From the NCBI GenBank assembly GCA_021157965.1, contig JAGGVO010000061.1, positions 1 to 45,578 on the forward strand: a DNA stretch of 45,578 nucleotides, written 5' to 3'. The position numbers and the translations under genes were made by a program. Shown piece by piece: positions 1 to 45,578 of this stretch. Each line of letters opens with the position of its first letter. Position 1 is the stretch's first letter. This DNA comes from Candidatus Neomarinimicrobiota bacterium. Lineage in GTDB: Bacteria > Fidelibacterota > Fidelibacteria > Fidelibacterales > Fidelibacteraceae. Under the pieces are notes generated by a model. The model did not search any database. It was not told where the DNA came from and was given only the letters and a program-made list of their open reading frames with translations.

Positions 1-2
1 AT

Positions 3-404
3 CCGGAAAATGGCAATTATGGAAAAATGATTACTTTAACAGTGACAGACTCAAGAGTCTATGCCAATCCCGGTGGAGTGGACATGTTGGTTTATGAAAT
101 CATTCCGGACATCTATCACTATTATCCCGTCAAATCAACAGTGTTGAGAACCGATTATTATTCAACCGGAAATCAGGTCCGTGGTAAACGGAATCATGAC
201 ATTCTGTTTATTTCACCGGAATCCGTTGTAGTGCACTACAATGGCAGCAGTCTTAAAATAATGATGGATTTGCTTCAACTATACGGGAATAATATGTTAT
301 GGGTGAGACGGGCACGATACACAGACAATCTGGCTGTGATTGTGGGCTTGTTTGATTCAGGTATCCCGGGAGGAATTATTGTGAAAGGAGTGCATCATGA
401 GTGA
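3..404 (+). CDS. Hypothetical protein, 5'-truncated by window edge
   Basis: The frame ending at the TGA at 402-404 stays open to the left edge of the window, so the visible part is probably the C-terminal end of a longer protein; an internal ATG at 27 has no ribosome binding site and is a weak start. About 134 residues can be read. It is mostly polar with many Tyr and Gly residues (for example DSRVYANPGGVDMLVYEI) and ends in GVHHE. I see no signal peptide, membrane segment or catalytic motif and do not recognise the family. A Shine-Dalgarno sequence (385-390) lies inside its last codons and precedes another short frame at 397. Confidence 0.45.
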   Translation, partial: PENGNYGKMITLTVTDSRVYANPGGVDMLVYEIIPDIYHYYPVKSTVLRTDYYSTGNQVRGKRNHDILFISPESVVVHYNGSSLKIMMDLLQLYGNNMLWVRRARYTDNLAVIVGLFDSGIPGGIIVKGVHHE

Positions 405-419
405 AAAAAGGATACCTCC

Positions 420-447
420 TCGCTACTCGCTACTCGGACCTCGTTAC
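420..447. repeat. Heptad-repeat tract (4 units)
   Basis: Four consecutive 7-base units TCGCTAC, TCGCTAC, TCGGACC and TCGTTAC fill 420-447, 16 bases after the stop at 404. The same 7-base rhythm with a related ACTC/GAGT core recurs at 3836-3912, 4131-4183 and 26650-26707, always in gene gaps. Confidence 0.7.
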
Positions 448-475
448 TCTTTTTTGACTTTCGTCTCTATAATAC

Positions 476-495
476 AGCCGCAAGATATTGCGGCT
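476..495. repeat. Perfect 8-bp hairpin, REP-like
   Basis: AGCCGCAA (476-483) and TTGCGGCT (488-495) are perfect inverted copies around the 4-base loop GATA. It has no T-run on either side, so it is not a standard terminator. A second GC stem, GCGG/CCGC around CTTCG, lies just downstream near 527-540. Together they make the 405-600 gap look like a REP-type repeat mosaic. Confidence 0.6.
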
Positions 496-555
496 CTACA
501 TACATCTCGCTACGTCCTTCATGCCTGCGGCTTCGCCGCCTTACACACCCCTGAA

Positions 556-580
556 TCCCCTCTCAAATAGGGGACTTTTT
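556..580 (+). terminator. Probable rho-independent terminator
   Basis: TCCCCT (556-561) pairs with AGGGGA (569-574) around a 7-base loop and is followed by CTTTTT at 575-580. It lies between the plus-strand frames at the left edge and the convergent umuC gene, so it fits the end of the plus-strand transcript. The stem is short (6 bp), so strength is uncertain. Confidence 0.5.
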
Positions 581-624
581 ACGCATACCGTCAATTGATG
601 CACCCAATTCCCCGTCCCCAATCC

Positions 625-1881
625 TTAAATCCTGACCGTTAAAATTTCATCCCAGTTCGTGGTATAGGCGGGTGTGATATTTTCCCGTTTCATTTTCCAG
701 GATTTTTTAATGCCTTGGGAGGCAAAACGGAGGGTGTCGCTCCCCATTTTTTGATTGATAAAATCTACCACCTGCATGCGTTTCCGGCTTTTTTCCCGGG
801 GACGTGTATCAAAAAGGTTTTGCTGTACACCTGTGTCCGGAATGATACTGCTGAGAATCACCCCGGCTTTTTTATAGCGGTATCCCGGTTTGTAGATACG
901 TTCCAATCCGTATAAGGCATATTCAGTAATTTCTTCGGTACAAGCTGTGGGGACAGGGAGGGAGAGGATTCTGAAATTCTGATAGACACTTTCTTTAAAG
1001 GGATCGGTGCGAATAAAAACCAGAATGGTATTGGCCAGGGAGTGTTGTTGCCGGAGTTTTTCAGCCGATCGTGCCACATAGGTGGCAATGGATTCCTTCA
1101 ATTCCTGAAGTTTTTCCACCGGCCTGCCAAAGGACCGGGAGGTACAAATCTCCTGCTTATCCGGAGTTTTGTTTTCCAGAGGGAGGACGGGAACGCCCCG
1201 CAATTCATAGACCGTTCTTAATCCCGTAACCGTGAGATTCTTTTTAATCCAGAAATCATTCATGCGCGTCAGTTGTAAAGCAGTAAAAATTCCCCGTGCC
1301 TTCAAAAAACGGGACAGGCGGGGACCGATGCCCCAGATATCTTCCACGGCGGTGTGTTTCAGGAAATCCTCCCGTAACGCCTTAGAATTAAGAATACACA
1401 CGCCTTCGTATTCCCCTTTCTTTTTAGCTGCCCGATTGGCGATTTTTGCCAGAGTTTTACTGGGAGCCACTCCGATAGAAACAGGAATGCCGGTCCATTG
1501 GAGCACTTTTTTTCGTGTATCCCGGATATGAGCCTCCAGACGATCTGCCGGAAAACCCCGTAGATCCAAAAAAGCCTCATCTATGGAATATATTTCCATG
1601 GAGGGGACCATTTGGGCCAGAACCGTCATGACGCGTTGAGACATATCGGCATACAGGGTATAGTTGGAGGAATAGACGGCAATGTTGTATTCCTGAATCA
1701 TTTCACGGACCTTAAACAAGGGAGTCCCCATGGGAATTCCAAGCGCCTTTACCTCATTAGACCGTGCCACAATGCATCCGTCATTGTTGGATAAAACCAC
1801 AACCGGCCTTTTTTCCAGGGAGGGATTGAAAACCCTTTCACAGGAAACATAGAAGTTGTTGCAGTCCGCAATACCAAACAC
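625..1881 (-). CDS. umuC: UmuC-like Y-family DNA polymerase (Pol V catalytic subunit)
   Basis: This 418-residue protein is the catalytic subunit of an error-prone translesion polymerase that copies past DNA lesions. It starts MFGIADCNNFYVSCERVF, with the first metal-binding Asp at residue 6, and carries the palm signature YSIDEAFLDL with Asp101 and Glu102. The fingers, thumb and little-finger regions follow, and the C-terminal end (about 365-418) resembles the UmuC-specific DUF4113 tail, ending in a YTTNWDEIL motif. Length matches E. coli UmuC (422). The start is GTG at 1881, 7 bases after the umuD stop, so the two are cotranscribed. Known biology: UmuC works with cleaved UmuD dimers and RecA under the SOS response; no LexA box could be assigned here. 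Confidence 0.95.
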   Translation of the reverse strand: MFGIADCNNFYVSCERVFNPSLEKRPVVVLSNNDGCIVARSNEVKALGIPMGTPLFKVREMIQEYNIAVYSSNYTLYADMSQRVMTVLAQMVPSMEIYSIDEAFLDLRGFPADRLEAHIRDTRKKVLQWTGIPVSIGVAPSKTLAKIANRAAKKKGEYEGVCILNSKALREDFLKHTAVEDIWGIGPRLSRFLKARGIFTALQLTRMNDFWIKKNLTVTGLRTVYELRGVPVLPLENKTPDKQEICTSRSFGRPVEKLQELKESIATYVARSAEKLRQQHSLANTILVFIRTDPFKESVYQNFRILSLPVPTACTEEITEYALYGLERIYKPGYRYKKAGVILSSIIPDTGVQQNLFDTRPREKSRKRMQVVDFINQKMGSDTLRFASQGIKKSWKMKRENITPAYTTNWDEILTVRI

Positions 1882-1888
1882 GGGTTTC

Positions 1889-2338
1889 TCAGGGCTTATG
1901 AATTACGTAAGAAACAATGCCCCAAATCCGGAAATCGTCGTCTTTTGTGACGGACATTTCGGGAAAATCGGGATTTTCCGGGGAGAGAATGATATGTTCA
2001 CCGTTTTTTTTGATGCGTTTGACGGTGAATTCTCCGTTGATTACACACACGGCCACATCGCCGTCCTTCGGCTCCAGGGAGCGGTCCACAATCAGCATAT
2101 CCCCGTCACAAATACCGGCATTCACCATGGAATGTCCCCGGACCCGGACATAAAAAGTTGTCGAAGGATTACGGATTAAATGTTTGTTCAGATCAAGTTT
2201 GAGTTCTGTATAATCATCAGCCGGTGATGGAAATCCCGCTTCCACCGTCGATTCATAAAAGGGTAGTTTCAGGGGTGCGCTGCTTTCTGCAGAATAAAAT
2301 TCCAGGGGATCGGCTGTTTTTAAGTGTATAAGTTTCAT
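1889..2338 (-). CDS. umuD: UmuD-like self-cleaving S24 peptidase, Pol V accessory subunit
   Basis: The 149-residue product matches UmuD, which is trimmed by RecA-stimulated self-cleavage and then joins UmuC. I start it at the ATG at 2338, which overlaps the pepD stop as ATGA; a longer frame from 2485 would only add residues translated out of frame from pepD. The cleavage site is Ala34-Gly35 in EAGFPSPADDY. The catalytic Ser70 sits in RGHSM and Lys107 in GEFTVKR. All three lie exactly 10 positions later than in E. coli UmuD (24/25, 60, 97), so the enzyme looks intact. The ribosome site is weak, which fits translational coupling to pepD. Confidence 0.93.
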   Translation of the reverse strand: MKLIHLKTADPLEFYSAESSAPLKLPFYESTVEAGFPSPADDYTELKLDLNKHLIRNPSTTFYVRVRGHSMVNAGICDGDMLIVDRSLEPKDGDVAVCVINGEFTVKRIKKNGEHIILSPENPDFPEMSVTKDDDFRIWGIVSYVIHKP

Positions 2339-3774
2339 AATTCTTTCATGAGTTGTTTCAAAAAGCGCCAGACTTTCTCCAGAGAGGAGATACTCATTTT
2401 CTCTTCCGGAGAGTGGGCATTCACAATCAGGGGGCCGAAAGATATCATCTCCATGCCGGGATATTTGGCGCCGATGACACCGCATTCCAACCCTGCATGG
2501 ATGACCTCTATTACAGGTTTTTTCTTGTGAACTCTTTCATAAACGGCGGTACATTTTTTCAGCAGGGCGGAGTCCATATCCGGTTGCCAGGCAGGATAAC
2601 CATTTCCCGATTCAACACGTGCGCCTGCCAGAAGCCCCACGCTTTCAATGCTTCGGGTAACGGCATCCAGACGGCTCATAACGGAACTTCTTTGACTAAT
2701 GAGAATGGTCAGTTCACCGGAATCCTCTTTCAGAGTTGCCAGGTTGGAGGAGGTTTCAACCAGATCGGGAATTGTGGGAGACATGGCTGCCACACCGTGA
2801 GGTAAAGCCATGAGTGTTTGGATAATCCGGAAACCTGTTGTCTTTTTATAAGCAATATCCGGCGCTTCTGACGTTTTTTCAAGGCTGATACGCAAGCGGG
2901 GATCGCTTTCTTTGTATTCCTGGCGTAAATCGAAGAAAAAAGGTTCAAAACGGGAGGCCGGATCTGGCTGAAGGACCGGCAGCGCAATCAGGGCATGGGC
3001 ATCCCTGGGGATGGCATTGTGGGCAGAGCCCCCGGAGAGTGACAGGAGCCGTAATTCCGGTAGCTGACGCTGAATATGATCTAAAACCCGTCCGAGAAGC
3101 TTGTTGGCATTGGCACGTCCTTTATGGATATCGCTCCCCGAGTGCCCACCTGAAAGTCCCGATACGGACAGTTTGTATATCCCAAAATTATCAGGAACGA
3201 CTTCTTCCTCCTTTACGAATCGTATTTTTGTATCCCGTCCACCGGCACAACCGATGGTGAATTTTTTGTCGTCTTCCGAATCAATGTTTAAAAGGATTTT
3301 ACCCTTTAAAAAATCGGAAGATAATCCGTTGGCACCGGTGAGACCTGTTTCTTCATCTACAGTAAACAACAATTCCAACTCCGGGTGCTCTATGGATGGA
3401 TCCGTGGCGATTTTCATGGCCATGGCGATGGCAATCCCGTTATCTGCCCCTAATGTGGTCTGATCCGCATGAATCCAATCTCCATCGATCAGGACTTTTA
3501 TGGGATCTTTCCCGAAATCGTGGGTGGATTCGGGGGTTTTTTCGCACACCATATCCATGTGTCCCTGAAGCACCACAACAGGACTTTTTTCATATCCGGG
3601 GGTGGGAGGGATGTGAATAAGAACATTCATCAGCTTGTCCTGCTTTGCCGTAAAACCCTGCTTTTCCGCCCAGGTTATCAACCACTCCGATATCTGTTGC
3701 TCGTGTTTCGATTCCCGGGGAATTTGATTGATTTCTGTAAATATGTCTAAAATTTCCCTGATTTCTTTGTCCAT
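2335..3774 (-). CDS. pepD: Aminoacyl-histidine dipeptidase (peptidase D, M20C)
   Basis: This is a 479-residue cytosolic metallopeptidase of family M20C that splits dipeptides such as Xaa-His. Metal-binding motifs are visible: GHMDMV at residues 71-76, LGADNG at 108-113 and DEETGLTGA at 140-148. Length is the usual one for PepD (about 485). AAAGGAG lies 5 bases before the start codon. Its TGA overlaps the umuD start by 4 bases, making it the first gene of a pepD-umuD-umuC transcription unit, an unusual coupling of a housekeeping peptidase to the mutagenic polymerase. No membrane segment or signal peptide is seen. Confidence 0.95.
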   Translation of the reverse strand: MDKEIREILDIFTEINQIPRESKHEQQISEWLITWAEKQGFTAKQDKLMNVLIHIPPTPGYEKSPVVVLQGHMDMVCEKTPESTHDFGKDPIKVLIDGDWIHADQTTLGADNGIAIAMAMKIATDPSIEHPELELLFTVDEETGLTGANGLSSDFLKGKILLNIDSEDDKKFTIGCAGGRDTKIRFVKEEEVVPDNFGIYKLSVSGLSGGHSGSDIHKGRANANKLLGRVLDHIQRQLPELRLLSLSGGSAHNAIPRDAHALIALPVLQPDPASRFEPFFFDLRQEYKESDPRLRISLEKTSEAPDIAYKKTTGFRIIQTLMALPHGVAAMSPTIPDLVETSSNLATLKEDSGELTILISQRSSVMSRLDAVTRSIESVGLLAGARVESGNGYPAWQPDMDSALLKKCTAVYERVHKKKPVIEVIHAGLECGVIGAKYPGMEMISFGPLIVNAHSPEEKMSISSLEKVWRFLKQLMKEL

Positions 3775-4182
3775 ACACGCTCCTTTGGATTATATGTAAA
3801 AGTACAAAATTACTGAGACAAATACATGTTATTTGGGAGTTGAGAATTGAGAGTGGAGAGTTGTAGAGGTAAAACATTTTTTGCCTCTGAGTTGGAATTG
3901 AGAATAGTGAGTTTGCGTTTTTCTTCTGTTGTGGGTTCCGGGTTTTGGTTGGTGGATTGTGCCTTTTTGGAAAGCTCATTTTTTCTGGCGGATTAAACCA
4001 TATCAAAATATGGTCAAATATCCGGAATGAAACTTACTTTAATAAAACATGTCTTCTTGTTTTATTTTAACATTATTATCAAAGGCCACAATAGCTTATA
4101 AAATTCATTATCGCCCTTCCTCATAACCAGACTCTAAACTCAAAACTTGTACTCATTACTCTCCACTCACCACTCTCAACTC
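3775..4182. other. Gene-free gap with inverted heptad tracts
   Basis: This 408-base gap holds no credible gene. It contains a GAGT tract on the plus strand (3836-3912) and an ACTC tract (4131-4182) facing each other, plus an AT-rich centre including a G/T-rich run near 3925-3960. The NIF3 stop codon begins immediately after the right tract. A pepD promoter must lie at the left end but I could not assign its -35/-10 boxes. Confidence 0.7.
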
Positions 4183-4183
4183 C
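3836..4183. repeat. 26-bp imperfect inverted repeat, MITE-like
   Basis: Bases 3836-3861 and 4158-4183 are inverted copies matching at 23 of 26 positions: 10 identical outer bases, a 5-base divergent middle and 11 identical inner bases. They bracket 296 bases with no gene, a size and shape that fit a non-autonomous element with terminal inverted repeats. The arms are themselves 7-base-periodic (GAGT at 3837, 3851, 3858; ACTC at 4151, 4158, 4165, 4172, 4179). The pairing could therefore also follow simply from two low-complexity tracts in opposite orientation. Confidence 0.55.
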
Positions 4184-4974
4184 TAAATCGGATTAAATAT
4201 TTCCCGGTAGACACATTCCACGTTGTATATCTTTTCGATTCGCCGTTTCAGTGCAAGCACGCCGGTGGTTTCCGACCGGTAATGACCGAGATTGATATAG
4301 TTCAAGCCATGGTCATTCAGGTAGGCCGGAAGGTGTTCTTTCATTTCTCCGGTAATATAAGTGTCAGCTCCAAGTAATTGTGCATCACGGATATATCCAC
4401 TTCCACCGCCGCTTAATATTCCGATTTTTCCGGGTGTGTCAGGGCCGAAATCATAATACTGAATGCCGCCGCGGGTTTTGTAGTGCAGGGGGGATGGATG
4501 AACGATTTCATGATCATCTCCGGAAGGATCCAGTTCCTTATGATAAAGGTTGATAATTTGTTGCAAACTCAGATTTCGGGTGTTTTCCACCAGAAAACCT
4601 ACTTCAAACGGTTCCAGAATACTTGCTCCGATCATCCGCGCCAATTCGGCATTGTTTCCGATTTCAGGATGGGCATCCATGGGAAGATGAATGCCGAAAA
4701 GCGAAATGTTTTTGTCCAATAAAGTATGAAGAGTTTTTTTAAAGGGCTCATGGATTTTAAAAAAGTCTTTTCCGAATATCCCATGATGAACAATGATGGC
4801 ATCAGCGTGTTCACGGATGGCTTCCTCCAGCAAAAGGGAATGGAAGGATACGCCAAAGAGAATCTTGTGAATATCTTCCGATCCTTCTACCTGCAGACCA
4901 TTATAACAATAATCATCAAAAGTTTCATACTGGTACAGTTCACGTAAAAATTGATCGAGTTCGTCGCGTTTCAT
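4183..4974 (-). CDS. NIF3/DUF34-family dinuclear metal protein
   Basis: The 263-residue product belongs to the NIF3 (DUF34, formerly 'GTP cyclohydrolase I type 2 homolog') family, hexameric cytosolic proteins that bind two metal ions per subunit; the physiological reaction remains unclear for the family. Visible motifs are ADAIIVHHGIFG (His63, His64), PMDAHPEIGNN near 98-108 and the C-terminal NLGHYRSET metal site. Length is the usual one for the short family form without the inserted PII-like domain. AAGGAGG precedes the start by 5 bases. It is divergent from lepA with only about 70 bases between the two starts, so promoters in that gap must be back to back. Confidence 0.92.
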   Translation of the reverse strand: MKRDELDQFLRELYQYETFDDYCYNGLQVEGSEDIHKILFGVSFHSLLLEEAIREHADAIIVHHGIFGKDFFKIHEPFKKTLHTLLDKNISLFGIHLPMDAHPEIGNNAELARMIGASILEPFEVGFLVENTRNLSLQQIINLYHKELDPSGDDHEIVHPSPLHYKTRGGIQYYDFGPDTPGKIGILSGGGSGYIRDAQLLGADTYITGEMKEHLPAYLNDHGLNYINLGHYRSETTGVLALKRRIEKIYNVECVYREIFNPI

Positions 4975-5045
4975 GGATCCTCCTTATCTTTTCCTAATTT
5001 ATCAATGTCTTTTTAATTATGGTAAAATTCCGTTATTTTCAAGGT

Positions 5046-6851
5046 ATGAAAGACAACAATATTCGAAATTTTTGCATTATTGCCCATATCGATCACGGAA
5101 AATCCACACTGGCAGACCGGCTTCTGGAATATACCGGTACACTTCAGACATTTCAAATGAAAGAACAGATTCTGGATGATATGGATCTGGAAAGGGAGCG
5201 GGGTATCACAATCAAATCACACCCCATTCAGATTTTGTACAAAGCCGATAGCAAAACAACGTATACACTGAATTTAATTGATACTCCCGGACATGTGGAT
5301 TTCAGCTATGAGGTCTCCCGGAGTCTGGCAGCCTGTGAAGGGGCTTTATTACTGGTGGATGCTTCCCAGGGTGTGGAGGCTCAGACTGTTTCCAACACCT
5401 ATCTGGCTCTTGAAAACGATCTGGAAATTATTCCGGTGATCAATAAAGTTGACTTACCCGGGGCACAGGTGGAATCTGTAAAGCATCAGCTTGTTGATTT
5501 GACAGGGTGCAGGGAAGAGGAAATCCTGTTAACCAGTGCCAAGACGGGGAAAGGGATTCCCGAGCTGCTTCAGGCAATTATCTCCCGAATTCCTCCACCG
5601 GAACGGGATTTTGACAAACCAGCCCGGGCTCTGATTTTCGATAGTGTTTTTGACAATTACAGAGGCGCTATCCCTTATGTGCGTGTTTTTGAAGGACGAA
5701 TTGAACCCGGCCAGAAAATGAAATCCTTTGCAACCCGGCATATCTATGAAATTACGGAGGTGGGAAAATTCCTCTTTAAAAAAATTCCCACAAAAGAGCT
5801 GAAAGCCGGAGATGTTGGATATATTGTAGCCCAGATTAAAAATATCCGCGATCTGAAGGTAGGGGATACCATCACAATACTTGAAAATGAGGCAACATCC
5901 CCCTTAAAAGGGTATAAAGAGATGAAGCCCATGGTATTCTCAGGATTATACCCCGTAAACAGCGATGATTATGAAGAGCTCCGTCAGAGCATTGAAAAAC
6001 TTCAGCTGAATGATGCTTCACTCCGTTATGAGCCGGAAACATCAGAAGCCCTGGGTTTTGGATTCCGTTGCGGTTTTTTGGGACTCCTGCATCTTGAAAT
6101 TGTTCAGGAACGCCTGGAAAGGGAATTCGATCAAAATCTGGTGACAACCATCCCCAATGTGGAATACCATGTTACTGACCGTCAGGGGAATCTCATTATT
6201 GTAGATACACCGTCAAAAATGCCGGATATGGGAGATATTGAGTTCATAGAAGAACCTTATGTCAAAGCGGAGATTATCACACCGCCGGAATATATCGGAA
6301 ACCTGATGACCCTTACACAGGATAAACGGGCGACGTATGTCAATACCCATTATCTGGATCCCACCAAGGTTCAGCTTATCTATGAAATTCCCCTTTCGGA
6401 AATCATCTATGATTTTTACGATAAATTGAAAACCGTGAGTCGTGGATATGCTTCTTTGGATTATGAATTTATAGGGTACAAACCCAGTAAACTGATTAAA
6501 TTAGATATTCTGATCAACAATGAACCGGTCGATGCCCTCTCACTGATCATCCATCAGGATCAAGCTTATTACCAGGGACGGCGCCTGGTACAGAAACTCC
6601 GCAGTCTGATTCCCCGCCATCTTTTTGAAGTCCCTATCCAGGCGGCAATCGGTAATAATGTTATTGCCCGTGAAAATGTAAAAGCACTGAGGAAAAATGT
6701 AACCGCAAAATGTTATGGCGGTGATATTACCCGAAAACGCAAACTGCTGGAAAAACAAAAAGAAGGCAAAAAACGGATGAAACAGGTGGGGCGTGTACAA
6801 ATCCCACAAGAAGCCTTTCTGGCTGTTCTCCAACTTGGTAATGAAAAATAA
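5046..6851 (+). CDS. lepA: Elongation factor 4 (LepA), back-translocating GTPase
   Basis: LepA is a ribosome-bound GTPase related to EF-G. From the ATG at 5046 the protein is 601 residues and begins [20 protein letters not shown], matching the family N-terminus; the P-loop AHIDHGKST is at 13-21, followed by the switch element RERGITIKS and the G3 motif DTPGHVDF, and INKVDLPGA supplies the NKxD motif. The C-terminal LepA-specific domain ends near [16 protein letters not shown]. An ATG at 5019 would add nine residues but has no ribosome site; AAGG at 5041-5044 lies close to 5046, so the start is not certain. It heads a tightly packed operon that extends to 11789. Confidence 0.95.
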
Positions 6852-6862
6852 GGAGATGTGTG

Positions 6863-7321
6863 ATGGCTGTTAAAGAATTTTTAAAGGATCTGGTTTTTTT
6901 CAAAGCTTTGCCAAACGCTGTTCTCGATAACTTGATTCCCTATGCGGAAGTATTAAAACTTCCGGCCGGTTCACTGCTTCTCCAGGAAGGGGAAAAAAGC
7001 CGTGATCTCTATTTTTTGGTCAGTGGAAGGATTGAGATTACCATGAAGGTAAATTTTGAAGAGAGTGAGGAAATCAATATTTATCGTTTAAAACCGGGAG
7101 AAGCTGTCGGTGAATTTTCCTTTATTGACGGTTCACCCAGAAGTGCCAGCGCTCTGGTGGATAAGGATGCCGTAATCATTAAATTTGATTACGAAAAACT
7201 GAACGGACTCTTCGAAAAAAATCCTAAGGTAGGATATCTTTTTATGAAACGCCTTGCCCAATCCTTAACTGACAGGATGAGACGCTCAAATATCACTCAA
7301 CGAAACCTTTTTATATGGTAA
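6863..7321 (+). CDS. Stand-alone cyclic-nucleotide-binding domain protein
   Basis: The 152-residue product is a single Crp/PKA-type cyclic-nucleotide-binding beta-roll with short flanking helices and no helix-turn-helix or other effector domain. The phosphate-binding cassette is recognisable at about residues 83-96 (VGEFSFIDGSPRSASA), with the conserved Gly-Glu and Arg-Ser positions present, so nucleotide binding is plausible. I start at the ATG at 6863, seven bases after AGGAG; the GTG just upstream at 6860 is less well placed. It begins 11 bases after the lepA stop and ends 3 bases before the amidohydrolase, so it is expressed with both. The ligand and target are unknown. Confidence 0.85.
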   Translation: MAVKEFLKDLVFFKALPNAVLDNLIPYAEVLKLPAGSLLLQEGEKSRDLYFLVSGRIEITMKVNFEESEEINIYRLKPGEAVGEFSFIDGSPRSASALVDKDAVIIKFDYEKLNGLFEKNPKVGYLFMKRLAQSLTDRMRRSNITQRNLFIW

Positions 7322-7324
7322 TTC

Positions 7325-8875
7325 ATGACAGGTCAGATATTTCTGTATAACGGGCGTATCTATACGGGGGATATAAAAAAGCCCTGGGTATCAGCCCTTC
7401 TGATTGAGGATCAATACATTTCGGCAATCGGGGAGTCCCATGAGTTTTCACCTTCCATCAGCCGGGACAGTATTACCATTGATCTGGAGGGACGGATTGT
7501 TCTGCCGGGTTTGTGTGACTGCCACATCCATGTTTCCGACTGGGCTAAGAAAATCACACAGTTGAATCTGGGTGAAAGCAGCAGCCGGGATGAAGCAATT
7601 CAAATGGTCCGGAATTATTACAAGGGACAGGAATGGCTTTTGGGATGGGGATGGAATGCCAATGCCTGGGATGAATATCTCATGCCTCAGGCCAGTGACC
7701 TGAACTTTCTATCCCCCCACACTAAGGCCATATTAATCAATAAGGATTACCACACTGCCTGGGTGAATTATTCCGTCTTTGACCTGATGGATACACGAAT
7801 CCTCATGAAAAATATTCAAAACGGCCGGGTTCCTCTGGATGCATCAGGAAAACCCCTGGGAATTGTGAAAGAGGATGCCCTGAATGAACTCATATCTCCC
7901 ATTATCCGGAATATGGAATCACCGGTTTTTTATAAACCGGAAAAAATCTTCAAGGAACTCTTCAGACACGGAATAACCACTGTTCATGCCGTGGAAGAAT
8001 ATGACAATTTCATCAAATACCAGAATTTATACCAGGACCCGTCCAAACGGGGACCCCGTTTCAGAGCCTATATTTATTGGGATGATCATAAGGCAATAGA
8101 AAAGATGATTAAGAGCTCCGGCAGGGGAGGGAACTGGTTTGAATTTCTGGGAATGAAAATTTTTCTCGATGGATCCCTGGGAAGCCGTTCTGCAGCCATG
8201 CGTTTTGACTATACCGATACAACGGCCCAAGGTTTTTTAAAATATTCCCGTGAGGAATTGGAAGCGATTCTCTCGAAAGCAAGCCGAAATCACTGGGATA
8301 TGATGGTCCATGTGATTGGCGATGCTGCACTGGAACAAATATTCAATAGTCTTGACAGGTTTGACGGAAAATGCCGTCTCGAACATGTCCAGTACATACC
8401 TGAAGACCTTTTGAGCCGTACTTTATGGCGCAATCTGACCGTATGTCTGAATCCATCTCACCTGCCGGGGGATATTCACCTGGCAGAGAAAATTTGGGGG
8501 AAGGACAACTGCGATCACGCCTATAATTACCGGGACCTGTGGGGTACGGGAGCCAATGTGATTATGGGATCGGATGCACCTGTTGAGATGGTCAATCCCT
8601 GGAAAACCGTCCATGCAGCGGTGTTCAGGTATCCCGAAAAGGAAGAAAAATCCTGGCATCCCGAACAAAGTCTGACCGTTGACGAATGTATTGATGCATT
8701 AACAATACATCCATCCATCGCCATAGGAAAGGAACACCTTGTGGGGAAACTGCTGCCGGGAATGTTGGCGGATATGATCGTTGTCAGTGAGGATCCCTTT
8801 GAAACGGAGGATTTTCTCTCTATCGAAACTCTGATGACCATTATCGACGGAAAAATTGTCTACTCCGTTTTATAA
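7325..8875 (+). CDS. YtcJ-like metal-dependent amidohydrolase
   Basis: This 516-residue protein belongs to the amidohydrolase superfamily, amidohydrolase_3/YtcJ group. The N-terminal beta-sandwich is followed by the metal motif HIH at residues 67-69 (CDCHIHVSDW), a WLLGWGWNANAWDE signature typical of YtcJ proteins, HVIGDAALEQ and RLEHVQYI with metal-ligand histidines, and GSDAPVEM near residue 416 carrying the catalytic Asp. The C-terminal part GKLLPGMLADMIVVSEDPF returns to the sandwich domain. Substrates of this group are mostly unknown; hydrolysis of a C-N bond is the family reaction. No signal peptide is visible, so it is probably cytosolic. Confidence 0.88.
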   Translation: MTGQIFLYNGRIYTGDIKKPWVSALLIEDQYISAIGESHEFSPSISRDSITIDLEGRIVLPGLCDCHIHVSDWAKKITQLNLGESSSRDEAIQMVRNYYKGQEWLLGWGWNANAWDEYLMPQASDLNFLSPHTKAILINKDYHTAWVNYSVFDLMDTRILMKNIQNGRVPLDASGKPLGIVKEDALNELISPIIRNMESPVFYKPEKIFKELFRHGITTVHAVEEYDNFIKYQNLYQDPSKRGPRFRAYIYWDDHKAIEKMIKSSGRGGNWFEFLGMKIFLDGSLGSRSAAMRFDYTDTTAQGFLKYSREELEAILSKASRNHWDMMVHVIGDAALEQIFNSLDRFDGKCRLEHVQYIPEDLLSRTLWRNLTVCLNPSHLPGDIHLAEKIWGKDNCDHAYNYRDLWGTGANVIMGSDAPVEMVNPWKTVHAAVFRYPEKEEKSWHPEQSLTVDECIDALTIHPSIAIGKEHLVGKLLPGMLADMIVVSEDPFETEDFLSIETLMTIIDGKIVYSVL

Positions 8876-8881
8876 ATTGTT

Positions 8882-9586
8882 ATGCCTCCTAAACACACAA
8901 AATCACCCCTTCTCTCCTTTATCGCCGTGATCCCTCTGGTGATTATTTATGAATCGGTCATGTTTATCCGTTATCAATCCGAAACGGTGGCAATCCGAAA
9001 CGGTGCAGATATCCTCCTGAAAAAACTCTTGTCGGAAATCGGGTTTTACGGACTGGAAGCGGGTATTGTTCTCTTTCTTATCGTTTTTATCATGGTGAAA
9101 TGGCTCCATAATATTCATTTCAATGAAAACGAACTCAAATTCATATCCATTCCGATCATGGTTGGAGAGGGCTTGATTTACGCCTTGTTTATTTTTTACA
9201 TTTTAATACATCTGAATTTGAGCTATGCGCCTGTCAACAGTCCGGATCACGCACTGAACATAGCCTACAGTTGCGGAGCGGGCGTCTATGAAGAACTGGT
9301 TTTCAGAGCTGTTCTCATGTATGGACTCTATCTGATGATTCAATCACTTGGAAAGAATGAATGGCTGTCGTGGGTATCGGCTATTCTTATATCAACGGCG
9401 GTTTTTGTAACTCTCCATTATATTGGGGAATTCAAATACCCTTTTGAATGGCACACCTTTTTGGTCCGTTCTGCCGTCTCAGTGATTCTGAGTCTTGTCT
9501 TTTTATTTCGAGGATTTGCCGTTGCAGCCTATACTCACACTTTTTATAATCTTTCACTGATTTATCTGGGAGGGTTGATACAATGA
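8882..9586 (+). CDS. CPBP-family intramembrane protease (Abi/CAAX type)
   Basis: This 234-residue integral membrane protein has about six hydrophobic segments and the three CPBP (CAAX protease and bacteriocin-processing) motifs: EELVFR at 137-142, TLHYIGE with His179, and AYTHTFYN with His219. The Glu pair and the two His residues form the metal-type active site in the Rce1/Abi family. Members process prenylated or peptide substrates in the membrane; the substrate here is unknown. It starts 6 bases after the amidohydrolase stop and its own stop overlaps amrB by 4 bases. Confidence 0.88.
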   Translation: MPPKHTKSPLLSFIAVIPLVIIYESVMFIRYQSETVAIRNGADILLKKLLSEIGFYGLEAGIVLFLIVFIMVKWLHNIHFNENELKFISIPIMVGEGLIYALFIFYILIHLNLSYAPVNSPDHALNIAYSCGAGVYEELVFRAVLMYGLYLMIQSLGKNEWLSWVSAILISTAVFVTLHYIGEFKYPFEWHTFLVRSAVSVILSLVFLFRGFAVAAYTHTFYNLSLIYLGGLIQ

Positions 9587-10401
9587 TCAGACAATCCAGC
9601 GTTGCCGGTCAATTTTATCCGGGCTCACCCCGTGAACTGACCAATATGATTCGGGTTTTTCTGGGAAATGCAAAAACCCCGGATTTGAAAGGAAAAATTT
9701 CAGGCCTTGTAGTACCCCATGCCGGCTATGTCTACTCCGGCCAAAGGGCGGCGGAAGCCTATAAATCCCTGAGTGGAAAGATATTTAAAAATGTCCTTGT
9801 AATCAGCCCGAGTCACCGGGAATTTTTTAATTTTATCTCCATCTATCCCGGGGAGGGATATGAGACACCCCTGGGTATTATCGAAAGAACGCATGATTTT
9901 GACAAGCTGGTTGAATCATCGCCCGGATGCCGGTTTTCTGAGTCCGGCCATGGTTTTGAACATGCACTGGAGGTGCAACTTCCTTTCCTGCAGGTTATTT
10001 TGGGTGATTCCTTCCGTCTTTTACCGGTCGTCATAGGAAATCAGGACGAAAAAAATATTGCGTACCTGACAAATTTTTTGAAAACGGCCAAATCACAGGA
10101 TCCGGATTTATTAATCATTGCCAGCTCGGACTTATCTCATTTTCACAATTCTGAAACGGCCCGGAGCATGGATGACATGTGGATAGATGCAATGAAAAAC
10201 TATGACATTGAAACACTGGAAAAATATTTTTTTTCTGCAAGCTGTGAAGCGTGCGGCGGAGGGGGTATCATCGCCCTCCTGAAAGCGCTTCAATCGGATA
10301 AAACACAGATCAGTGTTACGGGATATACCCATTCCGGCGAAATCAACGGTGATTATTCATCGGTTGTGGGATATACGTCGGCTGTTATTGCGGAGGTGTG
10401 A
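9583..10401 (+). CDS. amrB: MEMO1-family protein, AmmeMemoRadiSam system protein B
   Basis: This 272-residue protein belongs to the MEMO1 family, related in fold to class III extradiol dioxygenases. Its opening, RQSSVAGQFYPGSPRELTNM, is the family signature. Metal-ligand-type residues are present in VPHAGYVYSGQRAAEAY, ISPSHREFF, SSDLSHFHN and the Cys-rich CEACGGGGI. In many anaerobes it is encoded with an AMMECR1 protein and a radical SAM enzyme; only the first of these partners follows here. The ATG overlaps the CPBP stop by 4 bases. The biochemical role of the bacterial system is not settled. Confidence 0.9.
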   Translation: MIRQSSVAGQFYPGSPRELTNMIRVFLGNAKTPDLKGKISGLVVPHAGYVYSGQRAAEAYKSLSGKIFKNVLVISPSHREFFNFISIYPGEGYETPLGIIERTHDFDKLVESSPGCRFSESGHGFEHALEVQLPFLQVILGDSFRLLPVVIGNQDEKNIAYLTNFLKTAKSQDPDLLIIASSDLSHFHNSETARSMDDMWIDAMKNYDIETLEKYFFSASCEACGGGGIIALLKALQSDKTQISVTGYTHSGEINGDYSSVVGYTSAVIAEV

Positions 10402-10402
10402 T

Positions 10403-10960
10403 ATGACTCTGGATCATAATGTGAAACAGGAGCTCCTCAGGGCTGTACGCAATCACCTTTCATTCAAATTGGGTATCAGCGATACAAAGCCTGTATTGAA
10501 GGAAAATCCCCTTTATAGTCAAAAAACCGGGATATTTGTCACACTCCATAAAAATAATGATCTCAGGGGATGTATCGGACATATTGTGGGATATCTCCCG
10601 TTAAAAGAATCTCTTTTTGAAATGGCGGAAGCTGCAGCCTTTTCCGATCCCCGTTTCCCTCCCTTAAGAAAGAATGAACTCCAAGATGTAAGCATTGAAA
10701 TTTCAATCCTTTCCGAACTGGTTCCTGTTGATTCTAAAGAAAAAATCACCCCGGGAAAACACGGGGTGGTTTTAAAACAAGGATTCCGGCAGGCTGTTTT
10801 CCTGCCTCAGGTAGCTTCAGAACAAGGATGGGACAGAGATGAGATGCTGACCCATCTGTCCATGAAGGCAGGTCTGAATCCTCAGGCTTATCATGATAGA
10901 AACACGGAATTTTTTATTTTTACGGCAGATGTGTTCTCGGAAGAGGATTACCATGAATAA
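10403..10960 (+). CDS. amrA: AMMECR1-domain protein, AmmeMemoRadiSam system protein A
   Basis: The product is 185 residues and consists of one AMMECR1 domain, with the invariant LRGCIGH motif at residues 54-60 and the following pattern FSDPRFPPL. The start is the ATG at 10403, one base after the amrB stop, with GGAGG at 10392-10396; a longer frame from 10313 would only read the end of amrB out of frame. The gene overlaps the next one by 8 bases. The domain function is unknown. Its pairing with MEMO1 is conserved in bacteria and archaea, often as one fused protein. Confidence 0.9.
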   Translation: MTLDHNVKQELLRAVRNHLSFKLGISDTKPVLKENPLYSQKTGIFVTLHKNNDLRGCIGHIVGYLPLKESLFEMAEAAAFSDPRFPPLRKNELQDVSIEISILSELVPVDSKEKITPGKHGVVLKQGFRQAVFLPQVASEQGWDRDEMLTHLSMKAGLNPQAYHDRNTEFFIFTADVFSEEDYHE

Positions 10961-11789
10961 AAGCTTTTCACTCATCGGTACAGGGCGCATCGGCTGGGCT
11001 TTGAGCGGACTCCTGACAGATTTAGGGTGGAAAATAGATCGTGTTGATGATGTATCAGATGATCAACTGAAAGCCTATCAAAAACATTTCGCTCCGTATT
11101 TTACCCTAAAACGTGATATATCACAATCGGCATGCCTTTTTATTTGTATCCGGGATGATTCTTTTCATGACCTGATTCGGACACTTCAGGGTAAACCGGA
11201 ATGGAAAACGTCTCATATTATCCATACCAGCGGCTTTCATAAAGCGGAAATTTTATCCCCGCTCCGTACGGGTTTTCAATCAGAAGTTCATTCTTTTCAT
11301 CCCATGATATCGGTGATTGATACAAACCCTGAAAAGGGGAAGTTACTCCTTAAAAAGGCTTGGTGGGCTTTATCCGGCGATGATCCTGAGTGGATGAAAG
11401 CATTTGCATCTCAGGCCGGACTTAAAAGTTTTGTGCTTCCCGACGATAAAAAGGATTTCTACCATGCTGCGGCAGTGATGACGGCAAATTTAATCATTGG
11501 TGTTTTAAGGGGTGCTGAAACAATCGTTTCCGTCGCCGGCATTTCTCCGGAAGACTATAAAAAAATATTTATGCCGCTTGTGGACAGTGTTGTTGATCAC
11601 ATTCACCAGGTTGGATTGCAGAATGCTCTGGGGGGACCTATTGTCCGGCAGGATTACGGACTTCTGAATCGGGAAAAAGAAGCCCTTAAAGAAGAAGGGC
11701 TTTCCGATGAATATGAAATATATGATCTGCTTACCCGCTATCTGATAAAAAAATTCATCATTCCTGGAAATTCAGGTAATTTCAAATAA
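10953..11789 (+). CDS. Rossmann-like and DUF2520 domain oxidoreductase-type protein
   Basis: From the ATG at 10953 the product has 278 residues. The N-terminal Rossmann domain shows LIGTGRIGWALSGLL (dinucleotide-binding Gly at 9, 11 and 14), and the C-terminal helical half matches DUF2520, with HSFHPMIS and the DFYHAAAVMTANLI stretch. The fold resembles ProC and 2-dehydropantoate reductases, so an NAD(P)-dependent reductase is plausible, but no substrate is known. It overlaps amrA by 8 bases and appears to be the last gene of the lepA operon; I see no strong terminator in the 98 bases that follow. Confidence 0.88.
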   Translation: MNKSFSLIGTGRIGWALSGLLTDLGWKIDRVDDVSDDQLKAYQKHFAPYFTLKRDISQSACLFICIRDDSFHDLIRTLQGKPEWKTSHIIHTSGFHKAEILSPLRTGFQSEVHSFHPMISVIDTNPEKGKLLLKKAWWALSGDDPEWMKAFASQAGLKSFVLPDDKKDFYHAAAVMTANLIIGVLRGAETIVSVAGISPEDYKKIFMPLVDSVVDHIHQVGLQNALGGPIVRQDYGLLNREKEALKEEGLSDEYEIYDLLTRYLIKKFIIPGNSGNFK

Positions 11790-11887
11790 AAATAATTATT
11801 AACCATTAATTCATTCTTTATTCATGATGCTTTAATTCCTGATGTGGAATTTCCCCTGTGTGATAACGATAAAACAAGGGAGACACT

Positions 11888-12545
11888 ATGATCCGGACGA
11901 AGCAATTCATGAAGGCAGGTATTTTGCTCTTCATGATGATTGGTACAGGTATTCCACTACTCCATGCAGGGAACGGAGGAGGATCCTTAATGGGACGTGT
12001 CATTGACTATAAGACAGGTCAGGCTCTTGTCGGAGCAAACGTCATAATTTTCGGAACATCCATGGGGGCAGCTACCGATTTGGACGGTCATTATATGATT
12101 TATGACGTGCCTTCCTGAAGCTATGATGTTTTTGTCACCTATGCGGGATATGAAAACCAGGCCGTGAAAGGTCTTCAAATACAGAAGGATGAAAACCATT
12201 ATCTGGATGTTGCCCTCATTCCATCGGTGATGAATCTATCGGAGATTGTCGTGGAAGCCCGGGCATCTTCAAATTCTGATGCGTATCTGATTTCAGAAAA
12301 ATGGCAGTCATCCAATGTTCAGGATGGGGTAAGCGGTTCCCAAATGTCACGGTCAGGAGATTCCAATGCAGCCGATGCTGTTAAACGCATAACAGGGGTA
12401 TCGGTGCTGAACGGTAATACAGTAAATATGTTTGGGTATGAGTCGCTACACAACACTCAATAAATGGCGCATCATTGCCGGCGTACGAATTGAAGATTAT
12501 CATGTAACGATAGCATCCTATAATCCCGTTACACGGATTTTTTGA
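11888..12545 (+). pseudogene. Decayed TonB-dependent receptor
   Basis: A receptor gene with a good start (AAGGGAG before ATG 11888) and a signal peptide (MIRTKQFMKAGILLFMMIG and on) has been inactivated. The N-terminal carboxypeptidase-like domain matches that of the intact receptor at 39373-42078, but a TGA at 12116-12118 interrupts it in VPS*SYDV exactly where the intact copy has Gly (SSGSYDL), implying GGA to TGA. The same frame then continues through NLSEIVVEARA and the plug-like AADAVKRITGVSVLNG to a stop at 12463. A barrel-like piece, KWRIIAGVRIEDYHVT, is read in another frame at 12438-12545. An intact receptor would be several times longer, so most of the barrel is deleted, with a frame change near 12420-12445. 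Confidence 0.85.
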
Positions 12546-12656
12546 AAATGTTAATTGTAAAGGAGCTTTCGGTACTGAAAACTGGCTTGAAGTCTGGTCA
12601 ATTCTGTCTGAAACTCAGCGGTTTTAATCGTTATCACACAACAGACCCCGCAAAAC

Positions 12657-12688
12657 AATCCGGCGTATCATGCCGGATTATTTTTTTA
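12657..12688 (+). terminator. Rho-independent terminator
   Basis: AATCCGGC (12657-12664) and GCCGGATT (12672-12679) form a perfect 8-bp stem around a 7-base loop, followed by ATTTTTTTATT. It lies 112 bases past the receptor remnant and is probably that gene's original terminator. Its T-run reaches the 3' end of the convergent zinc-ribbon gene. Confidence 0.8.
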
Positions 12689-12877
12689 TTGCTTATTTTT
12701 TAAAATGACAGAAAAGTATTTAAAAAAGACATATTCTTTTGAATGACAATTATAGCAACTCAGGAGCTTTGTTCCCGGAAACATTTTCATCCATCGGTTT
12801 CGATGAATACGCCGCATGGAATGTTTTTTACAGATGGCACAGCGGCCGTGTCTTCGAGTGATCCGGAATTTCATCAT
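12686..12877 (-). CDS. Small zinc-ribbon protein
   Basis: This 63-residue basic protein has two Cys pairs, CAIC at 13-16 and CYNC at 41-44, separated by MRRIHRNRWMKMFPGTKLL. The RIHRxxWM-(x)-PG-(x)K pattern between two CxxC knuckles recurs in small uncharacterised bacterial zinc-ribbon proteins as I recall them, so I take it as a real gene despite its size. A second ATG follows directly at 12874. AAGGAA lies about 12 bases upstream, a loose spacing. Function unknown; the basic character would suit nucleic-acid or membrane-surface contact. Confidence 0.65.
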   Translation of the reverse strand: MMKFRITRRHGRCAICKKHSMRRIHRNRWMKMFPGTKLLSCYNCHSKEYVFFKYFSVILKNKQ

Positions 12878-12903
12878 AAATTAATTAATTCCTTGATTTC
12901 CTT

Positions 12904-13707
12904 TCATGAGCAAAACTGAATAAACGTCATCATTTTAAAAATATCTGCTGCATTATACTGAAGAGTTGATTCATCCGTCATCTCAACACCGGGGAAGAAA
13001 CTGTATTTATAGGCTATTGTTGGACGTGAGTAGACAATTTCCATGGACAGTGAGGAGGGAATAACCGGGATGCATTCTCTGAAACGCTTCACGTTTAAGG
13101 CCTCTTTTACCGCTGTTTTATATTCATCAAATACTTTTGACGGGGTTTTTGTTACAACCGCATTGCCAAACCCAAGTTTTACAGGCAATGTGATAATTTG
13201 AGGAATCAGTTCCTTTGCCTGTTTGCACATCTCGTCGTCACCGGCTAAGAGTGTCACCGGAACTTTATAATGTCCTGCAACTAAGGCATGGAGGGTGAAT
13301 TCCGATATCCGGTGACCATTCAGACGCATTTCCCGAATAATGGATGAAGCCATGGTGTGAGAGAGGGGGTTCCCCAGGGAACCTGCAGGGGAGTGGTATC
13401 CGATCATGAAAAGAGCATCAAAACTGCCATCAAGCCCTTGTACCATTGAAAAAGGGTGCCCGCTCCAACCCCGAATGACGGTGACATAATCCGGGAGTTC
13501 ATCAATCAGAATATTCCGGCCGGAGGCATGAGCATCCTTAACCAGTATTTCCCGGACACCGTTGCTTTTTGCTTCTTTGCAAGCCGTTAAAACCTCACGG
13601 GTCATAATCTGGCGATAAAATTGATGTTCCTGATGGCCGATCTCCGCATCATCCCAGTTAACTACGCCGGTGATTCCTTCAATATCCGCACTCACGTATA
13701 ATTTCAT
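12904..13707 (-). CDS. dppA: M55-family D-aminopeptidase (DppA-like)
   Basis: This 267-residue zinc peptidase resembles B. subtilis DppA, a decameric enzyme that releases N-terminal D-amino acids from peptides such as D-Ala-D-Ala. The metal residues line up: Asp8 and Glu10 in SADIEG, His60 in KDAHASGRN, His105 in MIGYHSPAG and Glu136 in ISEFTLHAL. AGAGG 7 bases before the start lies within the end of the upstream CMD-like gene, two bases away, so the pair is cotranscribed. Divergent placement next to an OPT transporter suggests a role in peptide scavenging or wall-peptide recycling; that is inference. Confidence 0.92.
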   Translation of the reverse strand: MKLYVSADIEGITGVVNWDDAEIGHQEHQFYRQIMTREVLTACKEAKSNGVREILVKDAHASGRNILIDELPDYVTVIRGWSGHPFSMVQGLDGSFDALFMIGYHSPAGSLGNPLSHTMASSIIREMRLNGHRISEFTLHALVAGHYKVPVTLLAGDDEMCKQAKELIPQIITLPVKLGFGNAVVTKTPSKVFDEYKTAVKEALNVKRFRECIPVIPSSLSMEIVYSRPTIAYKYSFFPGVEMTDESTLQYNAADIFKMMTFIQFCS

Positions 13708-13709
13708 AA

Positions 13710-14057
13710 CTATCCCTCTTTTGTCATATCCTGATGTTTTTTGAGTTCATCCAAGACTTTTGGCAGCAATTTTATAATTCCGGTAAGTCCGACTATCGGT
13801 GTAGTTAATATGACACTGTCAATGATTTCATCTGAGCTGGCTCCTGCTTTCAGGGCTTTGGGAATAACAATTTTAACGGCTTCAGGTTGCTGTGTGGTGA
13901 CCTGAAGTGCCAGTGTAATGAGTATCCGGGTCTTGTCATCCAGGTGCCCACCCAGCGTTGAAATGAGCTTCTGATAGGATTTGACCACTTCCTTCCGGTT
14001 GGACATCAGAAACGTGAGTCCGTCTACATCATAATCTTTGAAACTGTATTTTTCCAT
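13710..14057 (-). CDS. CMD/AhpD-like protein lacking cysteines
   Basis: The 115-residue product has the all-helical pattern of the carboxymuconolactone decarboxylase/AhpD family: DDKTRILITLALQVTTQQPEA, then a helix with KALKAGASSDEI. The active-site CxxC and its partner His of AhpD are absent; the equivalent stretch reads VTTQQPEAV and the whole protein has no Cys. Peroxidase-reductase activity is therefore unlikely. I prefer the ATG at 14057; an upstream ATG at 14090 adds eleven residues without a better ribosome site. It is the first gene of a two-gene unit with the D-aminopeptidase. Confidence 0.75.
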   Translation of the reverse strand: MEKYSFKDYDVDGLTFLMSNRKEVVKSYQKLISTLGGHLDDKTRILITLALQVTTQQPEAVKIVIPKALKAGASSDEIIDSVILTTPIVGLTGIIKLLPKVLDELKKHQDMTKEG

Positions 14058-14190
14058 GGTTGAACCCCGGTTTTTATTGAATTTAATCAAACTTAAGGAT
14101 AAAAATCACTTTACCACAAATGGAATCATGACTATTTTAACTCCATGTTCCGACAAAGCTTTAACCAGACACAGTTAAACAACAGGGATT

Positions 14191-16080
14191 ATGATGAAAG
14201 AAATGCACAGTTTACCTGAAATCACGATTAAATCAGTGATACTTGGTGTCTTTTTATCCATTGTTCTTGCATCTGCAAATGCATATTTGGGACTATTTGC
14301 CGGAATGACGGTAAGTGCGTCAATACCTGCTGCAGTAATATCAATGGGTGTTTTAAAACTATTCAAACGTTCCAATATTCTCGAAAATAATATTGTGCAA
14401 ACTGCAGCATCTGCCGGGGAGTCCCTTGCTGCAGGGGTGATTTTTACAATACCCGCGCTTGTACTTATGGGATACTGGACAGATTTCGACTATTTCGAAA
14501 TTGCTAAAATTTCCGGTATTGGTGGATTGATAGGTGTATTATTTACCATTCCCCTCCGTAGAGCACTTATCGTAGAGGCTGAACTGCAATATCCCGAAGG
14601 TGTTGCAACAGCAGAGGTCCTGAAAGCAGGAGACCATAGCGGTGAAAATGATGATTCTTCAAAAAATTTGTCTATGATTTTTAAAGCAGCCCTTTTCGGC
14701 GGTTTAATGAAATTGGCTCAACAGGGATTACAGATGTGGAATTCAGCTGTTGATTTTGCCCTTCCTTTTTTTTCAAGACAGGCAGGAAAACGGTCCATCA
14801 TTGGATTCGGCTCTGAATTGTCCCCGGCACTTCTGGCAGTGGGATATATTGTAGGGAGAAATATAGCTGTCCTGGTCTTTGCCGGAGGATTGATATCCTG
14901 GATTATTGCGATTCCCCTCTATTCATTTTTTAATCCCGTAGAAGTCGGATCAGGGTATCTGGATGCTGCGTATGATATCTGGAGTACCAAAATCCGGTAT
15001 ATGGGGGTAGGCGCCATGGTTATAGGCGGAATCTGGTCTGTCATCAATCTTTTCCGCCCCCTTGTTAACGGTGTAAAATCCAGTTTAAATGCGTATAAAA
15101 ATCGTAATTCCGGCATTGTCGTAGATCGTCATGAAAAGGATATTCCCATAAATTGGGTAATCATCGCCCTGATTATTTCCGTGATTCCTGTTTTTTTTAT
15201 TTATCAGAATATTATTCACAATCTGTTTACGGCACTTTTAATGGCCGTTATTATGTTGATTTTCGGATTTCTCTTTTCTGCCGTTGCAGGTTATATGGCG
15301 GGTTTGGTTGGATCTTCCAACAATCCCATCAGTGGAGTGACCATTGCGACAATTCTTTTTTCGTCTTTGCTTTTGCTTCTCATCAAAGGGGCAGGAAGCA
15401 TAGAAGGTGCTGCAGGTGCTGTCATTATTGGTGCAGTTGTCTGTTGTGCTGCGGCTATTGCCGGTGACAATATGCAGGATTTAAAGGCCGGTTATATCTT
15501 AGGAGCAACCCCCTGGAAACAACAGATCATGCAAATTGTAGGAACGCTGTCAGCAGCCGTAGCCCTGGGGCTTACACTGGATATTCTCCACAGTGCCTAT
15601 ACTATTGGCAGTGAAACCCTTCCGGCACCTCAGGCAACACTGATGAAATCAGTAGCTGAAGGTGTTTTTCAGGGGAACCTGCCTTGGAATTTTGTCATTA
15701 TCGGCGCAGTATTAGGTGTTTTAATCATTGTCGCGGATTTAATACAGAAATCCAGAGGATCTGATTTCAGAATTCCCATTCTGGCTGTTGCAGTTGGCAT
15801 ATATCTGCCCATCACACTTTCAACCCCCATCTTTATCGGCGGTATGGTTTCCCATTTTACGCGGAAACACAGGGAAACAAACCCGGAAAACAAGCAAGGA
15901 CTTCTTTTCGCATCGGGACTCATTACCGGTGAGGCACTGATGGGTATTTTGGTGGCTGTGCCTATCTTTATCTCAGGAGATAAAAACTGGTGGTTCGAAA
16001 TATCCGGTTTTTCATGGCTTGGGGTCTTGCTGTTTATCATAATTACTGCGATATTAACAAAAATTGCAAAAAGGAATTAA
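14191..16080 (+). CDS. OPT-family oligopeptide transporter
   Basis: This 629-residue inner-membrane protein has about 14-16 hydrophobic segments and belongs to the OPT family, proton-coupled carriers of oligopeptides or metal chelates. Recognisable features include the N-terminal SANAYLGLFAGMTVSASIPA, NNIVQTAASAGESLAAG, ELQYPEGVATAEVLKAG and GSSNNPISGVTIAT. Length fits the prokaryotic members (600-680). ATG occurs twice (14191 and 14194), with AGGGA upstream. The stop directly abuts the adenosine deaminase start. Together with the divergent D-aminopeptidase it suggests uptake and breakdown of peptides; the real substrate is unknown. Confidence 0.93.
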   Translation: MMKEMHSLPEITIKSVILGVFLSIVLASANAYLGLFAGMTVSASIPAAVISMGVLKLFKRSNILENNIVQTAASAGESLAAGVIFTIPALVLMGYWTDFDYFEIAKISGIGGLIGVLFTIPLRRALIVEAELQYPEGVATAEVLKAGDHSGENDDSSKNLSMIFKAALFGGLMKLAQQGLQMWNSAVDFALPFFSRQAGKRSIIGFGSELSPALLAVGYIVGRNIAVLVFAGGLISWIIAIPLYSFFNPVEVGSGYLDAAYDIWSTKIRYMGVGAMVIGGIWSVINLFRPLVNGVKSSLNAYKNRNSGIVVDRHEKDIPINWVIIALIISVIPVFFIYQNIIHNLFTALLMAVIMLIFGFLFSAVAGYMAGLVGSSNNPISGVTIATILFSSLLLLLIKGAGSIEGAAGAVIIGAVVCCAAAIAGDNMQDLKAGYILGATPWKQQIMQIVGTLSAAVALGLTLDILHSAYTIGSETLPAPQATLMKSVAEGVFQGNLPWNFVIIGAVLGVLIIVADLIQKSRGSDFRIPILAVAVGIYLPITLSTPIFIGGMVSHFTRKHRETNPENKQGLLFASGLITGEALMGILVAVPIFISGDKNWWFEISGFSWLGVLLFIIITAILTKIAKRN

Positions 16081-17154
16081 ATGTCACATCATCAAAACTA
16101 TGATCCAAAGTTAAGGGAAGTCATCCATAAACTTCCAAAAGCAGAGCTCCATTGTCATCTGGACGGTTCACTCAGGCCGGATACCCTCTTCGATCTCGCA
16201 AAACAAAATAATGTCAAAATTCCCTATCAGAATAAAGATAAGCTGATGGAGTTTCTTCACTTTGAAAAGGGAGAATCCCTGGAAATTTATCTTAAAAAAT
16301 TCGATTTGACACTGAGTGTGCTCCAGACACCCGACGCTCTTGAAAGAACCGCCTATGAGTTGGCTGAAGACGCTTCCGGGGAAAATATCAAATGGCTTGA
16401 AGTCCGGTATTCACCCATCCTGCATGTTAATAATGATATGGGAACTGTGGATAACCTGGAAGCTGTCATCCGTGGACTGAAAAAGGCAGAGATGGATTTT
16501 GGAATCCGCGGCGGCGTGATTATCTGCGGCATGAGGAGTATCAGTCCGGATATCTCCTATAATCTCGCAGAACTGGCTGTTGCTTATAAAAACAGGGGTG
16601 TTGTAGGTTTTGACCTCGCCGGACCTGAAGAGAATTATCCTGCCAAAGATCATGAAAATGCGTTCAGACTGGTTTTGAAAAACAATATTAACATTACCAT
16701 CCATGCCGGTGAAGCGTACGGACCGGAAAGTATTCATCAGGCCGTCCACTATTGCGGGGCGCACAGGATCGGACACGGAACCCGCCTTGCGGAAGATGGG
16801 GACTTGCTCAACTATATCAACGATCATCGCATTTGTCTGGAAATCTGTCTTACCAGTAATGTTCAGACAGGCTCGGTTAAAAGCCTGAAAAAACACCCTT
16901 TCAAGTATTTCAAGGATTACGGGCTCCGTTTGTGCCTGAATACGGATAATCGATTAATTTCAAATACAACCCTCACCGATGAACTCTGCCTGGCCTACCA
17001 TACGTTCAATCTGAAATTGAAAGATATTAAAGACGTACTGATTGACGGCTTTAAAAGCTCTTTTATGCATCACAGGGATCGGGTCCGGCTCATCCGGGAA
17101 GTGTCTCCGGTCATGGATGAGATAATCCGGGATTTTGACGCTCAAAACTCCTGA
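16081..17154 (+). CDS. add: Adenosine deaminase
   Basis: The 357-residue enzyme converts adenosine to inosine in purine salvage. Zinc ligands are His24 and His26 in AELHCHLDGSLRPDTLFD, with HAGEAYGPESI and HRIGHGTRLAEDG giving the catalytic His/Glu region and LNTDNRLISNTTLTDE the C-terminal Asp motif common in bacterial enzymes. AAGGA lies 5 bases before the ATG, inside the end of the OPT gene. The gene is followed 18 bases later by the complex I-like membrane cluster, so the upstream operon may read through. Purine genes guaB-purA-guaA lie elsewhere in the window. Confidence 0.94.
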   Translation: MSHHQNYDPKLREVIHKLPKAELHCHLDGSLRPDTLFDLAKQNNVKIPYQNKDKLMEFLHFEKGESLEIYLKKFDLTLSVLQTPDALERTAYELAEDASGENIKWLEVRYSPILHVNNDMGTVDNLEAVIRGLKKAEMDFGIRGGVIICGMRSISPDISYNLAELAVAYKNRGVVGFDLAGPEENYPAKDHENAFRLVLKNNINITIHAGEAYGPESIHQAVHYCGAHRIGHGTRLAEDGDLLNYINDHRICLEICLTSNVQTGSVKSLKKHPFKYFKDYGLRLCLNTDNRLISNTTLTDELCLAYHTFNLKLKDIKDVLIDGFKSSFMHHRDRVRLIREVSPVMDEIIRDFDAQNS

Positions 17155-17172
17155 TTATGACGGGAAATTGAC

Positions 17173-17457
17173 ATGATAACTACTGTATACCTGATTGCAG
17201 CGCTGATTTTTCTTTTTCTGTATCTTCTCCGGATTTTGCATAAATCATCGCTGAAAGACTATTCCATATTATCCAAACCCGTCGATTCAGATGTTGGCGA
17301 GAATTTTCCTGTATTCCTTCTGAAAATGCTCTTATTCATCATTTTGATATTTGTCTTTATGAGCAGGCAGGTACTGAATTACCAGGGTTTTGTCGCCCTG
17401 ATGATGAGCATTCTTTATATTTTGATTATTTATGTTTCAGGATACAGATATCAATGA
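17173..17457 (+). CDS. Three-helix membrane protein, NuoA-like
   Basis: This 94-residue protein has three predicted membrane helices (about residues 4-20, 47-63 and 73-90). After helix 1 comes a polar loop with KPVDSDVGENFPVF, then FLLKMLLFIILIF and a final IIYVSGYRYQ. Loop, helix spacing and the aromatic end resemble NuoA (ND3) of complex I, whose helix 2 reads like F-x-V-x-FYLVAxLFLIFD. The conserved Cys/Glu/Asp residues of NuoA are missing. On its own the match is weak; position at the head of a block that follows nuo order raises it. Its TGA overlaps the next ATG as ATGA. Confidence 0.55.
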   Translation: MITTVYLIAALIFLFLYLLRILHKSSLKDYSILSKPVDSDVGENFPVFLLKMLLFIILIFVFMSRQVLNYQGFVALMMSILYILIIYVSGYRYQ

Positions 17458-18413
17458 ATGTTTTTTGGAAATACAGCACCCCCGCTCTGAAAAGAGCAAG
17501 GGAAATTGATATTCATGCCTGTCTGAATCATGGTTATGTTCGAAAAATTACTTTGCCATCCTATACACCTGAACCGGAATTGATTCGGCAATCAGAGATT
17601 ATGCATCTCTCGTTTGAATACCCTTATCTGATTTTCAACTTTTTGAACTACCTTATTAAAAATCAATCCGATGTTTTAAATGAACAATTTTCATTTTCAT
17701 ACCCGGGATTCCAACTTAAAATTCTTCAGGATTATTTTACGATTCTGGAAATCATGAAACAGATTAAATTGCTGGCTGTTCAGTATCATGATAAAGCCCT
17801 CTTTCAAACAACGGAGCTCTTTTTTCGGGAAAATGTTTTCAATGAAAAAATTCTCAAGCGTCTGTCTGCCCATATTCTGAACCCGAAAAAGAAATCGCTG
17901 AACACAATCCTCACCATAAAAGATATTTTTTTTCTCTACGATTTGATTATGGGATATGAAAAAGAAAAGGATAAGGAAGGGAAAAGCTATTTGGTGATCA
18001 ACCACTCTGTTTTCAGGCACTTTCATAAACATACAAAAATCCTGCCCTGTCATTTCTATGACAACACTTTTTCAAAGAACTCGAACCCTGATACGATTTC
18101 CGTTCCGGAGTACAGAAAAAAATTACTGATGGACTTGAAAACATATCTGAAAGTTATAAAGCATGACCTGGAGATCCTGTCCGGAAAAGAGGAGGGAGGC
18201 GATACCCAAAATAAAGCAGCCGGACAAAGAGAATTTGAATCCGACTTTCATTACGGTAGCATCCATTATAAAATGAATCATCAATATTTAGTTGAATATT
18301 TATATGAGCGCTACTTTCAAAATCCCCATATTTTTTGTGGAATGCACCACGAAGCTCTGGAATTTGTTTTTTCCATGATGAATTTTACATTGATAGAGAA
18401 AGAGTATTCATGA
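17454..18413 (+). CDS. Unrecognised 319-residue protein in the membrane cluster
   Basis: I do not recognise this protein. It has no signal peptide and no clear membrane helix, is rich in Phe, Tyr, His and Lys, and looks helical and cytosolic. Notable stretches are CLNHGYVRKITLPSYTPEP near the N-terminus, a Lys/Glu-rich linker around 255-265 and an ending with HYKMNHQYLVEYLYERYF and FCGMHHEALEFVF. No Fe-S ligand pattern or hydrogenase-like CxxC pair is present. It overlaps both neighbours by 4 bases, so it is made with the membrane subunits. It occupies the slot where nuoB-G would stand; a highly diverged peripheral-arm protein or a novel partner are both possible. Confidence 0.6.
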   Translation: MNVFWKYSTPALKRAREIDIHACLNHGYVRKITLPSYTPEPELIRQSEIMHLSFEYPYLIFNFLNYLIKNQSDVLNEQFSFSYPGFQLKILQDYFTILEIMKQIKLLAVQYHDKALFQTTELFFRENVFNEKILKRLSAHILNPKKKSLNTILTIKDIFFLYDLIMGYEKEKDKEGKSYLVINHSVFRHFHKHTKILPCHFYDNTFSKNSNPDTISVPEYRKKLLMDLKTYLKVIKHDLEILSGKEEGGDTQNKAAGQREFESDFHYGSIHYKMNHQYLVEYLYERYFQNPHIFCGMHHEALEFVFSMMNFTLIEKEYS

Positions 18414-19339
18414 ACTTGCCGGTTTTTCTTGAAACATTGCCCGTCAATCCATTTGTAAAAGGAATCCTGACAATTCTGATTTCAGGAATTTGTATGATCC
18501 TGTTTTTTTTTCTGATTGTTTATTACCGTCAGATTAGCAACAGACTCATTTGTCGAAAAAAAACCGGTATTGCTTTTCAGTTGAAATCACTTTTTACTAA
18601 CTCCTTGTATAACAACACTACCGGCCGGAATGATGCCGTATATAAGATACAGCTCCCTGTTTCCTTACTGTTTTTAGTTTATCTGTTTCTTTTTCCCGTC
18701 CCTCAGGAACACAGCTTTGTCTTTATAACTCTCTACGGGACCGTGATGTTGTTCCTCTATTTTCTATTGTTCCTTTCCAGCAAGGATTCTGTTCTGAGAT
18801 ATTTCTTTTTAAAACGAATTCGGATTCTCTTTGAATACTTTTTCCTTCTTTTTTTTCTGGTTTTAATTCTTGGAGCATCAGATCCGGCATCTGTAAAAGT
18901 ACCATTTCTTTCATCATTGATCATTGTCTTCAGGGCTTTTCTGGTGATTGTCCTGTTTATTAATTTATGGGTAATACGCCATACATTTTCACTGGACATG
19001 TATCTGATACAGCAACCATGGTTTGAGCGTTTGTCGGAAAACGGAAAAATTTTCTGTGAGCTGTGTGAACAGGTGTCGGGATTTCTGCTCCTCAGTATTT
19101 TTCTGACATTGAGTATCCGAAACGGGGTTTTTATGGCGGAATTGCTGAATCGATCCGGTTTGACTAACCCCCTGATTCTATACATGATGGCCTTTTTTGC
19201 CGTGATTCTGTTAGATTTTTTTCAACGCCGTTTGATGACCCGTTATTCCTGGCCGGATGAGGAATATTTGATCAGACTGAACAATAAAGTTTTGTTACCG
19301 GTACTGATGGTTACTGCAATTGCTTTGGTGATGATATGA
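18410..19339 (+). CDS. NuoH/HyfC-like membrane subunit, divergent
   Basis: The 309-residue protein has about eight hydrophobic segments. After helix 1 it shows the NuoH-type basic loop (RQISNRLICRKKTGIAFQLK, compare the R-x-GP-x-Q-D-x-K pattern), then LPVSLLFLVYLFLFPVP, an ILFEYFFLLFFLVLILGAS stretch matching the 'SYE...LLAGS' helix, and QQPWFERLSENGKIF matching the 'EGP-x-TEYSG' loop of HyfC. The length equals HyfC/NuoH (about 315-330). The match was made by eye and is remote; several quinone-channel acidic residues are not conserved. The ATG at 18410 overlaps the previous stop by 4 bases. Confidence 0.6.
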   Translation: MNLPVFLETLPVNPFVKGILTILISGICMILFFFLIVYYRQISNRLICRKKTGIAFQLKSLFTNSLYNNTTGRNDAVYKIQLPVSLLFLVYLFLFPVPQEHSFVFITLYGTVMLFLYFLLFLSSKDSVLRYFFLKRIRILFEYFFLLFFLVLILGASDPASVKVPFLSSLIIVFRAFLVIVLFINLWVIRHTFSLDMYLIQQPWFERLSENGKIFCELCEQVSGFLLLSIFLTLSIRNGVFMAELLNRSGLTNPLILYMMAFFAVILLDFFQRRLMTRYSWPDEEYLIRLNNKVLLPVLMVTAIALVMI

Positions 19340-19773
19340 ATATAAGTCCTCAACTGTTTTCCCTGATTATGATTCTCCTTACCGTAATAGCCGGTGGCAT
19401 GTTTTTTTATTTCCGATCACCGATGCTCCGGATAGGAATCATCGTTTTATTGGTAATCTTAATTTTACTCCCTGTAGAGTATTCAAAGGAACCCGCTTAT
19501 TTCCTGTTTCTTATTCCGATTCTTTTATGTACCATATCTCTTGTTTTTATAAGAAATATCAGACCCATTCTCTTACCGCAAAACCTGTCACGGGTTTTTC
19601 TTTTTCTCTTATATGTGATATCATTTATGATGGCAGGCTTCTTTATCATCCTTTATCCTGCACGTCTTTCTTCAGAAACAGTCCTTATACCCGTATTCTC
19701 CTTGTTGTTGTTGATGATTCTCATCCTGTTTATCCGATTTTATCTGGAAAAAGAAAAGGACAATCGATTATGA
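19336..19773 (+). CDS. Five-helix membrane protein, NuoJ-like
   Basis: The 145-residue product has five predicted helices. The order of features fits NuoJ (ND6): helix 1, a short loop with FRSPMLRIG (NuoJ has R-N-P-V-x-x-A), helix 2, then YFLFLIPILLCTISLVFI aligning with the NuoJ helix 3 'LVYVGAIMVLFLF', a polar linker and two more helices. The NuoJ helix-3 Gly/Tyr pattern is only partly kept. It overlaps both neighbours as ATGA and directly follows the NuoH-like gene, as nuoJ does after nuoH/I. Confidence 0.5.
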   Translation: MNISPQLFSLIMILLTVIAGGMFFYFRSPMLRIGIIVLLVILILLPVEYSKEPAYFLFLIPILLCTISLVFIRNIRPILLPQNLSRVFLFLLYVISFMMAGFFIILYPARLSSETVLIPVFSLLLLMILILFIRFYLEKEKDNRL

Positions 19774-20015
19774 TGTGGGAACTTTTATTACCCTATATTT
19801 CTTATTGTTTTCTGATTGTTTTTTCAGGGATATTGCTTTTTTTCTCAAAGGGCAAACTTGTTCAGGGAATGGGGTATGTGATGGGTATGACTGTGATGGT
19901 ATCCATTCTGATGCACCATACTACAATTCCTGTTGCATTTACCGGGATGATTCTCCTGATTTTGTTTTTCATCTTCTTTATGATGGGAAGGAACCATGAT
20001 GATTCTGCAGGATAA
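19770..20015 (+). CDS. Three-helix membrane protein, NuoK-like
   Basis: This 81-residue protein has three helices and a short polar tail. The segment GKLVQGMGYVMGMTVM sits where NuoK (ND4L) has RNLIxMLxGLELM, and helix 3 (VAFTGMILLILFFIFF) corresponds to the last NuoK helix. Both glutamates essential for proton transfer in NuoK are absent. Size and position between NuoJ-like and NuoL-like genes support the assignment. The ATG overlaps the previous TGA and the end overlaps the next gene by about 17 bases. A second in-frame ATG is adjacent at 19773. Confidence 0.5.
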   Translation: MMWELLLPYISYCFLIVFSGILLFFSKGKLVQGMGYVMGMTVMVSILMHHTTIPVAFTGMILLILFFIFFMMGRNHDDSAG

Positions 20016-20601
20016 GCTCTTTTTGGCTCTGCTTGTGTATGTTACGACATTCTATCTGTTGTACGGGCTGATTCCTGCCTTTCGCCGGCAATTTGTGTTT
20101 TTGCCCCTGCTGTCTTTTTTTATTCTCTTTCCGGTTACCCTTTTTCTGACACTTCCCGGCTCTTTGAAAAAATCTGTATTAACATATTCTCTCTACGAAT
20201 ATGATATCCTTCTTTTCAAACTAACCATCATCAGACTTATCTTGTTTTCTCTTGTATTTATTACTTTACTGCTTATCGGAATCTATTATCGTCATAAACA
20301 GAAGATGGATGAACTATTGGTCAGCGGTTTTTTTATCAGCCTCTTTCTTTTTTCGGGGAATGTTTTTACTGCTTTAGTGGGGATCCTGTTTTCACTTTTA
20401 TCGCTGTTTGTGTTTTTCTTGTATGACTCTGAAACTCTTTTTAAACACATTCAGAATATGGAATGTTTTCGTAATCATCCTCCTCAATCTCAACGGAAAA
20501 CCAGTAGTGTGCTTAAACAGGATACTCCCGTAATTATTATCCTGACACTCTATTTTATTATAAGCTTTATCATTTTAATGATAGGATTGGTAACAGGATG
20601 A
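19999..20601 (+). CDS. Membrane protein resembling the N-terminal part of NuoL
   Basis: The 200-residue protein has about six helices. LFLALLVYVTTFYLLYGLIP followed by YDILLFKLTIIRLILFSLVFITLLL and FSGNVFTALVGILFSLLSLF follow the first five to six helices of NuoL/antiporter-like subunits, but the remaining eight or more helices are missing; a polar linker (about 150-175) and one final helix end it. The helix-5 Glu (VGWE) reads VGIL here. AAGGA at 19988-19992 gives 6 bases to the ATG at 19999, preferred over 19996. The stop overlaps the next start by 4 bases. There is no frameshifted continuation, so it is a stable short form. Confidence 0.45.
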   Translation: MILQDKLFLALLVYVTTFYLLYGLIPAFRRQFVFLPLLSFFILFPVTLFLTLPGSLKKSVLTYSLYEYDILLFKLTIIRLILFSLVFITLLLIGIYYRHKQKMDELLVSGFFISLFLFSGNVFTALVGILFSLLSLFVFFLYDSETLFKHIQNMECFRNHPPQSQRKTSSVLKQDTPVIIILTLYFIISFIILMIGLVTG

Positions 20602-21869
20602 ATCTTCTTTTGAAAAGCCTTTTCCTTATGCTGTTTGTTCCTGCATTTTTTGTGGATGTTCTGCCAGATCGTTTTTACCGAATACGCCACCGGTACCCGA
20701 TATTTTTACTCTTTCAGACCGGTTTTATATCAACTACCATATACCTGATTTTACAGGATGTGTTTCCCCTTATTTCTTCTGTCTCATTTTTCAACATGTT
20801 TTCTTTAACCCTTCAACTGGATGAAATGAATACTCTTTTTCTTATCTGGATTTCATTTTCCCTCTTCATTCTGCTGCTGATTCGCCAGGATATGGACCAG
20901 CGAAGGTATCTGTGGATTATAATATCTCTTTATCTCCTGGTTATTGCAGGTAATACAGGAATGATGTTCTTTGCCTCGTTTATCTATTTTTTTGTTTCTC
21001 AACTCGGCAGAAAACAACAATTACATGTTGTTACCTACATTCCGACTTTCTTATTGATAACAGCCTATTTCCTGTTCAATATGTTACAGGAACCAGCATC
21101 TCTTTCCACACCCATTCATGAAATATCTGCTGTTATTCCGGTTTCCGGATCAGTTCTGTACTTGATTCTTTCCGCCTATTTTCTGATGGCTGTTATACGC
21201 TTAACAGATATTATTCAGGGTATTGTATCTGTCAGACATGGAATAATCGAACTGATTATCTCATATTTTGCCTTGCTGTTCATCATCCAACGACTGACCG
21301 GTATGATGCTGAATCCTCAAGTTTTTCTTATGTATTGGTTTATCTCTGCTTCCGTTATACTATTCGTCTTGATGGGGCTTCTCTTCTTCGAATGCTCAGG
21401 AAAGGATTTTTTTGCCCCCTTTATGATAACTTTTTTACTTGTTCTTGCCCTAATTTTCATGAACCTGAGGTTTTTCCCGGTTAATATATCTGTCTTACAC
21501 CTGCAAAATGGTTTCATAACAGCTTTCCCTTTGTATGTTTTGACTATTATTCTTTTTCAGGATTTATTCAAGACTCTCAAGGATGATTTAACCCGATATT
21601 TTTCAATAATTATCTTCACTATGGGGCTTTTACTGAATCCTTTTACCCTTTCCGGAAAGGTTTATGCTTATACCTTTTTTACTTTTTTGCATGAAAATAT
21701 TTTTGGAATGGTTCTTTTGATACTTTTTACACTGCTTTCAATTCTTTCCGTGGCATTTTTGCTCTTTTTGACAAAAAAAGGGGAGGGGAAGGGATCCAAA
21801 TTTCCCGGGGTCATGTTAATCATGACTATCCTTGTTCTGATGATTCAAGAACTGGGAGTTCTCTCATGA
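20598..21869 (+). CDS. NuoM/antiporter-like membrane subunit, divergent
   Basis: The 423-residue protein has about 12 hydrophobic helices. LQLDEMNTLFLIWISFSLF matches the antiporter-family 'F-x-LDGLSxLFLL' helix, AGNTGMMFFASFIYFFVSQL the next helix, and VRHGIIELIISYFALLFIIQR the 'AxPVSALLxxxxxKxGxYxxxR' helix pair, with the final Arg kept but the helix Lys replaced. Canonical NuoM is about 500 residues, so this copy is shorter. It starts with an ATGA overlap and ends with another. Assignment to the proton-antiporter-like family rests on these patterns and on gene order. Confidence 0.55.
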   Translation: MNLLLKSLFLMLFVPAFFVDVLPDRFYRIRHRYPIFLLFQTGFISTTIYLILQDVFPLISSVSFFNMFSLTLQLDEMNTLFLIWISFSLFILLLIRQDMDQRRYLWIIISLYLLVIAGNTGMMFFASFIYFFVSQLGRKQQLHVVTYIPTFLLITAYFLFNMLQEPASLSTPIHEISAVIPVSGSVLYLILSAYFLMAVIRLTDIIQGIVSVRHGIIELIISYFALLFIIQRLTGMMLNPQVFLMYWFISASVILFVLMGLLFFECSGKDFFAPFMITFLLVLALIFMNLRFFPVNISVLHLQNGFITAFPLYVLTIILFQDLFKTLKDDLTRYFSIIIFTMGLLLNPFTLSGKVYAYTFFTFLHENIFGMVLLILFTLLSILSVAFLLFLTKKGEGKGSKFPGVMLIMTILVLMIQELGVLS

Positions 21870-23068
21870 TACACCTTACTCTGTCTCATATATATACGCT
21901 GCTGCTTGTTTTATCCGCTGCTGCCGTTTTATACGTCATTTCCAACAGGGAACAGGTTTACGGGAAAATATCGGCATTAGTCTTATGGACAGGACTGATT
22001 TACTCTTCATTTATCAGCCTGATTTCATTTGATGGATTTTCCGGAGGATTTACGTTTCATCAGCAATCCGGGGTTTTATTTGCCTTAGCCGCTTTAGCTA
22101 TGCTGCCGGCACTTATAAATACGAAACGTTATGGAATATTTGATTCTAATCCCACTCTTGGATTGATCCCTTATTTTATCTTTTTCCTTAACGGATTTGA
22201 TCATCCACTCATCTGGTATTTATCTTTTGAAGTCCTCTCCCTATTTTTGCATTTATCCCGCGGAACATTTCGGTCTCAAGCTTTCCGCATCAGGTATTTT
22301 ATTTCTTCATTAATTCTATTTCTTTCTTTATTTATTTTATCTGCCCAAAACGAACAGGTCATGATTCGGGATTATGCCTCATTTCTCCTGTTTTCCGGAT
22401 TGATACTCCGCCTTTATACCCCCGGAGAGCATTTTACAAAGCCGGCCCAATCATATTATGCCTCATTTCTTCAGACTTTTATAACCATCCTTCTGATAAT
22501 TCGTTTTCATCCTCAGATGGTTTCTATGCCTGTCCGTGTTTTAGGTGGAGGACTCCTCGTGATATCTGTAATCATCCTCTTCCTTGAGTCCTGGCGCAAG
22601 CAGTCAGATGCTTCTTATCTGGATATGAGCCTGAATTCTCTGATTCTGCCTTTCTTAATACTTTCTTTATCCGGAACAACTTATCTGTATGCCGTTTATG
22701 GGTATCTGTTGCTCCCAATGATCATTTTATTTCTTATAAAAGAAGACTGGTGGCGGACCAGATACCGCAGGGCTTATCTTTTAATGCTCATGACGTTTCA
22801 TGGAATTCCTGTAACAGCCGGAAGTATTGTCTGGATACATTTTCTGAAACACATGAATTTTGAGACTCTTTACAGCTATTTCCTTCTCACAGGTGGAACA
22901 TTTCTCTTAGCATTCTGGATCTATCTGTATCATAAAATCGACCGGGATAGCCATCTCCAAGAAAAAAACAATCAAGAACATTTTGATCTATTATTGTTAT
23001 TTGTTCTCATTTTTAACCTTTTGCTATGGGTACTTTTTGAAAATTTCCCTCGTTTTTTTGGGTTTTAG
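21866..23068 (+). CDS. NuoN/antiporter-like membrane subunit, divergent
   Basis: The 400-residue protein has 10-12 hydrophobic helices and gives the clearest antiporter-family match in the cluster: LIWYLSFEVLSLFLHL corresponds to the helix-5 'xFxGLELLSLPLY' motif with its Glu kept, and RLYTPGEHFTKPAQSYYASF to the 'PxHxWLPDAHxxAPxPVSALL' loop, ending with IIRF. The Lys expected in the next helix is replaced by Gln/Thr. NuoN is usually 450-500 residues. This is the last gene of the overlapping block; leuS follows after 74 bases with its own ribosome site. Confidence 0.6.
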   Translation: MIHLTLSHIYTLLLVLSAAAVLYVISNREQVYGKISALVLWTGLIYSSFISLISFDGFSGGFTFHQQSGVLFALAALAMLPALINTKRYGIFDSNPTLGLIPYFIFFLNGFDHPLIWYLSFEVLSLFLHLSRGTFRSQAFRIRYFISSLILFLSLFILSAQNEQVMIRDYASFLLFSGLILRLYTPGEHFTKPAQSYYASFLQTFITILLIIRFHPQMVSMPVRVLGGGLLVISVIILFLESWRKQSDASYLDMSLNSLILPFLILSLSGTTYLYAVYGYLLLPMIILFLIKEDWWRTRYRRAYLLMLMTFHGIPVTAGSIVWIHFLKHMNFETLYSYFLLTGGTFLLAFWIYLYHKIDRDSHLQEKNNQEHFDLLLLFVLIFNLLLWVLFENFPRFFGF

Positions 23069-23142
23069 GTCAGTTTTCAATTAATAATCGTTAGCTAATC
23101 CGTTAAATTTCGAGTCGAATCGTAACAAAGAAAGGTTGATGC

Positions 23143-25557
23143 ATGGCAAAATCTTATCCGTTTCAAGACATCGAAAAAAAATGGCAAAGCATTTGGGAAA
23201 AGAATAAAACATTCAGGACAAAGGAAGACCCCGGGAAAGAAAAATTTTATATCCTGGACATGTTCCCTTATCCATCGGGACAGGGTTTGCATGTCGGGCA
23301 TCCCGAAGGATATACAGCCAGTGATATTATTGCCCGATTCAAGAGAATGAACGGTTATAATGTTCTTCATCCCATCGGTTTTGATGCATTTGGCCTGCCG
23401 GCAGAAACTTATGCGCTTCAGACAGGCACTCATCCGCAAATCACCACCGAAAAAAATATAGCCACCTTTACCCGCCAATTGAAACAATTCGGCTTTTCAT
23501 ACGATTGGGACAGGGTCGTGAACACAACAGACCCGGGTTATTACAAATGGACCCAGTGGGTATTCATCCAGCTTTTCAAAAAGGGTCTGGTATATGAAGC
23601 AGAATCTCCCGTGTGGTGGTGTGAAGAACTTAAATCCGTCCTGGCCAATGAAGAAGTAGTGGATGGAAAGAGCGAGCGGGGCGGTTATCCTGTCCGCCGG
23701 ATTATGCTGAAACAATGGATGCTGAAAATCACTGCTTATGCCGACCGATTACTTGAAGGACTTGATAAACTGGATTGGCCTGAAGCCATCAAAGAGATGC
23801 AAAGAAACTGGATAGGGCGCAGCGAAGGAGCTGAAGTCCTTTTTCCCGTAGATGGCCATTCTGAATCAATAAAAGTATTTACCACGCGTCCGGACACACT
23901 TTTTGGCGCCACGTATATGGTTCTTTCTCCGGAACATCCCCTTGTTGATAAAATATGCACACCGGAATATACGGATGAGGTAAAGCGATATCAGGAAGAA
24001 GCGGCTCTAAAAAGTGATTTAGACCGGACAGAACTGTCGAAAGAAAAGACAGGTGTATTTACGGGTGCTTATGCCATCAATCCGGTTAATGAGGAGAAAA
24101 TTCCCATTTGGATTGCTGATTATGTGCTCATCAGTTATGGTACCGGTGCAATTATGGCTGTCCCTGCCCATGATCAGCGGGACTGGGAATTTGCCCGTAA
24201 ATTTAATTTGAAAATTGTTCCGGTTCTGGAAGGCGGGGATATCATACAAGAAGCCTTCGTTGGAGACGGAACTCATATCAATTCCGGTTTTATTAACGGA
24301 ATGAATAAAAAAGATGCTATCGACACCATGATCCGATGGCTGGAAGAACACAAAGCAGGGGAGAGGGCTGTCAATTATAAACTCAGGGACTGGCTTTTCT
24401 CACGACAACGGTACTGGGGTGAACCCATTCCGTTGTATAAGGACGATGAAGGTAACGTATATGCCCTGGATGAGGATGAACTCCCACTGGAATTGCCGGA
24501 TGTTGAAAAATATGAACCAGCAGGCAAGGGGCAGTCGCCTTTAGCTTCCATCCGGGACTGGGTTGAATTTACCAAAAACGGGAAGAAATATTACCGGGAG
24601 ACCCACACAATGCCTCAATGGGCCGGCTCTAACTGGTATTATCTGCGCTATATCGACCCCCATAATGAGGAAAAGCTGGTTGATCCCGATAAAGAAAAAT
24701 ACTGGATGCCGGTAGATTTCTATATCGGCGGCGCCGAGCATGCAGTTTTACATTTACTCTATGCCCGTTTCTGGCACAAAGTCCTGTATGATCTCGGAGT
24801 GGTATCTACAGATGAACCCTTCCAAAGGCTTATGAATCAGGGACTTATCCTTGGTGAAGATGGCGAGAAAATGAGTAAATCCCGTGGAAATGTTGTTAAT
24901 CCCGATGATATTATTCATGAATACGGTGCAGATACATTGCGTGTATACGAAATGTTCATGGGTCCAATTGAACGTCCCAAACCCTGGTCTACACAGGGCT
25001 TAGCCGGTATAAACCGTTTTCTCAACCGGATATGGCGCCTTTTTATTGAAGAAGACGGGACACTGACAGATAAAATCACGGATGCTCCTGCATCAGAACA
25101 ACTTTTAAAAGTTTATCATGAAACGGTTAAAATTCTTACTGAACATATTGAAGCATGTCGTTTTAACACTGCGATCTCTCAACTAATGGTTTTTATTAAT
25201 GAGTGTTATAAAGAGGAGAATCTGAACCGTTCATTCATGAATGGATTTGTAAAGTTGTTATCACCTTTTGCACCGCACCTGTCTGAAGAACTCTGGGAAA
25301 AAATGGGAAATACAGATGAATTGGCATATTCAAGCTGGCCGGAATACGAGGAAAAATATCTTATCGAGGCAACGATTGATTATCCCGTACAGATAAACGG
25401 TAAGGTCCGAACCATCATAACCGTCCCGAAAAACATCAGCCGGGAAAATCTTGAAGCAGTTGTTTTTGAAAATGAACGTGTAAAAAAATATACAACAGGG
25501 AAGAATATCCGAAAATTCATCGTAGTCCCGGAAAAAATAATCACAATCGTGATCTGA
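23143..25557 (+). CDS. leuS: Leucyl-tRNA synthetase
   Basis: This 804-residue class I synthetase charges tRNA-Leu in the cytosol. HVGH is at residues 50-53 ([14 protein letters not shown]) and KMSKS at about 576-580 ([10 protein letters not shown]). The CP1 editing domain (about 220-420) contains [19 protein letters not shown] and [12 protein letters not shown], the signature with the Asp that discriminates against leucine. The C-terminal anticodon-binding and LeuRS-specific domains are complete. Length is normal for the bacterial form. AAAGG lies 7-8 bases before the ATG. The 74-base leader is too short for a T-box. Confidence 0.97.
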
Positions 25558-25778
25558 TTATTTCACTTAAAAAGTAAGTTTTATTCTTTATTTATAAAAG
25601 GGCAATAATAATTCTGTATTAATTTTTGTTTATAGTGCATCATGAAAGAAGAAAGACAGTAAAAGGAGGGACAACAATATTAAAAATCATACTTTTTCGT
25701 AACAATGCAAATAATCATCTTTTAATTTTTTAAACGCCCGAACGTGTTAGTTTACATAATACATATTATGCGCAGTAT
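25558..25778. other. AT-rich gap between convergent leuS and MBL genes
   Basis: These 221 bases are strongly AT-rich and hold no gene I can support. A clear Shine-Dalgarno-like AAAGGAGG at 25662-25669 stands without any nearby ATG, GTG or TTG in a long frame, preceded by the six-codon frame MKEERQ at 25642. It may be the remnant of a lost gene start. No strong terminator stem was found after leuS. Confidence 0.4.
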
Positions 25779-26552
25779 TTATAGGGGTATTTTTTGTCCT
25801 TTTTGGGCTAATAGTATCTCGGGATCACTTATCTTTCCTCTTTTTCTAAGGAATTCCACAATCTTTTTACGTTCTCCAGGCATTATATGGGTTAAATACA
25901 CCTTCGATATACTGGTAGTGCTTACAAGACGAACTGCCTCCTGAACACTCAGGTGTCCCGGAATTTTATTGGGTTCACATGTACTGCTATCCAAAAAAAG
26001 TATTTCAGGATTATGTTTTTCTACTTCATTTATGTTGAAAACATCCGTATCACCACTAAAAGCTATTGATGAACTTCCGGTTCTAATTACATATCCCAGA
26101 CTGCTTTCATGATGATTGACCCTAAATGGTGTGATAAGTACATCATCTATGAGGATATTTGTCCCAGAAAAAACAGGAATTATCCGATAATTGATATGCT
26201 GATATTTTTTAAACCACGGATGCCATGCCTTGAGTAATTCATCTTCTATAAAATGGGCGTAATTTGTTGAAATACAGATATTTATACTATGATTTGCAAT
26301 ATGATTGTCATGAATAAGCCCAAACAGAATCTCCGGAAGTCCCAGGATATGATCAGAATGGATATGAGTAAAACAAATAGTATGAATATCTTCTAAATGG
26401 TATCCTTCATTTACAATGTATTGTGCAATTCCAGGACCTGAATCTATCAGAATTGCTTTAGAAGCAATTTTTACCAAATATGATGAAGGTGCATTTCCCG
26501 GTTCAGGGACGGATGTCCCGGTACCCAGAATATGTATATGAGATGTCTTCAT
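25779..26552 (-). CDS. MBL-fold metal hydrolase, RNase Z-like
   Basis: This 257-residue protein belongs to the metallo-beta-lactamase fold, RNase Z/ElaC-type branch. It opens with HILGTGTSVPEPGNAPSSYL and carries the metal motif HIHSDH at residues 63-68, then FRVNHHESSLGYVI, FSGDTD and a late YLTHIMPG His. The length is shorter than RNase Z (about 300), and the exosite for tRNA is not obvious, so the substrate could be something other than tRNA 3' ends. No ribosome site precedes the ATG, and base composition is more AT-rich than that of neighbouring genes, which may reflect transfer. Confidence 0.85.
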   Translation of the reverse strand: MKTSHIHILGTGTSVPEPGNAPSSYLVKIASKAILIDSGPGIAQYIVNEGYHLEDIHTICFTHIHSDHILGLPEILFGLIHDNHIANHSINICISTNYAHFIEDELLKAWHPWFKKYQHINYRIIPVFSGTNILIDDVLITPFRVNHHESSLGYVIRTGSSSIAFSGDTDVFNINEVEKHNPEILFLDSSTCEPNKIPGHLSVQEAVRLVSTTSISKVYLTHIMPGERKKIVEFLRKRGKISDPEILLAQKGQKIPL

Positions 26553-26640
26553 GGTTTAATAAATATGTCGTATATTACTGATAGTCAACAATATACAGTA
26601 TTTAAATATTGGAAATTGATATAAGTTTAAAGCCTTACAC

Positions 26641-26708
26641 CTTACACAAACTCATAACTCCCCAACTCCAAATCAATACTTTATCCTCTCAACTCTCCAC
26701 TCAGTCAG
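26641..26708. repeat. Heptad-repeat tract abutting the guaA stop
   Basis: ACTC cores occur at 26650, 26657, 26665, 26692 and 26699, mostly at 7-base or 14-base steps, and the tract ends at the base before the guaA stop codon. Thirteen bases at 26690-26702 (CAACTCTCCACTC) are the exact reverse complement of 3851-3863, linking this tract to the pair around 3836-4183. Confidence 0.7.
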
Positions 26709-28268
26709 TTATTCCCATTCAATCGTTGCCGGTGGCTTTGAACTGATATCATAAGCTACTCTGTTCACGCCTTTTACTTCATTAATGATACGATTTGAAA
26801 TCCGACTTAATACGTCATAAGGAATATGAGCCCAATCGGCAGTCATGCCGTCCAAACTGGTCACTGCTCTGAAAACGACGGTATTTTCATACGTCCTTTC
26901 ATCTCCCATAACGCCAACACTGCGAACCGGCAGGAGGACGCAAAATGCCTGCCAGATTTCCCGGTACAAGCCGTGGTTCTGCAATTCCTGAATGGCGATA
27001 TAATCTGCTTTACGTAAAGTATCCAGTTTATCCCGTGTAATTTCGCCTAAAACGCGGATTGCGAGTCCTGGTCCCGGAAAAGGATGTCTGTAAAGGATTT
27101 CTTCATCTAAGCCGAGCTGGAAGCCAACTTCGCGGACTTCGTCCTTGAAAAGCTCTCTGAGAGGCTCTATAAGCTGAAAATGCATCTTTTCCGGGAGTCC
27201 ACCCACATTATGGTGGCTTTTGATCGTTGCCGAAGGTCCTTTAAAAGAAATCGATTCAATCACATCAGGATAAAGTGTCCCCTGGGCTAAAAATTCAAAA
27301 TTTCCAAGCTTACGGGCTTCATCCTCAAAAATGTCAATAAAGAGGTTACCGATAATCCTCCGTTTTGTTTCAGGATCAGAAACTCCTTGAAGGGCTTGCA
27401 GGAAACGTTCCTCTGCATCCACATAGACAAGTTTGATTTTAAAATGTTCACAAAAGGCCTGCCGGACATCTTCCGCTTCATTTAATCTTAAAAGGCCGTT
27501 GTTGACAAAAACACAGGTTAGCTGATCCCCGATCGCCTTATGCAAGAGAAGTGCCACAACAGAACTGTCCACTCCGCCTGATAAACCGCAAAGGACCCGC
27601 TTCCCTCCCACTTTTTCACGTATTTTTTCCAGTTGGGATTCGACAAAATTCAGGGGTGTCCAAACCGGCTGGACATCACAGATTTTCAAAATAAAATTCT
27701 TCAAAATTTCTTTACCCTGATCAGTATGTGCAACTTCGGGATGAAATTGGATGGCGTATATGTTTTTATCCTTGTTCCGGATCGCAGCTACCGGGGCATT
27801 ATCCGTCCCGGCAAGTATTTCAAAGCTTCCGGGAAGGTTCTCAATCCGGTCGCCATGACTCATCCAAACCGTTAACCGTCCGTTTGCGAGCCGAAGTCCG
27901 TTGAACAAATCTTCTTCATTCAGAATGGACAGTTCGGCCCTGCCATATTCTCTTTCAGCTGCCTTATCCACACATCCGCCAAAATGTTGGGCAATCAATT
28001 GCAATCCGTAACAAATACCCAAAATGGGAATGCCCAGATCGTATATTTTGTCCTGGGGTTTCGGTGCATTGTTGGCGTATACACTGGCCGGTCCGCCTGA
28101 CAATATGATTCCCTTCGGATTAAAAGCTTTTATATCCTTCAGAGACATGTTAAAGGGATGAATTTCACAATAGACATGGGATTCCCGGATTCTTCGGGCA
28201 ATCAGCTGGGTCACCTGGGATCCAAAATCAAGTATAAGAATTTTTTCATTCTGAAATAGTGTTTTCAT
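26709..28268 (-). CDS. guaA: GMP synthase (glutamine-hydrolysing)
   Basis: The 519-residue enzyme makes GMP from XMP, ATP and glutamine, the last step of guanine nucleotide synthesis. The class I amidotransferase half has LSGGPASVY, catalytic Cys86 in GICYG and His176/Glu178 in FHPEV; the ATP-pyrophosphatase half has the P-loop SGGVDSS at 230-236, and the C-terminal dimerisation domain ends in PPATIEWE. The length is standard. AGAGG lies 6 bases before the ATG. It lies 45 bases downstream of purA in the same direction, and the stop abuts a heptad-repeat tract. Confidence 0.97.
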
Positions 28269-28313
28269 GAAATGCCTCTTAATGTGATTTGCCGCCGGTG
28301 GCGGATCATGAAG

Positions 28314-29528
28314 CTATGAGTTTCTGATAATGATATTTTTCCTGTCCGGACCGGTGGAAATCATCCCAAAAGGAACCTCCAGTGCATCTTCGATGAATTG
28401 AATATAGTCCTGACAGTTTTTTGGGAGCGATTGCCAGTCCGTAATCCCTTCCACAGGTTCTTGCCAACCTGCAAACTCCTGATAAATCGGATGGTTATCA
28501 TGATAATCAACAGCTATTTTCAACGTATGAAATCCGGACAGGCAGCTGATTTTCGTTAAAACCAGGGTATTGAAACCATTGATTAGAATAGCTTTTTTCA
28601 GAAGGGGAAGATCCAGCCAGCCACAGCGGCGGGGGCGGCCGGTGGTAGATCCGTATTCATAACCATTTTTTCGTAGCATTTCACCATCTTCATCAAAAAG
28701 TTCCGTTGGAAAGGGTCCCTCACCTACCCGTGTAGTATAGGATTTGACGATGCCAATCCGTTGATTGAAATGGACGTAAACGCCGGATCCTGTATAAGCC
28801 CCGCCGATGGTTGTACTGGATGAAGTCACAAAGGGGTAGGTGCCATGATCAATATCCAGAAGTGTTCCCTGTGCCCCTTCATACAAAACCTCTTTTCCTG
28901 AGGCCACGGCATCGGCAATCACAGGTGCCGTATCCTTGACGAAGGGCAGAAGTTCTTGGGCGTAGTTGAAACACTCTGCCAGTTTATCTTCCATGTCCAG
29001 GGGAAATTCCCGGTCATAAACGGCTTTAGTCACCTTTTGGATTTCAGCAAGCTGGGATTCCAGAATGGATTGATACCTGTTTCCGGCAACCATATCAAAA
29101 CGAATTCCGTTACGGCGGGCTTTTTGCTCGTAAGCCGGACCGATTCCCCGTTTGGTCGTACCGATATATGCATTTTGAAGTGAATCGAGCCATTTGTGCA
29201 GGGGTGTTACAATGTGGGCATTTTCAGCAATCATGAGGTGCCGGGGATCAACCGTAATCCCCTGCTTCCGTAGAGTTTCGATTTCTTTAAGGAGTAATAC
29301 GGGATCCACGACACAACCATTTCCAATGATATTGACTGATTGGCCGGATATGATACCGCTGGGGATTAGATGAAGGACATATTTATTTGATCCGTGTATT
29401 ACCGTATGTCCCGCATTGGCTCCACCCTGATACCGGATAACCATATCGGCATTTTCAGCCAGGGTATCTACAATTTTCCCTTTCCCCTCATCACCCCATT
29501 GGGCTCCCATAACAATTGATATACTCAT
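28314..29528 (-). CDS. purA: Adenylosuccinate synthase
   Basis: The 404-residue GTP-dependent enzyme joins IMP and aspartate on the way to AMP. The P-loop-like GDEGKGK is at residues 12-18 (MGAQWGDEGKGKIVD), with NAGHTVIHG, GTTKRGIGPAYEQKA, EGAQGTLLDIDHGTYPFVTSS and the base-contact TSTGRPRR-type segment STTGRPRRCGWLD. I start at the ATG at 29528, 9 bases after AGGA; a TTG at 29546 would add six residues. It begins 14 bases after the guaB stop. Pairing it with guaB and guaA places both branches from IMP in one transcript. Confidence 0.95.
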   Translation of the reverse strand: MSISIVMGAQWGDEGKGKIVDTLAENADMVIRYQGGANAGHTVIHGSNKYVLHLIPSGIISGQSVNIIGNGCVVDPVLLLKEIETLRKQGITVDPRHLMIAENAHIVTPLHKWLDSLQNAYIGTTKRGIGPAYEQKARRNGIRFDMVAGNRYQSILESQLAEIQKVTKAVYDREFPLDMEDKLAECFNYAQELLPFVKDTAPVIADAVASGKEVLYEGAQGTLLDIDHGTYPFVTSSSTTIGGAYTGSGVYVHFNQRIGIVKSYTTRVGEGPFPTELFDEDGEMLRKNGYEYGSTTGRPRRCGWLDLPLLKKAILINGFNTLVLTKISCLSGFHTLKIAVDYHDNHPIYQEFAGWQEPVEGITDWQSLPKNCQDYIQFIEDALEVPFGMISTGPDRKNIIIRNS

Positions 29529-29542
29529 AACAACACGTCCTG

Positions 29543-31033
29543 TCAATATTTATCGGATTTATAATCTGAAGAGTCATTCGGCATATAGATATCATGAACC
29601 TTCCCTTCCCGGATGGATAATGCCGAGACAATTTCAAGCTCTGCATTTTCATGAAACTCCCGAATATTGGTCACGCCGCAGGAAGACATGGATGCTTTGA
29701 TTTTAGAGAGAGTTTCAGGCAGATTGTCCCGGAGTTTGCCGGCATACTGGACAAAGCCTTCTACTCCTTCAACAAACTTCATCTGGTAATATCGGACTGA
29801 TTTCCACTCGCGGGCCCTGGCAGATCCTTCACCCCAATAGGGCTTCATAATCCGGTTATTGAGCTGAATCTTTTCCGTAGGGGATTCCTCCATCCGGGCA
29901 AAATAGCGTCCCATCATCACGTAATCCGCACCCAATGCAAGGGCAATGGTAATATCTTTAGAATCCACAATCCCTCCGTCTGCAACAACAGGAATGTATT
30001 TTCCGGTCTCTTCAAAATACCGATTCCTTTCGTTAACGACATCAATAATTGCCGATGCAAGTCCGCGCCCCGTTCCTTTTTGTTCCTGAGTAATGCAAAT
30101 GGATCCTCCGCCCATACCGACTTTCACGGCCCGTGCGCCGCAATCCACCAGAAATCGAAAGCCTTTCCCCGTGATAATATTGCCTCCGATCACCGGAAGA
30201 TAGGGATAATATGCCGTGATCCATTCAAGGGTTCGCTTTTGATAGACTGAAAAACCATCAGATGAATCCACTGTCAAAATATCAGCACCGGCTTCTTCCA
30301 ATGCCGGGACACGCTCTTTGTAATCGTGGGTATTAACCGCCGCTCCAGTAAGCAGGCGTTTCCGGTCATCCAGCAATTCCATGGGATAATTCATGTGATT
30401 GCGGATATCTTTCCGGAAAACAAGATTTTTCAGCCGATCATCCTCATTAACAATGGGAAGAACACTCTGATGACTTTCTCTCAGCAGTTTATTGGCTTCT
30501 TTGATATCAGAAATATTGACTCCAACAACCAGCTGATCCCTGGGAATCATTCTCTCGGAAACTTTCAGTTGAGCATGATGGGTTCCGCTGTAATCATTTT
30601 TCGTTAGAATACCCAACAGTTTATGGTTGACATCAACAACGGGAAATGTATTGAAGCCTTTACTTTTACTGATTTCGAAAACATCTCCAATCAGCATATC
30701 CGGGTGGACATAGAAAGGATCCACAAAACCGGCCTTATAACTTTTAATATCCCGGATCATGGCCGCTTCATTCTCTATCGTTTGTGAACAAAATATAAAA
30801 GCCAGTCCACCCAGCCTGGCCAGTTCAATTCCCATTTCCACACCGGAAACACTCTGCATGGCAGCTGAAACAACCGGAATATTGAGCTTGAATTTTTGCT
30901 CACCCTCAGGAGTCCACGCCAACGTCGTTTCAAGGGATATCTGATCAATGGAAGTTTCATCTGTTGTGTATCCCGGTAAAAGACGGTATTCCATGAGGGT
31001 CCGGGAAGGTTCATTAATGATTTTTTTTGCCAT
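29543..31033 (-). CDS. guaB: IMP dehydrogenase, Tritrichomonas-type divergent form
   Basis: This 496-residue enzyme oxidises IMP to XMP with NAD. The catalytic Cys313 lies in GGGSICITQEQKGTGRG, the DSSDGFS motif near 256 binds IMP, and a tandem CBS pair occupies about 110-215. The C-terminal half is unusual: ESPTEKIQLNNRIMKPYWGE and GSARAREW replace the common YRGMGS flap and instead resemble, from memory, the divergent enzyme of Tritrichomonas foetus and some bacteria. AAGGAG precedes the ATG by about 5 bases, and an inverted repeat lies 38 bases upstream. It is the first gene of guaB-purA-guaA. Confidence 0.94.
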   Translation of the reverse strand: MAKKIINEPSRTLMEYRLLPGYTTDETSIDQISLETTLAWTPEGEQKFKLNIPVVSAAMQSVSGVEMGIELARLGGLAFIFCSQTIENEAAMIRDIKSYKAGFVDPFYVHPDMLIGDVFEISKSKGFNTFPVVDVNHKLLGILTKNDYSGTHHAQLKVSERMIPRDQLVVGVNISDIKEANKLLRESHQSVLPIVNEDDRLKNLVFRKDIRNHMNYPMELLDDRKRLLTGAAVNTHDYKERVPALEEAGADILTVDSSDGFSVYQKRTLEWITAYYPYLPVIGGNIITGKGFRFLVDCGARAVKVGMGGGSICITQEQKGTGRGLASAIIDVVNERNRYFEETGKYIPVVADGGIVDSKDITIALALGADYVMMGRYFARMEESPTEKIQLNNRIMKPYWGEGSARAREWKSVRYYQMKFVEGVEGFVQYAGKLRDNLPETLSKIKASMSSCGVTNIREFHENAELEIVSALSIREGKVHDIYMPNDSSDYKSDKY

Positions 31034-31070
31034 GACTCTCCTTATGAAATTTTCCTTAATTGCCTGTCAT

Positions 31071-31102
31071 TCAAGAATATATCTATGATAAGATATTCTT
31101 GA
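31071..31102 (-). promoter_or_regulatory. Inverted repeat in the guaB leader
   Basis: TCAAGAATAT (31071-31080) and ATATTCTTGA (31093-31102) are perfect 10-base inverted copies with a 12-base spacer, 38 bases upstream of the guaB start. The inner ATCT/AGAT can extend the stem with a 2-base bulge. It could be an operator for a dimeric repressor or an RNA hairpin controlling the purine operon. I saw no match to a purine riboswitch. The rest of the gap to 31314 shows nothing else I can name. Confidence 0.55.
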
Positions 31103-31314
31103 TTTCTGCATGTGAATCGTATGACCGGATTCATCACAGACAAATATTTTTGAGCAGCTGAAAGAGAAAATGAATGGGTTGAATGTGTCCAGGTGGGGAT
31201 CTGCGTTATCATGTCGGGAAATTAAGAAAAATGTTGACTGAAATGAACGATTTTACGTTGTAATTAGTTATTAAAATAACCTGCAAATGAATCTTAATCT
31301 CAATCTATTTCAAA

Positions 31315-32406
31315 TCAACGCGATAAAAAGATTACTAACAGTGGAATAATAAAGAAAAAGATGAGCAAAAAGAGAATGGATATATATCGATTATTATAAA
31401 CAAGTCCTGAAAATTTCTTTGCGCCCCAAAGTGGAATATTGCGTAAAAACGGAATAGAAAGAATTAGTATAGCTCCGATTACATTGAACATAAAGTGGGC
31501 AAAGGCAACGATCAATGCCTCAGTTTTACCAGTGACAAGAGAAGCCAGAATTGCCGTGATCGTTGTGCCGATATTAGCCCCGATGGTATAGGGAAAAACC
31601 TGATACAGAGTCAGAATACCCGAACCTACAATAGGTACAATTAATGACGTGGTAATGGAACTGCTCTGGACAAGAACAGTCAGGATCAAACCAAAGGCAA
31701 GGGCAGTGAATGTAGATTTAAAAATAACTTTATCGAAAAAGTTTTCTGCCTTGTTAATGAATACACTTTTCAAGACCACAACGATATACCGGAGTGCAAT
31801 GAAGAGAAGCACAAGAGCCATAATAACAATGAGAACAGGATTTTTATTTAAAAACTCCGCAAGCCAGGATGCAACAGGCCCGACAACCAATTTAAGTGGA
31901 CTTTTAAATGTGACTCCGGATGACCCGACAAAAATATCTGCCAGTTTTTTAGATAAAACACCCAGTATGTTGAAGGATATTTGCAGCGGAAAAAGGATCA
32001 GGACCGCAAGGATATTGAAAAAATCATGGACAACAGCTGCTGAGAAGGCATCCCGGAATTCGTTGCGTCTGGATAAGGATCCCATTGAAACAATAATATT
32101 GGTTACGGATGTTCCGATATTGGATCCCATCACAATGGGAATGGCTCCTGAAATAGTCAGCGTCCCTCCCGCCACCATCCCGACAACTATGGATGTAACC
32201 GTAGAAGAACTCTGTACCATGCTGGTAACAAGAATCCCAATAAAAAGCCCGACAAATGGTGAAGATGTGGTTTCCATCAACGCATGGGCAAACTCTTTGC
32301 CGAACAACTTAAAACCCAAACCAATCAATTCAATACTGAGAAGAAAAATGTATAACAGGCCAAGAATCTGTAATGTTTTAATCAGTCCGCTTTTGTATTT
32401 GTTCAT
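31315..32406 (-). CDS. Na/Pi cotransporter family protein
   Basis: This 363-residue inner-membrane protein is a NptA/SLC34-type sodium-phosphate cotransporter. Its two inverted halves each have the family signature: MVQSSSTVTS (QSSS at 65-68) and LVQSSSITTS (247-250), each followed by a helix with an IGANIGTT or MGSNIGTS motif. It lacks the C-terminal PhoU-like domain of longer bacterial members. GGGAG lies just before the ATG. It stands alone, divergent from the secretion cluster, with repeated TTAAGR boxes 95-145 bases upstream of its start. Confidence 0.92.
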   Translation of the reverse strand: MNKYKSGLIKTLQILGLLYIFLLSIELIGLGFKLFGKEFAHALMETTSSPFVGLFIGILVTSMVQSSSTVTSIVVGMVAGGTLTISGAIPIVMGSNIGTSVTNIIVSMGSLSRRNEFRDAFSAAVVHDFFNILAVLILFPLQISFNILGVLSKKLADIFVGSSGVTFKSPLKLVVGPVASWLAEFLNKNPVLIVIMALVLLFIALRYIVVVLKSVFINKAENFFDKVIFKSTFTALAFGLILTVLVQSSSITTSLIVPIVGSGILTLYQVFPYTIGANIGTTITAILASLVTGKTEALIVAFAHFMFNVIGAILILSIPFLRNIPLWGAKKFSGLVYNNRYISILFLLIFFFIIPLLVIFLSR

Positions 32407-32500
32407 GAACTCCCTGGGTTTTTCATGGACAGCCGCTTTTCAAAGCCGGAAAATACACGGAATAATCCGCATTTTAAATTAATTCACTATGAATTGTGTG

Positions 32501-32551
32501 TTAAGATATAGTTAAGATTTCTTAAGGGCAATGAGATTTTCTGTATTAAGA
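32501..32551 (-). promoter_or_regulatory. TTAAGR direct repeats, Pho-box-like
   Basis: TTAAGA at 32501-32506 and 32512-32517, TTAAGG at 32522-32527 and TTAAGA at 32546-32551 are direct repeats with steps of 11, 10 and 24 bases. Direct hexamers spaced by one helical turn are how PhoB/PhoP-type response regulators bind; B. subtilis PhoP boxes are TTAACA-like with 11-base steps. They lie upstream of a Na/Pi cotransporter, which fits phosphate control. The regulator is not in the window. Confidence 0.45.
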
Positions 32552-32697
32552 ATGACTTGAATCCTTACCATTACTTTTATGAATTATTCTATCATACTGG
32601 TTTACAACGACATACTTTTGACTGTAATAGATAATTAAAACAATGTAAAAATTTCTTTGGGATAGTTGAAATTAAGGGATTATAAATAATTTTAATT

Positions 32698-32726
32698 TTG
32701 ACTTATCCGTTAAAAATAAATAGCTT
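32698..32726 (+). promoter_or_regulatory. Candidate promoter for the secretion operon
   Basis: TTGACT at 32698-32703 and TAGCTT at 32721-32726 are separated by 17 bases, 110 bases before the start at 32836. The -35 box is close to consensus; the -10 box is poor for a sigma-70 site. A Bacteroidota-style TAnnTTTG reading also fits only partly. Confidence 0.25.
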
Positions 32727-32835
32727 ATATGTCCAATAAATCCGGGGAAAAGGTGAATATTTTCACATCTTACACATTTGGACAAACAGAAAATAATCAG
32801 ATCGATTATTTTACTGGTATCAAGCGGGAGTTGCA

Positions 32836-35028
32836 TTGAAAAAAGCGATTTTCAGAAGAATTCACTTTCTGTATGTCATTATAGCGGTTTTTATCTTAAT
32901 CATTCAATCAAGTGCCTATGGACAGCGACGCAGTGGACCTGTTTCGGATATTCAAATGAAAAAAAGCAGCGCCGGCGTTGCCGATTATGTCCATTATACG
33001 ACGGTGGGACAATTGGGTTTAACGGTCACAAATTTTGGAATCATTGGCGAAGGATATAACAATCCGGATCAACCAAGTTTCATGTACAAACAATATCCCG
33101 ACAATATTAAGGAACAAGTGGAACACATGAGCTATGGCGGTTTATGGATCGGTGGAATTGTTGGAGATGTGAAACGGGTTTCAACGGCCATTGTGGACGG
33201 TGTATTTGATTACGGATCAGAAGGATTTGAATTTACAGATAACGGTGATTCAATTTATGTTCGTTCCTCTATTACTACCAGCCGCTACTATTCTCCCGAT
33301 GCCGTCAGTCATCAGGATTTTATCACCCGGTTTCATGATATGAGCCCGGTTGTTGAACACACACCCATGAATTTAGAAGTTAATTTACAGACTCATGCCT
33401 GGAATTATAAGTTTGCAGAAGCTTTTGTGATTCTGGATTATTTTATTGTCAATAAGGGTACCGATGTAATTAAAGACGTTTATGTTGGCTTGTGGGCAGA
33501 TGCTGCTGTCGGAAACATGAACTATACAAGTATTTATGAAAATGGCGGCGGTTGGAGCTGGTATGATAATCAGAATGGATTTGATCAATCTGATTTTGAC
33601 CCTATGCCGGACGATAATGTCCCGGGCTTTCCCCGGAATATAGCTTACCAGTTCGATGCGGACGGAGATAACGGATATGCCGAAAGTTATGTGGGATTTT
33701 CCTGTCTCGGATCGGAAACGGTTCCAAGGGAATATTGGGATACTCAGTATAATCAATGGCCGTGGCAGGCAGCATCCAATATGACCTATCCGGATTACTT
33801 TATGCCGGTTGATGACAATCAGCGCTATGATAAGATGAAAACGTCGGTTCCCAAAGGTGATCCGAGTACTTATCCCGATCTCTACACGGAGGATGGATAC
33901 CCCAGTCAGCCCAACAGTTGGATGATACTCATCTCAGCCGGTCCATTCGGGACACATCCGGCAAATGAAGACAGCACAGCCTGGAATTTTTATCCCGGAG
34001 ACACATTAAATGTAGTATATGCTGTAGGGTGTGGGCGTTGGGCAACTAATGAATTAAAAGATTCACCGGAGAGGCGTGAACTCCTTCGGGCAAACCTGGA
34101 CTGGGCCCAGAAGGCCTATAACGGCGAAGACAGCAACGGAAACGGCGTTCTGGATGATTGGGAAGATCAGGATGGGGATGGGGTACTGGATCGCTATATA
34201 CTCCCTTCTCCCCCACCCTCTCCCCGCCTTCATATTGAAGTGGAAGCCGGTAAAGCTATTTTGTACTGGGATAATTCTCCTGAAGATTTCGAGGACCCTA
34301 TCAGCCGGAAAAAGGACTTTGAAGGATACCGGATTTACGCACGCCGTAAAACAAGTGGCATTGATAAACAGTGGACACTTTTAGGACAAATTGACAAGAA
34401 AAATGATATTGGATTCAACAGTGGATTGGATGTCCTCCGGATAAAAGATGAATATGGAAATCCGTCCTATACCGTTTTTGGTCCGGACACATTTTACTAT
34501 AAGTTTGAAAATACTGGCATACTTAACGGGTGGCCGGATAAAAATGTATTTTCCGTGACCTCCTTTGATACCGGTGATCCTGCCACGGGACTCGTATCTC
34601 TGGAGTCCAGCACACTGGAAAACCGTACGGCGGTTGTTGCCGGGCAGTCTCCGGCTAATCCGGAAGAAGAATGGATAACGGGAGTTTATCCCAATCCCTA
34701 TAATGCTCATGCAGCCTGGGACGGTCTGGGAGTTCGTGAGCGGATGATATGGTTCTATGGCTTACCCCGTAAAGCAACTATCAGGATATTTACCATTGCC
34801 GGTGAATTGATTAAAACCATTGACCATGATGCCGATACATATAACGGATCAGATATTATGTCCCTGAAAGAACTTTCCACATCAAATACCGTTTATGCCG
34901 GTGGAGAACACGCATGGGATCTTATCACCGACTATGATCAGGCGACGGCAACCGGACTTTATCTTTATTCCATCGAAGATAAAGAGTCCGGTAAAAAACA
35001 AACCGGCCGCTTTTTGATCATTAAGTAG
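32836..35028 (+). CDS. Secreted protein with T9SS/FlgD-like C-terminal domain
   Basis: The 730-residue protein starts at TTG 32836, 5 bases after GGGAG, with a signal peptide (MKKAIFRRIHFLYVIIAVFI, cleavage near AYG-QRR). The body is Tyr/Asp/Gly-rich and I do not recognise a catalytic domain. Around residues 430-445 an Asp-rich stretch (DSNGNGVLDDWEDQDGDGVL) looks like a calcium-binding EF-hand/dockerin-like or thrombospondin-3 repeat, followed by a fibronectin-like part (KAILYWDNSPEDFEDP). The last 110 residues have VYPNPYNAHAAWDG, KATIRIFTIAGELIKTI and TGLYLYSIEDKESG, the pattern of type IX sorting domains. It is likely exported to the cell surface. Confidence 0.75.
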   Translation: MKKAIFRRIHFLYVIIAVFILIIQSSAYGQRRSGPVSDIQMKKSSAGVADYVHYTTVGQLGLTVTNFGIIGEGYNNPDQPSFMYKQYPDNIKEQVEHMSYGGLWIGGIVGDVKRVSTAIVDGVFDYGSEGFEFTDNGDSIYVRSSITTSRYYSPDAVSHQDFITRFHDMSPVVEHTPMNLEVNLQTHAWNYKFAEAFVILDYFIVNKGTDVIKDVYVGLWADAAVGNMNYTSIYENGGGWSWYDNQNGFDQSDFDPMPDDNVPGFPRNIAYQFDADGDNGYAESYVGFSCLGSETVPREYWDTQYNQWPWQAASNMTYPDYFMPVDDNQRYDKMKTSVPKGDPSTYPDLYTEDGYPSQPNSWMILISAGPFGTHPANEDSTAWNFYPGDTLNVVYAVGCGRWATNELKDSPERRELLRANLDWAQKAYNGEDSNGNGVLDDWEDQDGDGVLDRYILPSPPPSPRLHIEVEAGKAILYWDNSPEDFEDPISRKKDFEGYRIYARRKTSGIDKQWTLLGQIDKKNDIGFNSGLDVLRIKDEYGNPSYTVFGPDTFYYKFENTGILNGWPDKNVFSVTSFDTGDPATGLVSLESSTLENRTAVVAGQSPANPEEEWITGVYPNPYNAHAAWDGLGVRERMIWFYGLPRKATIRIFTIAGELIKTIDHDADTYNGSDIMSLKELSTSNTVYAGGEHAWDLITDYDQATATGLYLYSIEDKESGKKQTGRFLIIK

Positions 35029-35054
35029 AGAACAATAAACAAAGGAGATGTGAT

Positions 35055-37700
35055 ATGAAAAAACTGCTAACCGTTGTACTGATAGCGGTCCTGGTAACAA
35101 CTGTTTTTGCCCAGATTACGCCTATCAGGGATATTCAGTACACAACGGATGCCAGTGGTGATTCTCCCTTGAACGGACAAACTGTAACCATATCAGGTAT
35201 TGTAACGGCAGAGCCCTATGCCTATGGGAACAAATATTTTTTCGTTCAGGATGATAATGCGCCCTGGTCCGGAATTTTTGTGTATGACAGCGCTCCCGAT
35301 GATATTTTGATTGCCGAGGGAGACAGTGTGACATTAACAGGTACTGTCGAGGAAAAATATGGAATGACTCGTTTTACCGATCTCACATCAATTGTCATTG
35401 AAGAAAAAGGTGTTTTCGGTATTGAACCAATCGTCGTCACTGCAGATCAGATAGCCACAGGAGCTGCCGAATCAGAATCCTATGAGGCAGTGCTTGTCCA
35501 GATCAGGGATGTTGCCGTGGCAAATCCCGATGAAGGATACGGTGAGTGGTCTGTAACAGATGGTACGGACACTGTAATGGTTGATAATGGAAATTACTAT
35601 TTCTGGCCCGCAGAATATGATTCGATTAAATCCATTACCGGCCCCCTCAACTATGATTACAACAACCGTAAAATTGCTCCCCGAATTGCCTATGATATTG
35701 TAGAAGGTGTGAAAAAAGGGCAGGATAAAATATATACCCGCATTCAGAGAATTCAGCAGGTTCGGTATTCGGACCTGGTAAAAGCAGGAGAAGATGCCGA
35801 ATCTGATGTATCTTATCTGGTGAGAGAATCCGGTGACAGTTCACTGTTGACCGTTCGGGGAATAGTTACCATGCCTACTGGTATCAGTTATGCCGGAGAC
35901 GGGATTAAATTTATTCTTTCGGATCCTCACGGCGGTCCCTGGAGTGCCATCCTTTCATATAATGCTGATTCAACCATCTATCCCGTCCTTTTCCCCGGTG
36001 ATGAGATTGAAATGACCGGATATGTGGGTGAATACACCACAGGTGATGCGAACATGACGGAATTCTGGCTTGTTGGGGATATTGAAATCATGAATTTCGA
36101 ACAGCCTCTTCCGGATACTCCTCTTGTGAAAACAGGAGACCTGCGGTGGCCCACGACCGCCGAACAATGGGGAAATGTCTTTGTAAAAGTTGAAAACTGT
36201 GTCGTTACAAACAATGATCTCCAATATGAAGTTATGGAAATTAATGATGGATCCGGGGCTGCATTGGTTGATGATGATTCAGACAGCCTGAGAAACTATA
36301 TAGTACCTCCTGTTGGAACGCAGCTGCAGAGTGTTGTTGGATGGATTTATCATCACTACGGCAGTTATGCAGATTCCACAACGTATAAAATTGAACCACT
36401 TTATGAACGGGATATTGTAACCGGTGAAGGTCCTGCACTTCTGACCGATGCTTCAAGAACACCTCAACTTCCCTCCTCTTCTGATGCCGTAACGGTTCAG
36501 GTGAAAGCCGTCACGAACCGGTCAATAACCGATGCCAAAGTCTTTTATCGCGTGGACAATGCCGGCTCTTATACGGAAGTTATCATGTATGATCAGGGCG
36601 ACAAGGTTTTTGCCGGAGAAATTCCAGCTCAGGCAGAGGGTGCCTTCGTTGATTATTATTTCTATGTTGAGGATGAAAAGGGCGGTGTGTCTACATTACC
36701 GTCAGATATAAATCTCAAAAACTTCTCTTATGTGGTGACAGATGGTAATCCTGTGATCAGGGATATCCAGTTTACACATTGGGCCAATGGTGAATCACCA
36801 TTCCACGGCTCTACCGTGACTGTCACCGGATATATCACTGCCGGACAGGGATATGTTACGCATTTTACCAATAGTGGTGTCAGTGCCCTGCCCATGGCCG
36901 ATGCCAGTGGTCCATGGAACGGCATTTTCATTCTTGCCACACCTGAACAGCTTGCCGGACTCCAGTATGGCCAGGAAGTCACTGTAACCGGCAGAGTTGA
37001 TGATAACTACGATGATTACTGGAGATGGCAGAAAAACACCTATATTGTCGCTGATTCAATCGTTGCAGGCGATGTTTCAGAACCACCCGCTCCCGCAAGA
37101 GTTTCTATCTCGGATATTGCTGCCGATCACGAATCTTTCGAAGGTGTTGAAGTAAATCTGGCCGATTTTTCACAAATCGCTTCCATCAATCAGTATGATA
37201 TCACCATAACAAATGGAAGTGACAGCATATTGCTCGATGACGATTGTGTTCCTTCCGAAATCTTTACCATTGTCAGCAATGAATATGCTGTCATCGGCGG
37301 CACTGACACGGTAGGTATCGGTGATTACCTTGATATCGTAAAAGGTGTTTACCAGTTCACCTATGGCACCTTTAAGATTGAAGTCCGGGACGGAACGGAT
37401 CTTGGGCTGACATCAGCAACCGAGCCTGTAGTACCAACCACATATACCTTGTATCAGAATTATCCCAATCCCTTTAATCCCTCTACCACTATCTCATTCT
37501 CACTCCCTGAACAAACTCTGGTATCAATTCAGATTTACAATGTCAGAGGACAGTTAATTCATACGCTGACAAACAGTGTTTATGCACCCGGACAACATAC
37601 TTTAACATGGAAACCGATCAATCTCAGTAGCGGTATTTATCTGTACAAGATCAATGCCGGTGATTTCAACGCTGTAAAAAAGATGACGTATCTTAAATAG
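35055..37700 (+). CDS. Secreted OB-fold repeat protein with T9SS type A sorting domain
   Basis: The 881-residue protein has a signal peptide (MKKLLTVVLIAVLVTTVFA) and AAAGGAG 7 bases before the ATG. It contains OB-fold-like modules of the kind found in YhcR/DUF5689 and at the N-terminus of extracellular nucleases: IRDIQYTTDASGDSPLNGQT followed by VTISGIVTA near residue 25, a second VRGIVTMPTG module near 275 and a third IRDIQFTHWANGESPFHGST near 570. No nuclease active site is visible. A linker Ig-like part precedes the C-terminal sorting domain (about 806-881) with LYQNYPNPFNPSTTISFSLP and GIYLYKI. Known role of such tails: export by the type IX system and surface anchoring. A strong terminator follows. 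Confidence 0.85.
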   Translation: MKKLLTVVLIAVLVTTVFAQITPIRDIQYTTDASGDSPLNGQTVTISGIVTAEPYAYGNKYFFVQDDNAPWSGIFVYDSAPDDILIAEGDSVTLTGTVEEKYGMTRFTDLTSIVIEEKGVFGIEPIVVTADQIATGAAESESYEAVLVQIRDVAVANPDEGYGEWSVTDGTDTVMVDNGNYYFWPAEYDSIKSITGPLNYDYNNRKIAPRIAYDIVEGVKKGQDKIYTRIQRIQQVRYSDLVKAGEDAESDVSYLVRESGDSSLLTVRGIVTMPTGISYAGDGIKFILSDPHGGPWSAILSYNADSTIYPVLFPGDEIEMTGYVGEYTTGDANMTEFWLVGDIEIMNFEQPLPDTPLVKTGDLRWPTTAEQWGNVFVKVENCVVTNNDLQYEVMEINDGSGAALVDDDSDSLRNYIVPPVGTQLQSVVGWIYHHYGSYADSTTYKIEPLYERDIVTGEGPALLTDASRTPQLPSSSDAVTVQVKAVTNRSITDAKVFYRVDNAGSYTEVIMYDQGDKVFAGEIPAQAEGAFVDYYFYVEDEKGGVSTLPSDINLKNFSYVVTDGNPVIRDIQFTHWANGESPFHGSTVTVTGYITAGQGYVTHFTNSGVSALPMADASGPWNGIFILATPEQLAGLQYGQEVTVTGRVDDNYDDYWRWQKNTYIVADSIVAGDVSEPPAPARVSISDIAADHESFEGVEVNLADFSQIASINQYDITITNGSDSILLDDDCVPSEIFTIVSNEYAVIGGTDTVGIGDYLDIVKGVYQFTYGTFKIEVRDGTDLGLTSATEPVVPTTYTLYQNYPNPFNPSTTISFSLPEQTLVSIQIYNVRGQLIHTLTNSVYAPGQHTLTWKPINLSSGIYLYKINAGDFNAVKKMTYLK

Positions 37701-37710
37701 AAATCTTGTT

Positions 37711-37740
37711 TAAAAGGGGGGATTCAACTCCCCCCTTTTA
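37711..37740 (+). terminator. Strong rho-independent terminator
   Basis: TAAAAGGGGGG (37711-37721) and CCCCCCTTTTA (37730-37740) form an 11-bp perfect stem with an 8-base loop, ending in TTTTATTC. It lies 11 bases after the OB-fold protein and separates the first two secretion genes from the lipoprotein gene. Confidence 0.9.
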
Positions 37741-37873
37741 TTCATTCATGAAATGACAGAAAGCATGAAATATCAAATCATCACGGGGAAATCCGGAAAA
37801 TTGGCGACACCATGGCTTTCATGCAACCCTGATTTTGATGGGGTGAGAATCAGATCAATCATGAGAGGTATCC

Positions 37874-39376
37874 ATGAGAAATAGAGTATTTGTTGGAATT
37901 TTGTTTTTATTAACACTTCTCATGTGGAATTGTGAAAATCCATTTACGCCGAATATCCCGGAAACAACCTATACCAATCTGGCCCCCGAAACGCATATAT
38001 CCATAATTTATCATCCGGATACGGTATTAACTGTCGGTGATTACTGGATTAATGAAGGAGACACAATTTGGATTGAAGAAAACGACAGTCTAATCCTCGG
38101 ACTCGATACAACAGTCAGTGTCAAAGAGGTATTCTGGTGGGGTGATGACCCGGATGGTGAAGTAATCGGATATTATTATCAATGGAGTTTTATGCCTGAA
38201 CGTGTATTCACACAACAGGAATCCGATACATTTTATCTGCCTTTACGAAGCAAATTTGATATATATAGCATAAAAGTCTGGGCTGTTGATAATGACAGTT
38301 TGGAAGACAGTACACCGGCTGCCGCAAGTTTTCCTGTTTACAATTCCCCGCCCGTTCTGGAATGGAAATTGAACTCCCTCCCTTCTGTTGCAACTACCCC
38401 GAATGTTGTCCATCAGTCTTTTACACACCACTCTTTTTTCTGGGATGTTTACGATCTGGACGGTTTGGAAACAATCACAGCCATTTATTGGGCTTTGGAT
38501 GATACAAGCACATGGCACCGGCTGGATGGGGATCAGCGCTCCATTTTCCTTGAGAATTTGGAACCAGGAACTCACAGAATCTTTTTTCAGGCACAGGACA
38601 TTGCAGGAGCAAAATCGAATGTTATTTCCTTTCCCGATCCCGAAGATGATGAGATTCCAAATACGTGGAAAGTGATTGCACCTGTCGGCGATTATCTGAT
38701 TGTCAATGACTATGCAAGTGACCAGCTTAATTATACTCATCAGAATTTTTATAAAGAAATATTTGATAAGATCATTGGTGCGGATCATTATTCTGTCTGG
38801 GAAATCGGGGATAATGTCAACAATGCCCATAATTCAATCCCTTACAGCACGCAGGATATAGAATACAATTTGAGTTATTTTAAGAATGTTTTTTGGTTTA
38901 CATTCAGGGGGGAAAACTCCATCAACCAGTCTGCCCTGGCTCTGACACGATTTGTCGCTGATGGTGGTATTCTCTTTATGAATAATGCCATGAAAGGCGG
39001 TACACTGGCAGATACAACCTGGAGTTTCACCAGTATTGATACTATGTATTTTTTTAGTAAAACGGGGCGGGTTCTGCCGGGGACGAAAATCGATGCATTC
39101 TGGGGAAATTCAGAGCTGGATTCAACATTGGCTTTATCACTGGGGTCTACCCTGGCCGACCGTTTATGGGCTATAGAACCCGGGGAAAATGCTGTCATAC
39201 GATACCGGTTTGAGGATGCCGGTCCGAACGGGCGATCCTATAATGGCGCACCCGGAATTATGACCGAAACCCGAATAAACGATGGTATTTGCTATTATAT
39301 GACCATCCCCCTTTACTACTGTAATGGAAATGATAATGTAGATAGACTTTTTAAACACGTATTTGAATTGGAATGA
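37874..39376 (+). CDS. Lipoprotein with Ig-like and GATase-like domains
   Basis: The 500-residue protein begins with a lipoprotein signal; the lipobox LLMWNC gives lipidated Cys20. A first Ig/fibronectin-like region (about 40-160) contains WWGDDPDGEVIGYYYQW, a second near 170-260 contains WDVYDLDGLETITAIYWALD and ends with FFQAQDIAGAKS. The C-terminal part (about 270-490) looks like a Rossmann or class I amidotransferase-like fold (YLIVNDYASDQ, then ALTRFVADGGILFMNN), without visible catalytic residues. GAGG precedes the ATG. The stop overlaps the TonB receptor start by 4 bases, so they are made together. Function unknown; a surface partner of the receptor is plausible. Confidence 0.75.
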   Translation: MRNRVFVGILFLLTLLMWNCENPFTPNIPETTYTNLAPETHISIIYHPDTVLTVGDYWINEGDTIWIEENDSLILGLDTTVSVKEVFWWGDDPDGEVIGYYYQWSFMPERVFTQQESDTFYLPLRSKFDIYSIKVWAVDNDSLEDSTPAAASFPVYNSPPVLEWKLNSLPSVATTPNVVHQSFTHHSFFWDVYDLDGLETITAIYWALDDTSTWHRLDGDQRSIFLENLEPGTHRIFFQAQDIAGAKSNVISFPDPEDDEIPNTWKVIAPVGDYLIVNDYASDQLNYTHQNFYKEIFDKIIGADHYSVWEIGDNVNNAHNSIPYSTQDIEYNLSYFKNVFWFTFRGENSINQSALALTRFVADGGILFMNNAMKGGTLADTTWSFTSIDTMYFFSKTGRVLPGTKIDAFWGNSELDSTLALSLGSTLADRLWAIEPGENAVIRYRFEDAGPNGRSYNGAPGIMTETRINDGICYYMTIPLYYCNGNDNVDRLFKHVFELE

Positions 39377-42078
39377 TGAAACATACAATAATAATTAAAA
39401 TACTTCTCTTCATTGTCCTTAGTACATCTTTGGTATATGCTGCGACTATCCGCGGAACAGTTACAGATGCAGATACGGGTGAACCCCTGCCGGGAGCAAA
39501 TATCATTTTAAAAGGGACATATTACGGTGCCGCATCTGATGTGGATGGGACGTATGTGATTCCGAATGTATCTTCCGGAAGTTACGATCTTGAGGTCTCC
39601 ATGATGGGTTATACCGTTCAGATTCACGGCGGCATTGATGTTTCTAAACGGGAAACACGCGTTCTGAATATTCAACTGAAACCAACCGTTTTGGCTTTAG
39701 GACAAGAGGTGACGGTGATTGGTGAACGTCCGATTATTGACGCAGATGCCACCGGTTCTTCTGTCAATGTAAGCGCCAGCGATCTGGAAAATTCCATAGT
39801 GGAGAGTGTCAGCGATATTGTGGCCCAGCAAACCGGTGTATCGAAAAGCGGAGATAATGAAATTCACATCCGGGGAGGGCGTGTTGATGAAGGACAATTT
39901 ATTGTGGACGGACTTTCTATTAAAGATCCGTTGACTGGAGCCACAAACAGTCTGTATGTAAATCCAAATGCCATCGAAGAATTGGAATTCATTACCGGAG
40001 GGTTTAACGCAGAATATGGGCAAGCGATGTCCGGTATTATTGACATCAAATTAAAGGAAGGCGCCAAACAACTGGAAGGTTCCGCAAGATATAAGACAGA
40101 TAAAATTTTATCTGATAATTTCAACACAGACAATATTGAGTTTACTCTGGGGGGCCCGCTGTTTAGGAACAATGAGAAAATTCCGGGAAATTTCTCCTAT
40201 TTTCTGAGTGGTTATCTTTATCTGACAGACACTTATTTACCTACAGCAGGTCCTTTGTATCCTTATCGTGAATGGACCGATATTTTTGTCAGCCGGGAGG
40301 AAAATAACTTCAGCGGCATGGTCAAACTGAGCTGGTTGATTACCCCAAAACATAAATTTGCCGTTTCTTATAACCATAGTGCCAATGTCGACAGGGACTA
40401 TGATTATGCCTATAAAGAAATCATGGATAATTACCCCACTACAACCCGGGAATCACAGGTTGTTAATATTATTTGGACACATACGCTGAATTCTCATCTT
40501 TTTTACAATATGAACCTGGGATATTTTTATACCGGAAAGCACGATGCGGTTAAAAATAAACACTGGTCCGAATACAATGAAGTCCTTGATTTGGATCCCA
40601 CCTCTTATACTCCTTTGGATCCTTTTGGAAATCTTCGTGTCTACAATGGTGATGAGTTCTGGGATCATGGTGATGCACCGTATTGGTATGATTACTTCAG
40701 TAAAAACTATTCTTTTGAAGCAGATATTACATGGCAACCCAATACACGGCATACAGTCAAAGGGGGATACAATCATCGTAAAACTGATATGCAGGTCATA
40801 GATATCTATAAACCTTGGGCAGGCAGTGGTTCAGGTTTGGGTGAATCCTTCGATTATTATACCGTATCACCATCAGATGGAGCCTTTTATATCCAGGATA
40901 AAATTACGTTTGAAGGTATGATTGCCAATATAGGACTGCGCTATGATTACTGGATTATCGGGGAATATGTGGAAGATATTGTGAATAATCCCGATATCCT
41001 TACCATTACCCCTGAAGGGAAAAAACGCTTTATAAATGAAACGTTCAATCTTCTGGGGCGGAGAGCCAAGGGTCACTTAAGCCCGCGTCTGGGAATCAGC
41101 CATCCGGTTACTGATAACGATGTCCTGTATTTTAATTATGGTCATTTCAGTCAATTACCAACCTACAACTATGTTTATGCCAACCTCACAAGCCGTTCGG
41201 AAAATCCCTATTCCCTCATAGGGAATCCCAATTTGAATCCTAAGACAACAGTCGCCTATGAATTGGGCATTAAACATAAATTTTCAAAATCCACGGCTAT
41301 CGAATTCAAAGCTTATTATAAAGATATGTTCGATTACGAAACCTCACAACGGATTACCAGTTTTAATCCCCTTGTGGGGAATTACAGCATGCTGATCTAC
41401 ATTAATGCTGATTATGCCCGGTCCAGGGGTATAGAAATCACTTTTCGCCGCCTGTACGGACGGTATTTTTCCGGTGATGCATCCTTTTCATACGCTATCA
41501 GTACAGGAAAATCATCAAGGCCGGATGATAATTTGCTGATTGAAGCAGGCATGCTTTCTCAAAAACCCCTTTCAGAAAATTACCTTTCGTGGGATGAACC
41601 CTTTCGACTTCGTGGAAATCTTCGGTTTAACATGTTTGAAGACACACCTCCCAGGCTTTTCGGTATGAGAATCCCCAACAATTGGAAACTGAATATCCAT
41701 TTTGATGCCCAGTCAGGCCAGCGATATACACCCAGTGTTGCCACAGACACTATTCAGGTTGAAGATGGAACCTGGATTTTTCTGGGTACCTCCATGTCGG
41801 ATAATCCATACGGAGCTATCGCTGATCCTTTTGTAACAATCGATGTTAAATTTACCAAGGAATATTATTTTAAATCCTTCCGATATGGATTTTACATTGA
41901 TGCTCAAAATGTGTTCAACCATAAAATTCCCAGAAGAATAAACCCCTTTACCGGCAAGCCCTATGATCCCGGTGAAATTATATCCTATGTCTACTTAGGC
42001 GGCAGAAATCCGAATTATGATCCATCACGGTATTATGTTCCCAGACAGGTGTCTTTGGGTGCGTTTTTAATGTTTTAA
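39373..42078 (+). CDS. TonB-dependent receptor with carboxypeptidase-like N-domain
   Basis: This 901-residue outer-membrane receptor has a signal peptide ending near LVYA, a CarboxypepD_reg-like domain (TIRGTVTDADTGEPLPGANI, then VPNVSSG-like IPNVSSGSYDL), a plug domain (about 125-220: SDIVAQQTGVSKSGDNEIHI and RGGRVDEGQFIVDG) and a long beta-barrel ending in Phe (LGAFLMF), as barrel proteins do. Barrel strands such as GMIANIGLRYDYWII and AKGHLSPRLGISHPVTDNDV are typical of FCB receptors. The substrate is unknown. The ATG at 39373 overlaps the lipoprotein stop; a second ATG is at 39376. The pseudogene at 11888 is a separate, decayed member of this kind. Confidence 0.93.
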   Translation: MMKHTIIIKILLFIVLSTSLVYAATIRGTVTDADTGEPLPGANIILKGTYYGAASDVDGTYVIPNVSSGSYDLEVSMMGYTVQIHGGIDVSKRETRVLNIQLKPTVLALGQEVTVIGERPIIDADATGSSVNVSASDLENSIVESVSDIVAQQTGVSKSGDNEIHIRGGRVDEGQFIVDGLSIKDPLTGATNSLYVNPNAIEELEFITGGFNAEYGQAMSGIIDIKLKEGAKQLEGSARYKTDKILSDNFNTDNIEFTLGGPLFRNNEKIPGNFSYFLSGYLYLTDTYLPTAGPLYPYREWTDIFVSREENNFSGMVKLSWLITPKHKFAVSYNHSANVDRDYDYAYKEIMDNYPTTTRESQVVNIIWTHTLNSHLFYNMNLGYFYTGKHDAVKNKHWSEYNEVLDLDPTSYTPLDPFGNLRVYNGDEFWDHGDAPYWYDYFSKNYSFEADITWQPNTRHTVKGGYNHRKTDMQVIDIYKPWAGSGSGLGESFDYYTVSPSDGAFYIQDKITFEGMIANIGLRYDYWIIGEYVEDIVNNPDILTITPEGKKRFINETFNLLGRRAKGHLSPRLGISHPVTDNDVLYFNYGHFSQLPTYNYVYANLTSRSENPYSLIGNPNLNPKTTVAYELGIKHKFSKSTAIEFKAYYKDMFDYETSQRITSFNPLVGNYSMLIYINADYARSRGIEITFRRLYGRYFSGDASFSYAISTGKSSRPDDNLLIEAGMLSQKPLSENYLSWDEPFRLRGNLRFNMFEDTPPRLFGMRIPNNWKLNIHFDAQSGQRYTPSVATDTIQVEDGTWIFLGTSMSDNPYGAIADPFVTIDVKFTKEYYFKSFRYGFYIDAQNVFNHKIPRRINPFTGKPYDPGEIISYVYLGGRNPNYDPSRYYVPRQVSLGAFLMF

Positions 42079-42099
42079 ATCATTAGCTGACGGAATACA

Positions 42100-43086
42100 A
42101 TGAAACGAAAACATATCATATTAACACTCCTCATTCTCACAACCACACTCCATGCCGGAGGATTATTGCCTCAGCTGGGCGGACAACGTGCCGGTACATC
42201 ATCTCTGACATTCCTGAAAATAAAACCCAGTGCAAGAGCATCCGGTATGGCCGGGGCTTTTACTGCTATTGCCGGAGATGCATCAATCATACAATACAAT
42301 CCGGGAGGACTTATTCAGCTTGAAAATCCATCCGTTACGTTCAGTCATTTGGATTGGTATGCCGATATTGATTTTGAATATTTTGCCGTGAGTTATCCAT
42401 TTCGTAATTGGGCCTTAGGCTTTGAAGCAGGTACTCTTCACATGCCTGCCATGGAAGTGACTACAGAATATAAACCCTATGGTTCCGGAGAATACTTTAC
42501 CTTCACCGATTATTTTGCCGGTCTTTCCTTCTCCCGAAAAATGAGTGAACGGTTCAGTTTCGGCATTTCAGGGCGTATCGCCCGGGAAGAATACCTGAAT
42601 TTTAAAAGCACAAATATTCTCATGGACTTAGGGACCTATTATTTTACCGGTTTTAAAGACCTGAGAATTGCTGTTGCTTTTTTGAATTTCGGCCCTCCAA
42701 CGGCACCTGAAGGCACGTATGAGTATGTCAATGCCGAAGGATATACCGAGGCCCGTGAGTATGAAAAGTTTTCTCCACCCACCACTTTCCATCTGGGTTC
42801 AGCCATAACCCTTCTTGAACGTCAGGCAGTTAACTGGCTTGTATCTGCCCAATTAAACCATCCCGTTGACAATGCAGAGTATTTTGCTTTCGGCACTGAA
42901 GTAACTCTGTTAAAGACACTTGTTCTTAGAGCCGGTTTTGATACAAATAAAGATCATAATCCCCTCTCTTTTGGGTTAGGTTTTAAAGCAGAGAAATGGG
43001 GACAATCTCTGATGATTGATTACGCATACAGGGACAATGAATATTTGAACCCGACACAACAATTTCAGATATCTTACAATTTCTAG
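42100..43086 (+). CDS. PorV/PorQ-family outer-membrane protein
   Basis: The 328-residue protein has a signal peptide (MKRKHIILTLLILTTTLHAG) and the PorV/PorQ (UPF0164) signature: GTSSLTFLKIKPSARASGMA, then GAFTAIAGDASIIQYNPGGL, followed by beta-strand repeats and a C-terminal Phe (QISYNF). In the type IX system PorV is the barrel that shuttles cargo from the translocon to the surface attachment complex; other family members have less clear roles. It lies 21 bases after the TonB receptor and 8 bases before the next lipoprotein. Placement beside T9SS cargo genes supports a function with that system. Confidence 0.85.
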   Translation: MKRKHIILTLLILTTTLHAGGLLPQLGGQRAGTSSLTFLKIKPSARASGMAGAFTAIAGDASIIQYNPGGLIQLENPSVTFSHLDWYADIDFEYFAVSYPFRNWALGFEAGTLHMPAMEVTTEYKPYGSGEYFTFTDYFAGLSFSRKMSERFSFGISGRIAREEYLNFKSTNILMDLGTYYFTGFKDLRIAVAFLNFGPPTAPEGTYEYVNAEGYTEAREYEKFSPPTTFHLGSAITLLERQAVNWLVSAQLNHPVDNAEYFAFGTEVTLLKTLVLRAGFDTNKDHNPLSFGLGFKAEKWGQSLMIDYAYRDNEYLNPTQQFQISYNF

Positions 43087-43094
43087 GACGGATA

Positions 43095-44459
43095 ATGGGA
43101 CACATAAAATTGATATTACTGTTATTCACGCTTTTTTTCCTGACTTCATGTATTGACACCATGGAGTTGCCTACCGCCGAGAATGATAATCCGACAGGAA
43201 TATATGAAGATAAAGATGCATTTATAGAAATAACTCCCCGGTGGAATTTCAGTGATTTGGGTATCAGCTCACTTTCCGACATGGAAACTACGGAAGATGG
43301 CCATCTTTATCTTGCGGATCCAGTTAGCCATCTCATATCTGTTGTCCGTCCAAGTGGAAAACGGGAATCGGGTGTATATGAACCACTTCAGCAACTTACA
43401 TTTAAGGGTTCCCCCCTTTCACCAGTTTCAGTTTCACTGGACAATCGATTTATTCTTTATTTCACGAATAGAAGCGACACTGTCTATGCCTGGTTTCAAT
43501 ATTTGAATATGGCAGGTGTCGAGGGTATTGTCACATCCTTTGATTATCGTGTGGAGGGTGAAATTATTACAGAGGATCCATACATCGGTGAGTTTACAGA
43601 GGGATACAATCGTCTTGACCATAGCGAAGTTCTTAATACGGACCCCGCTCTGATTGACTCTCTTTTAGGTATAGTCCCTGTTTATGCATCGCGTGACAAA
43701 TCCAACCGTGAAGCCACAATTGATCCCATTGATGGAAGTGTTTTAGGTAATAATCCTGTCTATGCATCTTTACCAAAATCATTTATAGCTGTAGCTGACG
43801 AGAGCGTGGAATCCCGCCATATTGCTGTCATGGATTCATTAAACAATAGACTGATAAATTTTAAATTAATCCCAACCTATTTGTTGAAATTAAAAAATGG
43901 TTCCTTTGTCTGGCATTTAAAAGGGGTCTATGATAATCTTTTGGTTTCTGAAGGAACAGGTGCCGGGACAATCTCGGAACCGAACAGCTTATATAGTGAT
44001 GATAACGGTAATTTATTATATACACAGTATGGCGATTACTTTGGTTTTCATAAACTTTGTACGGGCACGTATACAACAGCTTTTACTTATGGTACAGATG
44101 AAATCATGGATTTAGGTCGCTTTAAATCTCCCATGGATGCCGTAGTGGGTGACGACGGTGCCATATTTATCCTCGATTCAACCATAAATGCCGTCTTGAA
44201 ATTCAGTCCGCAAGGTAATTTTCAAAAATTTGTTGCAATCCGGGAGGAATGGATCAAACAGACAGATACAACCTGGGTGGACGGTGAAATGGTTCTCAAG
44301 GATACTTTGATCCAGGTATCATATCATGATCTTCTCGCTTCTCCAAAGGCACTGAGTTTTCATGATGAAGTTTTGTATGTTTCAGATAACGGGAATCAAA
44401 GAATTTTGCGGTTTACCCGAACCAAAGCGGGTATCGAAGATCCCAATCCTTTTGATTAG
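43095..44459 (+). CDS. Beta-propeller-like lipoprotein
   Basis: The 454-residue protein has a lipoprotein signal with lipobox FLTSC (Cys19). The body shows repeated blade-like strands of the NHL/six-bladed propeller type: LSDMETTEDGHLYLADPVSH, then SPVSVSLDNRFILYFTNRSD, PNSLYSDDNGNLLYTQYGDY, SPMDAVVGDDGAIFILDSTI and SPKALSFHDEVLYVSDNGNQ. Such lipoproteins usually act as binding partners on the outer membrane. AGGA lies 6 bases before the ATG. It is the last gene of the operon and is followed by a strong palindromic terminator. Confidence 0.75.
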   Translation: MGHIKLILLLFTLFFLTSCIDTMELPTAENDNPTGIYEDKDAFIEITPRWNFSDLGISSLSDMETTEDGHLYLADPVSHLISVVRPSGKRESGVYEPLQQLTFKGSPLSPVSVSLDNRFILYFTNRSDTVYAWFQYLNMAGVEGIVTSFDYRVEGEIITEDPYIGEFTEGYNRLDHSEVLNTDPALIDSLLGIVPVYASRDKSNREATIDPIDGSVLGNNPVYASLPKSFIAVADESVESRHIAVMDSLNNRLINFKLIPTYLLKLKNGSFVWHLKGVYDNLLVSEGTGAGTISEPNSLYSDDNGNLLYTQYGDYFGFHKLCTGTYTTAFTYGTDEIMDLGRFKSPMDAVVGDDGAIFILDSTINAVLKFSPQGNFQKFVAIREEWIKQTDTTWVDGEMVLKDTLIQVSYHDLLASPKALSFHDEVLYVSDNGNQRILRFTRTKAGIEDPNPFD

Positions 44460-44490
44460 TAGTGGATACTTGTAATTTTTATCTTAAAGA

Positions 44491-44518
44491 AAAAGAGTCC
44501 TGAATTCAGGACTCTTTT
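44491..44518. terminator. Bidirectional terminator, 28-base perfect palindrome
   Basis: Bases 44491-44518 form a perfect palindrome: AAAAGAGTCCTGAA on the left mirrors TTCAGGACTCTTTT on the right, giving A-runs and T-runs on both strands. It lies between the convergent lipoprotein and PKD genes and would end both transcripts. Confidence 0.9.
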
Positions 44519-44534
44519 CATATAATTATTTCTT

Positions 44535-45578
44535 TTAAGGGTTAACTGTAATTGTTTGGGTTGTTGTGCCTACCTGGTCATCGTCGTCAATAACCTCAAG
44601 CCGAATTGTTTTATTTCCTGCAGCATCATAAACATGCTTTTTTGTAGCATTGGATTCATATCCCGTATCCCAGCTACCATCATCTTCCCAATCCCACCTG
44701 TAGCGAAGAGTATACTCATAATTAGCAGTATCAAATGATTCTGAAGCGTCAACAGTCAACGTATCACCTACATTGATTGTTGTAGAGCTTACTGAAAAGA
44801 TAGCAGTAGGAGCGTAATAAACAGTAGTGGATACATTTATTGTAGCCGTTGCCTCATCAACCAATCCCTGCGAATCTATTACAATCAACTTAACGACATA
44901 GGATCCGGCACTTTCGAATTTATATGTTGCAGTATACACAGATAGCGTATCTGTATCCCAATTACCGTCATTATCCCAATCCCAAATGTAAAGCAGGTTT
45001 TGACCATCCTCCAAATCGACTGAATTTGATGCATCAAATTCAAAAATAGTACCGATATATCCGGATTCCGGAGTTACCGTAAATCCTGCAGTCGGTGCCT
45101 GATTTTCATATTCGGTGATCGTGTAACTGATTGTGGCATCATCGGTCAATCCTCCACTGTCCTTAACACGTGCTGTTACCGGATAAATACCTGCAATGTT
45201 GAATTGATGTTCCATGAGTTGGCTGACAGGTTGATATGGTGTTTCAAAAGTCCCGTCACCGTCCCAATCCCAGCGAACCTGTAAATTAGATGCATTATCT
45301 TCGGCATCATAAGAATCTGACGCATCAAAGGTGAAGACTGTTTCGGTTGTTCCGGTGCTGTAATTGGCAGTAAACACCGCCACAGGAGCCGTATTCACTG
45401 CGGCCACATAAATATCCTTCGTCGCCTGAGCCGTGGCTCCCTCGGTGTCCCGAACCTCCAGGGTCACTGTGTAATTACCTGCCGTGGTAAATGTATGCGT
45501 GAGAGTCTTTGTGGTGCTGTAACCCGTATCCCAGGATCCGTCACTCTCCCAGTCCCAACGCACTTCAAGAGAGGCCAA
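44535..45578 (-). CDS. PKD-repeat surface protein, C-terminal part
   Basis: This minus-strand frame runs off the right edge, so at least 347 residues of the C-terminal end are visible; the first codon at the edge is TTG inside an open frame and is probably not the start. It is made of about four PKD-type beta-sandwich repeats of 85-90 residues, each with an Asp-rich turn such as WDWDGDGTFET, WDWDNDGNWDT or WDWEDDGSWDT and an ending like YTVTLEVRDTEG. No sorting domain or anchor follows the last repeat, which ends in TITVNP. PKD repeats are found in surface and secreted proteins, often for binding or spacing. Confidence 0.85.
   Translation of the reverse strand: MASLEVRWDWESDGSWDTGYSTTKTLTHTFTTAGNYTVTLEVRDTEGATAQATKDIYVAAVNTAPVAVFTANYSTGTTETVFTFDASDSYDAEDNASNLQVRWDWDGDGTFETPYQPVSQLMEHQFNIAGIYPVTARVKDSGGLTDDATISYTITEYENQAPTAGFTVTPESGYIGTIFEFDASNSVDLEDGQNLLYIWDWDNDGNWDTDTLSVYTATYKFESAGSYVVKLIVIDSQGLVDEATATINVSTTVYYAPTAIFSVSSTTINVGDTLTVDASESFDTANYEYTLRYRWDWEDDGSWDTGYESNATKKHVYDAAGNKTIRLEVIDDDDQVGTTTQTITVNP

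Follow-up and report, generated by a model that had tools for sequence, protein, structure and literature searches.

A conserved six-gene surface set pairing an OB-fold T9SS cargo with a TonB-dependent receptor in Neomarinimicrobiota: a candidate system for capture and import of nucleic acid

What joins two large, apparently secreted proteins, two lipoproteins, a TonB-dependent receptor and a PorV/PorQ-type barrel in one gene set, and what might such a set handle at the cell surface? The question is raised by a contig of a Candidatus Neomarinimicrobiota bacterium (JAGGVO010000061.1, assembly GCA_021157965.1), whose 45,578 nucleotides are referred to here as the window. The six open reading frames described in a first-pass annotation of this DNA were recovered where it had placed them, all on the plus strand:

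32836..44459, plus strand: six ORFs, P1 to P6, of 730, 881, 500, 901, 328, and 454 aa
32836..35028, plus strand: P1, 730 aa, TTG start; super-beta-sandwich-like N-terminal region (~52-456), Fn3-like part, PorZ-like C-terminal domain
35055..37700, plus strand: P2, 881 aa; three domain pairs, Ig domain, T9SS type A tail
37874..39376, plus strand: P3, 500-aa lipoprotein of no known family; lipobox Cys20 invariant in 33/33 rows
39373..42078, plus strand: P4, 901-aa TonB-dependent receptor; N-terminal CarboxypepD_reg, plug and barrel over cut-off
42100..43086, plus strand: P5, 328-aa PorV/PorQ-family barrel; NF033709 at 160.3/90 bits
43095..44459, plus strand: P6, 454-aa NHL-repeat (propeller-type) lipoprotein; NHL at 24.7/20 bits, Cys19 invariant in 35/35 rows

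The six genes are a real unit, inherited together in fixed order. All six genes stand in order at 21 of the 23 named loci that are uncut and at 19 of 24 uncut Neomarinimicrobiota loci, a tally that excludes the related triad of L051-L056 and in which three pairs of identical genomes (L022/L147, L024/L145, L028/L140) stand in both lists, each counted once for the hairpin described below. By our ORF calling the order is broken by antisense ORFs in L040 and L044, and also in L141, L142, L161, L163, L168, and L174; in L155, P1-P2 are located after P6. The receptor P4 is present in 97 of 199 relatives, and its presence is concordant with that of P3 in 60 of 61 genomes and with that of P1 in 58 of 61. 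P4 is ~50% identical when loci titled Neomarinimicrobiota are compared with those titled KSB1 or Deferribacteres; distances among P1 and P6 sequences track those of P4 (r 0.94 and 0.93, respectively), those of P2 less closely (r 0.61). The first-pass annotation had made its reading depend on such conservation; because the six genes are kept together across relatives, their arrangement is not due to chance. Fixed gene company and a half-identical receptor point to a shared function, one to which none of the searched family libraries gives a name. At the 42 named loci neighboring genes gave no clue to a ligand, the most widespread outside family occurring at 8 of them, and no description of the set or its receptor cassette was found in listings of the largely non-subscription literature searched.

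The largest secreted component, P2, resolves into the following parts:

35142..35720, plus strand: domain pair A (residues 30-222), first domain an OB fold
35817..36428, plus strand: domain pair B (residues 255-458), by pair-versus-pair profile
36429..36740, plus strand: Ig-like domain (residues 459-562), resembling the P. gingivalis PPAD Ig domain (Z 14.4)
36747..37424, plus strand: domain pair C (residues 565-790), by pair-versus-pair profile
37452..37697, plus strand: T9SS type A sorting domain (residues 800-881; TIGR04183, PF18962)

The tail exceeds the cut-offs of both sorting-domain models (TIGR04183, 42.3/23 bits; PF18962, 42.2/27), which places P2 among T9SS type A cargo proteins. Its three domain pairs are homologous (hhalign, pair versus pair, probability 99.6-99.9). 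In the predicted model (mean pLDDT 86.6), pair A opens with a domain that resembles solved OB folds, with Z 11.4 both to an AspRS chain and to an OBody, and the opening domains of pairs B and C match it by profile (probability 99.0 and 99.2). The three OB modules reported earlier are thus borne out, by fold for A and by profile for B and C, and three companion domains are present besides. These second domains match one another (98.6-99.6) and not the first domains; no match to a solved OB fold was obtained for them, and in our reading of the model their strand order may be OB-like. Foldseek searches with whole P2 were swamped by multi-Ig proteins.

The resemblance of these modules to those of extracellular nucleases also held: residues 46-156 align to positions 1-115 of the 546-position ExeM/NucH model (whole-protein E 3e-15), and P2 matches PDB 9sf8 at E 4e-7. 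The score against the ExeM/NucH model is 56.1 of 300 bits, the catalytic EEP domain being absent, and no nuclease family appeared in the Pfam scan of P2, in agreement with the earlier statement that it has no nuclease site. DUF5689 matches 12 of 24 P2 rows; the 24 include L038, a P2-like protein that bears a phosphoesterase domain and is encoded away from the P2 position. In L036 the match spans one whole domain pair, and in the window's own P2 the Pfam scan gave no DUF5689 match. In these 24 rows the modules of P2 carry a net negative charge (median -8.5 per 100 aa). Charge was discarded as a test of nucleic-acid binding, however; control OB segments, seven from annotated nucleases and one unannotated, are acidic as well (-3.1 to -17.3, n=8), and the acidity of the P2 modules therefore decides nothing.

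P1 had likewise been described as a T9SS-type protein. That description is firm for P2, by its tail; for P1 it draws support from the last ~125 residues, which in the predicted model match the PorZ C-terminal fold (Z 10.6, rmsd 2.5, 89 aligned), and from a weak sequence match to the corresponding model (18.3 bits, cut-off 260) that recurs in 10 of 21 P1 rows at E 0.001. No Pfam or NCBIfam model, the T9SS type A sorting domain included, matched P1 over its cut-off, and no match was returned by a sequence search of the PDB. The remaining four proteins conform to their first description: P3 and P6 as lipoproteins by their invariant cysteines, P6 also as propeller-like by its NHL match, P4 as a TonB-dependent receptor by its plug (PF07715, 42.8/23.9 bits), barrel (PF00593, 87.2/27), and CarboxypepD_reg domain, and P5 as a member of the PorV/PorQ family, below the equivalog cut-offs for PorV (NF033710, 40.7/250 bits) and PorQ (NF033711, 64.4/220). 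A sequence search of the PDB with P3 gave one match, at E 0.69; by eye, its C-terminal domain bears a likeness to a putative GATase-like fold.

Receptor-plus-lid uptake systems with lipoprotein lids are known, and the set resembles one such system, SusCD/RagAB, in that a TonB receptor with an N-terminal beta domain is encoded together with surface proteins. However, P1, P2, P3, and P6 have no SusD-family match in Pfam or NCBIfam, P4 falls far under the SusC/RagA cut-off (91 of 368 bits), and the outer parts of the six-gene set are partly T9SS-tailed and accompanied by a PorV-family gene. A counterpart in layout is found on the Rhodothermus marinus plasmid pRMAR01, where a receptor (360 bits to the P4 profile; 31% identical over 78% of P4), a P1-like protein (135 bits), and a PorV/PorQ protein (200 bits) follow one another in that order; this cassette lacks the OB cargo, P3, and P6, and a peptidoglycan-recognition protein and a serine hydrolase come next. 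The ExeM/NucH nucleases share an OB module resembling the first domain of P2, whereas P2 is built of three domain pairs, an Ig domain, and a T9SS tail, with no catalytic domain, and the EEP protein found beside the set in some relatives is separate and itself T9SS-tailed. With the T9SS attachment complex PorU-PorV-PorQ-PorZ the set has in common a PorV/Q-family barrel and a PorZ-like tail, on P1; it differs in that P5 scores under the cut-offs of both PorV and PorQ, PorU is encoded elsewhere in the genome, and a TonB receptor is added.

A search for T9SS core genes, recommended in the first-pass annotation, recovered both PorU (the sortase) and SprA (the T9SS exit) in the window's genome. PorU exceeds its cut-off in all 25 good genomes with the set compared with 9 of 14 without (39 genomes, p 0.003, a value that overstates the evidence because genomes share ancestry). 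Nine of the ten other PorV/Q-type genes of this genome sit in cassettes with a receptor and a P1-like gene. Since the receptor/P1-like/PorV cassette recurs nine more times, the scaffold is not specific to nucleic acid; large T9SS-type proteins and a PorV-family barrel apparently take part in such sets repeatedly in these almost uncultured phyla.

A nuclease had also been sought near the set, with a divided outcome: a secreted, T9SS-tailed nuclease-family gene adjoins it on the same contig in 15 relatives, but none was found in the window's own family among the best six candidates per genome. The 15 adjacencies, four of them (G104, G108, G152, G188) placed by coordinates only, are spread over families f10, f12, f22, f23, and f28 and lie upstream of P1 or downstream of P6; in G135 a gene judged transposase-like by eye stands between the nuclease and P1. 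The encoded proteins, of ~580 aa, combine an Exo_endo_phos domain (above its threshold in five of the six proteins scanned), a lamin-tail domain, and a T9SS tail, and the motifs TYNLLN, GVHxKA, GDFNIYS, and SDHLPV are intact in six that were aligned. Lipids or inositol phosphates can likewise be substrates of EEP proteins. The class is commoner where the set is present (29/97 genomes versus 7/102; p 3e-5, inflated by shared ancestry); in the other 14 of the 29 it is encoded on another contig or, as in G083, where two additional EEP genes immediately precede P1, different EEP genes adjoin the set, and seven genomes without a P4 match carry the class. The best six candidates scored per genome included no member of the class for the window's genome and its family (G000-G018); nor did the available DNA around the 42 named set loci, and of 16 flanks informative for the region upstream of P1, 9 lack it. 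A single protein uniting OB and nuclease parts was considered and rejected: no ExeM/NucH match exceeded the cut-off in 61 genomes, and many of the weak matches listed comprise the nuclease part only or the OB part only. One genome without the set (G057) has both parts in a single 716-aa T9SS-tailed protein.

Taken together, we tentatively propose, with somewhat less than even confidence, that the products of the six genes assemble into a single outer-membrane complex for capture and import, its ligand most likely extracellular nucleic acid; we infer the formation of the complex, the direction of transport and, as in the first-pass annotation, which allowed for another polymer too, that nucleic acid is captured and passed to the receptor as fragments. 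P1 and P2 would exit through the genome's T9SS, and P5 would receive or anchor their C-terminal domains beside P4. P1, P2, P3, and P6 could then form an extracellular trap over P4, in the role of SusD-type lids, with the OB modules of P2 holding the polymer. In some lineages, though not the window's, the set adjoins a gene for a secreted EEP-family nuclease, which may shorten the polymer, and TonB energy would drive the pieces through P4. If the ligand is nucleic acid, the set would bear on the passage of DNA or its fragments across the bacterial outer membrane.

The likeness of the OB modules to those of ExeM/NucH, the nuclease-family neighbors and, as an outside lead, the DUF5689 pair of Riemerella described below favor this choice of ligand, while the failure to find such a neighbor in the window's family and at the 42 named loci, the missing DUF5689 match in the window's P2, and the N-terminal region of P1 weigh against it. 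The last of these suggests a glycan or glycoconjugate, bound by P1 and the P2 Ig domain, as the cargo of the same TonB-driven complex. Residues 52-456 of the predicted P1 model, of low confidence, match the super-beta-sandwich of GH116 beta-glucosidase/GH94-type enzymes (Z 16.3, rmsd 4.2, 255 aligned), the P2 Ig domain also matches amylase N-domains and CBM56-type domains, and the recurrence of the general cassette would also suit another ligand. However, the P1 model (mean pLDDT 64 overall) is weak in just this region, with long stretches below pLDDT 50, the non-sugar protein YidC appears in the same match list, and no recurrent sugar-degrading gene was seen adjoining the set at 42 loci; we consider a glycan ligand possible but doubtful. 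An outward-facing role, in which P4 and P5 would export, release, or display P1 and P2 in the manner of Oar and PopC, or would serve as a surface assembly device resembling a BAM dome, appears improbable. By analogy it may draw on the requirement of Myxococcus PopC secretion for Oar and ExbB/ExbD/TonB (PMC6434023), and on Bacteroidota BAM, in which a FadL-type barrel is joined with surface lipoproteins, one bearing a six-bladed propeller (PMC12578637); the nine further cassettes pairing a receptor with a P1-like protein and PorV would also fit. Yet the genome already has an exit and a sortase for such cargo in SprA and PorU.

Natural transformation, with transfer of DNA across the outer membrane for recombination as the main task, is suggested by Riemerella, where a DUF5689 surface protein adjoins a carboxypeptidase-regulatory (CarboxypepD_reg) outer-membrane protein (RA0C_RS04920/RA0C_RS04915) and each is essential for transformation (PMC8459023); its likeness to the set was drawn from shared domain names. 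Mutation of tonBA or tonBB also inhibits transformation in Riemerella, the tonBB effect being ascribed to iron (PMC8383284). The Riemerella pair comprises two genes rather than six, however, and the six-gene set shows no link with genes of competence. Over all 61 genomes, bearers of the set have ComEC nominally more often (39/42 versus 13/19, p 0.02), but in the 39 good genomes neither ComEC nor DprA is associated with it (23/25 versus 11/14, p 0.33 each), and both are present in 12 of the 19 genomes that lack the set. Two nearly complete genomes keep the set and show neither ComEC nor DprA: G029 (97%), with all six genes in order at L139, and G038 (96%), in which P2-P5 share a contig and P1 is found on a different one; the set is thus not for transformation alone, and we regard transformation as its main purpose as very unlikely. 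Extending the proposal of nucleic-acid import, we would only speculate, and consider it on balance unlikely, that T9SS-assembled TonB import complexes, some ten per genome here, constitute an unrecognised class of machine. The six-gene version would then be a deeply conserved importer, its OB cargo catching DNA or RNA, a T9SS nuclease trimming it in some lineages, and import serving food or repair, perhaps transformation in competent species, as a counterpart of the Riemerella pair.

One further element of the locus lies between the cargo genes and the membrane genes:

37712..37739, plus strand: GC-rich hairpin, 12 nt past the P2 stop codon, position conserved in relatives

A hairpin of this kind (8 bp, 4 GC, a criterion chosen after the gaps had been inspected) lies between the cargo and the membrane genes in 38 of the 50 gaps examined, compared with 1.2 expected from shuffles that preserve single-base composition only; the criterion failed in the other 12, and near relatives among the 50 are not independent. 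At least five T fall within the next 8 nt in only 8 of the 38 hairpins, and a promoter scan gave results near chance (41 found versus 34.3 expected, sd 7.5). The hairpin 3' of P2 probably sets expression of the cargo apart from that of the membrane genes.

The six open reading frames claimed in the first-pass annotation are all present (32836-44459, + strand, in the order P1 to P6). They are closely packed: those of P3 and P4 share 4 nt, and the remaining gaps measure 26 nt (P1-P2), 173 nt (P2-P3), 21 nt (P4-P5), and 8 nt (P5-P6). In Pfam and NCBIfam scans, the tail of the T9SS cargo P2, the TonB-dependent receptor P4, and the PorV/PorQ-family barrel P5 passed curated cut-offs, while the lipoprotein P3 matched no family and P1 matched none over cut-off, its tail resembling that of PorZ; the lipoprotein P6 scored above the Pfam NHL repeat cut-off. 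Profile comparison resolves P2 into three homologous domain pairs (A, B, and C). The three OB modules previously attributed to it were recovered as the first domains of these pairs, by structure for pair A (Z 11.4) and by profile for pairs B and C. The second domains are mutually related, though an OB-like topology for them is only our reading of the predicted model. DUF5689 covers one entire domain pair in the P2 protein of locus L036 (residues 558-769), and an Ig domain resembling that of PPAD (Z 14.4, rmsd 2.5, 106 aligned) sits between pairs B and C. Some P2 proteins are much longer, up to ~1490 aa, with extra N-terminal parts; one long P2 (L157:2282-6253) contains a CxxCH motif by eye, and one row of the P2 alignment weakly matches cytochrome c families.

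The set is conserved as a unit. Scanning a genome collection with P4 yielded 48 loci, of which 42 carry the receptor of the set itself and 6 a related triad; to these, 40 stretches from Neomarinimicrobiota genomes were added, with gene order tallied by profile HMMs. Order is complete in 21 of 23 named and 19 of 24 Neomarinimicrobiota loci uncut by a contig end; P3 adjoins P4 in 38/38 and 39/39, and P5 adjoins P4 in 38/39 and 38/39, respectively. P4 occurs in 97 of 199 relatives, mostly as a single copy, and across 61 genomes its presence or absence agrees with that of P3 in 60 and of P1 in 58. On a 30-receptor tree, the 17 rows labelled Neomarinimicrobiota (Fidelibacterota) require one change, unlabelled rows not being counted; ten unlabelled rows (titled KSB1 or just 'bacterium') cluster with two Deferribacteres rows (100/100). 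Old vertical descent would fit this tree.

T9SS core genes, sought at the suggestion of the first-pass annotation, are likewise present: the genome encodes both PorU (693.9 bits, cut-off 420) and SprA, whose main stretch scores 617.9 bits (cut-off 200). Among 39 good genomes, PorU exceeds its cut-off in 25/25 with the set versus 9/14 without (p 0.003).

A further conserved feature lies between P2 and P3:

37712-37739: GC-rich hairpin, shortly 3' of the P2 stop codon

Its sequence varies among relatives while the stem persists. By a criterion chosen after the gaps had been viewed (stem of at least 8 bp, at least 4 GC pairs), it occurs in 38 of 50 testable P2-P3 gaps versus 1.2 expected from mononucleotide shuffles; the same criterion found none in P1-P2 (0/17), P4-P5 (0/10), or P5-P6 (0/2) gaps. 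Since a clear T-run was counted behind only 8 of the 38 stems, the hairpin could be either a terminator or an element that stabilises mRNA. Within the operon, the cargo genes (P1-P2) lie on one side of it and the membrane genes (P3-P6) on the other, a split that would be expected if cargo were made in excess of receptor.

Beyond P5, the 2.3 Mb genome contains ten PorV/Q-family genes. In nine cases, genes for a TonB receptor and a P1-like protein precede the PorV/Q gene on its own strand, with one other gene sometimes intervening and one receptor truncated by a contig start; the tenth, on contig C12, has no adjoining receptor.

L176-L183 and L197, on contigs C41, C47, C16, C42, C36, C23, C57, and C4: the nine receptor / P1-like / PorV cassettes

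The P1-like proteins match P1 chiefly in the Fn3-like and tail regions, and Rhodothermus marinus plasmid pRMAR01 carries the same trio. Given this recurrence, the six genes appear to represent a common cassette in expanded and conserved form. The recurrence is also the best support for the dedicated PorV-like carrier proposed earlier, a role that P5 would have by analogy with PorV. Titles in the literature searched yielded no description of these six genes in fixed combination, of the recurrent cassette of receptor, T9SS protein, and PorV, or of the conserved hairpin; the component parts are of known kinds.

A candidate nuclease, also suggested as a possible neighbor, was found beside the set in relatives but not in the window's own genome or family, where none of the six best candidates scored per genome belonged to the class; nor did one appear in the DNA available for the 42 named loci. 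In six genomes (G034, G038, G089, G114, G135, G141), a ~580-aa secreted protein lies upstream of P1, directly or one gene away. Exo_endo_phos is over cut-off in five of these proteins, and a lamin-tail domain and T9SS tail in all six. The aligned proteins all retain intact TYNLLN, GVH, GDFN, and SDH motifs, which are typical of the Exo_endo_phos nuclease superfamily. Four more genomes have it upstream as judged by coordinates (G104, G108, G152, G188). In five others, the same protein lies downstream of P6 on the opposite strand (G029, G072, G109, G146, G172). G083 has two other EEP genes in tandem directly upstream of P1 (L225:3321-6158); the N-terminal half of the first appears 5'-nucleotidase-like by eye, with no corresponding Pfam match. 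Upstream flanks extending past P1 contain an EEP gene in 7 of 16 cases and lack one in 9. Of 199 genomes, 29/97 with the set and 7/102 without have a full-length member of the class (p 3e-5, kinship ignored).

Nucleic acid is the most likely ligand, though the whole capture-and-import mechanism is tentative, falling somewhat short of evenly balanced. Established elements are the protein types, their co-inheritance, and the presence of T9SS parts. For complex formation, transport direction, the P5 role, and the ligand, we infer the following: P1 and P2 would be exported by T9SS, P5 may help hold both at the surface, P1, P2, P3, and P6 would together form a trap over P4, and P4 would import the ligand using TonB energy. 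The P2 OB modules resemble those of extracellular nucleases, and nuclease-family genes lie beside the set in relatives, both pointing to nucleic acid. In Riemerella, transformation requires both a DUF5689 protein and the CarboxypepD_reg outer-membrane protein next to it (PMC8459023), a result that by analogy also favors nucleic acid. Natural transformation proper is a competing explanation; however, among good genomes the set shows no association with either ComEC or DprA, and both genes are missing from two genomes that have it.

The same kind of import could instead serve a different ligand, such as glycans: the P1 N-terminal region is predicted to form a super-beta-sandwich resembling that of GH116 and GH94 enzymes (Z 16.3), although the model is weak in that region, and the P2 Ig domain resembles amylase N-domains. 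A fold by itself proves no function. Comparison with Oar (PMC6434023) would make P4 a receptor for export or display, and comparison with the BAM dome of Bacteroidota (PMC12578637) would suggest an assembly role.

Several loci share genes downstream of P6. One protein family recurs there in L017, L025, L026, L027, L038, and L048 (one locus being KSB1-titled), and in its L038 member a GDPD (glycerophosphodiester phosphodiesterase) domain passes the cut-off. Adjoining that gene is a P2-like protein with OB-type repeats and a T9SS tail (L038:7764-10688), probably the P2 alignment row with a Calcineurin-like phosphoesterase domain. In several families of relatives, represented by L141, L148, L151, L157, and L171, the genes that follow P6 are alike in size and order; in L171, L157, and L141, the first two appear to encode an uncharacterised secreted protein of ~320 aa and an outer-membrane-like protein of ~255 aa. 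Elsewhere in the window are:

14191-16080: OPT transporter gene, adjoining the next
16081-17154: adenosine deaminase gene
29543-31033: IMP dehydrogenase-like, by eye
31315-32406: Na+/Pi cotransporter (PF02690), divergent from P1; family also in L009, L011, and L012
44535-45578, minus strand: PKD-repeat protein, truncated by the window end
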